The position numbers were made by a program, and so were the translations under genes. The notes under the pieces are model-generated. The model was not told where the DNA came from and ran no database searches. It saw only the letters and a list, made by a program, of their open reading frames with translations. From Liolophura sinensis (lineage: Eukaryota > Mollusca > Polyplacophora > Chitonida > Chitonidae): DNA of 64,000 nucleotides. Numbering within the stretch: the stretch's first letter is position 1; the number at the start of each line of letters is the position of its first letter. The stretch covers positions 1,056,001 to 1,120,000 of the forward strand of contig NC_088304.1 in the NCBI RefSeq assembly GCF_032854445.1, read 5' to 3'. Below are positions 1-64,000 of the stretch, piece by piece.

Positions 1-2435
1 CCTTACGGGTGTACTGCTGCCTAAGAATAATAGACGCTCAATCAACAGACAAAATTTTCTCGCCTGAGTGCACGTATTTTTAACTTGGAATTCAGCTTTA
101 CTGGTCCATTAACTAATGAGATCGCGTTTTCGAATTATGATATACTTGAAAAACCCGCCTGTAAGGCGTGTGCATGTACTGGTAAGGTGTCGTGTTTTCA
201 TCCACCCATAAAACTGAACGTCACAGCGAAATATATATGAGTCATGACGTAAACAACAGCACAGTAAATACATGTCTCAAAATTTGCACGTCATGAAAAA
301 AAAAAAAAAGCTCTCCGCGTGGTTAGACCGGAAACACGGTTTTAGGCCCGGAAGTTAGGAGCAACCACTTATAGCTAGGGTCGCTTCCTTTTGTTTACTT
401 GCCTCACGCGTGCGGCTATCGCATCCTAATTCTGAGCACCGTCAGTCCAATAACAAAACCGGACTCATCACAATCCACCCAACCACAGTGTAGGACTCAT
501 GGGTATCTCCTTTTATGTTTTCAGGAGGTGACATCAGATGCGTGATCCGATTGGTGACTTTCATTCAGTGTCTACATAGAGTGAACGACAGCATCCTGGG
601 TACACCTTATTAGCGGGAAACACACACCGGTGCGGGTAAAATAATGATGAATAATAAGCAAACATTTTATATCTTTATATCTTATAACATTTTATAAAGT
701 GCTGATTTCATCTCCTAACACTTCACAAAAAAATGCTTGCACACCTTGATAGAAAATGTTAAAAATCATTTATACCTACACCTCTTGTCACATATATAGA
801 TAGTACATAGCACATGGTGTTAACGCCAGATCCTACATGAGATAAGCTTCCGTTACTTATTTCTTGCATGGTGACTCACATTCTGACGTTCTCATTGGGC
901 AGATTTACTGAAATTGGCGACGTATTAAGTTGATTTTCTTTCTTGAAACACCAGCATATAGTAGTATACATCATATGAAAATTCTACTGAAAAAAACGTT
1001 TGTTTTTGGTATTCAGAGCAGAGTACGGACTTAATCAAAAGCAAAACCGCTGATAATTGTGTGAAGAACCTTTTTTGTTAATATTTGCAATGCAAACCCG
1101 TATTCATCTGTTCAGTTCTCCAGTCTTAATTTTATACCAGATGAAAAAGTTAGCTATGTATCACGTTATGATGCTGATACATGCATTATTGTTACGGTGA
1201 TACATAGTGGGACTTGCACGGCTGCAACCGTATTTCAAAATAGGTTTGTTAACGAAATTAATCATTTTTTAGTATGATATTAAACACGAAATAAACAAAC
1301 AAATAAATAAATGATAAAAATTTCGTTTTTGACATGCAGAAATAGGACGTCCATTGAGCTCGTATCAGCTAAAGCTGGTGTCCATGAGCATAAAGCCCAT
1401 GCGGACAGCCACTGAGGCTGCCTGCATTTCTGGTGCGCCTGCTTGGAACGATGATTCGCTAAAAATCGATGCGTAAGAGAATTACAACGTAGAAGATACA
1501 AAGGAAAATCTGATGTATGTAACGGTATTTTCTCCGTCAAATCCAACGGGTGAATTTCTGTATGATCCATCAACGGAAAGAGCCAACGCCCAATTACAGA
1601 GAAAATTATTTCAAAGATTTAGTTCGCTAATGTCTTTGATCGTGCACGAAAAAAGGTCTATCAGTGTAATTAGATGACCAGGCTGTAGAGTTAATAGCAA
1701 ACTTGTCGGCAGCGATTGTCTGCTCCATTTTATTCCTCTTCAGTTCCGGTCCTATGTCGTCTGCTTTTTGGATAAAATGAAAGAAGTTCGCCATGGACAG
1801 AACATCTCTCTGTCTCCCATCACAATTTTGTACCAGATTAGGGTTAGAATAAGGCTATTATGGGCAGAGATAACAGCCTTTACTCTCTGCAGTGATATAG
1901 TCACATAACGAGTTTGTGGTTTCTCCCAAACTAAACTGGCACAAGTGGATTAAGATTTCCTTTATAGCGGATATAAAGATTTGCGGCTCGCATTGTTGCA
2001 TATAGTTCTTCACAAGCGCGGGAACGGCCGTGTATAATCATACAAAAAAGATCTACAAGTATAAGGCATTCAGTCTGCTTGCTTTATTGATTATGAACAA
2101 CATCCTTACATTGCTCTTTCTGAAAAAGCACATTATTATATTGGTAGCGGGCTATTCAGATGTAACGCTTTCGGCACTTGATTATTTGCTTGTTTGTTTT
2201 TTCGCTTTTTCCTTGAGATTAGTGTTGCCTTTTTCTTGATTATAATTCTGCATGCTTTAATTAATGGAACGCCATGTTGAGACACCAGACATGACGCTCA
2301 ACAAACATATGAACGTCGACCAAACAGTTTGTGCCAGCGTTTGGCATATCCACCCATGTATCCTGGATGCCAAGCCTAGGAAGGACTAAGCTTGTTGATG
2401 TTGAAGTATTAAGAGTACATGACCTGACTTGTGCT
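1..2435. other. Intergenic, nothing recognised
   Basis: AT-rich DNA with an A-run near 297-309 and short imperfect repeats. The open frames here are short and have no flanking splice pattern or family resemblance. I see no gene, RNA or element boundary. Confidence 0.5.
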
Positions 2436-2660
2436 TGAACCCGTGACCCCCGCATATGATGGAGAGTCAAAGTCGAGAAGCGACGACAGCGGGAGAGTTG
2501 GCAGATGGTCACACGCAACAGGTGACATCTGACCCCTATAGTCAGTTAACAATGAGTCGGATTATATTCTAACTGTTCAGGTAAATGCTTAAATGGTAGC
2601 CGTTTATTCACTTATAACCATGCTTTTAGCAGAATTAGGTAAAACAATGCAATACATTAA
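2436..2660 (-). repeat. Rep-A interspersed repeat copy
   Basis: Read on the - strand this contains the Rep-A landmarks in order: the AATTCTGCTxAAGCC block, the TAAGCATTTACxTGAACAGTTAGAATA block, then the GCCAGCTATCACACTGTCGTCGCTGC-like block in diverged form. The same order occurs near 3.4, 6.6, 8.3, 12.1, 31.0, 45.9 and 48.7 kb. No coding capacity or clear ends are seen. Confidence 0.6.
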
Positions 2661-3324
2661 TTGCTATTGCAATGGCATTAGTCCAAATATTCGATATGAT
2701 TAATGTATTCTTGATCCTATTCGGCATCCAATAGGGGTGCGGCCAGTTGAAGAGAGAAAGGGGAGATAATTCTCGACCACATTTCAACCTGCGTTTCGTG
2801 TGGAAGTATGCATATAGCAATCTGAACATGCGAATGAAAACACGTCTTTGTCTACCTATCACAAAATGAGGGAAAAGAAAAAAAAGTAGGCACACCGAAA
2901 TCTTCGCAAGGTTTTATGCTAGATTTTAAATTATGAGTTTTCACCATGTATTATCTTATCTAAAATTATATCAGCTTGTAGTGGTTTTCATCTGCGCATA
3001 CAATACATCAGCGCAAGGTCAACTTCGGTACACGTACTACGTGCCAAAATACCAACTAGGCACCATGCTGATAATATGGCGTTTAGATGGATTAAATTTA
3101 TAGTTTTATTTTGATAAAAAAAAAATATAATTTAAGATATAAAAAACATTTACCGGGTGTACCGGTACTTTCTAGTTGACTGATGTGCGGAGAATTTTAC
3201 TGTCGTTTAAATATGTAATTATTTCTATATCTTATTAATATTTAACGCCCTGCCCAAATCATTTATCCTGCAGGACGTGGCTAGACGTAGGGATGAAATC
3301 CATCTTTGCTCTGTCCTAACGTGA

Positions 3325-3640
3325 CTGTATGTTAAATATGATATGATACGATAAGATGTTAACTATAATGGCACTCTGAGTAATGATAGCCTATTGACGT
3401 CTAACAAATAGCAACTAACATCACTGTCATTTTCAACACATTTCTTCTTAAGCCATTGTGCCAAGGGGCGCGTAATTTGCTGGTATTTAAACATTTGCAT
3501 GAACACTTAGAATACAATCCCATTTGAAGTAAACTGACAAGAGGCCGGATTTCAGCGTTTGTGTTTGACAAGTTATGCCAGCTATATCACTCTGCCGTTG
3601 TTGGTCAGGTTTTACTGTCTCTGCTATAGTCATTAATAGG
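3325..3640 (+). repeat. Rep-A interspersed repeat copy
   Basis: A nearly full-length diverged copy: the TAACATCACTGTCATTTT block, CTTAAGCC, CATGAACACTTAGAATA, then AAACTGACAAGAGGCCGxATTTCA and GCCAGCTATATCAC. It can be compared block by block with the copy at 8.3 kb. Confidence 0.7.
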
Positions 3641-5480
3641 ATCATCTAAGTATCGTCCGGTAATTCCCATGTCAGTCGTAAACCATAAAGTAGTGTGGCA
3701 GGCCTATGGAAGTCAGCAGTCAACAGTTTTCAGTGATGCACAGGGGATTCTAGGCATGCGTGACACACATTTCAAATTTCAAACCCGTTGTCCGTAGATA
3801 ATTTCCAGGTCGAATACAACTATAGGTGTGTAAGTCGAGTTTTGATCGCAACTGTTCATAAACAGTTCATAAACATCGTGTGGACATAATAACCACGGAT
3901 GTTTAAAGCGCCGCTAGGACTGGGTAGCGGGAATTAGATACAACTTTCTCAACTATGAAACAGATCGCTAGAATCCTTGAACGCTCTATCCTTATTTGTC
4001 GACGTAGGTATATTAAGATATTTAAAGGTATATCAATACCTTCTACATTTATAAGCTAGTTATTAAGTGCTTAAACCAAATCCTTTCTCCTAATGTTTTT
4101 TTTTTCAAGAAAATCCTAACAAATTTTGAACTTTATTTGATGTATCATTTTTGACCAACCTGAAATAAGTTTGTCTTCAAAATAAATAAATAGCTGGGAA
4201 AAAAAGATTAAAAAATAACAAAATATTATACTTTGAACAAAACCTGTGAACAACGGAATGGATTTGAATCACGAACGCCCAGCAGAAGCCAGTGTGTGTT
4301 TTATCTGGGAATGAATTTTTACATGCACGCGGACAAATTTTCATAATCTTGTGGACACTGTTTAATGTGAGTCAAGGTTAAAGAAATGACCTTGAACAAA
4401 TATGAGATGTGATTAGAGAGACAGAGAAGCTAAACCAGTCAGCGACCGACAGCTAACACTATCATGTTTTTATACAATCTAAATCTTAATTTTAATCATC
4501 AAAAAATTAAGGAATGCTCTTCATGGGTGATTATTTTGTTCGGCTTGTAGAGGAGTTGGGAGGGGATTTGTTGTTCCATTCAGGCGTGTGACTGTTAGTT
4601 CGGAATTGTGTGCGTGAGTGTGTTTAGACTCATGCTGGCTGAGATGTAGCCCTAACGGGTTTAATATCATGGGAAATTCCATCGGCCGATTAAAACTGCG
4701 TTTCTCCAAGCTCAGAACTTGTGGCTTGATCGCTTCTGAGTCAGGCGTTGTTAATTAAGACCGATGAAAGCCCTCGATCGCACAATCTTCATACAGTATT
4801 CCATAGTTCGTGCTCCGCAGAGCACAGTCCCGGAAAAATCCTACAAAGCCACTGTGTGACGGTTTGAGAGGAATTCGCGGCAACCAATCGTCTTAATCTA
4901 ATGAAGGGTGTTACTGAGCGGACTCCCAGACGGGACAGCAGCAAAAGGGGCAACAGAACCTCAAAAACAAACACTAACTCTTCACTGAGCACGTTCCAGC
5001 TAACACCATGGCTCCAAAGAACACAAAAAATTCCACGTGCTTTGACAATGTCTTTGGTGGTCAATCTAACGAAGCTGCCCGTATGACGCACAAAACGCCC
5101 CTTTTCCTCTCCGGCCGAATTTGGTCTCTTAGATCTATACCAGGGTCATAAAATAGCTAAATAGAGATACATGTTTTACAGTAATTTTCATGGAATGCAG
5201 GCTCACAAGCATCGCAATATCTAGATCATAAATGCAGTTTTTGAAGCTCTGGAACTGATAATAAAAGTCATTTAAATTCTCATCGGAAAATATTTTACAG
5301 CCGGTATGAATGGAGTATATACTTCAAATTGACAATATTTAGTGCTTTATATGATCGGTATTCGGACGTTTCAAGGCATTAAACACGTGAAACCAACATT
5401 GTCTCTTATCCTTTTTTATACCTGAAAACGAGACAAATTCCGATGTGTCCTGAGGCCTCTGAAAGGTTCATGTCAATATT
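3641..5480. other. Intergenic, nothing recognised
   Basis: A short stretch near 3,710-3,745 (GCAGTCAACAGTTTTCAGTG) matches one end of Rep-B. The open frames between 4,521 and 5,091 overlap each other on both strands and have no recognisable domain or splice pattern. I call no gene. Confidence 0.45.
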
Positions 5481-5486
5481 TCAATA

Positions 5487-5556
5487 TTTATTTATTTATT
5501 TGATTGGTGTTTTATGCTGTATTTAAGAATATTTCACTTATGCGGCGACGGCCAGC
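5487..5556 (-). mobile_element. SINE-1 tail fragment
   Basis: TTTATTTGATTGGTGTTTTA followed by an AAGAATATTTCACTTAT block and CGGCCAGCA matches the 3' end (reverse strand) of the SINE copies at 26.4 and 43.1 kb. The rest of the element is missing. Confidence 0.75.
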
Positions 5557-5737
5557 AAATATTTGAATACATCTGGTAGCAAATTACAGTAGCACAGTAT
5601 GGCTACTAATGAAAGATGGATACTAATGAAAGATTAGTCGTTTGGAATGATCTGTGGTGGACAGGAAAGTAATGTGTATGCCCATGGGGAGATCCTGAAT
5701 CTAGTCGACATTCTGCTGCTGACAGTTACATATACAG

Positions 5738-5832
5738 ACATGTCATCTCCGTGTCACCTCCATGTCACCTCCATGTCACCTCCATGTCACCTCATGCCAC
5801 CTCCATGTCACCTATATGTCATCTCCATGCCA
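5738..5832 (+). repeat. 11-bp tandem repeat
   Basis: About eight imperfect copies of TCCATGTCACC. It lies next to the inverted-repeat element that starts near 5,847. Confidence 0.8.
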
Positions 5833-5846
5833 CAATATTACCAGAT

Positions 5847-6056
5847 CAGGAGTCGATTCCACAAAGTCATTTTTGACTGAAGTCAAAATCCAAAACCATT
5901 TCACAATGGCTATTTTTTTTAGTGCCGGACGGATAAATTTGGCAAATTTGTCTAAAGACATCATTTATAATATGATCATAATAATTGCTAAGTTTTAAAA
6001 ATTGTATTTTGAAATTTTGACTTAAGTCAGAAATGGCTTTGTGAAATTGGTCCCAG
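5847..6056. mobile_element. MITE-like inverted-repeat element
   Basis: The left end (GATTCCACAAAGTCATTTTT, then GACTGAAGTCAAAAT) is repeated in inverted, diverged form at the right end (ATTTTGACTTAAGTCAGAAA, then TGGCTTTGTGAAATTGGTC). The terminal inverted repeats are about 35 bp around an AT-rich core of about 130 bp with no coding capacity. A related element is at 21.4 kb. The ends and any target duplication are not certain. Confidence 0.6.
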
Positions 6057-6376
6057 TTTTAATTGAATTGATCATACTTGTAATAAACCCGCAATATGGA
6101 TGCTGATAGATGCAGATAGTTATGTATATAAGTGACAAGCCGTGAGCTGCTGGCATCTAATGACATGCATCTCTGTGTCTCTGTGCATCATTCCCTAAAG
6201 CTTGGAGGCCACAGTTTTGATGTGATGCACGAATGCTAGTTCCAAGTATTGTGGTTATTTGGCATTTATTAATGCCTGTTGGCAATCTATTATAAAAATG
6301 TATATTTATTAATTTACGTTTTCATTCATACATTTATTTCATGTCTTATGCCCTACTCAACGACATTTCATTTACA

Positions 6377-6482
6377 AGACGGCGGTTAGTGTTGCGTGGT
6401 GAGAGGATATATACCGGGCAGACCCGCAGGTTGTTGGAAGACCGTCCCACGCACGACCGAGTAGGAATCCAGCATGAGCTAG
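6377..6482 (-). mobile_element. SINE-1 middle fragment, degraded
   Basis: Blocks resembling CCGGGCAGA, CCCGCAGGTTG, AAGACCGTCCCAC and GGAATCCAGCATGAGCT appear in the order expected of SINE-1 on the - strand. The head and tail are absent. Confidence 0.5.
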
Positions 6483-6539
6483 GCCTAAACTTAAAACTAC
6501 CCTTATAAATGAATAGCAAGCAGTACTAACATTATCTCA

Positions 6540-6705
6540 CACAGGGGCATGCACGTTATGCATTTATATGAACAGTTAGAATAAAACCCTGACTGAGGTA
6601 AACTGACAACAGGCCGTTTTTCGCCGGTTACCTGTGACCATTTGCCAGCTATCACACTGTCGTTGCTGCTCTGGTTTTACTCTCTATGCGTTCTTTATTA
6701 TATTA
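6540..6705 (+). repeat. Rep-A interspersed repeat copy (partial)
   Basis: Contains ATGAACAGTTAGAATAAAAC, GGTAAACTGACAACAGGCCG and CCAGCTATCACACTGTCGTT in the standard Rep-A order, ending in the TTTTACTCTCTATGC block. Confidence 0.8.
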
Positions 6706-7640
6706 AAATATTGAGATAATTGCCTCTACAATTTGAGCCACTATTTCTTTTCCATTTCTTGAATAAACAAGATGTTCTTCCACCATTCTAGCCTGAAGGT
6801 TATATATCCGTCAGTCATATTTAATCAAAACTCGCGTACACCATGATGAAACCATATGCACCTGTTCTTTTATCATGAAAATGTCGATCGTACAATTTTT
6901 CTTCACAGAAATTGGAGGTTCAATAATTGAGATAAGATGCACAGTTATTGACAAATAGTCTTATTTTTACAAAAAAAAGTGTGAGAATGACCACAGCGTA
7001 ACAGCTATACGACGACACTATACGACATAAAGTCCAGACGTTATGTACAAGTGACTCAAGAGAATTACCGGAATTGCCTTAAAAATATAATTTTGGTGAA
7101 AAATTTTGTCGTTTTCTCAGTTATAATATAAGGCATCACAATGTCTTACAAATTTTTGTTATAATATTGATTCAAAGCTAAAATAATTTTACAATAGGTG
7201 AAATTTAATATATGTTCATAAATTACAAATAAACGTACATTTAAATTATAAAGTGTGATAAAACGATATTCCATCAAACGCCTTCATCCCAAGTTTCTTA
7301 AATTTTACAATGGGTATAGTTCTCTTAATTGTTCGTAAATACATGTATAGATGACGTGTCCAGAATTAGTAGCACTTTGCTTTTGTGTCTAATTCTGCTT
7401 AGTCCTGGATTAGTGGTGGGATATTCAACGAGTTGAGATCGTTACGTTGATTATATAAACTGTACAGACGCATATCTAGTATCAAGACCAGCAGCCCATC
7501 AGGACCGAATTACATAACACTCCTATACTGGCCTAAAATTTGGCCTCCTCACCCTTATCCCACACGTGCGCTATAGCTCCAAGCAAGAGGACGAAAGCGG
7601 GAGATGCATAATATTGTCATGAGAGTAACACAGAGCATTG
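6706..7640. other. Intergenic, nothing recognised
   Basis: AT-rich sequence with no convincing reading frame, repeat or RNA signature. Confidence 0.45.
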
Positions 7641-7653
7641 TATATATATACTT

Positions 7654-7864
7654 TATATACCTACTTGTGTATACCTACTTGTATACACATACTTGTATAT
7701 ATCCACTTGTATATACCTACTTGTACATACCCACTTGTATACACATACTTGTGTATACCTACTTGTATACACATACTTGTATATATCCACTTGTACATAC
7801 CTACTTGTATACACATACTTGTATATACATACTTGTATATACATACTTGTATATACACACTTGA
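7654..7864 (+). repeat. 13-15 bp TACTTGTATA minisatellite
   Basis: About 15 imperfect copies of a TACTTGTATATACC-type unit. The array is open in several frames on both strands only because its repeated units lack stop codons; I do not consider it coding. Confidence 0.85.
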
Positions 7865-8283
7865 TTACACAAATATAAAACCTAAAATGACAGAGAAAAG
7901 GGAAAAACGAGGGAGTGTGTTTGTTTCGTGTATATAAATGTTTTAGGCATCGACAGAAATAACGCTTCGTTTTTGTTTCAGCTATAGCAGCCATTTTCTG
8001 ATTTTCTCAGACTTTGAAATACTTACATATTATTTATCAGTAAGTTAAACATATTACTTTCTGTCATAGTTTTAATCACAGTTTTAAGGACCGTCACCCA
8101 CATGGACTCCATGATTGAGAATACAAAGCTGTGGCGCAAAGCAGGTATGGATCTATGAACGTTATACAGTGTTGGTGTCAATAAATCACTTGGTTAGTGA
8201 ACAATGTAAAACTAATGTTACAGAAATGTTGTCACCTTTTAGAAACTAAATTAAGTGTAACAAATAGGCGTACAGATTTCATA
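7865..8283. other. Intergenic, nothing recognised
   Basis: Unique-looking AT-rich sequence between the minisatellite and a Rep-A copy. No feature recognised. Confidence 0.4.
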
Positions 8284-8830
8284 ATTAATAGCCATGGTGT
8301 TAGGGGCGTGTAAACCCTGACTGAGGTAAATTGACAAGAGGCCGTATTTCACCGGTTGCGTGTGACCAGTTGACAGCGGTCACACTGTCGTCTCTGCTCT
8401 GCTTTTTCTCTCTATGCTCTACGTCTTTAATTATATTGTATTCCTGCGTAAACCAGGATTCTGCTGGTGGACTAAGCATCAACAAGATCTGGTCCCTTTG
8501 CATTGTTTTAATATGATTGTATGTGATGACAACACTGGATTTTGAGTATGTATAGACCAGTGACGTCAAATAAATTGCAATTAATATCACTGCAATTTCA
8601 TGTCATAATTCTGCTTAAGCCATAAGTATAAGTTGCTACGATTTATGCGTTTACATGAACAGTCAGAATATAACACTGACTGCTATTATTTAAGCATTTA
8701 AGTGAATAGTAATAGGAAAATCCTACCATTTGAGATGAACTGTGAAGAGGCTGCAATTCACTGGTTCATTTAGCATCTATCACACAATTTTCTCTACTCT
8801 GGTTTTACTCTGTACACTGTTATTATAGTG
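8284..8830 (+). repeat. Rep-A, about 1.5 units head to tail
   Basis: One full unit runs from GCCATGGTGTTAGGGGCGTG through the CCCTGACTGAGG, AAGAGGCCGTATTTCACCGG, TAAACCAGGATTCTGCTGG and ATTGCAATTAATATCACTGC blocks to AATTCTGCTTAAGCC. A second unit then starts with another ATGAACAGTCAGAATA. This copy shows the order of blocks best. Confidence 0.8.
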
Positions 8831-10652
8831 TAATGCTGACCTTCGTTTTGGAGACTAATTTAAGTTTCATAATTATTACCTTTGTGTCACCTGATATCAA
8901 AAGCTTGACAAATGAGTTTGTTTCATGCTTGCAAGCATAAATTGCTACAAATATATTAATCCCACGAATTTCCAGGGTATTAAGTACTCTGTGCGGTTCA
9001 CACTGCTCCAATTGTAATGGTACAATCCACACAGCATTGTCATGAATCTACAGTTATTGTTGAGGACAGCTTAACGACCTAATTGCAAATGACCCAGTCT
9101 TTTAATATATGCTCTGAAGTGGTGTTCGTGATTCAAAGATTAGGACTGGAACGTACCGTATGCCCTTGTGGTCTGGCCTATATGTGGAGTGTTGTATTTC
9201 CAGTGGAATAATTTCTGCCAAGAAACATGACCCCGTCGTGATGGGAAATGTACACAGCTCTTAATGAAGTCAAGTGCTCCCACAACAATCCAAAAGACTG
9301 GCTGATCATTTTGCAACTGAATGTCTTCATCAGTAACTTATTTATTCGTTTATGTATTTATTTGCGATAAATAGACGTCATTTGTAATTTGTTCATTTAC
9401 CTGTCATAGACGTAGAGCCGCCTTGGACACTCGATGTGTAGGCGCGGTGTGTTTAAACATGATTAAAGATGATTAGCGACCATTATATTAATGATCCAGA
9501 AGTGATGACCGTGACTCTTGTCATCTAATCTCTTTTTAGAAGTAAAGAAATTTGATCCACAGCACGAATTTTAAATCGGACATCGTCCTAAACTGTGAAA
9601 GGAGAAGAAAATTTAAATATCAATTAAATATCATTGAAAAGAGCATGCTTTTCCTCGCAGGTGCATGCCATAAAAAATTCAAGTTGACAAATTATAAATA
9701 AAGTCAGCGCCAAAATCCTCTGTGGCCGACTCTTTTGCCTGAGAACTAGTCCTGAAGTCTTCTGTGTTAGGAGGAGAATTGCCGTCGGAAACCGCCGAAG
9801 TGCAGTTCGTACATTTCCGGCAGAACTCTTCTTCCCAGAAGGTAGCGAACAGTACAGTTCGTTTTCCCCTTGACTATCGGGAAACCGGAATGTTGGACGT
9901 AGGTTCCGAGTTTACACGAACAAGCCGGCAGTTTTAATGAATCTCACTGGCTGAAAGGCAACACACTCCCAGCATAAATTACAGCGTGTTAAAGATGGAG
10001 GACTCAATGGCCTCGGAGATTTATGCCAGCTTTGCCGTTTTCAGGCTTTACATGTATGGCGAGGAAAAATGGCAAAATTATGCAGCAGGCACCACCAGAT
10101 AGAAACAAATGTGCTCATTTCAGCCTATAATGTCATGTTTTTACGTTTTCTTCTCCTTTAAGATGACACCGAAATTCACTAGAGAAAATATCGATTCCAA
10201 GCATGTCAGAATCGTCCGCATGTCTTGATGAAAGTTGGTGTCCTTGATCAGTTCAAAACCAAATCCGTACGTAGTCTCAAGCACATTTTGCGCTGATCAT
10301 TCCGCCACGACCTGATTTCGTGTGAGTTTCGCTTGTTTTCTTAAATATACAGTGAGAATTCTTAATAAGTTTACTGTGACAATAACCCGACGACCCAACC
10401 TGCGTTTTATGTGTAAGTGGGGCGACATTCGGACGACCCAAAATGCGTCTTATGTGTAAGTGGGGCGACAAACGCGAGGTTCAGCAATGATCAGAAAGTC
10501 AGACTGTACAATAGATTCTGAATAGATTGGGACAACGGCTAGACGATCATGTCAGGCAATTTTGGACTAAATATTACTGCCGTATTTTTTCTGTAATATC
10601 CACAAAATCTTGATAATGTCTCAGAAATAGGATAACATGTGTCGCATCTGGC
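8831..10652. other. Intergenic, nothing firm
   Basis: Mostly unique sequence. 9,700-10,000 is less AT-rich than its surroundings but carries no usable frame. A CGACCCAAxxTGCGT..TATGTGTAAGTGGGGCGACA block is duplicated near 10,388-10,470. Confidence 0.4.
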
Positions 10653-12098
10653 TATATACGGAATATACTGACTGATTATATATACGGAATATACTGACTG
10701 ATTATATATACGGAATATACTGAGGGATTATATATACGGGATATACTGACTTATTATTTATACGGGATATACTGACTGATTATATATACGGAATATACTG
10801 ACTGATTATATATACGGAATATACTGACTGATTATATATACGGAATATACTGAGGGATTATATATACGGGGTATACTGACTTATTATTTATACGGGATAT
10901 ACTGACTGATTATATATACGGGATATACTGAGGGATTATATATACGGGATATACTGACTTATTATTTATACGGGATATACTGACTGATTATATATACGGG
11001 ATATACTGACTGATTATATATACGGGATATACTGACTGATTATTTATACGGGATGTACTGACTGATTATTTATACGGGATGTACTGACTGATTATTTATA
11101 CGGGATATACTGACTGATTATATATACGGGATGTACTGACTGATTATATATACGGGATATACTGACTGATTATTTATACGGGATGTACTGACTGATTATG
11201 TATACGGGATATACTGACTGATTATATATACGGGATATACTGACTGATTATATATACGGGATATACTGACTGATTATTTATGCGGGATGTACTGACTGAT
11301 TATTTATACGGGATGTACTGACTGATTATGTATACGGGATATACTGACTGATTATTTATGCGGGATGTACTGACTGATTATGTATACGGGATATACTGAC
11401 TGATTATATATACGGGATATACTGACTTATTATTTATACGGGATATACTGACTTATTATTTATACGGGATGTACTGACTGATTATTTATACGGGATATAC
11501 TGACTTATTATTTATACGGGATGTACTGAGGGATTATATATACGGGATGTACTGAGGGATTATGTATACGGGATATACTGACTGATTATTTATACGGGAT
11601 ATACTGACTTATTATTTATACGGGATGTACTGACATTATTTATGCGGGATGTACTGACTGATTATTTATACGGGATGTACTGAGGGATTATGTATACGGG
11701 ATATACTGACTGATTATTTATACGGGATATACTGACTTATTATTTATGCGGGATATACTGACTGATTATATATACAGAATATACTGACTAATTATATATA
11801 CGGGATATACTGAGGGATTATATATACGGGATATACTGACTTATTATTTATACGGGATATACTGAGGGATTATATATACGGGATATACTGACTTATTATT
11901 TATACGGGATATACTGACTGATTATATATACAGAATATACTGACTAATTATATATACGGGATATACTGACTGATTATATATACGGGATATACTGACTGAT
12001 TATATATACGGGATATACTGACTGATTATATATACGGGATATACTGACTGATTATATATACGGGATGTACTGAGGGATTATGTATACGGGATATACTG
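10653..12098 (+). repeat. 26-bp minisatellite, about 55 copies
   Basis: Period of 26 bp with the unit GGxATATACTGACTGATTATATATAC. Variants at fixed positions (TGACTGAT, TGAGGGAT, TGACTTAT; TATATATA or TATTTATA) recur in a set order, which suggests a higher-order arrangement. The right edge abuts a Rep-A copy (CTCTGCTAAAGCC) directly. It is non-coding. Confidence 0.95.
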
Positions 12099-12300
12099 AT
12101 CTCTGCTAAAGCCATGAGCTACTGAGGGGCATTTAATTTGCTGATATTTAAGCATTTACGTGAACAGATAGAATAAAACTCTCACTGAGTTAAGCTGACA
12201 AGAGGCCGTATTTCACCGGTTACGTGTGACCATATGCCAGCTATGACACTGCCGTCGGTACTCTGATTTTACTCCCTATGTGCACGTCTTTAATCATCTT
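12099..12300 (+). repeat. Rep-A interspersed repeat copy (partial)
   Basis: Begins at the TCTGCTAAAGCCATG block directly after the 26-bp array. It continues through GAACAGATAGAATAAAAC and AAGAGGCCGTATTTCACCGG to the CCAGCTATGACACTGCCG block. Confidence 0.8.
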
Positions 12301-12975
12301 TGAACTATGGTATAGATGGGTACATACATGCTATACATGCAATATACTCCTGCTATATTTGGAACAAATCATGGAACAGGTTCCTTGGAAATTGAGCTAG
12401 GTCATAGGTCAGATTCACTTCGAGATGGCGCCTCCATATACTTCAGAAAATGGTAATGTACAGCTAACAATGTCCGATTTTCACAGATAACATTATGAAA
12501 TTCTGCTGATGCTATTTAAATAACGACACATTGCAAACTTGTGACTATTTTAATGACACTTCGAATTAATTTGTATATAAATCATATCTTATGCATCAGA
12601 ATTATTCTCCTACTGTTATGATATCAATACGTATTTCAAATCAGCTTTAGACTTCTTATAACTTTGGACATTTAGACCAGATATTCCCATACAGTCGTTA
12701 CAAATGTGTATTCCAGGGTAACAACTACAACGTTGACTTTCAGTTTAAAGTTTAACACAGATCTCCGAACAAACTGCGCGGAGTACCTGTATCACAGAAG
12801 GTATAGGCCCATAAGGATCAGCTAGCTGCGGGAAAACGAAATTCTTGACAAGTCATCTATGTATTCCACTTGCTAAATGGTCCACTATTGGTCTTACTTG
12901 ATTGACCAATACCCGCTTGTAGTTGAACTTCAATTCCAAACTGCTCTGAGGAGCTGATTTATTTGAAGACGTATA
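12301..12975. other. Intergenic, nothing recognised
   Basis: AT-rich unique sequence without coding or repeat signatures that I can support. Confidence 0.4.
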
Positions 12976-12977
12976 GT

Positions 12978-13095
12978 TTATTTATTTATTTGATTGGTGT
13001 TTTACGCCGTACTCAAGAATATTTCACTTATACTACGACGGCCAGAATTATTGTGGGAGGAAACCGGGCACAGTCCGGGGGAAACCCGAAAGACG
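12978..13095 (-). mobile_element. SINE-1 3' half fragment
   Basis: TTTATTTATTTGATTGGTGT, then TTTTACGCCGTACTCAAGAA, GACGGCCAG and GGAGGAAACCGGGCACAG match the tail half of SINE-1 on the - strand. It breaks off after GGGGGAAACCCG, so the tRNA-like head is absent. Confidence 0.85.
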
Positions 13096-16000
13096 TATAA
13101 TTTGATGTGGCTAAATCATTATATATTGTCAAATCGTTGTGAAGTGCATTTGAGTTATGATATCAAGCTGGATTTCACAAAAACTGAAGTGGAGAGTTCT
13201 CAGAGAATGAAGTGCGGCTTCTCCTTGCGTAATTTGTATTTACCATGTTATCAATTTTTTTCCGTCGTATCCGTCAAACCGGAAAAATCCAGCGCTTCTA
13301 ATCGAGCTGGATTCAGTTGCTTTGTTAATGTCTGTTGACATACCGATGGGCCTGTAAAAAGATTCGCGCGCTCAATTTTATAGAATAAACTTGTTCTGGC
13401 ACTTTTGGGCGAGAGGAAAAAACTGTAGCGTTATCGCACAAATCAGCTGAAGGAGAGAAAGGGAATGATTTGGCAATGTCATCCGGGGAACTTGCTTGCC
13501 AGTCAATCACGCGCTCTCTCTGTCAGCTAATTGACTGCGTAATCTTCGCGTTGATGGATTAGCAGAACAAGTTATTGGCAGTTGTCTGGTCCACTGCGCG
13601 GAGAGCGGACTGATGCTTTCCAGTACACGACAGACTATCAAAGGGAATCGTGTCAGAATTATAACACGATGAAATGAGAGAGCAAAAGGTTAAGACGTCT
13701 CACCCCATATCTTGCACAATTTTCGAGACGGGTTTCGTTTTACTTTGTAAAAGCAATTCTTGCAAAACATGTTACATTCGAGGAAAAAAAAAACAGCTTT
13801 AGTATTGAAAGCATGGAATCAAACCTTTCAATTCACAATCAAAAAAGCGCTGGATGAGACCAACCACCGCTTCAGTGGAAATAAATTACATATTTCTAAA
13901 AAAAATAGTGACGAAAATTTCTGAATTGGAAGTACCAATTAATATAAAGTCTGAATATCAGCTGATTAGAATGTATCTCTATGGTTACAAAAAACTGGAC
14001 TGGTAAGATTTCCGTCAAATAGCTGCCAAACAGCTGAGATGAGTTGTAGATTCAAAATATTTAGATATTGACTTCCGACGGACTATTTTTTTCCTTTATA
14101 TTCTTACACGTTCTTTGCATCCATATATGCGTACTATATTTCTTTTAGAGAGTCGGCTATATCCAGCTGTCTGTAAAATCAGTCACACTCGCTACCAGAA
14201 TTGCCTTGAAGGTCTACACATTGATAGGTTGGTAGTCCACATTCTCCCACAGAAAATCAAGTCAGAACACTTTTTCTAATTCATAATATTAAACGGCGTA
14301 AGCTCAGTTTCGACGCCAAGAACTCATTGCCTCGGGTGACGTCATAATTATTCAAAAACAGGTGGCATGCAGGGGAATGGGCGTGGAGAGTAATTTGTCC
14401 TGCAACTGTTGCGCCAACATGGGGTAGGAACGAACTCCACGCGGTAACACACCTACACTACACACTCAGCAAATAGACTATACTGTCATTTATAACAAAA
14501 TTTCCCAACACCCAGCCTTAAAACCATACTACCGTGAGATCATATACTACAACAGATAAAAAAAAACAGCAGATAAAATATTCATTAATGAAAGTTATAT
14601 TATACTAAAACGTGGAAACAATTTCAAATATGGCAGTGTCAAAAACAGGGCTTACAGTAAAATCGATAGCAGTTTAAGTAACTTGTGTCGCCCTCCGTCA
14701 AAACATGATGAGCTCCGCCCAATATCCAGCATGCTACTTGTCTTTAAATAATTTTGACGTCACTGGAGGCAACCAGTTCTTGTCGTTGAAACCGAACCTA
14801 TGGACTTTAACATTAAAAACTTCATTTTCCTTGCAATAATTTGAACTTCAAGCATATCAATGTGTAGAGCTTGTGTTGTTACGTGTCACTGACTTAAGGC
14901 AATTTTGGCACCGAGGATGTCTGATTTTACAGGCAGCTGAACATAGGCTAGAGATGCAAAACTTTGCTGTAACGAAAACTGTCAGAATGTGAATTTTGAA
15001 AATGTCAAAATCTGGATAAAAACTAAAATTCACTTATTTCTCTGTGTGGCGTGGTTTTAAAAAGCAGATTCATTTATTCATTTTTTTTTTCATAAATTAT
15101 TTGGATGACTTGCAGGTGCAGAAAACCATGGTCGTTTGGCGATGACTTGGCTGAAATATGCTGTAAGGAATCATTCCGTCGCCGTCCATTTAAAATCCGG
15201 AAGCTTACGTAGATTTTACAGACATGCGCTCTTATCGTCTGTAGGTTAACTATCCTGCTAAGACAGAAATTGTACAAGATGTGTACAAGTTTATATATCT
15301 AAGGAAATTTCTTGCAGATACGAGGAATGTGTTGGCAGTCTAACAGACTCACAAATGTCCTGTATGGACAACCTTTTGCGATTCAAAGTTAATGGCTTAG
15401 CAAAATAAATGAAGAAATGTAATCTAGAGAAGACAATTCTGTTAAAATTGTTAGACGTATAAGAACTCGATCGACAGGGTTTATATGGAGAAATAAGCAC
15501 ACTGCATGCTAAGGCGCTTCAAGATTCGATTTTGACACTTGTCGTAAAAGCACCGGAGTTAATTTTCTTCCTTTTCTCCATTTCTATGGAAACCATCTAA
15601 TAAATTGACGATTTTGACGTTTCTAGTGCCAGATGTTTTTCAAAGAGTCCTCAGGGAGCGGTCAGATTTCAAAATTTACCCACATCTTAAGTTTTCCTCA
15701 TTTGAACCTCGCCAGCGGAGAAGCTCGGCGAAACTGTAGCTAACATTAATTTCATAAAGACTTGATAACGGGTGGAACTTGATAGCCTCTGAGGGGACAG
15801 GCAACTTGCCACTTCATCGAAACTGTGTTTGGTTTCTGTAACTTTACTGCTATTTTATGACACGATAAATCGACAAATCTCGTGCTAGCACTTTCACTTC
15901 ATGTCCGAGAAGAAGCTACAATTTCTGACGCAATTCCGGAAATAGAGAGACGGCTATTCCACATTTCAGTATGTACCGAAATCACAACGTAGCCGCACTG

Positions 16001-16195
16001 CTTAGTTAGAGACAGGACGCTACTTTCAGGTAAATACGTTCAGAAAATTCTCTGCACCTGAAAGGACTTATCAATTTTCAGAAATCTGTAATTTCTTATA
16101 TCTTAGAAAAATTTGTACACCGCAGCACTGATATTCTTACTTAACACGCATGGGTACACGTTTTTTAAGAATTTGTTAATCCTCTCAATCTATGC
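13096..16195. other. Intergenic, possible regulatory DNA
   Basis: Unique sequence. 13,120-13,680 is less AT-rich and has no repeats. The open frames at 12,994-13,338 (which includes SINE sequence) and 13,325-13,510 have no recognised domains. I find no supported gene in this 3 kb. Confidence 0.35.
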
Positions 16196-16197
16196 GT

Positions 16198-16395
16198 GGA
16201 CACAGACATTCGTATACCAGCGGTCAACCGATAAGGACGTTCTAGATCAATAATACCAAGGCCAATTCCCACAAACTACGTACAACACCAACCACCAAAG
16301 AACTAAGAACTATATGTGCGAAAATAGGGCGGAATCATGCACAGAGAAGCAGTCAACAGTTTTCATTGAAGTTGGAAAGACGCAAGGAATTGTCT
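16198..16395 (+). repeat. Rep-B interspersed repeat copy
   Basis: Begins with ACAGACATTCGTATACCAG, passes AAGGACGTTCTAGATCAATA and ends with GCAGTCAACAGTTTTCATTG, then GAAAGACGCAAGG. The same block order is found at 39.9 kb on this strand and at 34.7 and 35.3 kb on the opposite strand. Confidence 0.7.
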
Positions 16396-16542
16396 GTGCG
16401 ACTGCGGGAAATCAGTACAGGCATTATATGCTAGAGCTGAAAAAGGCGACTTAATAATATTTACAAATTAAAAAAAAACAATCCATTGGAATTGCATAAA
16501 TAATGTTAGTGCATATATATAGAGAGAGCTGATATAGTGACA

Positions 16543-16590
16543 TATTCTTCAGTACGGCGTAAAACTCCAAGCAAAAAAATAATAAATATA
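16543..16590 (+). mobile_element. SINE-1 tail fragment
   Basis: ATTCTTCAGTACGGCGTAAA, then ACTCCAAGCAAAAAAATAATAAAT, matches the SINE-1 3' end. Only about 45 bp remain. Confidence 0.55.
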
Positions 16591-17150
16591 GCTGATATAT
16601 GGTTACAAACAAGATATAGTTTCCGACTGCGGTCTTAAGTGAGGAGGTTTGTCAGGAACCTGGCGAAGGTCGGTTGTTAACCCCACACATAAACCGTACC
16701 GCCGTCAAAAATTCTTAAGTTGAGTACCAATGAAATAAATAAATACATTTCTGTGAAGATTGAACATTGTATCGATGATTTTTCTTTTTGAACATGAACG
16801 AGTATCTTCAGCTTGAAAAACATTCGTTTGAATTATATTGGATGTATAATCAAGAAGGCAATACGAAGTTTATCTGATGATCGACAAGAATTATGTTTTT
16901 CTTATGAAAATAACAATAGAGCAAAAAATTGTGAAATAACTTCACAATTGCGGTCAAAGATTCCACATGACAAGAAAATAATCACTGAGAGTCAATTCTA
17001 CAAATAAATGAAACAATTTAGTTTGGGTAATTATTTCCATTCACGGCTTCAATAAATTCCGAAATTGGTTACCGTTCGAGAATTATTAAAAAGCTGCAAA
17101 TATTTGATGGGGAAAAGAGACACCGTATTAACTGCTAGCATTTAATTGAA
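16591..17150. other. Intergenic, nothing recognised
   Basis: AT-rich. A 64-codon open frame at 16,813-17,007 has no recognised domain and no splice context. Confidence 0.35.
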
Positions 17151-17159
17151 TGCCAGGGA

Positions 17160-17480
17160 AAATTGGGGTATAGACATTTAATCGCGCATCGACTGACTTT
17201 GACTCAAGGGGAGACGATTATTAGGTTTGTGCAAAGTCCCTTGGTGAATTACGGGTCGTGGAATTGGTTTGAAACCGCTCAGATTTTATCAAATGGCTTT
17301 AATCTAGTAGTCCAGAGCGACCGGGAAAATCCTGTTCATTCGAGTCGAGCCTTTACAGACCCGCAAGATATTTGAAGACTATAACTGACTGAGACAAGAC
17401 AGACTTACCGAATTCCCAGTAAGGGATGAATCCAGCTTGCGGGACTGAAATATGGGCCATTTTCTCTCGAATATATATCT
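17160..17480. other. Candidate conserved non-coding segment
   Basis: A non-repetitive, GC-richer stretch with homeodomain-type cores (GATTATTA, GAATTA, TTTAATC). A 70-codon open frame spans part of it but looks like no known protein. The regulatory reading is an inference from composition only. Confidence 0.25.
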
Positions 17481-18489
17481 TCTGCTGAGGCAGTAAGCAA
17501 TATAGCAATAGTTAAAATCCATCCTTAATTCACTTTCCCTTTAGCCATTTTCCTCTGGATTCCCTGAAATGTTATAACACCGTAATTCCATTAAGAGCAT
17601 ACGTTTGTTTGTATAGCTGGAACACTCGCGCGTGAAATCCACGCGTGCATCGCGTGCGAGCGCCGGCTCATGTAGAATGCAAGCACGACGGACCGAGACT
17701 GATTACTGTGAAATCGTCTCCTTTATACAGAAAGCCTTGTAGGTATTGGTTAATTGTCTACTGCACTTTTTGCGTGTCCAGGCTACATGGACCTATATAC
17801 TAAAAACTCTATGGTATAGGCCAACATCTTGTACAGAATGACAGCAGAAGTGGTTTTGTTAACATCACGTAGTCTATAAGCTTATACCAAATTCTATCCA
17901 GTTGCTGCAGTGCAGTAAATTTGGGGTTGTTAATGCATTGGTTTATTCTACATGCCGTATGAACAAAGTCTTCATAAAAAGTCTTTCTCTTAAAATATTC
18001 GTATTGGTTGATTTTCGTGCCAAATGTCTATTTCTAGATACCATTCTGTGGTCTTTACTAGTATTTTATGCACAAGTTTGTCATACACCCTGATAGTGTA
18101 TACCTTTTCTTTTTGGCAACAAACGAAGTCTGCCCTACAAATGGTCATTGGAAACCTTGGCAACTTGCGTCTGATGCCGAAAATCCTCTGATATTTTTTT
18201 TTGCCAAGCACTAAGAAAAGATTGAATTGTTATTTCAAACACAGGCTCTGCCAAGAATGGCTTTGTTACGGGTAAATATCAAGTCTTGGCGTCCTGAAAG
18301 TGGAAAGGCACGTCACTCGTTGCATTACAATGTATTTATTCTGACAGTACCATATACAAGACGACCAAAATAGAAATCCTTTGACTAAGCGTGTTGCGTG
18401 GTGGGGTTATTGAATTGCAGGGATATGTCCTGTATTAACACAATAACTATTGAAGATTTCACTGTGTGTATGTATTCTGGTTAGCTACG
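17481..18489. other. Intergenic; short CpG-rich patch
   Basis: 17,620-17,700 is rich in CG dinucleotides (for example ACTCGCGCGTGAAATCCACG), which stands out from the AT-rich surroundings. It could mark an unmethylated regulatory site or promoter, but no gene can be joined to it. The rest is featureless. Confidence 0.3.
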
Positions 18490-18625
18490 GTTCTAGGTAA
18501 CGTGTAATTTGCTACTATTTTAGCGGTGACTTTTAATTGGACAAATTTGCCAAGTGGCCGTATTTCACCGGTCACGTGTCGTCGCTGCTCTGGTTTTACT
18601 ATCTATGCTGTGAGTCTTTCTTTTT
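18490..18625 (+). repeat. Rep-A interspersed repeat copy (degraded)
   Basis: Contains GTGTAATTTGCTA, GCCGTATTTCACCGGTCACG and GTCGTCGCTGCTCTGGTTTT in order, with internal deletions. Confidence 0.7.
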
Positions 18626-18777
18626 ACTGTCGTCGTCATATCACTGAAAATTGCTAAGTGAAATTCATTTTCATTATAATTGCATGCATAAATTCTACTG
18701 CAAAAAGTGCTTTAGTGGTTGAAAAAGTTGAAGATTAAAATTTATTGTACTGTATGCTTCGCTTGACAACATGCCTG

Positions 18778-19027
18778 TGCTGATGTGAGGTGCCCTTTTG
18801 TGCTGATGTGAGGTGTCCTTTTGTGCTGATGTGAGGTGTCCTTTTGTGTTGATGTGAGGTGTCCTTTTGTGCTGATGTGAGGTGTCCTTTTGTGTTGATG
18901 TAAGGTGCCCTTTTGTGCTGATGTGAGTGTCCTTTTGTGTTGATGTGAGGCGCCCTTTTGTGTTGATGTGAGGTGCCCTTTTGTGCTGATGTGAGGTGTC
19001 CTTTTGTGCTGATGTGAGGTGCCCTTT
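18778..19027 (+). repeat. 23-bp minisatellite, about 11 copies
   Basis: Unit GTGCTGATGTGAGGTGTCCT plus TTT, with C/T changes at two sites. The 23-bp period shifts frame at each copy, so the open frames through it (a cycle of three 7-8 residue peptides) are an artefact. Confidence 0.95.
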
Positions 19028-21385
19028 TTCCAGTAACCCATTTCCAGTTCTTTGAGTACAACATAACCGGCACGAGTACTGTCTATTTCTTTATTACGGT
19101 AGGTATTCAAAATATTTTTACGGTCTTGTATCAGTGGATTAAAATGTAGTTTCTTCAGAATCTTCTTTAATACAGCCTTTTAAATACAAGTCATATATGG
19201 GTGGAATTCTTAAAACGTTAAACCACTAAATCCTTCACAGTGAATTATTATCTGTTTTTTGGAAGGTCAAATACCGGTATGTTATCATACCTGTGTAAAT
19301 AAGGTAAAAATGCTACCATTATAAGCATTTTTGTTCACATGTAGTGTTGAAATTTTAACAGATCCCAGTAAAGGTATAATGAACTTGCTATTAGGCCTAT
19401 ATCTTAGATGTTTAGCAACACCAGAAAAACAATTCTTTCAAAGTAGATATTCTCTCAGTATAAGATGGTAAACGTGGATATTGTCGCTGTTTTTAAGCAC
19501 AAGGTAAAGCACTAACCTATGTCCAGTATTATGACATTATTTACTTACACGAAGGGAATGTGAGTTTTATGGGTGGTGGAAAGCAAGCACCTACTCTGTT
19601 CAGTCGCTATATAGTCGCTATAATCACATCCACTTCTTCATTTCTTCACTCGCGTGTATTCTGCGAGGTGAAGTCGGTTATTTAGGCCGAAATAAATAAA
19701 TAAATATATAAATAAATCTTTAGAAGCGAAGACGTAGTTAGGCTGGCTTGGATTGTGCAGGTGAACTCCTTATTAAGGCAAACCGTCACGTGAATGAATA
19801 TGTGACTGCATAGCACCCTGCACAGGTTTGACAAAATAAACATGTAAGATAAATTTGCTGTTAATTCATGCAATTTCGTTATTCATTATAAAATGCCCGA
19901 AATGTGATTGTCATTAAACGTGACATGTCTCAAAATGTGGCAAAAAGCCCAATATCCGAAATGTTGCTGTTTTGGAATGGCAGGATTGCAGGAACTCGTT
20001 GCTTATATCTTCGAACCTTTGGCAGTATTTTATGCATTTACTCAGTAAATGCATAAAATAACAGTGGAATTAGCCAAGAAACAACAATTTAACCGCCAAT
20101 TAAGTAAAGCAATTCATTACCTGACGAAGATTTATACTTAAAAAGAAAAGACTTTTTTCAAGCAAAGCACAGCTTTTGTACGTCCCTCGCAGGATGTTTC
20201 ATGGGTTCCCTTGGGGAAAATTGGTTTGTTAGTCGGCCGTTAACTCCAGAAGAAATGAAGGACAGTTGAAGCCTTGGCTCCAATGCCTCGCAGTCCAATG
20301 CCAGTTAATAATAAGTTTTCGACATTTCCATGGATGGTAACCTTTGGTGATTTAGTGCCACGATAACTTCGAAAACTTCTCGAATGCGGATCATGGAGAA
20401 ATGGCTTCGTGAACAGCGGAGAGAGAGAGAGAGAAAAAAAGTATTTCTAGAAAAGTTGATTGCCACTTTTGTGCTGGGAGCCAAATTGACGTCAGGACGT
20501 GCCTGAAAGACGAAGTAGCAAGATGGCCGCCGAAATGGAGCCGAACTGGTGAACTTGAGGCCAGCAATTTATACCAGAGTACCATATATAACCTCGGGGT
20601 TTTGACAGCATCAAGTCCCGCGGAACGCAAACAGTTTTGTATCCACAAGAAAACATCGAGGGGCGGAGAAAGCGAAATTGCGGACCGCCGAGAAAGCCAA
20701 ATTCTCAAACCGATCGATACAAGAAAGCGATTTCTTGCCGGAATTAAGTATCGTGCCCACTTTTACTCAGTCCGAAAAGTTCCGCACAGGAAGCACAGTC
20801 TTTGATTGCACGGATTTTGTATATACAGGGGTAGCCTTCCATGCAGGGGGCTATAATACTCAATCCCTATGACTGGTCACTGGAGAAGAATAATGCTTTA
20901 ACGTGAAAATGCTTGCTTGTACGCGGTGCTGGAAAAATAAGCTACTGTCAAACGCAATAAATGTAAAACACGCAATTTGACAAGAAATAAAATCAAGATT
21001 TATACACGGTTTTAAAAAAGTACATATTAAGTATGAAGTTACATGCTAGTTAGATATTAAAACTTTTCCAATTTATTCTTGAAGATTACCCATTATCCAT
21101 CATGCATTTACTACCTTGTATGCTGTGATGCTAATGTTGTCTGTCTTCCATCGATGCCATGTATGTAAATACATGTATATACAATTGCCAGAGAGGATTG
21201 GGAATCGTGGAGGTAGAACTGTGTGGCCACCAAAAGGTCAGTCTTCGAAGATTGTGGTTTCCAATTTTCGATTTTATGCACATATAAAATGTCCGCAGTT
21301 TGAGGGTGTCTAAAGACAAAAGATTTATTTCTTATTTAAGGTGTCTTTACATACAATGTAAGAAGGCTCTGTACTAAGTGACCTG
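19028..21385. other. Intergenic, nothing firm
   Basis: Mostly unique sequence. 20,380-20,880 has a more balanced composition and several overlapping open frames of 64-105 codons on both strands; none has a recognised domain, so none is called. Confidence 0.35.
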
Positions 21386-21387
21386 GG

Positions 21388-21604
21388 GGCAATTCCACAA
21401 TGCGGTTTCTGACATGTCAAAATATAAAAACTCTTTAATGCGATGCTTATTTTTTGATATTGGAAGGCGAAATTTAGTCACATTCGTCTTAAGATAACAC
21501 TGACGAGTCGGCAAAAATTTCTAGTTCTAAAGCCCCAAAATAAGCTTGAAGATCGTATTTAAAAATTTGCACTTTAGTCAGAAATGGCTTCGAATCAGCC
21601 ACTG
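21388..21604. mobile_element. MITE-like inverted-repeat element, degraded
   Basis: The left end (GCAATTCCACAATGCGGTTT, then CTGACATGTCAAAAT) pairs with the inverted right end (TTTAGTCAGAAATGGCTTCG, then AATCAGCC). It belongs to the same family as the element at 5.85 kb but is more diverged. It has no coding capacity. Confidence 0.5.
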
Positions 21605-21787
21605 AAACAGTTGCCGACCTCGTACAGCTACGGTGTTTTACGTGTCAACTAACAGTGAATGGTGGTATGTCAGGAGTAGACTGGTGCCAAGATACATCCA
21701 GGCGAATGAATTCGTCCCCTCAGATAAGCAGCATGCGTGGCCTGGTACAAGACACGGAAGTACATTACATGTATATTCCAAGGACAA

Positions 21788-21851
21788 AAAGGAGGGTGGG
21801 GGTGGGGTGTGTGGGGGGTGTGGGGGGTGGGTGTGTGGGGGTGGGGGTGTA
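21788..21851 (+). repeat. G-rich GT/GGGT tract
   Basis: Runs of four to six G separated by T or TGT over about 60 bp. It has the form of a multi-run G-quadruplex sequence on the + strand. Confidence 0.85.
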
Positions 21852-23590
21852 GCACAGATCTGCGGATAATATGTAAAAACCTGTAGCTTCTGTCAGATTC
21901 TCTTATCCATTGGTATCATGGATTTAGAGTAATTGACAACCTAGATATTGATGCATGGTGGCTATGAATGCGTAAATACATGATTGTGTCGTGGTATACA
22001 TAAACCAGTATATATCCGTTTTGAATACGCCTCATTCATCACTTCTGTATCCAAGGTTTATAACGATACATTTCAAATGCGTGCTTTGTTGGAATCCGAA
22101 GCCTAATGGATCAGCTATGTGTTAAGTGTCCGATAGGCAGAGTTACAGGGTACAGCTATTCCCAATCCTTTGTTTTTAGCCAGGGTCGTAATATGGTAAA
22201 TTTGGCAAATTTGTATCGTAACAAATATTTCCTCTTTTCCTCTGTCCGCGAATAATTAAGGAATTCAAACTTTCACTGTGTTTTAAAGTTAATTTGATAT
22301 TTACTTCTGATAAAAATCTTGGATGCGAATTGAAACATATACGGTGTCATGAACAATTTCAATTGTAATTCATAAATATCACCTCAAAAAATTTCCTGTC
22401 TTTTGTGTGCACAGCCAATTGCCCATAGCAAGCTTGGATTATAAGAAACTTACCATATACGACGACCTTATAATTACATTGTAAAGGATACTCCATGACT
22501 AAAGTAGTTTGGCAGACATGCAGATTGATGACACAGTCTTTATTGTTTCCAAAAAAAGATTTAGAAATACCATGTGGAGGACTCCAGTTAAAGCGGAATA
22601 AATGGAAATTCCTGTTTTAGGTACACCGTAAAAACTATTCCCTGGTTTCTGATGGTTCCGGTTTTCATCTTTAGTTTGCGGCGACTTACATTTACATTTG
22701 ATTACAGGAGAATGTTTATATACTGATTGAATGATTGAATGGTTATGGTTTAAGGGCACATCGGCAAAGTTCTAGCCATACTGTCACGATTTCTCCTACT
22801 ATGTGAAAAATTACAACCACAGCCTTAACCGTATGCCGTTGCCTTACAAACGTCTGATACATCATTTTTATTCATTTCATTTCATTTCATTTTATTAGTT
22901 GTTATATAGTTGTTATTCATTGTTATGTAGATATAACAGGAGTATACAGACACATATATGATAGCTTTGGCTGTAGTAAAATTCCGAAGAACTTGTTCTC
23001 TCTCAAAATCAGGAAACATTGATAACTGCATGCAATTAAAGAACATGAATAATTCTGATGTGCAACAAGAGGGACGACTACAAAGCAACGTTTCAGTTTT
23101 AGACACGAGACTACAACTTGTGAAATACTTGCATATAGTATAACCGTACACATGAACAAAGATCGGGTGTTACGGTTTTTACATAACAATATCACAATGT
23201 TTATCACAATCGCATCAACTATGTGTGACAATTGCATTAAACTTCTGACACTATCCTTCAAAGCCCTGTAGTTGAATCACATAGTGGATTTCTTAATTAG
23301 CATTGAGAAGTTAAAATGCTTGATTGTCTTCCAGGGCTGTGGTATAGGCCCATATGTATACACTACAGTCCTTGGCATGGCATTTTTAAAACAATTGTGA
23401 GTTGCGGATTGCTTCGAAATGCCTCATATACAGGAATGAATGGAATGTCAGTATTATGCTATTCTGATATGGTTATTCAGTAGGTATAGTCAAGTATGAC
23501 CAATCCATTGGCTGCATCATTTTCTGGAAAGTGCTAAGTAACGCAGCAGATATGCGAAAACATTTGGCATGTGAAAAACTGCGACTTCGG
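21852..23590. other. Intergenic, nothing recognised
   Basis: AT-rich. Overlapping open frames of 61-112 codons at 22,499-23,261 on both strands carry no domain signature. A short TTCATTTCATTTCATTTCAT repeat lies near 22,872. Confidence 0.35.
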
Positions 23591-24620
23591 AATCCTTGGT
23601 TATTTGTATCCAAGTTGGTGATGATTTAGAGGAATGTGGGCTGGTGTCAGAAAGACTAAGGGTAATATCTGTCCGCCTGACGGATTCTCTTCTCACTCCG
23701 GCCTGGATCGCAAACTTTCCCCGGTTTATTATAGGACTACTCGTCAATCCAGAGAGCGACAGATCAACGGCCGTTATAGAGACCAATGAATCATGGCCGG
23801 CTAGGCAAATCGGCCCGATATATTTGACTTGGTGTCTCGGACGAAATTTCTGATTTCCATGTTTGATTAGGTTTCCGATGGGGCTGTATTAAACTTATAG
23901 CGGCCATCACAAATCATCGTGGATAGGGAGTGTGTCGAGTCAGCCCAGGCAGGCTCCGACGCTGCCAATTGACAAATGAAATTAGGGTGGAATGTTTGAT
24001 TTACGCCCGGCCGCAGGACATGATGTGATAGAGCAAAGCGGACGATCTTGGCTTGAACTCGAGTTGTCCAGGGCGGAGCCGTATTGATCGGAAAGAAACT
24101 TTGACGGAGCGCATCGCGAGATTAAAACGGCCCGGGTCATTTCCACTACATGGAACGCCGCGAGGCTAAAGCAATTATTCAATTTGTTTGTTGCGGAATG
24201 CCGGCGGACTATCCAAACTAATCACATGTTACGCCAGTTTTAAATTGCTCCGTTCGAATGAATAGATCCGAGTTAAACTGCGCATCTCAGCCCTGGCAAT
24301 TACGTCGACATTGTATCCTGAAAACGACGCCATTCATCAAACTCGATTCGTTCTCTTGGCATATAATGGTGTGTAATTTGGTTTGTGTATCAGCAGAACA
24401 CGGAAAAACTTTGAGCCCACCTCATTTCGGACTTTGAAATGGGCTTGGTCTGGAGAATGTAAATCTAATTTCTGGCCAGCGACTATCCCCGCAGCCAGGT
24501 GGCGCTGTTATACCAAGGGAGTTAATCTGGGTGACCAATCTTTCCGGACCGGGACGCTGGCGATAGTGTCAAACAAGGAAATAAATCGAAACTCGCTCTG
24601 GCATGATAAATGACGTTGAA
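23590..24620. other. Candidate conserved non-coding block
   Basis: About 1 kb of non-repetitive sequence, clearly richer in G+C than its flanks, with no long open frame and no splice-bounded exon. It contains many homeodomain-type cores, for example CAATTATTCAATTTG, GAAATTAGGG and GGCAATTACGTCGAC. Such islands in AT-rich gene-poor DNA are often developmental enhancers, but this rests only on appearance. Confidence 0.3.
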
Positions 24621-25197
24621 ATGTGCCACAGATGAAATAACTTCTCCAGAAATGGACGGTTTTTACATACTTGGCTCGAAGGCGGGGAAAAACAGCTTAA
24701 TGTCCTCTGATGTTTATTAGTTTTGCTGATGGAAAAAGGAAAATTTGTATTCTTATCTGTTGACTGCGATATTAACTTCCTCCTAGATGAACCGCGATAA
24801 GCAAGAGTTTGTGATACGCTGTGCATTTTTTCTCTCTTTGACGCCAAACTTAGTCTTCAGCTCAGAGGACCGTGGCTCTGTATTGCGGGTGGCCTATTGT
24901 TATCACGGCTCGCAATATACGAATCGATTTTTAGAAGTAATTCAGGATGTTCATTTTAGTGTGAAGGATCTTCAATGAAAATGAAAAAAAAACACAGTTC
25001 TTGTCCTAGTGTTCGTTCTTTTGCCTTGCACGTCATTACCGAGTGATATTTGGAACATTTTACGCGCTTAAATGGATTTTCTGAGAAATTTAACGATTAT
25101 TATCTTTTTTTAGGATATCCCATGCCTTATGTCTACTTTTCCATGATGTGTGATTTCTACATATTAAACCGTTTCTAGTATACGGCGTTCCTTCGTC
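24621..25197. other. Region upstream of the 218-codon ORF
   Basis: No TATA box or promoter element is clear. Short open frames on both strands overlap and are unsupported. Confidence 0.3.
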
Positions 25198-25854
25198 ATG
25201 GCGACTAACCGATTCACAGATGACACGAAACGCAGATGTCAGCGATTTCCCGCACCAACTGATTCAGTGACGTCATCAATACGAGATCATGTTAAAACTA
25301 CGTCACAAGCACTGAGGACCACACAAATTCACAGCACGGCGTCATCACAATTATCGAAGGAAATGAAACAAACTTCCTTGAGCAGTGGAATGAAAAGCGA
25401 AAAGCGGACTTCAACCTCGTCAGACAGTTCTCATCATCAACTTAAAATGTCCCAACGATGCGAGACAACCTCGAAAATATCGCCGAATGTTGACCTCAAA
25501 AAACAATGTGAGCAATCGTTATGTGCTTCAAGGACTCCCACCACAAAAATGAACCAATCGTTGGTGTCTTTAAAAACAATACAAAGTCGCAAAACCTCTA
25601 TGGACAAAACCAGCAAATCAACGATTACGTCATCCAAAAGCAGTCATTCATCAACGACTGAGGTACAACAGTCAATTGTACAGACCGTGAACCGTCGCTC
25701 TGCGCAAACTCCAGCCGACAGCTTTGGTAAAACGACTGTAAAAGTCACTTCCTCAACCATGGACAGAACTGCACCGTCTCCATTGACGAATCGGTCTTCC
25801 TGTCCAACAGCTTGTCAAAGTAATACTCTCGTTAGAACTGTTAAAAGAACTTGA
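25198..25854 (+). CDS. Hypothetical Ser/Thr/Lys-rich protein, 218 aa
   Basis: An uninterrupted frame of 218 codons from ATG to TGA. It stands out because its neighbourhood is AT-rich and non-repetitive, so an open frame this long is not expected by chance and is not explained by a tandem repeat. The start ATG has G at -3 and G at +4, a fair initiation context. The product is dominated by Ser, Thr, Lys, Gln and Arg, with almost no aromatic or large hydrophobic residues. I see no signal peptide, membrane segment or folded-domain motif; it looks intrinsically disordered and basic. I recognise no family. It might be an intronless gene, or the terminal exon of a gene whose other exons I cannot find. 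No AATAAA follows closely. The DNA contains several TGACGTCA-type octamers. Coding status is uncertain. Confidence 0.4.
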   Translation: MATNRFTDDTKRRCQRFPAPTDSVTSSIRDHVKTTSQALRTTQIHSTASSQLSKEMKQTSLSSGMKSEKRTSTSSDSSHHQLKMSQRCETTSKISPNVDLKKQCEQSLCASRTPTTKMNQSLVSLKTIQSRKTSMDKTSKSTITSSKSSHSSTTEVQQSIVQTVNRRSAQTPADSFGKTTVKVTSSTMDRTAPSPLTNRSSCPTACQSNTLVRTVKRT

Positions 25855-26059
25855 AAGATGATTCATTCTTTGATGGATTGGCCCAGTTGAACGTAAAATT
25901 TAAAAATTTTTGGACCGAACTACATTAAGCTGGGGATGTTTTCAATTTAGAGTGCACAAATACAACTACCATAGCATATAGCCATGGTGTTTACTGTGGG
26001 AAGACATGGCTGAAGAACTCATTATGTTTTAGAAATTTTGTTTTCAAAGTAGAACATTA
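25855..26059. other. Intergenic, nothing recognised
   Basis: AT-rich sequence after the ORF, with no clear polyadenylation signal. Confidence 0.35.
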
Positions 26060-26112
26060 CTGTGTTCTTGCATAAACCAGAATTCTGCTGGTGAACTCAG
26101 CATCCGTGTGCT
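26060..26112 (+). repeat. Rep-A fragment
   Basis: TGTTCTTGCATAAACCAGAA, then TTCTGCTGGTGAACTCAGCATC, matches the 'TAAACCAGGATTCTGCTGG' block of Rep-A at 8.45 kb. Confidence 0.6.
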
Positions 26113-26154
26113 ATAGTCATTTTGCCTTGCTCTTTTATTTATCCTGTACCCTTT

Positions 26155-26945
26155 AATATGCATGTTGATCTTCAGCTATGATACTAAAACAATGTTGGTC
26201 TACAGCTATGATATTCAAATAATGTTGGTCTACAGGTGTGATATTGAAACAATGTTGATCTACAGCTATGATTTTTAAACAATATTAGTCTACAGCTATG
26301 ATATTGAAACAATATTGAGTTGGTCTACAGCTTTGGTCCATAGCTATGATATTGATTTTTATTTATTTATTTGATTGGTGTTTTACACAGTACTCAAGAA
26401 TATTTCACTTATACGACGGCGGCCAGCATTATGGTGGGAGGAAACCGGGCACAGCCCGGGGGAAACCCACGACCATCCGCAGGTTGAACTCACAGCGACC
26501 GCATTGGTGAGAGGCTTCTGGGTCATTACGCTGCGCTAGCGCGCTAACCGACTGAGCCACACAGGCCCCACTATGATATTGTTAGTGTACAGCTATGATA
26601 CTGTTACATTGTTAGTGTACAGCTATGATACTTTTACACTGTTTGTCTGCATCTATGATACTGTGACATGGCTGATCAAGAGCTGTAGTACTATAACAAT
26701 ATAGGTCTACAACTATAATATCGTGACACTGTTGGGCTATAGACATGCTGTTATAACAATGTTAATGTACAGTTACATGTTATTGTAACACTGTTAGTTC
26801 ACAGCTATAATATTGTAACAATACTGGTGTACAACTATAATATTCTAATATTGTATTAATATAGCTATAATATCTCAACAGTGTTTGCCTAAAACTATGA
26901 TATTGTAACAATATTGCGTTCTTCAGCTATGTTTCATTTCGTGAA
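26155..26945 (+). repeat. Degenerate ~31-bp tandem repeat, split by a SINE
   Basis: Imperfect copies of a CTACAGCTATGATATTGTAAC-type unit (about 31 bp) run before and after the SINE at 26,355-26,570. The array is much older and more diverged than the other minisatellites. Confidence 0.8.
26355..26570 (-). mobile_element. SINE-1 copy with 11-bp target duplication
   Basis: tRNA-headed SINE in reverse orientation. The tail (TTTATTTATTTATTTGATTG) is at the low end and the head (GGCCTGTGTGGCTCAGTCGG on the - strand, with A box TGGCTCAGTCGG) at the high end. It is flanked by CTATGATATTG at 26,344-26,354 and 26,571-26,581; because the host array contains this motif anyway, the duplication is less decisive here. 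About 50 bp between the GCAGGTTG and GAACTCACAG blocks are deleted relative to the 35.6-kb copy. Confidence 0.9.
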
Positions 26946-27785
26946 TGTTGTTGAAAGCGCCGTTTCGTATTTGTGTGATAATTTCGCTTCAACGCTTCTC
27001 AGGGCTGCATGTGTAAATATACCGTGTCAGGGAGCCATTATGTGTTGGCATTATGTTAATATTATCATAATTTTAACATAATCTTAACATAACCAGATCA
27101 CGTTAAAATCGATCGGGACACGGTATTTGCATAACTTCGATAAAGATGAAGATTCCCCTATTGACACTGAAAATATTGAAAAAAATGGTTCTGTTTTACT
27201 GTCTTTCATCATCTATCTAAAGCTGTTGACATTTTCGCATCTTTGCATATATAAACTTATTTAGGGAGTTTAGACTTTTTCTAAAAAAATTTTGATGTAG
27301 TGGTTGTAACGGAACAACATGATTCCTCTTCGGTTTGTGCCGCAGACAAAAAAACAATATCGGCCGATTAACTCTGGGCAATTAAGTACATCATGACAAA
27401 CAAACTCAAGTGGCACATTTTCATTTTAATATCCTGTGAAAGCTAAATGAAATCATGGCAACAAAGGTCAAATTTTGTAGGTAAAAAAAATCCATTTGTG
27501 AATCATTAAATCATATGAATTTGTTTGATCAGTAAATGATTACAAATTCGAAAATGATTGTAGCATTTGATTCATTTTTATGGCAATTACGTTTATGCTT
27601 CGTATATTTCTCATTTATACCATTCCCATTGGGTACACAATCTCGCTGGTATAGCGGTGGGATTCAATAGGCACTCTACTGCCAGTCACTTTTCATGAAA
27701 AAAAAAACTCGTATTTTTTATCTGAAGTTCTCCATGCTTAGATGCAACTTCCAACATCAGGTTAAATATAGTAATCATTTTTAAA
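26946..27785. other. Intergenic, nothing recognised
   Basis: AT-rich. A TTATGTTAATATTATCATAA / TTTTAACATAA inverted repeat lies near 27,050-27,100. Confidence 0.4.
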
Positions 27786-27787
27786 TT

Positions 27788-28000
27788 TCTTAATTTTTTA
27801 ATTCCATAACCAATTCCACAAGAGATTTGTAAACTGAAAATGTTGTCATTTTAATGTCAAAATTAAGACTTTTAGGTGCATCTTGCGTTCCCCACTGTGA
27901 TGATATTTCTGTTTTTATTGTTAAAATGTAAAAGTTTGGTTTTCTAACATCGTACAACTTGTAAATTATCATTACGCAGATGTGTTCATGACACTCACAT
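27788..28000 (+). repeat. 200-bp direct repeat, copy 1
   Basis: Closely matches 29,118-29,313. Shared landmarks are ACCAATTCCACAAGAGATTT, GCGTTCCCCACTGTGATGAT and TTTGGTTTTCTAACAT. Its first part resembles the ends of the MITE-like elements (AATTCCACAA). Confidence 0.85.
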
Positions 28001-28152
28001 TTTTCCAGCATTTACCATATTAGTATATATTATTTTATTTAACATTTGCGTTTATAGAGTGTACATTGAATGTTGCCTGGAAATGTTCTATTGTATATGA
28101 ATACTTTGTCAATAACACTAATACTATATACAGAAATATAGAATTTATACAG

Positions 28153-28156
<4 letters not shown>

Positions 28157-28247
<91 letters not shown>
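28157..28247. repeat. (AT)n microsatellite
   Basis: About 45 uninterrupted AT units. Confidence 0.97.
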
Positions 28248-28249
<2 letters not shown>

Positions 28250-28387
28250 AAAAAATAGAGAAAGATCCCCTGGTGAGGAGCATTTACATAGGAAAAAAAA
28301 AAATAATAAAACGCCTTCTTAACTTTCTACATTCTGTTATATTCCAACTGCAGTTTTAAACTTCATGTTATTTTCAAGGTATTTTAT

Positions 28388-28390
<3 letters not shown>

Positions 28391-28444
<54 letters not shown>

Positions 28445-28508
28445 TATATATATATATATATACCTGTATATATATATATACACATATACCTCTATATATA
28501 TATACACA
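28391..28508. repeat. (TA)n microsatellite, interrupted
   Basis: A TA run broken by ATCATA, ACCTG, CACATA and similar interruptions. It is a second AT tract within 150 bp of the first. Confidence 0.95.
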
Positions 28509-29117
28509 GTACATACTGTACTGTAACCCTATATAGTTTATTGTGCTGTTAACCTTCGTCCTCATCATTTGAAAAAATAGTTCCTCATGTAAATGCTTAT
28601 AGATTGTAATTGTGGCGCAATTTCAAGAATAAAAATTGTACAGAATAATCCACCATACAATTCATGATTGCTGAAAATCACGGAATATTTAAGGGGATTA
28701 AAACACGAAATATAGATCAATTGAAGAAATAAGATTTGTGGAGAATTTGATTTCAAGACGGCAAATTATCTTTTTTATACCCCAAATTCGTCTTTCGCGC
28801 AAGCACTCTATCAGTTTATAAAAGCACTAAAAACTGACAATATATTTCTACATACAGCCATCGATAATGGTATCACCACACGTGAATATCGATCAATGAA
28901 GATCTAATCAAATCTGGGTGATAAAATTTATGGTTGGATGCTACAGGGCAGAACATAAATCACAATAATTACTTTATATTTGAGTAAAAAATGAAACTCT
29001 TTAAGAAGGGATGTTTGTCTCTTACGAATTACGTAAATTCAACAGTTTCGCTCGAAGTTTCAGACTTACTCAAGCAGAGATTTATACAAGTTACATTTTA
29101 GGTGAATATTTTTATAT
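28509..29117. other. Intergenic, nothing recognised
   Basis: AT-rich sequence. A CAACAGTTTCGCTCGAAGTT block near 29,038-29,095 recurs near 29,320-29,375. Confidence 0.4.
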
Positions 29118-29313
29118 TTCTTAATATCTTAATTCCACAACCAATTCCACAAGAGATTTTTAAACTGAAAATGTTGTAATTTTAATGTCAAAATTAAGGC
29201 TTTTAGGTGCATGTTGCGTTCCCCACTGTGATGATATTTCTTTTTTTTTTATTGTTAAAATGTTGAAGTTTGGTTTTCTAACATTGTACAACTTGTAAAC
29301 TATCATTACGCAG
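29118..29313 (+). repeat. 200-bp direct repeat, copy 2
   Basis: Pairs with 27,788-28,000 and is followed by a second, shorter direct repeat pair, showing that this 1.5-kb area arose by local duplication. Confidence 0.85.
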
Positions 29314-29376
29314 TAAATTCAACAGTTGGCGCTCAAAGTTTCAGACTTAATCATGCAGAGATTTATTCTGAGATTT

Positions 29377-30890
29377 ATTTAGGTCAATATTTTTAATAAA
29401 TGTCTCCGCATTTCCTGTTTGGGCAAATTCCCACTGTGTCAAATTTGACATATCAGACATTATAGCATACCGGTACATGTCAATCCAAGTCGGTTACTGC
29501 CAGACCCATTTCCGAAATAATGGAACGTATGGTCCTGGAACGATTTGATGAGTAATATGCACTACAACACAGAAATGTGTGTGTGTTTTGTTTTTTTTTT
29601 TTGTTTTTTGTTTTTTGCGATTATCGTCATATCGTTGTTATTTGTATGACGAAAAATAAAAGAATATCAGATATGAAGCTTAGATTTAATGCTTACTACA
29701 ATAGACGGTCGAGGATGTATAAGTACATTGGCTTGCATAAATTTACGACCAAACAGACCACAACATAAAAGTAAGACATCTCCAAAGGCCTCCAGAAGCA
29801 GTTTTCCGCAAGGTTTTCCTGTAACAGTTGTGTACGGCCTCAATTTGCACGATCACGTGATCATTCAAGATTTCCTTCTCAACCCCAGAACTCACGACGG
29901 ACATTTCCAACAACTTCCGGAAAAAGTAAAAATATCCCCTGGTTTGTCTGTTCATTCTTATTTCTGGGTCGTGCAGTCAAAACTGACGCTCATTAGATGG
30001 CGGAAGTTTAAGTTGTGAAAAGTATAGCCACGAACCAAAGTAAAGTACTGAAAAAATTGCCTCGTTCAAAATTGGTAACATATGTTCTGTAGACTGAACA
30101 ACAAGAAATCCAGTAATCCTGTACCACACCAACATGCAAGCTTAACATATATTTTTTCAAAGCGGTAATAATTTGATTTTGATGTACCGTTCACACGACG
30201 TACTTCAAACACACAATACACAGGCAAATCACAGGGTGAAGTAAGCTGAACCATAATTAGTGGTGTCTTGTCATCGAATAAAGGTGAAAATATGACACCG
30301 TGATATATTCATTGTTGTTTTATTTTTATCAGGTTTTCTTTTTTTGTTAACTGTTTTTGACAACGCTTAAATCTTATCATTTATACGATCTGTGTGGCTG
30401 CATAATAACACACAAAGTTGTGATTCTGAAGTGAAGTGAAGTGCTGGAGACCATTTATGAAGGGGTACGTATTTGTAGACATTATATATTCGACAATCCT
30501 ACTTGGTGTCAGTTAAACTGGGGTAAGTACCTGAAGAGGAGCTGTCGATTGTGTCTGATCGAATTCTACTGTTCCCACAGGATGCAGGACAAGTAGGGGA
30601 TCCCGTGTGTGGCTGACGTTCTGAACTTCGGATGAACTTGACACGTGATAAACCAAGATGCAGGCTTAAAATGGACAACAAAAATACTGTGCACGCCTGA
30701 TGATGAGTCCACGGGTCGTAAAAGAACGAGTAATACTTATCCGCAGAGAGAATCCTATTTATACATTTTCCAAAAAGGATTATGGTTCTACATGGCCAAA
30801 ATGTCATTACAAGGAATACACATTCTGTAAACGTTTGGAGAATAAGACCTGAATTTGTCTTTGATAACTGTTGTGAGCAAATATGTATTA
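29377..30890. other. Intergenic, no gene called
   Basis: Unique sequence. A 109-codon open frame at 29,689-30,018 has no recognised domain, and no supported splice sites join it to anything. A T-rich run is at 29,588-29,616. Confidence 0.35.
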
Positions 30891-30894
30891 TGTT

Positions 30895-31139
30895 ATAATA
30901 TTCAATACCAGCGATGTCTAATAAATTGCTATTAACACCACTGCATTTTCCCTTAGCCAGTTCTGCCTAACCTTTGGTGCTTGGGATGAAGGCGGGAGGG
31001 GGGTGGGGTGGTGGGAGGGGACGGAGGTGGTTGCTGTCGCTACTATATAAGCATTTACATGAACAGTTGGAGTAAATCCCGCACTGAAGTAAACTTACAA
31101 GAGGCCGTATTTCACCGGTTACGTGACCATTTGCCAACT
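30895..31139 (+). repeat. Rep-A copy with a G-rich insert
   Basis: TAATAAATTGCTATTAACAC, then TTTACATGAACAGTTGGAGT, AAGAGGCCGTATTTCACCGG and CCAACTATCACGCTGTCGTC follow the Rep-A order. A GGGAGGGGGGTGGGGTGGTG tract interrupts it near 30,990-31,030. The last block passes straight into the 48-bp array. Confidence 0.85.
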
Positions 31140-32095
31140 ATCACGCTGTCGTCGCTGCTCTGGTCGCACTTGCTATGCTGTACGGCTATCACGCTGTCGT
31201 TGCTGCTCTGGTCGCACTTGCTATGCTGTGCGGCTATCACGCTGTCGTCACTGCTCTGATCGTACTCGCTGTGCTGTACGGCTATCACGCTTTCGTCGCT
31301 GCTCTGGTCGTTCTCTCTATGCTGCATGGCTATCACGCTTTCGTCGTTGCTCTGATCGTACTCCCTGTGCTGCACGGCTATCACGCTGTTGTCGCTGCTA
31401 TGGTCGTACTCTCAATGTTGTACTGTTATCACACTGTCGTCGCTGCTATGGTCGTACTCTCTATGCTGTACGGTTATCACGCTTTCGTCGCTGCTCTGGT
31501 CGTGCTCGCTATGCTATACGGCTATCACCTTGTCGTCGCTGCTCTGGTCGTACTCTCTATGCTGTATGGCTATCACGCTTTCGTCACTGCTCTGGTCGTA
31601 CTCTCTATGCTGTACAATTATGACGCTGTCGTCGCTGCTCTGGTCGTACTCTCTATGCTGTACAATTATGACGCTGTCGTCGCTGCTCTGATCGTACTCT
31701 CTATGCTGTACGGTTATCACGCTGTCGTCGCTGCTCTGGTCATACTCGCTATGCTGTACGGCTATCACCCTGTCGTCGCTGCTCTGGTCATACTCTCTAT
31801 GCTGTACGGCTATCACCCTGTCGTCGCTGCTCTGGTCATACTCTCTATGCTGTACGGCTATCACCCTGTCGTCGCTGCTCTGGTCATACTCTCTATGCTG
31901 TACGGCTATCACCCTGTCGTCGCTGCTCTGGTCATACTCTCTATGCTGTACGGCTATCACCCTGTCGTCGCTGCTCTGGTCATACTCTCTATGCTGTACG
32001 GCTATCACCCTGTCGTCGCTGCTCTGGTCATACTCTCTATGCTGTACGGCTATCATGCTTTCGTCGAAGCTCTGGTCGTACACGCTATGCTGTAG
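31140..32095 (+). repeat. 48-bp minisatellite derived from Rep-A, about 20 copies
   Basis: Unit CTATCACCCTGTCGTCGCTG, then CTCTGGTCATACTCTCTATGCTGTACGG; period 48 bp. The unit equals the Rep-A segment from GCCAGCTATCACACTGTCGT to TCTCTATGCTGTACG. The right half (from about 31,740) is nearly identical copy to copy, while the left half is diverged. Because 48 is a multiple of 3 and the unit has few stops, long frames (up to 306 codons) are open on both strands; I treat them as artefacts. Confidence 0.95.
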
Positions 32096-32225
32096 TATTT
32101 TGTATCATCAGGGATTCAGCAATATTTATTATGCCAGAAGGACTAGTGCAAATCGTACTTTCTCAAGCATCACATTTATTGGTAATAAATTTTACTTTTT
32201 CATTTCATTATTATTCGAAATAATT

Positions 32226-32945
32226 CCATGGGCGTTCTGAGTCAACTACGGGTAGACCAATTTCAGATCTGCTCGTGGAAACAGACATTCGCATACCAAT
32301 AGGCAACCACAATGGACGTTCTGAGTGAGTGAGTGCTTGGGGTTTAACGTCGTACTCAACAATTTTTCAGTCATATGACGACGAAGGAATCGTAAGGGTG
32401 CATGCACGTGTAATGTGCCTCCTTGTTGCAGGACGGATTTCCACCGCTCTTTTATTTAGTGCTGCTTCACTGAGACGACTTACCGAAGGCAAGTAAGCCG
32501 CCCCGCCCGAGCCATTATACTGTTGCACTATCCCCTTCATGCTGAGCGCCAAGCGAGGAAGTTACAACTTCCTCTTTTAAAGTCTTAGGTGTGACTCGAT
32601 CAAGGATTGATCCTGGATCTACCGGTCCCGACGCTCTACCAACTGTGCTATCCGGGCCGCTTGGACGTTCTGTGTCAACATAAGGTAGACCAATCTCCAG
32701 ATCCACGTGTCGAAACAGACATTCGTATACCAATAGACAACCATTATGGACGTTCTGAATTAAAAACAGGTAGACCAATCTCCAGATCTGCGTGTCGAAA
32801 CAGACATTCGCATACCAATAAACAACCATAATGGACGTTCTGAGTCAACGACAGGTAGACCAATCTCCAGATCGGCGGCTCGAAACAGACATTCGCATAC
32901 CACTAGACAACCATAAAGGACGTTATGGGTCAACAATGACAAGAA
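32226..32945 (+). repeat. ~83-bp tandem repeat derived from Rep-B, split by SINE-2
   Basis: Five copies of a unit with TGGACGTTCTGAGTCAAC, GGTAGACCAATCTCCAGATC and CAGACATTCGCATACCAAT. The same blocks form one end of Rep-B. SINE-2 (32,324-32,661) is inserted in the second copy. Confidence 0.9.
32324..32661 (-). mobile_element. SINE-2 copy with 11-bp target duplication
   Basis: 338 bp flanked by TGGACGTTCTG at 32,313-32,323 and 32,662-32,672. On the - strand it starts with a tRNA-like head (GCCCGGATAGCACAGTTGGT, then AGAGC, with an A-box-like TAGCACAGTTGG). It ends with CGTCGTCATATGACTGAAAA, AATTGTTGAGTACGACGTTA, AACCCCAAG and a short CACT repeat. The tail core resembles that of SINE-1 although the heads differ. 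Confidence 0.9.
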
Positions 32946-33530
32946 CAATTTCCAGAGCTACCCAGATAGCAAATAGACAAAAAATTTCAAAAGGCATAAT
33001 CAGTATATTGCCATGGAAACAATAATCGTTGCCATGGAGCTCTGGTCACATATATATTTTTCACGTGTAGGCCGACAATGATGGTCACTTTTATCGCTGG
33101 AGGAAACCGCAGTGCTCGGGGTAAACTACCGACCATTGCCGAGCAAATGGTTAACTTCTCCCAAGCACAATTATCCATACGATGTTGGTGGCAGAGAAGT
33201 GGTCTTCAGCCACCAGTACTAGTGTCAGGACTGGAGTATGATCGCCCTGTTACAAGGAGATACTGTTGTGAGATGATATTGTCATGAAAAATTCTTTCCA
33301 CAACCAAAAGGCCTATGAGGAAGGGGCGATAATTGATTTAGTTTCAAGGCAGAAGGACGAAAGAGTAGCCTCTCTTGTTTTTGTGCATATGGTCAGAGCC
33401 GAGAGTCAGTTCCATCATTAACGACAAACGAAAAGATGTTCCAAGCCTATAAGAACGTCGATAACATTCATTCCTCAAGCACAGTGCGTGAACAAATGTA
33501 TATTCAAATTCTAATATAAAATCTTCACAC
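32946..33530. other. Intergenic, nothing recognised
   Basis: Open frames of 60-84 codons overlap on both strands with no domain signature. Confidence 0.35.
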
Positions 33531-33662
33531 GTAACCGCTGTAATACGGCCTCTTTTACTGTTCGAGTAAATGCTTAAATATACAAGCAAGTTACACACCT
33601 TCTAGCACCATGGCTTAAGCAGAATTATTCAGAATTAGGAAAAGCAGTGATGTCAGCTGCAA
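33531..33662 (-). repeat. Rep-A interspersed repeat copy (partial)
   Basis: On the - strand: AATTCTGCTTAAGCCATGGT, GTAACTTGCTTGTATATTTAAGC and GCCGTATTACAGCGG blocks in order. It directly precedes a tandem array. Confidence 0.75.
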
Positions 33663-33663
33663 G

Positions 33664-33832
33664 TATGCGGTATTATCATCCCGTTAAGGTTGAGGACGTT
33701 ACTCAGAATGCGGTATTATCATCCCGTTAAGGTTCAGGACGTTACGTAGAATGCGGTATTATCATCCCGTTAAGGTTGAGGACGTTACTCAGAATGCGGT
33801 ATTATCATCCCGTTAAGGTTGAGGACGTTGAC
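33664..33832 (+). repeat. 43-bp tandem repeat, 4 copies
   Basis: Unit AATGCGGTATTATCATCCCG, then TTAAGGTTGAGGACGTTACTCAG. The copies are nearly identical, so the array is recent. Confidence 0.95.
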
Positions 33833-34675
33833 AACACAACCAGCCAGCAGTTTTATACCCACTAATATTGATCACATACAAATATTACATATATCGAATA
33901 CTGTTCGATTTATCGTAAGATCAGTGAAATAGTCTTTTCCACACTGGAAATCCACACTGTGGCCAAAATATAAAAAAATTATATTTGGAACAACTGAAAG
34001 CGATGTTTAAACTCAAGATAAACACAGTTTGGAAATCAATATTAATGGTGACAACGGAATTTTGTTTCAGCTACAGAATATTTGTTTATTTCTAAAGTAT
34101 AATAACTTTATACCAAAGTTTATCACTTCAATTATGCCTACATCAAATCAATATCCATAGTATCAGGTTTTCTGTACATTTTTTATTAAATTTGACGCGA
34201 AAAAACGAAAGTACACGATACTGAAATGCGTTCTTTCGTTGATGATTGAGTCCGTGTACCCTTATCACATATACAAGTCCACATTATCTGTATTATACAA
34301 ATTTCCATGATAATTACCGACATGCAATGTGTGTCTTTCTGCTTATCGCACAACACCGAGACACACCCAGTAAGCCTAATGAAACATTAAGGCTTCGGAA
34401 AACTGACCAGAATTATTATCTCGCTAACTTAAAAGTAGAGGGTGAATCCGGAATATTTCCCATGGTTATGTTGGACGTGGAACGTGATTTATGACCCGTG
34501 TTGTAACTTATTATTTCCGGGGGAGAGGGCTATTGGATAAATGATGTGTACTGAATGACTACTTTACCGGGATGTTTAACAACATCACACAGACACAGCA
34601 CAAATAGCTGTTCCGTTATTACTACAGCTGTGTTATTAAATGATACATCTTATTTGTACAAAGACCAAACATTCA
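33833..34675. other. Intergenic, nothing recognised
   Basis: AT-rich. An 82-codon open frame at 34,246-34,494 is not recognisable. Confidence 0.35.
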
Positions 34676-34677
34676 TA

Positions 34678-34870
34678 GCGTCTTTCCAACACCACTGAAA
34701 ACTGTCCACTGCTTCTTTTTGTACGAATCCGTCTTAATTTCATATGGTACTGTATATACTTTCTTAGCTGTTTGGTGGTATGTGTTTAAAATTGGTCTTG
34801 CGATTATTAGCCCGGTACCTTCATTTTGGTTGACGGCTGGTATACGAATGGCTGCTTTGACGCATAGACA
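34678..34870 (-). repeat. Rep-B interspersed repeat copy
   Basis: In reverse orientation: GTCTTTCCAACACCACTGAA at one end, and GGTTGACGGCTGGTATACGA, then ATGGCTGC, at the other. It matches the copies at 16.2 and 39.9 kb. Confidence 0.7.
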
Positions 34871-35299
34871 CACTAAGTACATAACATTCATTCGTGCACC
34901 AGTACCAACAGTTGCCGGTTGATACACGCAGTGATGTACCGACAGGTTCTGTACTTACTTATCTCGCGTTGTAGCATTTGTTAGATCTGTGTGTTGTGGG
35001 ACGATGTCAATCTACATTACTGGTAATAACTTCAAAATTTCGTGTGTCAAGGATTTTTCATCAAATACCTTCACTAAATTTTACAGTACAGTTCTCTTGT
35101 AAGGAAATATGAACGGAGTGTACAGGCCTGTGGCTCAGGGGCAGTCTATTCATCGTATTGAATAAAGCTCTCCACGTTGGATATACGGACAGTTGCAATC
35201 AAAGCGTAACTGGTACATGTACTGTGATTGTTGGCAGCTCATAAACTACCGTGGTATGCGATCTAGATACTTCAAATGTTCGCCGAGAACATTTCTTTC

Positions 35300-35500
35300 G
35301 TCTTTCCATCATCACTGAAAACTACTGATTCCATCTTTTGTAAGACTGCGTCCTAATTTCTCATTTTATATACTTTTAGTTCTTTGAAGGTTTGCGTGGA
35401 AAATCGTGTTGGAAACTGGTCTCCATTATGGACTCGGAACGTCCATTTTTGTTAACACCTGGTATAAGAATGTCTGTTTTTACGCCTAAGTTTTGAAGAA
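35300..35500 (-). repeat. Rep-B interspersed repeat copy
   Basis: In reverse orientation: GTCTTTCCATCATCACTGAA, GGACTCGGAACGTCCATTTT, GTATAAGAATGTCTG. A separate piece of a + strand Rep-B end (GTCAGCAGTTTTCAATGGTT) begins near 35,530. Confidence 0.7.
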
Positions 35501-35555
35501 AGTACATTAGGAGTCATATAAAATTGAGGCGTCAGCAGTTTTCAATGGTTCGAGA

Positions 35556-35828
35556 GGGGCCTCCGTGGCTCAGTCGGTTAAAGCGCTAGCGCAACGTAAT
35601 GGCCCAGGAGTCTCTCACCAATGCGGTCGCTGTGAGTTCAAGTCCAGCTCATGCTGGCTTCCTCTCCGGCCCTAAGTGGGAAGGTCTGCCAGCAACCTGC
35701 GGATGGTCGTGGGTTTTCCCCAGGCTCTGCCCGGATTCCACCCACCATAATGCTGGCCGCCGTGGTATAAGTGAAATATTCTTGAGTACGGCGTAAAACA
35801 CCAATCAAATAAATAAATAAATAAATAA
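35556..35828 (+). mobile_element. SINE-1, full-length reference copy
   Basis: 273 bp bounded by a 13-bp target duplication with one mismatch (CAATGGTTCGAGA at 35,543-35,555; CAATGATTCGAGA at 35,829-35,841). The head GGGCCTCCGTGGCTCAGTCG has an A box TGGCTCAGTCGG, and TGTGAGTTCAAGTCCA serves as a B-box-like element. The tail is AATCAAATAAATAAATAAAT. The target is a Rep-B end (GAAAGACGCAAGG continues after the insertion), so the SINE is younger than Rep-B. It is pol III-type and has no protein. Confidence 0.95.
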
Positions 35829-35841
35829 CAATGATTCGAGA

Positions 35842-36520
35842 AAGACGCAAGGACTTAGTATCCAAGTCGTATATCATAGATGCTTGATCGTGAATCAAAC
35901 AAAAATATGTATGTCAGGTCCGATTTGATTGGTTGGTGTTTGAGATATTGGCACGTGCCAGTCTGCTAATGGAACTGATTCACACCACAATCATATGGGC
36001 GTCTAAGGAATATCCATATATTATTTCAGATTATCCTGTAAATAGAATTAAAAAAGCAACAACAATAAAATCTTCCGGGGGACACAACAAACCATGCAAC
36101 TACCTGGACGGTTCTGGTCCTGCAATTTTATTTGTTGTGCTCTGATTGTAACTGTTCTTTATTCACACAGCTCCTATCTCTACGATTGGACATGCGCGAC
36201 AGCAAGTGGTATCTTGTGACCACGGAATTCGCGGAAACTTATTCCTCAGTGCAAGACCAACTGATTTATTTTTACACGACCCTGTTTTCATAGAATGTTA
36301 TACTCATTTGGTCGTGAAATGTCCCTTTAAACACCGGAGAACGATCTTTCTGATAACAAATCATGTAGGAATGTGCCGTGTTTAGTATATTATTATTTAC
36401 AACTTTGCATAGCGGACTTATACATTGGTGAATCCTAACCATAGGAAAACCGGGAGGTAATATTTCCAGGTATATTGGTTATTATTACGTGAAGTGTTGA
36501 CCTAAATGTTGTCTGTAGCA
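35842..36520. other. Intergenic, nothing recognised
   Basis: Unique AT-rich sequence without a supported feature. Confidence 0.4.
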
Positions 36521-36524
36521 CTGG

Positions 36525-36727
36525 CTCAGGTAGGCATACGGATGATACCTGCTTGGCATACGGATGATACCTGCTTGGCATACGGATGATACCTGCTTGG
36601 CATGCGGATGATACCTGCTTGGCATACGGATGCTACCTGCTTGGCATGCGGATGATACCTGCTTGACATACGGATGATACCTGCTTGGCATACGGATGCT
36701 ACCTGCTTGGCATACGGATGATATCTG
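36525..36727 (+). repeat. 22-bp minisatellite, about 9 copies
   Basis: Unit GGCATACGGATGATACCTGC plus TT, with A/G and A/C variants. Confidence 0.95.
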
Positions 36728-36734
36728 TATGGCT

Positions 36735-36778
36735 TACTAATTTATTTGATAGGTGCTTAACTATTCTCAAGAATTTTT
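36735..36778 (-). mobile_element. SINE-1 tail fragment at an array edge
   Basis: AATTTATTTGATAGGTGCTT, then ...TCTCAAGAATTTTTCAC, resembles the SINE-1 tail on the - strand. It runs directly into the 21-bp array. Confidence 0.6.
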
Positions 36779-37560
36779 CACATGTACACTACTCTTGTTC
36801 ACATGTACACTACTCTTGTTCACATGTACACTACTCTTGTTCACATGTACACTACTCTTGTTCACATGTACACTACTCTTGTTCACATGTACACTACTCT
36901 TGTTAACTTGTACACTACTCTTGTTCACATGCACACTACTCTTGTTCACATGTACACTACTATTGTTCACATGCACACTACTCTTGTTCACATGTACACT
37001 ACTCTTGTTAACTTGTACACTACTCTTGTTCACATGTACACTACTCTTGTTCACATGTACACTACTCTTGTTCACATGCACACTACTCTTGTTCACATGT
37101 ACCCTACTCTTGTTCACATGCACACTACTCTTGTTCACATGTACACTACTCTTGTTCGCTTGTACACTATTCTTGTTTACTTGTACACTACTCTTGTTCA
37201 CATGTACCCTACTCTTGTTCACATGCACACTACTCTTGTTCACTTGTACCCTATTCATGTTCACATGTACCCTACTCTTGTTCACATGCACACTACTCTT
37301 GTTCACATGTACACTACTCTTGTTCACATGTACACTACTTTTGTTCACATGTACCCTACTCTTGTTCACATGTACACTACTCTTGTTCACATGCACACTA
37401 CTCTTGTTCACATGTACACTACTCTTGTTCACTTGTACACTACTCTTGTTCACATGTACACTACTCTTGTTCACATGTACCCTACTCTTGTTCACATGCA
37501 CACTACTCTTGTTCACATGTACCCTACTCTTGTTCACATGTGCACTACTCCTGTTCATAG
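36779..37560 (+). repeat. 21-bp minisatellite, about 37 copies
   Basis: Unit ATGTACACTACTCTTGTTCA plus C. The period is a multiple of 3, so 7-residue peptide repeats are open in three frames (up to 287 codons); no start context, splice site or homologue supports translation. Confidence 0.95.
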
Positions 37561-38309
37561 CATGTCGAACAGAGGATTATTTGTATCTCAGAGTCAGGAA
37601 ATATATTAAGCTATAAACTCCACACAACCTGCAGTTGTTTGTCCACACATACCGTGATGACATCATCCCATTTTCGTCCGGATTTCCGTGTGTTTCCGTT
37701 ACAACTCGGTTGTGAACGGTCTGCTGTATTGTAACGTGTAATAATCATCCACTGTTTTAATTATCAAATTCCCGGCCATTGATGTCAAACTTGGGTCAGA
37801 AATAACGACTTATTTGTCAAAGGCCACTAACTGCAGAAACAGTAATCACAGTGTTGATGACCTCCGTCCGAAAACACCCCAAACTGCCCACGTGAATGAC
37901 AACAATCCAGCGTTGATAGGGCGTTATCTCCGATTACAAACGCCTTGTCAACAACTGTCCCGAAAGTCGTTAATAATGAATGGTGGGGGTGGGGAGCAGT
38001 TTATATCTCTGATGTATACTTCCACCAGAGATAAAAAGGGTAGTGGTTTGATCCCTTTTGTCAATATTATGGTCAACTTCTCCGGAGCTAAGCTCGGACA
38101 CATTGCCTAGTATACGAGAAGATCACCTGCAGAACACACTGTGGCTTTCTCCAAACTTACCACAGCACGCATAAAGGTAGAGACGATAGACCTGCATTGG
38201 AAACAAATTTGCCGGCGGTGTAGGGTATAAGAACGAATACTTTATGTAAACGATAAAATGACGAACCGGAAATACTCGTAGGACTATATTTCTACATAAA
38301 TGGATTGAC
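37561..38309. other. Region upstream of the metalloproteinase gene
   Basis: Unique sequence. A 98-codon open frame at 37,814-38,110 is not recognisable. Promoter or enhancer DNA of the downstream gene is expected here, but I can name no element before the TATA-like motif. Confidence 0.35.
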
Positions 38310-38317
38310 TATAAAAT
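38310..38317 (+). promoter_or_regulatory. Possible TATA box of the metalloproteinase gene
   Basis: TATAAAAT lies 217 bp before the start codon, which would give a 5' leader of roughly 190 bp. The position is plausible, but AT-rich DNA offers such motifs by chance. Confidence 0.3.
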
Positions 38318-38533
38318 ATTTTTAGAGATACCATTTCATCGACGATCTGAGAGACAACGTCAATTTGATACACTGCGCATTACTAAGTTGACGGCACTCG
38401 AAAACAAATCACCATTTGATGCGACGCGGAGACGAAGTGGTTCTACCTCGCATGAGAACAACACAGTTTTAAGGCCTACCTTGTTTTATGGAATAGCCCG
38501 TGAATTCTTTTCTGATTTTTTTGAGACCTGAAC

Positions 38534-38671
38534 ATGTGGAGAATATGTACAGTCGTTTGGAGCTATTTTTGTTGGGGCGTCGTTGTTGTTTTGTTGACAC
38601 CGAGTGTTGGTGGGACGTCAGGGAATGGAGACGTCAGTGTAGCGGAGAGAGCGACGGCTGGGGACCCTGAT
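38534..38671 (+). CDS. Metalloproteinase exon 1 (signal peptide)
   Basis: Starts with ATG and encodes 46 residues: MWRICTVVW, a hydrophobic stretch with VVVVLL, then a small-residue region suited to signal peptidase. The donor is GTGAGT, phase 0. No family motif is in this exon; it was chosen because it gives a signal peptide, a good donor and the right phase for exon 2. Confidence 0.75.
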
Positions 38672-41600
38672 GTGAGTAAACACAAAAATACAACTAGAAT
38701 TGCATATTAGACGTAAACCTAGAACTTTTCAAGTGTCACATTTTCCTTGTTTCTCATTCATTCATCCACCATATACTGAACCACTTATGGATTTTTTCGA
38801 AGTTTAATTAAATTTGTGTGCAAAAAACAAAACTGTTGGCCTCAAAAGTATCATTTTAAGGCCTTTGTGTGCTTCAGAAAGTGCACCCTTGTACACAATC
38901 ACACTGAGCTATGACTGCGATTATAAAGCCGCCTATAATGCGCGAATACCGCATTACTTGATGAATTTGTAATATTCTTAAAACGTTGAAAATCAAATTT
39001 TCCTCTTTTCATGGATCGACAAGATATTGATGAAATATTGTCGATGTGACGTTAACTGGTGGAAAATCATTCAATATTCATTGAAACAAATACACAAAAT
39101 CTATGAAAATCTTTTCACGTAATGGCTATGTACTTACGATACATTTGACGCACGCTTTATTTTGTAGCCCAATGTAGCTGTTTAAATGCCCAAATTTATA
39201 AACTGTAGACAAATACAATAGTACGACATTAATAAATACATACATTACAACATTAGGCAGAGGAGAGGAAGGCATTCAAGGAATACCAATGGAGGTCACA
39301 TGATCGTATGTCTCCACATTTTGACAAATCTACGTCTTTAAATCAAGTTAGATTTTATCTGGACCGTGAAATAACCTTTGAACCTAACTGATGTCCTTAA
39401 TAACGCAAATATTTCTAAGTACGGAGTTAATAACAAGCCCATTAAATAAATAAATACACACCACGTAAGCTTTATACGGCAATCCGATTGCTTAAAAGGT
39501 TGCAAATCCCTAACACTATGGCTTCAACAAAATTAGGTAAAAACAGTGTTGTCAATTGCAATTTATTAGACGTCATTCGTCTAGAGTTACACAAAATGTC
39601 CCATAACAAGCTATACCTAGAGCTGTTGTAAGAAACTGGGCTGAATTGGCACAAATAGTTCTCGTGTTGTCTGATATCATTCGCCATCTTTGTTGGACAG
39701 GGTGGGTTGGGTCGGGGGTAGAGGTTGTATTTAATATTGTTTCACTTTTGTCGAAACAGTATGTTTTTTCGTAAACGCTCAAAACCCGTGGTCGTCCGTG
39801 GTCGGTATTGCTCCTTATATAGGTCCTCACTATTATGATTTGCCCTCTGCCAAAGTCTTTAACCGTGTAGGATATACTAGTCAGTCTAGGCACCAAACCA
39901 GACATTCGTATATCAGTCGTCAACCAAAATAGACGTTTGAAGTCAATAATTGCCAAGCCATTTACTTCGTGTTAAACAACGTTCAACACAAACAATTAGA
40001 AAATTAAGAAAAAATGAAGACGGATGCATACAAAAGAGGCGCTCAACAGTTTTCAGTGATGTCAGAAAGACGCACGGTATGTTCTAAGTGAATGGATGAA
40101 ATCAGTATCGGTCTACACCATGCTAGTTTTCCTCGACATCCGTGTAAGTTGTCGCGGTTGCTCTTTGGTTGGAACGGTTCGCATATTCCATGTGGCGATC
40201 GCATTCATCACGTTATGTATACGTACCCTAGATCCGGGTTAAGCGGAATTAGACGTGCACAATTAGAAGCAGAAATCTTGAATGCTCCGCCCATATTTAC
40301 TTACAAGAGAATTATTCTCAGGAACTAACGCATGCTACCAGGCGACATATGTATACACGTCATATGCATGATGTCTAGGTGTATTGCTATCCAAGCAAGA
40401 ATAATTTACCATGTCAAAATTGAAACTATCTTTCTTGTCGTGAAGTTGTCTTGACTTAAAACGGTTTGGTACAAATGCAAGTCAAAGCAAGATGTATCAT
40501 CTGGAAAATCTGTTTCCTTTAAATCGCAACACTGAAAACCCGTATATTAGTTCTGTACATAAACCACATGTCAAGTTTAATTTATGTATTTAATGTTTAA
40601 TGTGTTTGATGTATTTAATGTGGTTAATGCAGTGCTCGAAGATTTTTCATTTTATATGCATCAGTAGTCAGGTTTATATCTGGGTCAAACTGTGGAGGCT
40701 GAACAAAACTGTGGAGGCTGAACAAAATCTGATCGAATTCGTCTTCTTGTCCCATTCGAGTGATCAAACAATAGTTGGGGTGATAAAGTGACTGGGCGAC
40801 GAAGCCATTGAGCTGGTTAAGCAATGGGGGACGGATGAGTTGAAGGATTGATTGTTGACATTAGGGGTTGGGACGATGGACAGATGTTTCTTTGAGTCTT
40901 GGTTGAAAGGAAAGAGCATTTGCATTTTCTTTTGAAATGCGAAGTGGTCATCATCATTGCATCGCCATGTCGCAACGTATTCTGTGCATTTCGCCAATCT
41001 TTACTCAACTTTCTTTCGTTTAAAGGCATATTTGGAGAAGTTTGGTTATTTGGCGGTTCCGCCAGGAGGCACTCCTGGAAATGTACAGCGTAGTCCGGAG
41101 AGTCGACGCCACGCCATCAGGTAAATCGCATTCACAATCACACATTTAGGCGATAATGAGAGAAATGGTTATATTTATTTTATTACGGCAGTGGAGGTGA
41201 TCTCCCAGTAAAACACAATGAAATTATTTATTGTTTTGTGAGAATGTGTAATGTGAAATTAGTTTTTTTCATTCAAAAGGGAATTCCAAAGGTTCAACGG
41301 TCTGTCTGTAACAGGGAATCTAGACAGACAAACTCTGGCGAAAATGAGGCAGCCTCGATGTGGATTTCCCGACGTGATTCGGCCAGAGGGTGGAAGCACT
41401 TTCGGGACGTCAACCAATGGCAGAAACCGTAATAGGAGCCGAAACCGAAACCGAAACCGCAGTCGCCCTAGAAACAGAGCCGAGGAATTGACGGCACAGT
41501 CCTTTTATGTCCCAGGTATAAACTGAGAGTGAGACGGAATACATATATACAGTGCAACAAAAGCAAGTTCCCCCTAAGACTTTGTTTGATATCTTCCTTG

Positions 41601-44600
41601 ATGTATATACCAGATCGCAATGAAATTTTGCACACACCATCCCAGTAATCCGGCGGACGTGGTATATCAAGGATTAACGTGCAGGTGCAGTTGTGGGCTA
41701 ATGGGCATGCGCAACCTGAAAATCGATCGATTTTGTAAATTTCATAAAAGGAGTACATTGTACATTGCACATTGCACATTGTACATCCAGAAAATCTAAA
41801 CTCTATGGAAAATGAAACAAAATAATTTACCAAGATTTGTAAAATCACCTGAATTTGTAAACAAAATAAGCATGTCCTGGAGTATGCAAAAGGTTTATTA
41901 AATGTAATTGTAAAACACCTACCCGAATATTTACACAGGCAAATCTAACAGGATTTGTTGAAAGTTATCTGAAAATGTAAAACCATCTAAGTGGTTCCAT
42001 ACGGGAATAAGAAGATTATTAGCATCTTCTCAATACATATACAGCCTTTTTTCGTCAGACAAGCACAACAGCAAGCAGAAACATTTACTACACGACAGTC
42101 CAAAAGTCGACCCAGGAGATTTAACCTACGAGGAAATGGAAATGTGAAATTTTGTTTTATGAAACAGGACAGGACAAGAACTAAGACAGACAGATAAAAT
42201 TACCATGGTTTCATATATTACCTATGTCGGTTGGCAGACACGCAAAATTTAAAACCTGTGTATAATATGATATAAAATCCGCCATATTTGTAGGTCACAA
42301 ATGGAAAAAGACCCAAATAACGTGGCGACCAATCGGATACTCTCGCACAAGTCGTCTCAGCCAATCACAACAGTGGTAAGTTCTTCAGGGAAAGATTTTT
42401 ACGCATATTTAAGCTTTACATTTTAGTTTCTCGGCGTAATTTATATTTTTACAAACTGCATGCCCATGCCTAGCTGTGCACGTGACACTCATAAGCAAAA
42501 CATCTTTAGTTAAACAACAATTGGTGAAGTATTATGGTGAACTGGAAGAGTTTTACCTTTGTTTTGGTCATAATTACTGAATGACAGTGTGGTTCTGTGA
42601 TAAAAAAAAAAGTGGTAAAACAACGAAATAAAAGTCATACAGTCACTTGTTACCCAGGATGACCTCTATTATGACCTTTGAACGCCTCCTTTCCACAGGT
42701 GGTCATTCAAACGCGCCTTTGACAAGTGGGCGGAGCAGACACCTCTGACGTTCTCTGACGTCAGCGGGACAGCTGACATCATGATCAAGTTTGTAAGGTC
42801 AGACCATGGCGACGGTCGTGGGAATGCCTTTGACGGCAGAGGTGAGAATTCCGCGTGTTTGTTTTATACATGGCTTAAGGTCTCAACCAGACCTCATAGG
42901 GCCTTGGCTCAACCAGGATGTTGCAACGTTAAATCTCAGCTCAGCTCGACAAAGTCAAACTGTTAGCCGGATATCCCTGGTTAATTAACTTAGTAGAGAC
43001 TGACCAGAAAGGCGTTTTTACGAAACGTTCAACATTAACCTGATGTTTGCCTGAACTTCCCGCTATAGCCATTCACAAGCCTCTTGAACACTTTCACCAA
43101 CACGTGACAAGAATCTTCAATTTGATTTTTTTATTTATTTGGTGTTTTACGCCTTACTCAAGAATATTTCACTTATACGACGGCGGACAGCATTATGGTG
43201 GGAGGAAACCGGGAAGAGCCCGGTGGAAACCCACGACCATCCGCGGGTTGCTGCCAGACATTCCCATTTACGACCGGAGAGGAAGCCAGCTTGAGCTAGA
43301 CTTGAACTCATAGCGGTCGCATTGGGGAGAGGCTTCTGGGTCATTACGCTGCGCTAGCGCGCTAACCAACTGAGCCACGGAGACCCCCAAGAATCCTCAA
43401 AGCCCGTTGTTTTATATACCACCAGCAAAGAAATGTCGATGTCAGAGCTCAAGACAAGGCTAAAATTCCCCTAAGCATACTCTTGTTCTTATGTCTTTGT
43501 CCTGAGCGTAGACTGTCTTTTTATTCCCGGTCATCACACAAAACTTCCGGTTGGACATCGAGGCCCACTTGCTCTGACTTTTAATAAATTGCAGTTAACA
43601 CCGTTGCATTCTTTTTACCTAACTGTACATAAGCCATGGCCGTACTTCACCGTTTACCTATCACCATTTGCCAGCAATCACACTGTCGTTGCTGCTCCAG
43701 TTTTGATAACTGGCAAATGGTCAAATGAAACCAATGAAATACGGCCTCTTATAACTTTACCTCAGATCGAGTTTTATTCTGACTGTTCATGTAAATGCTT
43801 ACAAGAAAGTCTCAATTTACATTCCCCTCGAACTCATTGCATAAGATACGGAAACTAGTGTACAATAAGGTCAACAAAGCTCTCACACCATGACTTTCTT
43901 TTAAAGAAAGGACTAACACAACTTTGATCAGGCTGAATCTTTATTCTCATATCAAACCTAAGCCCTACTAAGTGACATCCCATTTTCATTAATAGAAGAG
44001 AGAATAAATATTTCATTTTCTCCACTTTACTGGCTACTAGGGTAGTTTTACCCACATAGGCCCCAGTTCATGTTTAGAATAAATTAACTACTCCTACTGT
44101 CTTTCCTGTTTCCCTCTAAGGTGGTACTTTGGCACATGCGTTCTTCCCCGGCACTAGTGCCATTTCCGGTGACACTCACTTTGACGATGACGAGCAATGG
44201 ACGCTGAACACCGAGGATGGTACAAACCTGGAGATCGTGGCTGCTCATGAGTTCGGTCATGCCCTTGGGCTGGGCCACTCTAACGTCGCCCAGGCCCTGA
44301 TGGCGCCTTACTACCAGGGGTATGACCCCAACTTTAAACTCCATAAAGACGACATCCAAGCCATACAGCACCTCTACGGTGAGTCTGCAGGGTTCGTACC
44401 CATTTTCATTTCTGCAATGGTTCCTACTTTATCATCTGTTCGCAAAGTATACGCAAACCTGAGTCGTCAACATCTAAATGAAAAAATCCAATTGGATGTA
44501 TAGGGCTTACGTGATGATACTATAAGGTGGAAAAGCTTTTGAAGATCACAATTGTATTATTATCTTATAGTAATATATGCTCAGTTGGTCAGCGCGCTAG

Positions 44601-47600
44601 CGCAGCATAATGACCCAGGAGTCTCTCACCAATGCGGTCGCTGTGAGTTCAAGTCCAGTTCATGCTAGCTTCCTCTCCGGTCGTATGTGGGAAGGTCTGC
44701 CAGAAACCTGCGGATGGTCGTGGGTTTTCCCCAAGCTCTGCCAGGTTTCCTCCCACCACAATGCTGGTCGCCGTCGTATAAGTGAGAAGAGCGTAAAACA
44801 CCAATCAAATAAATAAATAAATAGAGTAATATATAGTTATAAATGTATTAATAGATATAGATTATGATGATTATCTTCTTTCAGGAGGTCCAGGTCGGCC
44901 GCGAACAACTCCCAGGCCAAGGGTGACGTCACGACCACGTGTGACGTTACGGCCGCGCGTCACACGACGCCCAACACGTCGCCCCTCTTCCGGTCGATTC
45001 TGTAATCTCAAATTTGACGCCGTCATCAAAGGTTAGAAGTTTATCCTGATTTAAAAAGTATTTGTAAACTAATTAATTGAAATGACAGCGTGTAAAGGAA
45101 ACACCTGCAATTTCCGATCACAACAACCACCACAAAGTAACGTCAAGGAAATGAAAAACTATGAACATTTATTTCCAACAGCACATGACGGAAGCACGTA
45201 CGCCTTCCGATCACATGACATCTACAAACTAACGTCCACAGGCGGAGTTAGCCGAGGATTCCCGAAGAGGGCGAACACCGTGTTTCAGAGTGCACCAATC
45301 AACATCGATGCAGCGGCGTACTCGCCGTGGTCCAGAAAGACTTATATGTTTAAAGGTGAGCTTTCGGTACCACATTTAAATGGTTTCAGTTTTTCATATA
45401 ACAGATGAAGGCCTACATCATGTTAACAGTATTTAATTAAACTCAGATTGAGAGTAGTCAGATCTCTCCAACATGGGGAAAGCTGCCTGCGTATATCTTG
45501 TATTTTTGCAAGTTGGAAGGTGGTGGGACTTGTGGAAGTTTATTGGTTCCCATTCAAACCATGATTCTTCACAGACGTCTGAATTTTGTCCTGTTCTATG
45601 TTGTAGGAAGCCGGTTGTGGAAGTATACTGGTTTCCGGTTAGACTCCGATTACCCGAAGGACATCCGGGCTACTAACTTCCCAACACGTCCCAAGGCGGC
45701 GCTTGTTTGGCGAGATGGACGAGTCTATTTATTCCGGGTGGGTACGCGTATATCGATGGTGCTGGTTTCTATATAACCTATTCATAAAACCCAGACGCCA
45801 GATAAACCAAAACTGAATGTCACTCGGCTTCAGCATGGGGAAAATAACCAGAGCAGCGACAGTGGTGTGATAATTGGCAAATGGTCACACGTAAGCGGTG
45901 AAATATGGCCTCTTGTTTTGCTCAGTTAGGGCTCTTTTGTAACTGCTCATATAAATGCTTAAGTACATGTAGTAGCAAGTTAAACAACCCCTTAGCCCCA
46001 TATCTTCAGCAGAATTAGGTGAAAACGGCAGTGATGATAATTTATTACACATCACTGGTCTATTCAACTCCATTTAATACACAGTAACATGAAAACAATG
46101 CAAATCAACCTGACAAGGGGGCTCTCAGCCCACAAGCAGGAATTAAGGGTTTCCCTAACTGAGGTAAATTGACAAGAGGCCAGATTTCACCGATTAAGTG
46201 TGACCATTTGCCAACTACCACAATGTCGTCGATGCGCTAGTTTTACTCTATATGTTGTAGTCCTTTTATATCGGGGAAACGCAGAAAATCCCACGTACGT
46301 CTTAACATTTTAGTAATGTTCTAACTACTTAGATTAAATCAGTTTATGCAAACTCATCCATACCCTCCATCTGACGCAATGTTTACAGGGACGTCAGTTC
46401 TGGGTGTTTGACGAGTACCGGAACAGCATACCCCAGGGCTATCCTCTAGACACGAGGAGGTACTGGAGAGGGATCCCCAACAATGTGGAGGCCGCTGTCA
46501 GGTGGAATGATGGATACACCTATTTCTTCAAGGGCTCAAAGTAAGACTTAATAACAAGGAACTCTTTTTGGCGTTAAAGGTACAAACGGTTCTACTGTAT
46601 CACATGACAGATCACATGATACAGAAGGAACTGTTTTTGGCGATAAAACAGTTCGAGCTTTATATTTATGGACAAGGGGTTGCTAAGTTACCTTTAGGTC
46701 AAGAGAGGCTTATATTTCATGAAAAGGGGCTTGTTGTGTACTTCTAGGTTAAGAGAGGCTTATATTTCATGGAAAGAGGCTTGCTGTGTACTGGGTGAAG
46801 AGAGGCTTATATTTCATGTAAAAGGGATTGCTGTGTACTTCTAGGTTAAGAGAGGCTTAGATTTTATGAAAAAGGGACTGCTGTGTACTTCTAGATTAAG
46901 AGAGGCTTATATTTCATGAAAAAGGCGTTGCTATGTACTTCTAGGTTAAGACAGCCCTGTATTTCTCGAGCAAGGGATTTGTGTTTCTCTGGGTGAAGAG
47001 ATCCTTGTATTTCATAGACCTGGAAACACTGTGAATCTCTAGGTCAAGACACCCTTGTACTTATTCCACAAGGAAACCTCGTGTATCTTCAGGATGAAAA
47101 GACGTTGTAAAATCACATTTTTTTTTACCTAATTCTGCTTAAGCCATGGTGCTACTCTATGCTGTGCGTTTTTAATTATATTGTATTCCAGCATAAACCA
47201 GGACGGCCGGAGGACTAAACATCCCCGAGGCCTAGTCCCTTTACATTGTTTTAATGTGATTGTATGTTAAATGTGATGACAATACAGCATTTTGAGCAAT
47301 TCTAGACCAGTGACGCCTAATGTATTGCAATTAACATCACTGCATTTTTTTACCCAATTCTGCTTAAGTCATGGTGCTGGTTGTGGGGGGGGGGGGGGGG
47401 GGGGGGGGCGTGTAAATTGCTAATTTTCATGCGTTTACATGAACAGTTAGAATAAAAGCCAGCTGTGGTAAATTGACTATATTTCACAGGCTTCGTGTGA
47501 CCATTTACCTACTGTCACACTGTTGTCACTGCTCTGGATTTACTCTCTATGCTGTACGTCTTTAATTATATTCCTGCATAAACCAAGGTTGTTTTAATGT

Positions 47601-49058
47601 AATTGTATGTTAAATGTCATGACAATACAGCATTTTGAGTAATTCGAGATCAGTGATATCTAATGTATTGCTATTAACATCACTGCGTTTTTGTTTAACC
47701 TAATTCTGCTTTAGCCACGGTGATAGATTGCGTGTAAATTGCTCATATTTATGCATGTACATGAACAGAATAAAACCGGGCTTTGCATTTCTTGGGCAAG
47801 GACACCTTGTGTGTCTCTGCATTAACGGCATTGCAGTTCTTGGGCAAGGACACCTTGTGTGTCTCTGTATTAACGGCATTGCATTTCTTGGGCAAGGACA
47901 CCTTGTGTGTCTCTGCATTAACGGCATTGCAGTTCTTGGGCAAGGACACCTTGTGTGTCTCTGCATTAACGGCATTGCATTTCTTGGGCAAGGACACCTT
48001 GTGTGTCTCTGCATTAACGGCATTGCAGTTCTTGGGCAATAACACCTTGTGTGTCTCTGCATTCAGGGCTTTGCATTGCTTGGGCAATGACACCTTGTGT
48101 GTTTCTGCATTAAGGGCATTGCATTTGTTGGACAACGACACCTTGTGTGTGTCTACATTAACGGCTTTACATTTCTTGGGCAAAACACCTTGTGTGTCTC
48201 TGCATTAAGGGCTTAGCATTTCTTGGACAAGGACACCTTGAGTGTCTGCATTAACGGCTTTGCGTTTCTTGGGCAAGAACACCTTGTGTGTGTCTGCATG
48301 AAGGGCTTGGCATTTGTTGGACAAGGACACCTTGTGTCTCTGCATTAGGGGCTTTGCATTTTTTTGGACAAGGACACCTTGTGTGTCTCTGCATTAACGG
48401 CTTTGCCTTTCTTGGACAATATTTACGAGAATTATGTGTGCATCTACGACAGTGTAGCGCATGGTAATTTCTCTTTAAGTTTTTGACACAGAAATGTGGG
48501 TCTCTCAAAAAATATATTTAACATAATTATACAATACATAAGACAGGCAATAGAAAGAGTAAAACAGTGTGTTATCTGGCAGATGGTCACACGTCATCGG
48601 TGAAATACGGTCTCTTGTCAACGAACCTCAGTCAGCGTTTCAGTTTAACTGTTCATATAAATGTGTACTAAAAAATCTCAATTTTCTAATGTTTAAACAG
48701 TAGCCAATTACACGCCCTCTAACAACATGTCTTAAGCCGAACCAAGTGAAAGGAATGCAGTGATGCAAACTGCGGTTTATAAGACATCAGTGGCTTATCA
48801 TTACTCCAAACGCGGTGTCATGAATAACACATGAATCACATCATTATAGATACATAATTTACACATGAAAAGCGTGTCGGCGTCATTCTATTAAATCTTC
48901 CTAGACATTGCCATTAAAAGCCTAATTTCTAATACCTTGTTTTCTTTTTTCCCCCCAGTTATTTCAAGTTTAGTGACTACTATCGCCGCAAGGTAGGAGG
49001 TTACCCAAAACCGAAGGCCGCTCCTTGGCTGGGGTGTGGATCGCGGACTCCCAAATAA
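38534..49058 (+). CDS. Secreted matrix metalloproteinase (11 exons, 551 aa)
   Basis: Zinc endopeptidase of the matrixin (M10A) family, made as a secreted latent enzyme that cleaves extracellular matrix and other outside proteins. Exons: 38534-38671, 41026-41120, 41280-41515, 42294-42375, 42699-42841, 44121-44378, 44885-45031, 45182-45355, 45607-45737, 46389-46540, 48959-49058. All introns are GT-AG and the frame is kept throughout. Domains: signal peptide about 1-26; propeptide with YLEKFGYL (48-55) and cysteine switch PRCGFPD (Cys105); an Arg-alternating linker (126-144); catalytic domain 158-318 with [12 protein letters not shown] (His274, Glu275, His278, His284) and Met-turn Met292; an Arg/Pro hinge to 356; hemopexin domain between Cys357 and Cys545. 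All catalytic residues are present. The propeptide is longer than usual because of the linker. There are no fibronectin repeats and no membrane anchor. The exact MMP subtype cannot be told; exon 1 is the least certain. Confidence 0.93.
39505..39590 (-). repeat. Rep-A fragment in metalloproteinase intron 1
   Basis: On the - strand: ATTGCAATTGACAACACTGT, then TTTTTACCTAATTTTGTTGAAGCC, the last blocks of Rep-A. The remainder of intron 1 (38,672-41,025) is AT-rich and includes the Rep-B copy at 39.9 kb. Confidence 0.7.
39893..40080 (+). repeat. Rep-B interspersed repeat copy in intron 1
   Basis: CAGACATTCGTATATCAGTC, AGACGTTTGAAGTCAATAAT and CTCAACAGTTTTCAGTGATG, then TCAGAAAGACGCA, parallel the copy at 16.2 kb block for block. 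Confidence 0.75.
41026..41120 (+). CDS. Metalloproteinase exon 2 (propeptide start)
   Basis: Acceptor TTTAAAG, donor GTAAAT, phase 0 to 2. Encodes AYLEKFGYL, the typical first helix of matrixin propeptides, and ends in the codon that completes as Arg of the REFQRF motif with exon 3. Confidence 0.9.
41280..41515 (+). CDS. Metalloproteinase exon 3 (cysteine switch)
   Basis: Acceptor TCAAAAG, donor GTATAA. Encodes [15 protein letters not shown], then [11 protein letters not shown] with the zinc-blocking Cys105, followed by 19 residues with Arg at every second place. A CAG at 41,311-41,313 could look like an acceptor but would put PRCGFPD out of frame. Confidence 0.95.
41548..41740. mobile_element. 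Possible DNA-transposon end in intron 3
   Basis: CAGTGCAACAAAAGCAAGTT, then CCCCC, and an AAATTTTGCACACACCATCC block resemble ends of Tc1/mariner-type elements. No inverted partner or transposase frame is visible nearby, so this may be a solo fragment or chance. Confidence 0.25.
42294..42375 (+). CDS. Metalloproteinase exon 4 (start of catalytic domain)
   Basis: Acceptor TTTGTAG, donor GTAAGT, phase 1 to 2. Encodes [17 protein letters not shown], the first beta strand of the mature enzyme (family pattern KWxKxxLTYRI), and LSQSQQ before the first helix. Confidence 0.93.
42699..42841 (+). CDS. Metalloproteinase exon 5 (structural zinc site)
   Basis: Acceptor TTCCACAG, donor GTGAGA, phase 2 to 1. 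Encodes [19 protein letters not shown] and then a loop with HGDG (His220, Asp222), two ligands of the structural zinc, and FDGRG, part of the calcium loop. Confidence 0.95.
43121..43387 (-). mobile_element. SINE-1 copy in metalloproteinase intron 5
   Basis: 267 bp in reverse orientation, bounded by a 13-bp target duplication with one mismatch (CAAGAATCTTCAA at 43,108-43,120; CAAGAATCCTCAA at 43,388-43,400). The head reads GGGTCTCCGTGGCTCAGTTG on the - strand; the tail lies at the low end (TTTTTTTATTTATTTGG). Confidence 0.95.
43585..43815. repeat. Rep-A foldback (two copies head to head)
   Basis: A + strand part (CATTTGCCAGCAATCACACT, then GTCGTTGCTGCTCCAGTTTT) meets, within a few bases, a - strand part (AACTGGCAAATGGTCAAATG, then GAAATACGGCCTCTTATAAC). 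The two arms can pair over about 30 bp either side. Confidence 0.8.
44121..44378 (+). CDS. Metalloproteinase exon 6 (active site)
   Basis: Acceptor CCCTCTAAG, donor GTGAGT, phase 1 to 1. Encodes [22 protein letters not shown] and the [12 protein letters not shown] zinc helix with Met292 in ALMAP, ending at IQHLYG. Confidence 0.98.
44579..44824 (+). mobile_element. SINE-1 copy in metalloproteinase intron 6, 5' truncated
   Basis: 246 bp flanked by AGTAATATAT at 44,569-44,578 and 44,825-44,834. It starts inside the A box (GCTCAGTTGGTCAGCGCGCT), so the first ~10 bp of the head are missing. It has a small deletion near the tail. It fills about half of this 506-bp intron, on the same strand as the gene. 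Confidence 0.93.
44885..45031 (+). CDS. Metalloproteinase exon 7 (hinge)
   Basis: Acceptor CTTTCAG, donor GTTAGA, phase 1 to 1. The hinge contains repeated RPRVT-type units ([17 protein letters not shown]) and ends with [12 protein letters not shown], where Cys357 opens the hemopexin domain. Confidence 0.93.
45182..45355 (+). CDS. Metalloproteinase exon 8 (hemopexin blade I-II)
   Basis: Acceptor CCAACAG, donor GTGAGC, phase 1 to 1. Encodes [15 protein letters not shown], then INIDAAAYS and KTYMFKG, the repeated DAA...YxFKG pattern of hemopexin blades. Confidence 0.95.
45607..45737 (+). CDS. Metalloproteinase exon 9 (hemopexin blade II-III)
   Basis: Acceptor TGTTGTAG, donor GTGGGT, phase 1 to 0. 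Encodes [17 protein letters not shown] and [19 protein letters not shown] four bases further on would break the frame of exon 10. Confidence 0.93.
45820..46080 (-). repeat. Rep-A copy in metalloproteinase intron 9
   Basis: On the - strand: GGAGTTGAATAGACCAGTGA, TTTTCACCTAATTCTGCTGA, CTTAAGCATTTATATGAGCA, GAGGCCATATTTCACCGC and CCAATTATCACACCACTGTC blocks in Rep-A order. Confidence 0.85.
46146..46265 (+). repeat. Rep-A copy in metalloproteinase intron 9
   Basis: CCCTAACTGAGGTAAATTGA, CAAGAGGCCAGATTTCACCG, CCATTTGCCAACTACCACAA. It lies opposite in orientation to the copy just before it, so intron 9 carries a spaced inverted pair. Confidence 0.8.
46389..46540 (+). CDS. Metalloproteinase exon 10 (hemopexin blade III-IV)
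   Basis: Acceptor GTTTACAG, donor GTAAGA, phase 0 to 2. Encodes [19 protein letters not shown] and [18 protein letters not shown]. Confidence 0.95.
46680..47070 (+). repeat. ~50-bp tandem repeat in metalloproteinase intron 10
   Basis: About seven diverged copies of a unit with AAGAGAGGCTTATATTTCAT and TGTGTACTTCTAGGTT. The copies decay toward the right end. Confidence 0.85.
47105..47780 (+). repeat. Rep-A units head to tail in intron 10
   Basis: The AATTCTGCTTAAGCC block recurs near 47,130, 47,355 and 47,700, the last two about 345 bp apart, which gives the unit length. The first unit has an internal deletion. A run of 24 G (47,385-47,408) sits where other copies have GGGGGCGTG. The last unit ends at GAACAGAATAAAACCGGGC, where the next array begins. 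Confidence 0.85.
47783..48425 (+). repeat. 48-bp minisatellite in intron 10, about 13 copies
   Basis: Unit TTGCAGTTCTTGGGCAAGGA, then CACCTTGTGTGTCTCTGCATTAACGGCA. Divergence rises toward the right. Frames of up to 144 codons are open on both strands because 48 is a multiple of 3; not coding. Confidence 0.95.
48540..48815 (-). repeat. Rep-A copy in intron 10, reverse
   Basis: On the - strand: CCACTGATGTCTTATAAACC, TTGGTTCGGCTTAAGACATG, CCGATGACGTGTGACCATCT and GCCAGATAACACACTG in order. Together with 47,105-47,780 it brackets the 48-bp array with inverted Rep-A copies. Confidence 0.8.
48959..49058 (+). CDS. Metalloproteinase exon 11 (C-terminus)
   Basis: Acceptor after a pyrimidine run, CCCCCCAG. 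Encodes [18 protein letters not shown] and WLGC with Cys545, which should pair with Cys357. Stop TAA at 49,056-49,058. Confidence 0.95.
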
Positions 49059-49291
49059 CCGTTACAAGCACAGCGACTTCTGTTTATGTAAGCCTATAAT
49101 CAAAAAGTAGATACGTCTTTTCACGTTGATTATATTTTCTGTCCACAAAATGTGTTACGTAACTATGAAAATAGCATGAACACAGAACTTGCGTTTTAGC
49201 AAATACCATACTTAGCATTTTCAAAGTCAATATGTACGATTTCTAATGTATTTATGTCTGTAATTTTACGTTTTAGGAACTTCTTAGAAAC

Positions 49292-49297
49292 AATAAA
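49292..49297 (+). promoter_or_regulatory. Polyadenylation signal of the metalloproteinase
   Basis: AATAAA lies 234 bp after the stop codon and is followed by a GT-rich stretch (AGGTGTTATG). It is the first canonical signal downstream of the gene. Confidence 0.65.
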
Positions 49298-49863
49298 AGG
49301 TGTTATGAAACGTTTTGCATATTCGTATCTTTATAGCATTTCACTCAGATCGAATGATTAATCCTACATTTTGACCTTTACATTTTGTTAGTTCACAGAA
49401 AATGTAGTTGTCTGAATTACAGAGTTAATATTTAATATACTGTTACCCAATTATTTTTGGCAACTCTGAACTTGGATTAAAGTTAAATCCGGTATTTAAC
49501 CTTGGAACAGTTCTGAACAACCGGGCCCTGGCTATTATAATATGACGGCAGAAGATCAGTGAATTATCCGTCTAAAAAACTTCAGTCATTTGAAAGCTTG
49601 TGGTTGGAATATTTCACGGCCCTCGATCACTCTAGTGAGTAAACCAACGGCCTTCGGCAAGTAACTGAGAACCATTCCAACCTGTCTCGCACATTATTTT
49701 CATCCAGGGTAGCTTTATGCTTTATTTTATAATGGTGTAAAATAAATGTTCCCCACGAAAACCATGCAGTGCAGTTAAAGAAATCTAAAAAATTCCCATT
49801 TCAAATAAACTCTGAGAGATCAGTTTAGTAATTCTATGGTGTGTAGGATTTCTCAACAGGTAT
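49298..49863. other. Intergenic after the metalloproteinase, nothing recognised
   Basis: Unique AT-rich sequence with no supported feature. Confidence 0.4.
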
Positions 49864-49925
49864 TTCATTGATTTATACGCTGTGGTCAAGGATTATTTCA
49901 CTGATACGACAGCGGCCAGCATTCT
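49864..49925 (-). mobile_element. SINE-1 fragment at an array edge
   Basis: TTCATTGATTTATACGCTGT, then GGTCAAGGATTATTTCACTGATACGACAGCGGCCAGCATT, aligns with the SINE-1 tail region on the - strand. It ends exactly where the 55-bp array begins. Confidence 0.65.
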
Positions 49926-50205
49926 TCTCACGTACGGCGCCCGATGATACAGGAGAGCTTACTGAACAGGCCCCAAATGTTCTCACGTACGGCGCCCGAT
50001 GATACAGGAGAGCATACTGAACAGGCCTCAAATGTTCTCACGTACGGCGCCCGATGACACAGGAGAGCTTACTGAACAGGCCTCAATGTTCTGAAGTACA
50101 GCGCTCAATGATACAGGAGAGCTTACTGAACAGGCCTCAAATGTTCTCACGTACGGCGCCCCGATGATACAAGAGAGCTTCTTGAACAGGCCTCAAATAT
50201 GAAAG
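49926..50205 (+). repeat. 55-bp tandem repeat, 5 copies
   Basis: Unit TTCTCACGTACGGCGCCCGA, then TGATACAGGAGAGCTTACTGAACAGGCCTCAAATG. The copies are highly similar. Confidence 0.95.
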
Positions 50206-50377
50206 GAGGTACGATTTAAGGTTGGAATAATTTAGATTTGGTAGTAAGGCTACCGGAGAAATCGCCTACGAGAGACAAATGAATGCAAAACTTCAGCTCA
50301 ATACATAAAGTACTAGAGCATTTACCTTATACATGGATTTTAATACACAAAGAGGACAGAAAAAAGAGGGGAAGCAT

Positions 50378-50460
50378 GAGCTAGACGAACTCGCAGTGCA
50401 TTGTTGACAGGCTCCTGGGCCACTGTGCAACGCTATGCACTCGGCCACGGAGAACCAACC
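50378..50460 (-). mobile_element. SINE-1 head fragment
   Basis: CATGAGCTAGACGAACTCGC, TTGACAGGCTCCTGGGCCAC and CTCGGCCACGGAGA follow the SINE-1 head on the - strand in diverged form. Its 5' boundary (GGCCACGGAG) is the start of each unit of the next array. Confidence 0.7.
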
Positions 50461-50985
50461 GTAGTAAACGGATAATGAACCAACCGTAGTAAACAGATAA
50501 TTTACCGATACGCAGCCTAGAAGTTACTAGTAATACTAAGCCACGGAAAACCAACCGTAGTAAACGGATAATGAACCAACCGTAGTAAACGGATAATTTA
50601 CCGATACGCAGCCTAGAAGTTACTAGTAATACTCGGCCACGGAGAACCAACCGTAGTAAACGGAGAATTCACTGACACGACGCCTAGAAGTTACTAGTAA
50701 TACTTGGCCACGGAGAACCAACCGTAGTAAACGGAGAATTCACTGACACGACGCCTAGAAGTTACTAGTAATACTCGGCCACGGAGAACCAACCGTAGTA
50801 AACGGAGAATTCACTGACACGACGCCTAGAAGTTACTAGTAATACTCGGCCACGGAGAACCAACCGTAATAAACCGATAATTTACCGACATGTCGCCTAG
50901 AAGTTACTAGTAATACTCGGCCACGGAGATCCAACCGTAGTAAACCGATAATTAACCGATACGCAGCCTAGAAGTTAATAGTAAT
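50447..50985 (+). repeat. 71-bp tandem repeat carrying a SINE-1 edge, about 8 copies
   Basis: Unit CGGCCACGGAGAACCAACCG, then TAGTAAACGGAGAATTCACTGACACG, ACGCCTAGAAGTTACTAGTAATACT. Each copy begins with the last bases of the SINE-1 head plus unique flank. Confidence 0.95.
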
Positions 50986-51623
50986 ATAATAAAAATCACC
51001 AGGCAATATATATACATTTTACAAAATAAATCTTTACTAAGACTTGTACTTTGATATTTACATGACAAAACAAATCACTCCATGGAATGATCTATCCTTT
51101 TTCCCCCCCTTAAAAAGCAACCTTTCACATCCACAAACTCATTTGATGTATTTACAAGGGATTTTCACTTTTGACTCTTGAAATTTAAACGTTTGAAGAA
51201 ATGAATTCTATTTTACAACTGCCCACGTCGAGAAGTAATTCACGGTAGAATTTATAAATATAAGAACTGTTATTTTGTGCAGGATTATATCACAAGAATA
51301 AATTTCACAGAATAAACTACTTCAAACTGTAAAGGTCCAGGTAAGAAACCAATGAAACAAAATAAAAAAAAACAATACAAAAATTTGAAGTCAGATGTAT
51401 AAAAATCTGATCTACATAAAAATTAATCTTCATAAAAGAGTTTCTATTATCACACCGATACCTTCATACTTTCAAACCAAACACCACATCACTGATTCGG
51501 AATTTTGAACAACTTTTTAACGTCTGAAGTCAATAATATGGCTCACGGGATTTAAATTTTCAACAGGAAATGGAAATGGAATAAGGATAATCATTCCAAA
51601 ATAGTGTCAAAAGGCAACTCAAC

Positions 51624-51787
51624 ATGTATTTATTTATCTGATTGGTGTTTACGCCGTACTCAAGAATATTAATTTATTTCACTCAAACCACGGCAGCCAG
51701 CATTATGGTTGGCGGAAACGGACAGAGCTAGGGGGAAGCCACGACAGGATTGTTGACAGACTTTCCGAGAGGAAGCCAGCATGAGCA
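51624..51787 (-). mobile_element. SINE-1 fragment, diverged
   Basis: TTTATTTATCTGATTGGTGT, TTACGCCGTACTCAAGAATA, CAGCCAGCATTATGGTTGGC and GAGAGGAAGCCAGCATGAGC. The head after GCATGAGC is missing, and a 12-bp insertion interrupts the tail. Confidence 0.85.
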
Positions 51788-51811
51788 AATCCTAATATGA
51801 TTAATGTACTG

Positions 51812-51887
51812 TAGCGCCAGTCCTCAAATACCATTGGCTGTCGCCAAGTTACAGTCCTCAAATACCATTGGCTGTCGCCAAGTTACA
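51812..51887 (+). repeat. 34-bp direct duplication
   Basis: AGTCCTCAAATACCATTGGC, then TGTCGCCAAGTTAC, occurs twice in tandem with no differences, so it is recent. Confidence 0.95.
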
Positions 51888-52660
51888 AAGGGACACACAC
51901 CTGTACTGAACATAGGAAGGACAGCTGAAACCCACTAGCCTTGAATCAACTATTGATCAATTAGCCCAGTATCATGAAGCATTCTTGGATTCAAGTTCAG
52001 CTTAGTTTTACTTCAGAACAGTTTTCTGCGTTACAACTGTGAGTTACTTCCGGAATTTTCCTTCTAAGACAAAAGAGGTTTCCCAAACTGTCTTGACACA
52101 GGGGCTTCATTAGAAGGCTACAAGCTACCTTCTACTTTTGTGAAAAATTGAGCAGCTAGCTGCCTACCTGACCAAAGCTCCTATTTCTACTTCATTTAAT
52201 TCTTAGTCAGCTAGTTGGCTACTTCCATGCCCTAGCAACAAACTCAAAAAAGATGATATCAAAAAATAGTGTTTTAAGTTCGAATCAACGGTCACCACTA
52301 ATACCACAAGTCCTGACGAAGTCTGACTTCAGTCCAAGACAGCTTTTGTTAGCCAGAGCTTGTATTTACCAACCAGCTCCAGAAATAAATCATAAATTGT
52401 CAAACTCCGAACAGGGAAGAACTGGAATTGTGGTTTGTACCTATTTCTGCAGTAAAGAATAACTGTACAAATTTTTATCTTCTTAGAGGAAAACACTCTA
52501 ATCGTAGCCGGTTTGAATGACTTATTTGTCTTATCAGACGTTTGGTAAGTACAGCTCCAAGAGTCTGAGTAGCGTATACGTGAATACAAAAGATGTTGAA
52601 GATGCTGTAATTTTACTCCAGTCATAAGTGCCTGCAAGGAGTAGAAAGCAACCACTCCGG
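51888..52660. other. Intergenic or long 3' UTR, no element recognised
   Basis: Unique sequence between the repeats and the - strand gene. It could be part of an extended 3' untranslated region of that gene. Open frames of 69-108 codons on both strands look like nothing known. Confidence 0.35.
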
Positions 52661-52666
52661 TTTATT
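52661..52666 (-). promoter_or_regulatory. Possible polyadenylation signal of the - strand gene
   Basis: TTTATT on + is AATAAA on -, 277 bp past the stop codon of the - strand gene. It is the nearest canonical hexamer, but others lie farther away. Confidence 0.4.
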
Positions 52667-52942
52667 TATCTTATCAGTAAGCCGTATAATTGTATAACTT
52701 CATATTTAAAATTCTTCATCTATATCACGACTGCATAATACAAACATTACCTACCCACAAAATGTTCATATTTCTGAAGAGTTCGATCAAACCCCAAAAA
52801 GTACATGTTAACATGTATAACCGAGGAGGATACATTGGCTATAGACTGTCTTTTCCACACTTGATAAAGGTAAGCTGGATACCTGGGCTACTCTATGCGG
52901 CTGGCAATGTCTTCAACATCAAGTCATTTGAAAGTGTCTGGG

Positions 52943-53949
52943 TTAGTGTTTGTGTGTGGTGCGGGATCTCATGGCATAGTGTGGTGTCTTTGCTGGGGTC
53001 TGCTGCTGCTGTTGTTGTTGTTGCTGAACAGTCTGTGGTGTTGCTGGTGTTACAACATGAGGCGTGACCTGGGGAGAAGCAGTGCCTGGCGTCGCCACTG
53101 CTTGTGCTTGAGACAGCACTGGTAGAGTCTGTGTCAGTGGCTGTGCCTGAACTGTTTGCTGTTGCGCCACCTGCGCAGGTTGAGCCTGCTGTCCCACTGA
53201 AGCCAGCGTTACAGTATGAGGCGCAGTGGCAGGTGCAGCCTGTTGCGTAGCTGCAGCAGGGGCCTGAGACGCCAATAGCGCTGACGCAGTCGCTCTCTGA
53301 ATCTGTGCCTGGATCTGTGGTGAGTCTGTTGCAGCTGTCACTACCACTTGTTGTGCGGCGACCGGTGGTGTCTGTGCCGCAATGGTGTGCGTGCGTCCGA
53401 TTCCTGTCACCTGACTAGGTTGCACCTGCTGATGGACGACCTGAGTGACACGCGCCTGAGGCACAGCATGCGCAATGTTCGTCAATTTGGCCTGTCCTAC
53501 CGACACCGTCTGTAATGGCTGCATCTGCACAGTTGGGGATCCAGCAGAAGTTACATTCACAGACTGCACCACGCCCGTGGGGGTACTTTGTGGGGACGCG
53601 GCTGTCAGGCTCAATGTTGCCACGGACGGCTGGGTTGTCACCGACACCTGTGAGCCTAATGTCAACGAAGAAGCCTGGGTGATGGCCTGCATCTGTGTTG
53701 TGGCTGGAGCCGTTGCCAGAGAGACTTTCGCCACCATGGGCTGGGCTTGTGTCACCGTGGCGATTAGTGTGGGCTGGGTAGTCTGTGTGCTGGGGGCCAC
53801 AGACGTGATGATCTGCTGGATTGTAGCCCCCTGATTCTGCTGTTGCTGCTGTTTAACAAACTGCTGCAGGGTAATGGTGGGCAGAGGCCGGTTGATCTGA
53901 ATAGCCCCCAGGGGCACCTGGCCCTTCCCAGTAACCTGCTGAGCCACAC
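52943..53949 (-). CDS. EP400-like gene last exon
   Basis: Acceptor GTTTCTCAG, phase 1. It encodes about 335 residues of Gln/Thr/Ala/Val-rich sequence (ITLQQFVKQQQQQNQG near its start, a QTVQQQQQQQQQ run near its end) and the basic C-terminus. Stop TAA at 52,945-52,943. Higher G+C than the surrounding introns agrees with a coding role. Confidence 0.92.
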
Positions 53950-56900
53950 CTGAGAAACAACATCATTAACATCAGTTAACACTGGTAACTTGAAAATTCA
54001 TACCATTAACATCAGCGTTACATTTGCAAATTGAAAACAAATTGAACTAACATCTGTGTTACATTTGTAACTTGAAAACACACTGAACTAACATCAGTGT
54101 AACATTTGTAAATCCATATATTCCACATCTAGATCATAACAGCACCTGGGAGATAACTCTTTTTTATCTAATTTTAAATCAGCTTCACATCTGCATCATA
54201 AACCTACAAACTAATTATATCAAAGTTAGGAGGTTAGAAATTACCAATCCATGAAGTGCAGGTTTTCAGAAAAAAAAAATGGACTGTTTATCAACCTCCA
54301 TAAAACTGCTTGTAAAACACTTTAGCATGGGACATAGACTGGGAAGTTATAATTTATGAAAAAAAGACCTGGAACAAAAAGGAAAAAACTAATCAAAGGG
54401 AAACCCACGACCATCTGCAGATTGCGGGCAGACCTTCCCACATTTAGGCTGGATTTGAACTCACAGCAACCAGCATTGCTGGGAAGCTACGGAGTCATTG
54501 TGCCGTGCTGGTGTGCTAACGACCTCGGCCACGGAGTCATTGCGCCGTGCTGGTGTGCTAACGCCCTCGGCCACGGAGTCATTGCGCCGTGCCGGTGTGC
54601 TAACGCCCTCGGCCACGGAGTCATTGCGCCGTGCTGGTGTGCTAACGCCCGAGGCCAGGGAGTCATTGCGCCGTGCTGGTGTGCTAACGCCCAAGGCCAG
54701 GGAAATTTGATAATCATGTTGCTTATGGATAAGTATACTGTCACATACAACTGTGCGGTGTGTAAACTGATTGTATTATGGCACATAAGCTCAACCGCCC
54801 GCTGGAACATGTACATACACCTCAGGTCAAGGGAGATCACCCTGATACATACCCATCTTCGCTGGGTGCAGGTTACGCTGAAGCAGACGGAAATGATTTA
54901 ACTTTTGTTGCTGATGTAACTGGTTGACAGTCAGATTTTTCCCTGAAATTAGAAAAGAATACATGTGTGTGTAGCATTTTATGGCAGTTATGGATCAGTA
55001 TGATTGAACGGTAATGCCAGAGGTACAATACTAGGAAGAAGCATGGTACAATGGGGGGATTCCATGAATACCCTGCCCAAGAAGGGGGTGAACCCACACC
55101 TCATGAGCCTCATAAAAAAAAAAGTGTTGTGAAGGCTTCATGAGGCTGGGCCCTGCACAACACCTACTTGTGGGATGAACACATTTTACATCATCTAAAC
55201 ACTACTACGTGTATTATAAACTAAACACATGGATTCTCACTTCCACTGGCTAATAAAGTATGCCTATGGCAAACACCAACAATGCACATTGAGGTCAATA
55301 TTTACCTGTCGCAGTTTTCTGCCCTGTCATGCTGACGTTGATGTTCACTGGCCCCACCTGGGTGACAGGTATGGTGACACTCGACACGCAGGGGGCAGAC
55401 ACTGTCTTAACCAGGGTAGCCACAGGGCTCTGGGCACTTGATGCCTGACCCACCTGCTGTACTGGAGCAATAATCTGAAAACCAAGGGGAGATAATTACA
55501 GGACAGGTGTGGATTGACTACATTTACCGAGACACTTATTTACTCTCAATGTACATATCGATGTATGTATGCTTGGCGTTTTACCTCGTACTTTACAATT
55601 TTTCAGTCATATGACCAGGAGGAGTCATTAGGTATACATATACTGTCAGTGTTAAATACAAAAATGTTTGGAGAGCCCTTATCTGAATTTGAGAAAATTT
55701 TCGTCCAGTACAGTGAGGCAAAACGGACCAAATTAGCCTGGGGAGTGAAGGAAATACATTCTCAGTCATTTCAAACTTTTTCTGCACATATTATAAAATG
55801 TATATCACTGACATCTAGCAGGGAGTTAGTTATATAATAAATTTTACAAAATAAACACTTAATATTTTTAGCAATAAACATATTCGAGTTTTTCACATTT
55901 TATCCCATTTGAATATTTTGTATCTATCCCTGACTGGGTCTTCATGTGGCAGGGCAAGTCCATGCCACCATTGAAATATTACGCCAAAGACACCAGGCAT
56001 GACACCGTCGCCCACCCAGTCACATTATACAGACACGAGGGTGGTTCGCGGGACCCAGTGTTCTGAATGGATGATTGGTGAAAAGGTAGGGATGAAAACT
56101 GTTTCACTTGGACTGGTGGAAGCAGAAGGGTTAAGGTTGGCGCTCTGAATGAAGCAGGATGAAGACGACTTCGGGTGTTCTGCTAGGCGGGTACCTCGAC
56201 ACAACACAAAGTGGTGTCAAGGGCATAAGGCCTGAGAGTTAATCTGCGAGTTCATTTAGCACAACTCCTGAAACTGACAACACAGGGATGTGACTCTATA
56301 CTCGCTTCAACATCAACTATTTATTTAAATAAACTGTTGTGTAACTCTAAGGTCAAGAACCAATCAGTCATACAACCGCAGTTGGCACTATGAAAGAAGT
56401 AACTCGGTCAACTGGGGCCTTCCTCTATGAATTGCATGTGTTTGCAGCTACACACCGAAAAAAAAAGGCTTAAGCTTATATGTAGGCTTTGGGTTTTGGG
56501 AACCATTAGGTGTGTGTACATATTCTGTGTCTTCTTGTGGCAGGGCGATTCCATACCACCAAAGTGCTGCCACCACTGAAGTATCATGCCGACTTGACAC
56601 CAGACATGACACCCCACCCAGGCCAACCAGTCCTGTTTCCTTGCTCAGTGCTGAGGGCCATGTGAGGCAGAAAGAAGTATCAGTTTTAAAGCCTGTGGTA
56701 TGACCAGACCCAGGTTTTATCCTGTGTCTCCCGACGAGCCAAAAGGCAAGGATCAACAAGAGGAAGTCTGAAGAACATCAACATTATGAAAGATAAAAGT
56801 GGCATGGCTAAACTGAAATAACAACCTTGAGCTTTACTGCTAGATAGCAAACAAGTACAACACAACAAAATTAAGAAATGCCAAGCAAACAAAAACTGAA

Positions 56901-59900
56901 AAATGATGAAAGTCTTAAAAGCTAAGCAAAACAAGGGAGGCAAGTCAAAATGTTTGGTATTTTGAGCTCTTCAGAGGGATTGTGGTCATCCAATGTGGTT
57001 TAAAGGTTCACCCATGCCACTGTAAAATTATACGCATTTGAATACAATACAACACACAACCATTTACCGGTATGTCTGAATTTATAAACATTTGTATGAT
57101 ACAAAGTTTTGACTAAATTAGAGGTCATCATTTTCATGATTTTTTGTTTTTGTTTTTTTATGAGCTCTTAGAAATGAGGGAAGACCAAACATTTTGGCCC
57201 CTAGAAAAGCAGTAAAGGAAGACAAGAAAAACAAAGCGACCGTACATTTACCTGCTGCACATGGCCGGCTGTTGACTGTTTGTTGTAGGCCTGCTGACGC
57301 TTGATCAATGCCTGCACTTCTGCCTCCGTCAGTCGCTGGATAGGCTTCACTGGTGTCTTCTGTTAACACAGTTCACACTCATGAAGTCTGATCAGAACTT
57401 TTTTTAATCAGAAAAACCATAAAACATATGGCCTTTATGCACCTTTGAAAGTGCCTTTTTACATACCAAACTATTGGTGAAATACAATACTCAAACTGTT
57501 CAATGTATATCAACAGAGCAGAATAGCCTCATGCCCTTCCAGGCAAGCATTGACAACATCAGACTTGTTACACGTACATACACCGAAATTGAAAGTGAAA
57601 GCCAAAGTGTGATGATTGGTCATATCAATCAATCGCTGGCATACACATACATTAATAAATACATTTTCAACAACCATATTGCTTAGCTAAACCAATCATT
57701 TAATGGATATGCAACCTAAAATCAACCTGAAAGGTTTTTGCTTTATTTTATTTTTTTTTTTTTTATTAAACATTCCAATGCAGTTTTAGGGGTTTCAATG
57801 CTTATGAAGTGACCCTGATCTACCAAGCTTCCCTTTACCCTGAAAAGTGTGTGCTTCAGATTCTGGTTAAACATTTCCACACAGTTCTAAAGGGTTCAAA
57901 ATAATGCATACAAAGTGGCTGCAACCTCTGCACTGACCTGTCCTATAGCAGTGACCAGCTGAGAGGTTAAGACAGGTTTCTGACCGCTGGCCACATGTAG
58001 CTGATGAGCACCTGTCTGACCCTGCTGCAGCTGCTGACGGATCTGCTGCTGCTGCTGCTGTTGCTTCAACTGCTGCCGACGCATCTCCTGTGAACAACAA
58101 CAACATTACAACATTATATTACAACATATACAGAAAGTAAATCTGCATGCTCATTCAATTACTGTTTATTTATATCACTGTGGTATTGAAGCTAAACAAA
58201 CATTTTTTTTTTTTGACTATCTACAACAGATGTAAGGTTTTACAAGTGGAGTAAACTACTGGCCTTTCACACCTAAATACTCCCAAATTCATGCTTTTTA
58301 GACTCAAGGGTCATTGTAGTCAGAAATTTGTTTCACACACTGAGTGCATCATTGAGGGTTTAACACATTTGTGTTTGCTGTGTAACCCGATGCCACTGAA
58401 CCTTTCTTCATACCTCGTTGAATCCAGAGAGCGCGCATTCTCAGGATGAACTATCAGAATGCCCATTCTCAGGATGAACTATCGGGATGCGCATTCTCAG
58501 GACGAACTATCGGGATGCGCATTCTCAGGACGAACTATCGGGATGCGCATTCTCAGGACGAACTATCGGGATGCGCATTCTCAGGACGAACTATCGGGAT
58601 GCGCATTCTCAGGACGAACTATCGGGATGCGCATTCTCTCAGGACGAACTATCGGGATGCGCATTCTCAGGACGAACTATCGGGATGCGCATTCTCAGGA
58701 CGAACTATCGGAATGCGCATTCTCAGGACGAACTATCGGAATGCGCATTCTCAGGACGAACTATCGGGATGCGCATTCTCAGGATGAACTATCACAATGC
58801 GCATTCTCAGGATGAACTATCAGAATGCACATTCTCAGGATGAACTATCACAATGCGCATTCTCAGAATGAACTATCACAATGCGCATTCTCAGGATGAA
58901 ATATCAGAATGCACATTCTCAGGATGAACTATCGGGATGCGCATTCTCAGGATGAACTATCAGAATGCGCATTCTCAGGATGAACTATCAGAATGCGCAT
59001 TCTCAGGATGAACTATCACAATGCACATTCTCAGGATGAACTATCGGGATGCGCATTCTCAGGATGAACTATCGGGATGCGCATTCTCAGGATGAACTAT
59101 CGGAATGCACATTCTCAGGATGAACTATCACAATGCACATTCTCAGGATGAACTATCGGGATGCGCATTCTCAGGATGAACTATCGGGATGCGCATTCTC
59201 AGGATGAACTATCAGAATGCGCATTCTCAGGATGAACTATCAGAATGCGCATTCTCAGGATGAACTATCACAATGCGCATTCTCAGGATGAACTATCACA
59301 ATGCGCATTCTCAGGATGAAATATCAGAATGCACATTCTCAGGATGAACTATCACAATGCGCATTTTCAGGATGAAATATCACAATGCACATTCTCAGGA
59401 TGAACTATCGGGATGCGCATTCTCAGGATGAACTATCGGGATGCACATTCTCAGGATGAACTATCACAATGCGCATTCTCAGGATGAACTATGGGAATGT
59501 GCATTCTCAGGATCTGACACAAAGAATTCTAAATAAAGAAGATGAGGCAAAAACAGCATATTTCAGGCTAGCATTCTCTTTCACTCCCTCATTCATTATA
59601 GACCAATCAACGGCAAGCATAGGTACGTCAAAGTTGCGTATGTATAACGTCATGCATTGTTATGTGACATAGAAATGTGTAAGTTCACTGTACACGTATT
59701 ATAACATCATACTGCTGAGCTCAGTGAATGATTGTAGACATATCATAGAGATACTCACATTAAATGAATAATAGCAGCCATATCATGGAGATACTCAAAC
59801 GAAGTGAATGACTGCAGCCATATCGTGGAGATACTCACATGGAGTGAATGATTGCGGACATATCATGGAGATAATCCTGCTGAGTGAATGATTGCGAACA

Positions 59901-62900
59901 TATCGTGGAGATACATCGAGTGAATGATAGCAGACATATGGTGGAGATACTTACACTGAGTTAATGATTGTGGACATATCGTGGAGATAATCATGCTGAG
60001 CGAATGATTGCGGACATATCGTGGAGATACATTGAGTGAATGAGTCCAGACATAAGGTGGAGATACTCACATGGAGTGAATGATTGCGGACATATCGTGG
60101 AGATAATCCTGCTGAGTGAATGATTGCGGACATATCGTGGAGATACATCGAGTGAATGATCGCAGACATATGGTGGAGATACTCACACTCAGTGAATGAT
60201 TGTGTACATATGGTGGAGATACTCACACTGAGTTAATGATTGTGGACATATGGTGGAGATACTCACATTGAAGGGTATTTTCTGAGTAAGGATCTGCCTG
60301 GGGTGCAGAGCGTTGGGTTTGAGGATCGTCTGTTGTTGTTGTCTGAGGTGTGACAGTTGAGCCTGTGTCAGAGGTTTACTGCCCTGTGACAGCTGCTGTT
60401 GTACTGATGTCACTAAATGGAGGAATAATCAAATTCAGAAAATTAATTAACACTAACATACGCGTTGTTAACATATGCATTGAAAAAATTGGATTTCAAA
60501 TTAAACTGGATGGATCACAAAATGAATCTCAACAGAACATTTCATCAAAACTAAGCAATATTTTGAGCAGACTGTATGGAAACCAAAAGTTTGATGGACA
60601 GACAGACAAGGCAGAAAAGACACACGGTATTGTGGGATTACAAAACAAGTCAAATGAGCCATAAGAAGGAACCACATATCAAACTTCAGTCTGCATTTGT
60701 AACCACCTATTTAGTAGCACTTCATCTTCTGATATCCTGCCAGACTTTCATTCAAAATTCTCCATGCGCCAAGTTCTGCAGGTCTAAATTCTACATTTGG
60801 ATAATCCATGTTGTGGTAAAGTAACAGATCTGTAGGAAACACATGAATGCAAAACTTCAGTTCAATACATCCAGAACTGAATTTGGTCATTTACAGCAAA
60901 CAACATGCACAAAGAGCATCAGCGATGGCACTTTCCACTTGTGTCATTGTGCTTTATATGCATGTAAAACTTCAGCTCAATACAGAGAACTTGTCAGAAT
61001 TTGTATAAATATGGTCAGTTCAAGTGTTAACCATGAGCCAACTGTCCCCAATCTCCAGCTTAACTCTTGTGCCACATGAATATGGAGGCTGTGTATCAGT
61101 GTACACAATCAGATGTTGCTGTACACAAGAGTAATCCACCTGTAAGACGGTGACCAGCATTTAGGTGGGAGAAGACCGGACAGAGCCCGGGACAAAGATG
61201 TTATCTTCTTAATTCAATTGGCAATCACAATATGTTCAGTATCATCAGCCTCAGCAGAAACAGTAGGTATCTTCTCTTGTACAAGCTTGTTTCAACACCA
61301 AATGTTTTACCTCCTGTGACTGAAGTAGCAGAGGCCACCGTCCTCTGTGCGGCTAACTGGGCAGCCGTCAGACTGGCTGTAGTGACCACTGTGGCCGTAC
61401 CAGATGTGAGATTAGCCCTGGCCTGAGCTTGGGCCTGTGCCTGGTTTACAGCAGTGGTCAGTTCCTGCATAGTCAGAGCTGTGCCCTGCACCGTCCTCTG
61501 ACCTCTGACCGCCTGGCTCACCGTCTGAGGGGACAGAGTCTTCTAGGAGAGAAGAGAAGAAAGGACAGGCAACAATGAATCACCATGCTGAAGGTTTTCT
61601 TTCCAACAGTTCCCTACCCCGATCTACATATCTGATTACTGAGATAGGATCTTTCAAAAAAGATGTGTTGTTACTTTATAGCAGAAAAAGAAGTTTATTC
61701 TGGTATTATGAACTACTTCAATTAATATTCTTCAGCACCAGAAATACAGATATTCTGCCAGCAGTTTGCCTAAACAATCAACTAAGTCTTGTCTCGCTGT
61801 TTAATAAACTGTTAACATCCCAAAGGGAAGTCACTCTTAAGGGAATTCAATAAAAGTCACCCGAAACTAGCAACATTTGAAACAAGGCTTCTTCTCCTAT
61901 AAAATACTTATCTTACAGGTTCAGTAAACGAGAAAGGAGAAGATTTGAGTGTACAAAGTTTGTGCTTCAGACAGAATAGATTTAACCTGCTGAAGTGATA
62001 AAAGTGGGGCTAAAGAGTAAATTTCATCGTCTTCTGGAACTCCTCTCTAAATCTACAGAAATATGCTAACAATTTCAGTAATTTGTCCGTAAGCTTCATA
62101 TACAGAAGCAAACAAAAACAAATGCAGCCACACGTACACGTATGAACTGAGAACTACAACTCTCCAGTATAAAGCTCTTGTTAATTCATAACACAGGCCT
62201 ACATGCTGAGTCTTTTCTTTGCATTAGTATAGATGAAATATACTTCGATATTCTCCTAAACAGCAGCTGTCCAAGTATTAAACAAAATTTGCTACTCTCT
62301 TTACCAGTTTTACCAGAGACCACTGTTAAACACTTGCAGAATTATACTACAAATATGGCACAATATTTTCACACTTCCCAATAAGCTTCAGTTAAAGACT
62401 ATCAAACAAATCCTATATCAAGTTTACAGCTAAGGTGAACAAAGCAGTAATAAAAACAACGAAAAATTTGAATAAACACAACAATTCTCAAAATTTTGTC
62501 TCACACCTTTTGGCTGAAGAACATTTAAATATTTCAACATTCACTTCAAAGACGTTCAGCGTAGGGCAAAAGTTATTTACTCAACCCATTTATTTGGTTT
62601 AACTACCTCAACACTTTGGCGGTGTGAAAGGCACGAATATGACCTCTACAAGAGCTGTATATTCATCATGCAAGCAGAAATTGTTCCCCGCCACTAAGAA
62701 GGCTGAGGTGACAAATAACTACGAAAGACAACAAAGCAATTCCGAAAGTAAAAAGGCTAAATCAAAGGAAAGTGAAAGTATCACAGAAAGACCAAGACAC
62801 TGACAGTGAAAGCATAGAAACATGATGAGGCCAAAGGGGGAAACAGAAAATATCACAGAAAACCAAGAAACTGACAGTGAAAGCATAGAAACATGATGAG

Positions 62901-63219
62901 GCCAAAGGGGGAAACAGAAAGTATCACAGAAAAACCAAGACACTGAGAGTGAAAGCACAGAAACATGATGAGGCCAAAGGGGGAAACAGAAAGTGAAAGC
63001 AACACAGCACTACCAAGGCAGATCACTCACTACAGTGGAAGGCTGGGCCAGAGCCCCAGTCTGCTGGCTCATTCGTTTGTTGATGGCTGCAAAGGTGGTG
63101 CCGGACACCCCCGGTGCAGTGTTGACAACAATGTTACTAGTGCTGCCCCCTGGGCGCGTGATGGAGACAGCGGGTACTGTCCCGGGGCTCACCCCAGGTT
63201 TCTGCAGTGCTCCAGTCTG
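52943..63219 (-). CDS. Gln/Thr/Ala-rich nuclear protein, EP400/Domino-like C-terminus (7 exons, 5' end outside)
   Basis: The last 666 codons of a large protein. Exons in coding order: 63219-63031, 61542-61311, 60412-60267, 58087-57938, 57359-57252, 55474-55306, 53949-52943. Every junction is GT-AG and the phases agree (0,1,0,0,0,1). The product is low-complexity and Gln, Thr, Ala, Val and Pro-rich, with charged islands: AAINKRMSQQTG, LTQAQLSHLRQQQQTI, EMRRQQLKQQQ, IQRLTEAEVQALIKRQQAYN and the C-terminus KTPHYAMRSRTTHKH. No folded domain, zinc finger or membrane segment is seen. From memory, the combination of Q-runs, TQAQL/LRQQQ pieces and a KTP-containing basic end resembles the tail of EP400 (p400), the SWI/SNF-type ATPase of the NuA4/TIP60 complex, whose ATPase and SANT domains would lie upstream, outside this window. 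Other Q-rich coactivators could look alike. The gene model is firm; the name is not. Confidence 0.7.
54393..54500 (-). mobile_element. SINE-1 copy in last intron of the EP400-like gene, diverged
   Basis: GGGAAACCCACGACCATCTG, GCAGACCTTCCCACATTTAG and GATTTGAACTCACAGCAACC match SINE-1 on the - strand. The head passes into a 42-bp tandem array. Confidence 0.85.
54494..54704 (+). repeat. 42-bp array of a SINE-1 head, 5 copies
   Basis: Unit GGCCACGGAGTCATTGCGCC, then GTGCTGGTGTGCTAACGCCCTC. It equals the SINE-1 head (GTCATTACGCTGCGCTAGCG, then CGCTAACCGACTGAGCCACGGAG on +), including the pol III A box. The open frames through it are artefacts. Confidence 0.92.
55306..55474 (-). CDS. EP400-like gene exon
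   Basis: Acceptor GTTTTCAG, donor GTAAAT, phase 0 to 1. Encodes IIAPVQQVGQASSAQSPVAT, then a Val/Thr-rich stretch with VSSVTIPVTQVG and NINVSMTGQKTATG. Confidence 0.87.
55571..55631 (-). mobile_element. SINE-2 tail fragment in an intron
   Basis: GCTTGGCGTTTTACCTCGTA, then CTTTACAATTTTTCAGTCATATGACCAGG, matches the SINE-2 tail at 32.3 kb on the - strand. Nothing of the head remains. Confidence 0.75.
55640..57245. other. Intron of the EP400-like gene
   Basis: Two stretches, near 55,920-56,020 and 56,535-56,620, share TGTGGCAGGGC, CATGCCACCATTGAAATATT-like and AGACACCAGGCATGACACC-like blocks, so they are diverged copies of an unnamed repeat. No exon is supported. Confidence 0.45.
57252..57359 (-). 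CDS. EP400-like gene exon
   Basis: 36 codons; acceptor TTAACAG, donor GTAAAT, phase 0 to 0. Encodes KTPVKPIQRLTEAEVQALIK, the most charged, helix-like stretch of the in-window protein, followed by RQQAYNKQ. Confidence 0.88.
57938..58087 (-). CDS. EP400-like gene exon, Gln-rich
   Basis: Acceptor TTCACAG, donor GTCAGT, phase 0 to 0, 50 codons. Encodes EMRRQQLKQQQQQQQ, then HVASGQKPVLTSQLVTAIGQ. The poly-Gln is coded by CAG repeats and may vary in length. Confidence 0.85.
58200..58432. other. Intron flank, nothing recognised
   Basis: A T-run near 58,204-58,215 and unique sequence up to the 28-bp array. Confidence 0.4.
58433..59515 (+). repeat. 28-bp minisatellite in an intron, about 38 copies
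   Basis: Unit GATGCGCATTCTCAGGACGA, then ACTATCGG. The left third has the GACGAACTATCGGGATG form, nearly uniform; the right part mixes GATGAACTATCACAATG and other variants, so the left part was homogenised more recently. A single 2-bp insertion (TCTCTC) is near 58,635. Confidence 0.96.
59715..60266 (-). repeat. Tandem repeat of the intron's own 5' splice site
   Basis: On the - strand each unit (about 35-45 bp) reads GTGAGTATCTCCACxATATG, TCCxCAATCATTCACT. The first unit is the functional donor at 60,266-60,261; further GTGAGTATC copies start at 60,226, 60,186, 60,070, 59,838 and 59,758, with a GTAAGTATC near 59,954. Units lacking the GTGAG part (ATGTATCTCC, AGGATTATCTCC) alternate with these. 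Confidence 0.9.
60267..60412 (-). CDS. EP400-like gene exon before a repeated splice donor
   Basis: Acceptor CCATTTAG, donor GTGAGTATC, phase 1 to 0. Encodes TSVQQQLSQGSKPLTQAQL, HLRQQQQTILKPNALHP and ILTQKIPFN. The donor and the following intron sequence are the first unit of the tandem array at 59,715-60,266. Confidence 0.85.
60420..61142. other. Intron of the EP400-like gene
   Basis: Two blocks sharing TGCAAAACTTCAGxTCAATACA (near 60,848 and 50,286) and GTAAAACTTCAGCTCAATAC (60,963) suggest another low-copy dispersed repeat. No exon is supported. Confidence 0.4.
61143..61197 (-). mobile_element. SINE-1 fragment in an intron
   Basis: AAGACGGTGACCAGCATTTA, then GGTGGGAGAAGACCGGACAGAGCCCGGG, corresponds to the middle of SINE-1 on the - strand. 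Confidence 0.65.
61311..61542 (-). CDS. EP400-like gene exon
   Basis: Acceptor CTCCTAG, donor GTAAAA, phase 0 to 1. Encodes KTLSPQTVSQAV, an Ala/Gln stretch (NQAQAQAQARAN) and TASLTAAQLAAQRTVASA. Confidence 0.85.
61560..62760. other. Intron of the EP400-like gene, nothing recognised
   Basis: AT-rich unique sequence. Open frames of 68-92 codons are unsupported. Confidence 0.4.
62765..63003 (+). repeat. 71-bp tandem repeat in an intron, about 3.3 copies
   Basis: Unit ATCACAGAAAACCAAGACAC, then TGACAGTGAAAGCATAGAAACATGATGAGG, CCAAAGGGGGAAACAGAAAGT. It ends about 25 bp from the donor of the first in-window exon. Confidence 0.93.
63031..63219 (-). CDS. EP400-like gene, first exon in window
   Basis: 63 codons; acceptor GTTAACAG, donor GTGAGT, phase 0 to 0. 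Starts QTGALQKPG and ends with MSQQTGALAQPSTV, so QTGAL occurs twice. A CAGCAG at the acceptor allows a one-codon shift. At least one more exon must lie beyond the window. Confidence 0.85.
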
Positions 63220-63224
63220 CTGTT

Positions 63225-64000
63225 AACGATGAAATCAGAGCACAGGTTAGCCACACAACTGATAAAACCTTAACAGGATATTGAATTACAAGCTTGGACT
63301 TTACAGGGATAAAAAGGTTTAAAGAGTTTGTTGGGCTTCCAGTCTGATCGCAGTTCACGTTCCACTTTGGAACATCTTGTCAATATCTGTGACCTGTTCC
63401 GACACAACTTACAGAACCTTGAGGATGTTATGTACATGAAATCACAAAGGCAAATCACATGTACAGTTACCTCCCTTGAGCACATGGTGCTCTTTTGACA
63501 TTAGTGATCAATCTAGTGGGTAAATCAATTCCACATCCACAAATGAAGCCTTCCTAAGTCACCATAATGCCTTCTTTTAATCACCAAAAAGAACACCAAA
63601 TTGGAAAAATGGATATCGATTAATCTCTGTGCTATTTCTTTTATAAACCTTCCAAAGTTTTCATTAGGACAGAAAAAACAAATTTAAAGATCAGAGTTGA
63701 CAGAACTTATGTTCTGTAATTCTTCAACCTTTCGTATGTTTGCATGTGTTTATTCAAGCACATTCTGAAGGCCTTATTCTGTGTTGACTGATACAATTAT
63801 ACTTTTTGTGAAACCAATATTGAAACTGGCCGATGCAACCAATGTAGTTTTGTCTCCAAAACCCTGTCAAAATGTGTATAAAATTGCACTAAAAGCTGCT
63901 CTTTCACATGCCAAAAGTTTGGATAATTAGGGTATTCAGTCGTGTTGTCACACACTTTCAAGCAAGTTCCAATCTAACCAAATAATAATAAATCCCTTGC
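63225..64000. other. Intron of the EP400-like gene running off the window
   Basis: No further exon with a matching phase and splice sites is seen up to the window end. The preceding exon must lie beyond 64,000 on the + strand numbering. Confidence 0.5.

What the first reader, a model, noticed from the sequence alone, without database searches (positions are those of the whole stretch)
59715..60412. An intron's 5' splice site has been tandemly amplified into a ladder of decoy donors
The donor of the exon at 60,412-60,267 reads AAT|GTGAGTATCTCCACCATATG. The next ~500 bp of intron repeat this start, giving at least five more copies of GTGAGTATC plus one GTAAGTATC. All can in principle base-pair with U1 snRNA as well as the real site. 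The seen fact is the repetition. It is an inference that only the first is used, or that the ladder buffers or modulates splicing. If an inner donor is used, the reading frame runs on for 20-30 codons (IPFNVSISTICPQSLTQ...) before a stop.
Basis: partly seen in the sequence, partly recalled or inferred. Interest (0 to 1): 0.8.

Follow-up and report, generated by a model that had tools for sequence, protein, structure and literature searches.

The report
Splice-site-bearing minisatellite in a chiton gene
In a chiton's domino-type chromatin-remodelling gene, a short repeat begins exactly where one intron begins, so that copies of the splice signal recur along the first half-kilobase of the intron; this is most likely a locally grown, tolerated repeat of a kind already described in lancelets and humans.

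Summary
The minus-strand donor at 60266 heads a local minisatellite of 14 units (36-40 bp, 116-bp higher-order period, ending near 59720). Seven of 14 units carry GTRAGTATC: the real donor, five GTGAGTATC copies and one GTAAGTATC; the word occurs nowhere else in the window. Each inner copy pairs with U1 at least as well as the real site (-7.4 to -8.4 against -7.4 kcal/mol). Use of any of the six would create a premature stop after 13 or 25 residues, with four or five exon junctions still downstream. Only the first donor keeps the eight-exon frame.

The host is the chiton Liolophura sinensis (published as L. japonica): scaffold number and three scaffold lengths match. The gene is a domino-type (SRCAP/EP400-family) remodeller. 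Searches found the array at one place in the 609-Mb genome, so it is no dispersed satellite. Donor words are not enriched among 131 sampled arrays, and 1 of 7 exactly modelled donors lies in an array in a gene span 11.9% covered by arrays, so no donor-targeting process is needed.

Best reading: a tolerated minisatellite grown from, or up to, a donor, like lancelet "mirages" and human IFI6. Buffering or regulation is untested. Known kind; no molluscan case seen in my searches.

The parts
60267..60412 (-). coding exon (146 nt; its first 2 nt complete a codon, ends in phase 0, ...KIPFN)
   Evidence: gene model of 8 exons with one open frame
60258..60266 (-). real 5' splice site, unit 1 (AAT|GTGAGTATC; U1 duplex -7.4)
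   Evidence: only array donor that keeps the frame
59723..60273 (-). minisatellite, 14 units of 36-40 bp, 116-bp higher-order period; TRF edge reaches 7 nt into the exon
   Evidence: TRF; unit table; one place found in the genome
60218..60226 (-). inner donor copy 2 (U1 -8.4); use gives TGA across the junction after 13 residues
60178..60186 (-). inner donor copy 3 (U1 -8.4); stop after 25 residues
60062..60070 (-). inner donor copy 4 (U1 -7.5); stop after 25 residues
59946..59954 (-). inner donor copy 5, GTAAGTATC (U1 -8.3); stop after 25 residues
59830..59838 (-). inner donor copy 6 (U1 -7.5); stop after 25 residues
59750..59758 (-). inner donor copy 7 (U1 -7.4); stop after 25 residues
58433..59513 (-). 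second, different minisatellite in the same intron (28 bp x 38.5, 93% matches); reaches neither donor nor acceptor
58088..60266 (-). host intron, 2179 nt, GT...CAG
57938..58087 (-). next coding exon (EMRRQQLKQQQQQQQ...), phase 0
52943..63219 (-). 3' part of a domino-type (SRCAP/EP400 family) gene: exons 63219-63031, 61542-61311, 60412-60267, 58087-57938, 57359-57252, 55474-55306, 54942-54853, 53949-52943
   Evidence: HSA, SNF2, Helicase_C and SANT-like exons upstream in L005-L008

Best explanation
A locally grown intronic minisatellite whose first unit contains the real 5' splice site. A segment starting at the donor was duplicated head to tail and then spread and homogenised by slippage, unequal exchange or conversion, in a genome rich in such arrays. 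Its upstream growth is held at the exon edge by selection on the coding sequence and the donor. The first donor is used because it lies next to the short coding exon (exon definition) and because products from the others are stopped early and probably destroyed. The inner copies are passive, mostly unused decoys. Shown: array, register, U1 complementarity (computed), frame consequences, no second place found in the genome. Inferred: growth mechanism, exclusive use of donor 1, decay of mis-spliced RNA, absence of function.
For: Array and register. Of the seven array donors only 60266 gives a frame-consistent 8-exon model. Unit found at one place in the genome, so local origin. Arrays cover 38,433 of 264,000 sampled bp and 6,732 of 56,498 bp (11.9%) of the gene span; 1 of 7 exact donors, 0 of 8 exact acceptors and 0 of 19 candidate upstream exon ORFs overlap an array (the 19 were picked by me as coding-looking, which biases against array-bearing ones). 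GTRAGT recurs in 6 of 131 arrays against a mean of 4.2 over the 180 letter permutations, about 50th of 180. Unit 1 is 97% identical to unit 8 over a 32-nt core, so the donor-bearing unit takes part in turnover. Lancelet globin RT-PCR suggests that such arrays do not disturb splicing (PMC3087553 passages).
Against: The inner donors are as strong as or stronger than the real one, so silence needs exon definition or masking, neither shown. In at least one studied case of two competing donors the intron-proximal, stronger one is preferred (DOK7, PMC5585400 passages), which would favour inner copies here. Of 5 intronic arrays in the exact gene model only 0.04 would be expected to start within 7 nt of a donor if placed at random, so the register may not be pure accident. 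No RNA evidence was available.
Confidence: 0.7

Rival explanations
1. The ladder is a brake: some transcripts use inner donors, carry premature stops and are decayed, so that repeat number tunes the output of this gene, perhaps only of the isoform that includes this 3' part.
For: 6 of 6 inner donors give a premature stop at least 518 nt before the last junction, with 4 (60226) or 5 (the other five) junctions wholly downstream; 6 of 6 have U1 pairing equal to or better than the real donor. Precedent for alternative 5' splice site choice coupled to decay: Hps1 under Ptbp1, where the upstream site is the weaker one (PMC4222953 passages).
Against: Retention of the whole intron also stops after 25 residues, so the stops are not a special design. 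No RNA, no conservation data.
Confidence: 0.13
2. A donor-seeking amplification process (true splice-site amplification) exists in this genome, and this is one product of it.
For: Register of the array with the donor; 0.04 expected by random placement among 5 arrays.
Against: No enrichment of GTRAGT among 131 arrays; donors in arrays not above coverage (1 of 7 exact; 0 of 19 hand-picked candidate ORFs). The sample is 264 kb; the genome-wide ladder count did not complete.
Confidence: 0.07
3. The exon really ends at an inner donor or elsewhere, and the array is partly exonic.
For: Inner donors are strong.
Against: 6 of 6 inner donors bring a stop, whereas 60266 joins two phase-0 ends of an open frame of 696 residues.
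Confidence: 0.04
4. The donor landed in a pre-existing dispersed satellite, or the array is an assembly artefact.
For: The sampled genome is rich in minisatellites.
Against: Unit pattern only in this array and one BLAST place for array plus exon; long HiFi reads.
Confidence: 0.03

Closest known systems
Lancelet 'mirage' minisatellites (Adh3, globins BflGb6 and BflGb9, TnC, PGBD5)
   Same: Tandem repeats at exon-intron boundaries that multiply splice signals; reported not to disturb mRNA splicing; unit sizes overlap (Adh3 10-72 bp) (PMC3087553 and PMC3902484 passages).
   Different: Chiton, not lancelet; the unit starts at the donor and shares at most 3 contiguous exonic nt with donor-bearing units (5 with one altered unit), whereas the globin repeats carry exon sequence; 116-bp higher-order structure.
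[quoted passage not shown] 1995; only the title seen, in reference lists; content recalled)
   Same: A minisatellite next to an exon end whose units hold donors.
   Different: There (recalled) 12-bp units and inner donors used in mRNA; here 36-40-bp units, and each inner donor would introduce a premature stop.
Hps1 exon 18 tandem 5' splice sites controlled by Ptbp1 (PMC4222953 passages)
   Same: Upstream weaker donor gives full-length protein, downstream donor gives an NMD substrate.
   Different: One alternative site, experimentally regulated; the passages seen mention no repeat array.
Ordinary intronic minisatellites of the same gene, e.g. 58433-59513
   Same: Tandem growth inside an intron.
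   Different: No splice site of the gene model lies in it.

Membership tests
Mirage minisatellite (lancelet) | tandem units carry the splice signal of a real boundary | tested here: met
   7 of 14 units carry GTRAGTATC, unit 1 being the real donor
Mirage minisatellite (lancelet) | unit spans the boundary and includes exon sequence | tested here: inconclusive
   longest shared exon end with donor-bearing units 3 nt, as good at 66 of 1979 exonic positions (3.3%); 5 nt with one altered unit; TRF edge 7 nt inside the exon. At most a few exonic nt.
Mirage minisatellite (lancelet) | copy number unstable or polymorphic | not testable with these tools
   one copy found in the assembly; no reads
Mirage minisatellite (lancelet) | normal mRNA splicing despite repeats | not testable with these tools
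   no RNA data; only frame logic
Mirage minisatellite (lancelet) | host is a cephalochordate (all published cases seen here) | tested here: not met
   assembly identity with chiton Liolophura; molluscan-type mitochondrial gene order
IFI6-type donor minisatellite | units hold a donor consensus next to an exon end | tested here: met
   7 of 14 units
IFI6-type donor minisatellite | inner donors used in mature transcripts | not testable with these tools
   no RNA data; 6 of 6 inner donors give stops
Domino/SRCAP/EP400 remodeller (host gene) | HSA, SNF2 ATPase, helicase C, SANT/Myb | tested here: met
   HSA 4.6e-16, SNF2 1.8e-21, Helicase_C 3.2e-06; Myb below its cut-off, but the same exon matches p400 at 1.9e-25; SNF2 exon closest to SRCAP, 3.3e-47
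Dispersed satellite family | unit present at unrelated loci | tested here: not met
   with the limits the tool states

The most novel reading that the evidence does not exclude
The ladder is a copy-number-tunable poison: six equal or stronger donors, each followed by a stop, compete with the real one and are only partly silenced (five of six sit in a predicted local hairpin made with the tail of the preceding unit). It would thereby set how much of the SANT- and polyQ-containing form of domino is made relative to a shorter form, varying between individuals with repeat number. That domino has such long and short forms in flies is recalled; in chitons it is not known to me.
Probability: 0.07. 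Interest if true: 0.8.

Novelty: new member of a known kind. Interest (0 to 1): 0.38.

Why it matters
It shows that donor-bearing minisatellites are not confined to lancelets or primates; in my searches (of whose hits only the listed ones were seen) none was reported for a mollusc. It is a natural test of how splicing picks one of seven near-equal donors 40-116 nt apart, with clean read-outs (each wrong choice carries a stop) and public RNA-seq and HiFi data. If repeat number varies between animals, it gives a natural dose series of decoy donors.

Tried and rejected
Lancelet origin: first guess because of the mirages; rejected. The GFP search gave 0 matches in this genome, but 0 of its 14 control genomes rang either, so it shows nothing by itself. 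The mitochondrial gene order and the assembly statistics settled it.

EP400 proper: the exons in the window found nothing in Pfam (0 families for the exon next to the array and for the last exon) or in solved structures (last exon, all eight). The SNF2 exon is closer to SRCAP and the SANT exon to p400, so the gene is called domino-type.

Exon sequence as part of the repeat: inconclusive, a few nt at most.

Array as cryptic exons or mini-introns: nine AG sites in the array have 8-10 pyrimidines in the 15 nt upstream; the real acceptor has 10. Not pursued.

RNA structure: local 25-nt folds give -1.1 kcal/mol for the real donor and -3.4, -5.4, -5.4, 0.0, -5.4, -4.7 for the inner ones. Against random upstream 15-mers from the gene's introns the four strongest are reached by 49-86 of 1000 and 60226 by 224 of 1000; the mean of six is reached by 5 of 1000, but units are homologous and not independent. 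Wider folding predicts all seven donors paired, the real one too, and other real donors of the gene have local folds down to -6.3. Kept only as a lead.

Rfam (gathering thresholds) and tRNA scans of the window: nothing. A chiton genome comparison (PMC12005716, term search of the main text) does not contain the word minisatellite.

Genome-wide count of GTRAGT ladders: asked four times, never answered. Haemocyanin family search: not answered, dropped. The original Adh3 paper is not held. A paper search on competing 5' splice sites found none; a reworded one listed seven, two of which I looked into. A Conus intron paper (PMC3862624) headed the list and was not opened.
Full report
OBSERVATION. On the minus strand the exon 60412-60267 ends AAT|GTGAGTATCTCCACCATATG and the next coding exon starts at 58087. 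GTRAGTATC occurs seven times in the 64-kb window, all between 60266 and 59750; shuffles give 0.88 on average and 0 of 100 reach seven. They are GTGAGTATC at 60266, 60226, 60186, 60070, 59838, 59758 and GTAAGTATC at 59954. TRF reports one array, 59723-60273, with periods 40, 116 and 232. Cut by script it has 14 units; 7 of 14 carry the donor word, the other seven have lost GTGA or read GGATTATC, TGATTATC or TTGAGTATC.

GENE. Eight exons in the window splice into one open frame of 696 residues with standard acceptors and GT donors, ending in a glutamine-rich C-terminus. The exon pair around this intron meets in phase 0. No family was found for these exons alone. In the adjoining 80 kb (L005-L012) the same strand carries HSA (4.6e-16), SNF2 (1.8e-21) and Helicase_C (3.2e-06) matches and a Myb/SANT match below its Pfam cut-off whose exon is closest to p400 (1.9e-25); the SNF2 exon is closest to SRCAP (3.3e-47; p400 1.1e-10). 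An SRCAP-like ATPase with a p400-like SANT is what I recall of fly domino, so I call it domino-type. That these exons belong to the same gene as those of the window is inferred from strand and neighbourhood.

ORGANISM. The window lies in G000, 609,464,459 bp in 632 contigs, at C10:1056001-1120000. C1, C2 and C3 are 96,433,062, 28,395,274 and 27,489,247 bp. The chiton assembly GCA_032854445.1 has 632 scaffolds, 609,495,693 bp, longest 96,433,062, scaffold_10 28,395,274 and scaffold_11 27,489,247 (PMC11068029, passages). The totals differ by 31 kb, and C10 (36,632,598) differs by 5 kb from scaffold_6, the nearest that I saw listed. A correction renames the species Liolophura sinensis (PMC12441733, whole text). 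The mitochondrial contig shows K-A-R-N-I and M-C-Y-W-Q-G-E tRNA blocks and an order that I recall as ancestral molluscan; PMC7003433 passages speak of the MCYWQGE cluster and a conserved order in chitons.

IS IT A SATELLITE OR A LOCAL ARRAY? The pattern GTGAGTATCTCCACNATATG hits four places in the whole genome, all in this array. BLAST of exon plus array finds only its own place (the tool warns that only best candidates are scored and that simple repeats and very common words are skipped). In the 264 kb of fetched nuclear DNA the best outside match to the array is 20 nt at E 0.03. So the array most likely grew here, and no second copy or haplotype was found in the assembly.

IS THE DONOR SPECIAL? 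Minisatellites (period 7 or more) cover 38,433 of 264,000 sampled bp (window plus L005-L024); GTRAGT recurs in 6 of 131 arrays against a mean of 4.2 over its 180 letter permutations, about 50th of 180. In the gene span, arrays cover 6,732 of 56,498 bp (11.9%); 1 of 7 exact donors, 0 of 8 exact acceptors and 0 of 19 candidate upstream exon ORFs overlap an array, and one further donor (63030) has an array starting about 36 nt downstream. The 19 were picked by me as coding-looking among the ORFs of 90 aa or more, which biases against array-bearing ones; the 7 exact donors are the cleaner count. One donor in seven is about what coverage would give. On the other side, for the 5 arrays in exactly modelled introns only 0.04 would start within 7 nt of a donor by random placement. 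Seeding at the donor and chance arrival cannot be told apart here; selection against growth into the exon would produce the same sharp edge.

ANATOMY. Over a 32-nt core, unit 1 is 97% identical to unit 8 and 91% to unit 2, and shares the tail of unit 8; unit 13 near the far end is the most diverged, with 6, 12 and 14 next: the donor-bearing unit takes part in turnover. Whether exon sequence is part of the unit is inconclusive: 3 nt shared with donor-bearing units, as good at 66 of 1979 exonic positions (3.3%), 5 nt with one altered unit, TRF edge 7 nt inside the exon.

WHAT IT WOULD DO. Duplex energies with the U1 5' end (recalled sequence): real donor -7.4; inner -8.4, -8.4, -7.5, -8.3, -7.5, -7.4 in order. 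Six of six inner donors lead to a stop: after 13 residues for 60226, where the TGA spans the junction, and after 25 for the rest, at least 518 nt before the last junction. The script counts 5 junctions downstream for each; for 60226 one of these is the junction inside the stop codon, so 4 lie wholly downstream. By the usual rule for nonsense-mediated decay (established knowledge) such RNAs would be destroyed. Retention of the whole intron stops at the same place, so this is not evidence of design. Five of six inner donors form a predicted local hairpin with the tail of the preceding unit, the real one hardly, but the statistics are weak and wider folds do not discriminate.

MECHANISM I COMMIT TO. 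A tolerated minisatellite anchored at a donor; the first donor wins by exon definition (a 146-nt exon against 186-654 nt if an inner donor were used), and wrong choices are silent because they decay. Likelihood 0.7. Against it: near-equal donors need not favour the exon-side one; in DOK7 the intron-proximal, stronger donor is preferred (PMC5585400 passages). A regulatory brake gets 0.13, donor-seeking amplification 0.07.

KNOWN KINDS. [quoted passage not shown] The human IFI6 minisatellite is titled as providing multiple splice donor sites (title in reference lists; details recalled). This chiton array works like them; the host differs, exon content of the unit is inconclusive, and polymorphism and splicing could not be tested, so I file it as a further case of donor-bearing minisatellites, not as a lancelet mirage. 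Paper searches (0 papers; 4 of 4 listed; 25 of 510 listed; 2 of 2; 15 of 83 listed) showed no molluscan case among the listed titles and abstracts; many subscription papers are not held.

On re-reading the calls I changed the exon-content test from 'not met' to 'inconclusive', the junction count for 60226 from five to four, and the list of diverged units, and added the DOK7 counter-example and the selection bias of the 19 ORFs.

Noticed in passing
window and L005-L024 (264 kb): Minisatellites of period 7 or more cover 14.6% of the sampled DNA, whereas the published repeat table lists 0.08% for simple repeats and others and 14.04% 'unclassified'; the unclassified share may be largely minisatellite.
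   Followed up: partly
window 31138-32094; L010 2945-4107; L012 7459-7581: A 46-48-bp unit (..CTGTCGTCRCTGCTCTGG..TATGCTGT..) recurs in three separate arrays within 110 kb, apparently a dispersed minisatellite family, unlike the donor array (likeness judged by eye).
   Followed up: no
G000 contig C99 (108,685 bp) and C632 (15,209 bp): C99 holds seven head-to-tail COX1 copies about 15.4-15.6 kb apart, apparently a mitochondrial multimer contig with units somewhat longer than the single contig C632.
   Followed up: no
window 44120-45408 (+): Exons of a matrix metalloproteinase gene (Peptidase_M10 4e-34; hemopexin match below its cut-off) on the other strand, with arrays further on at 46660-47015 and 47779-48419.
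   Followed up: no
L005-L008 with window 52943-63219 (-): Apparently one gene combines an SRCAP-like ATPase exon and a p400-like SANT exon, like fly domino (recalled).
   Followed up: partly
unit junctions in window 59715-60266 (-): The tail and head of neighbouring units are partly complementary (ATTCAC/GTGAGT), giving small predicted hairpins over five of six inner donors.
   Followed up: partly
window 62767-62994 (-): Another array (72 bp x 3.2) starts about 36 nt downstream of the donor at 63030 of the same gene without including it.
   Followed up: no
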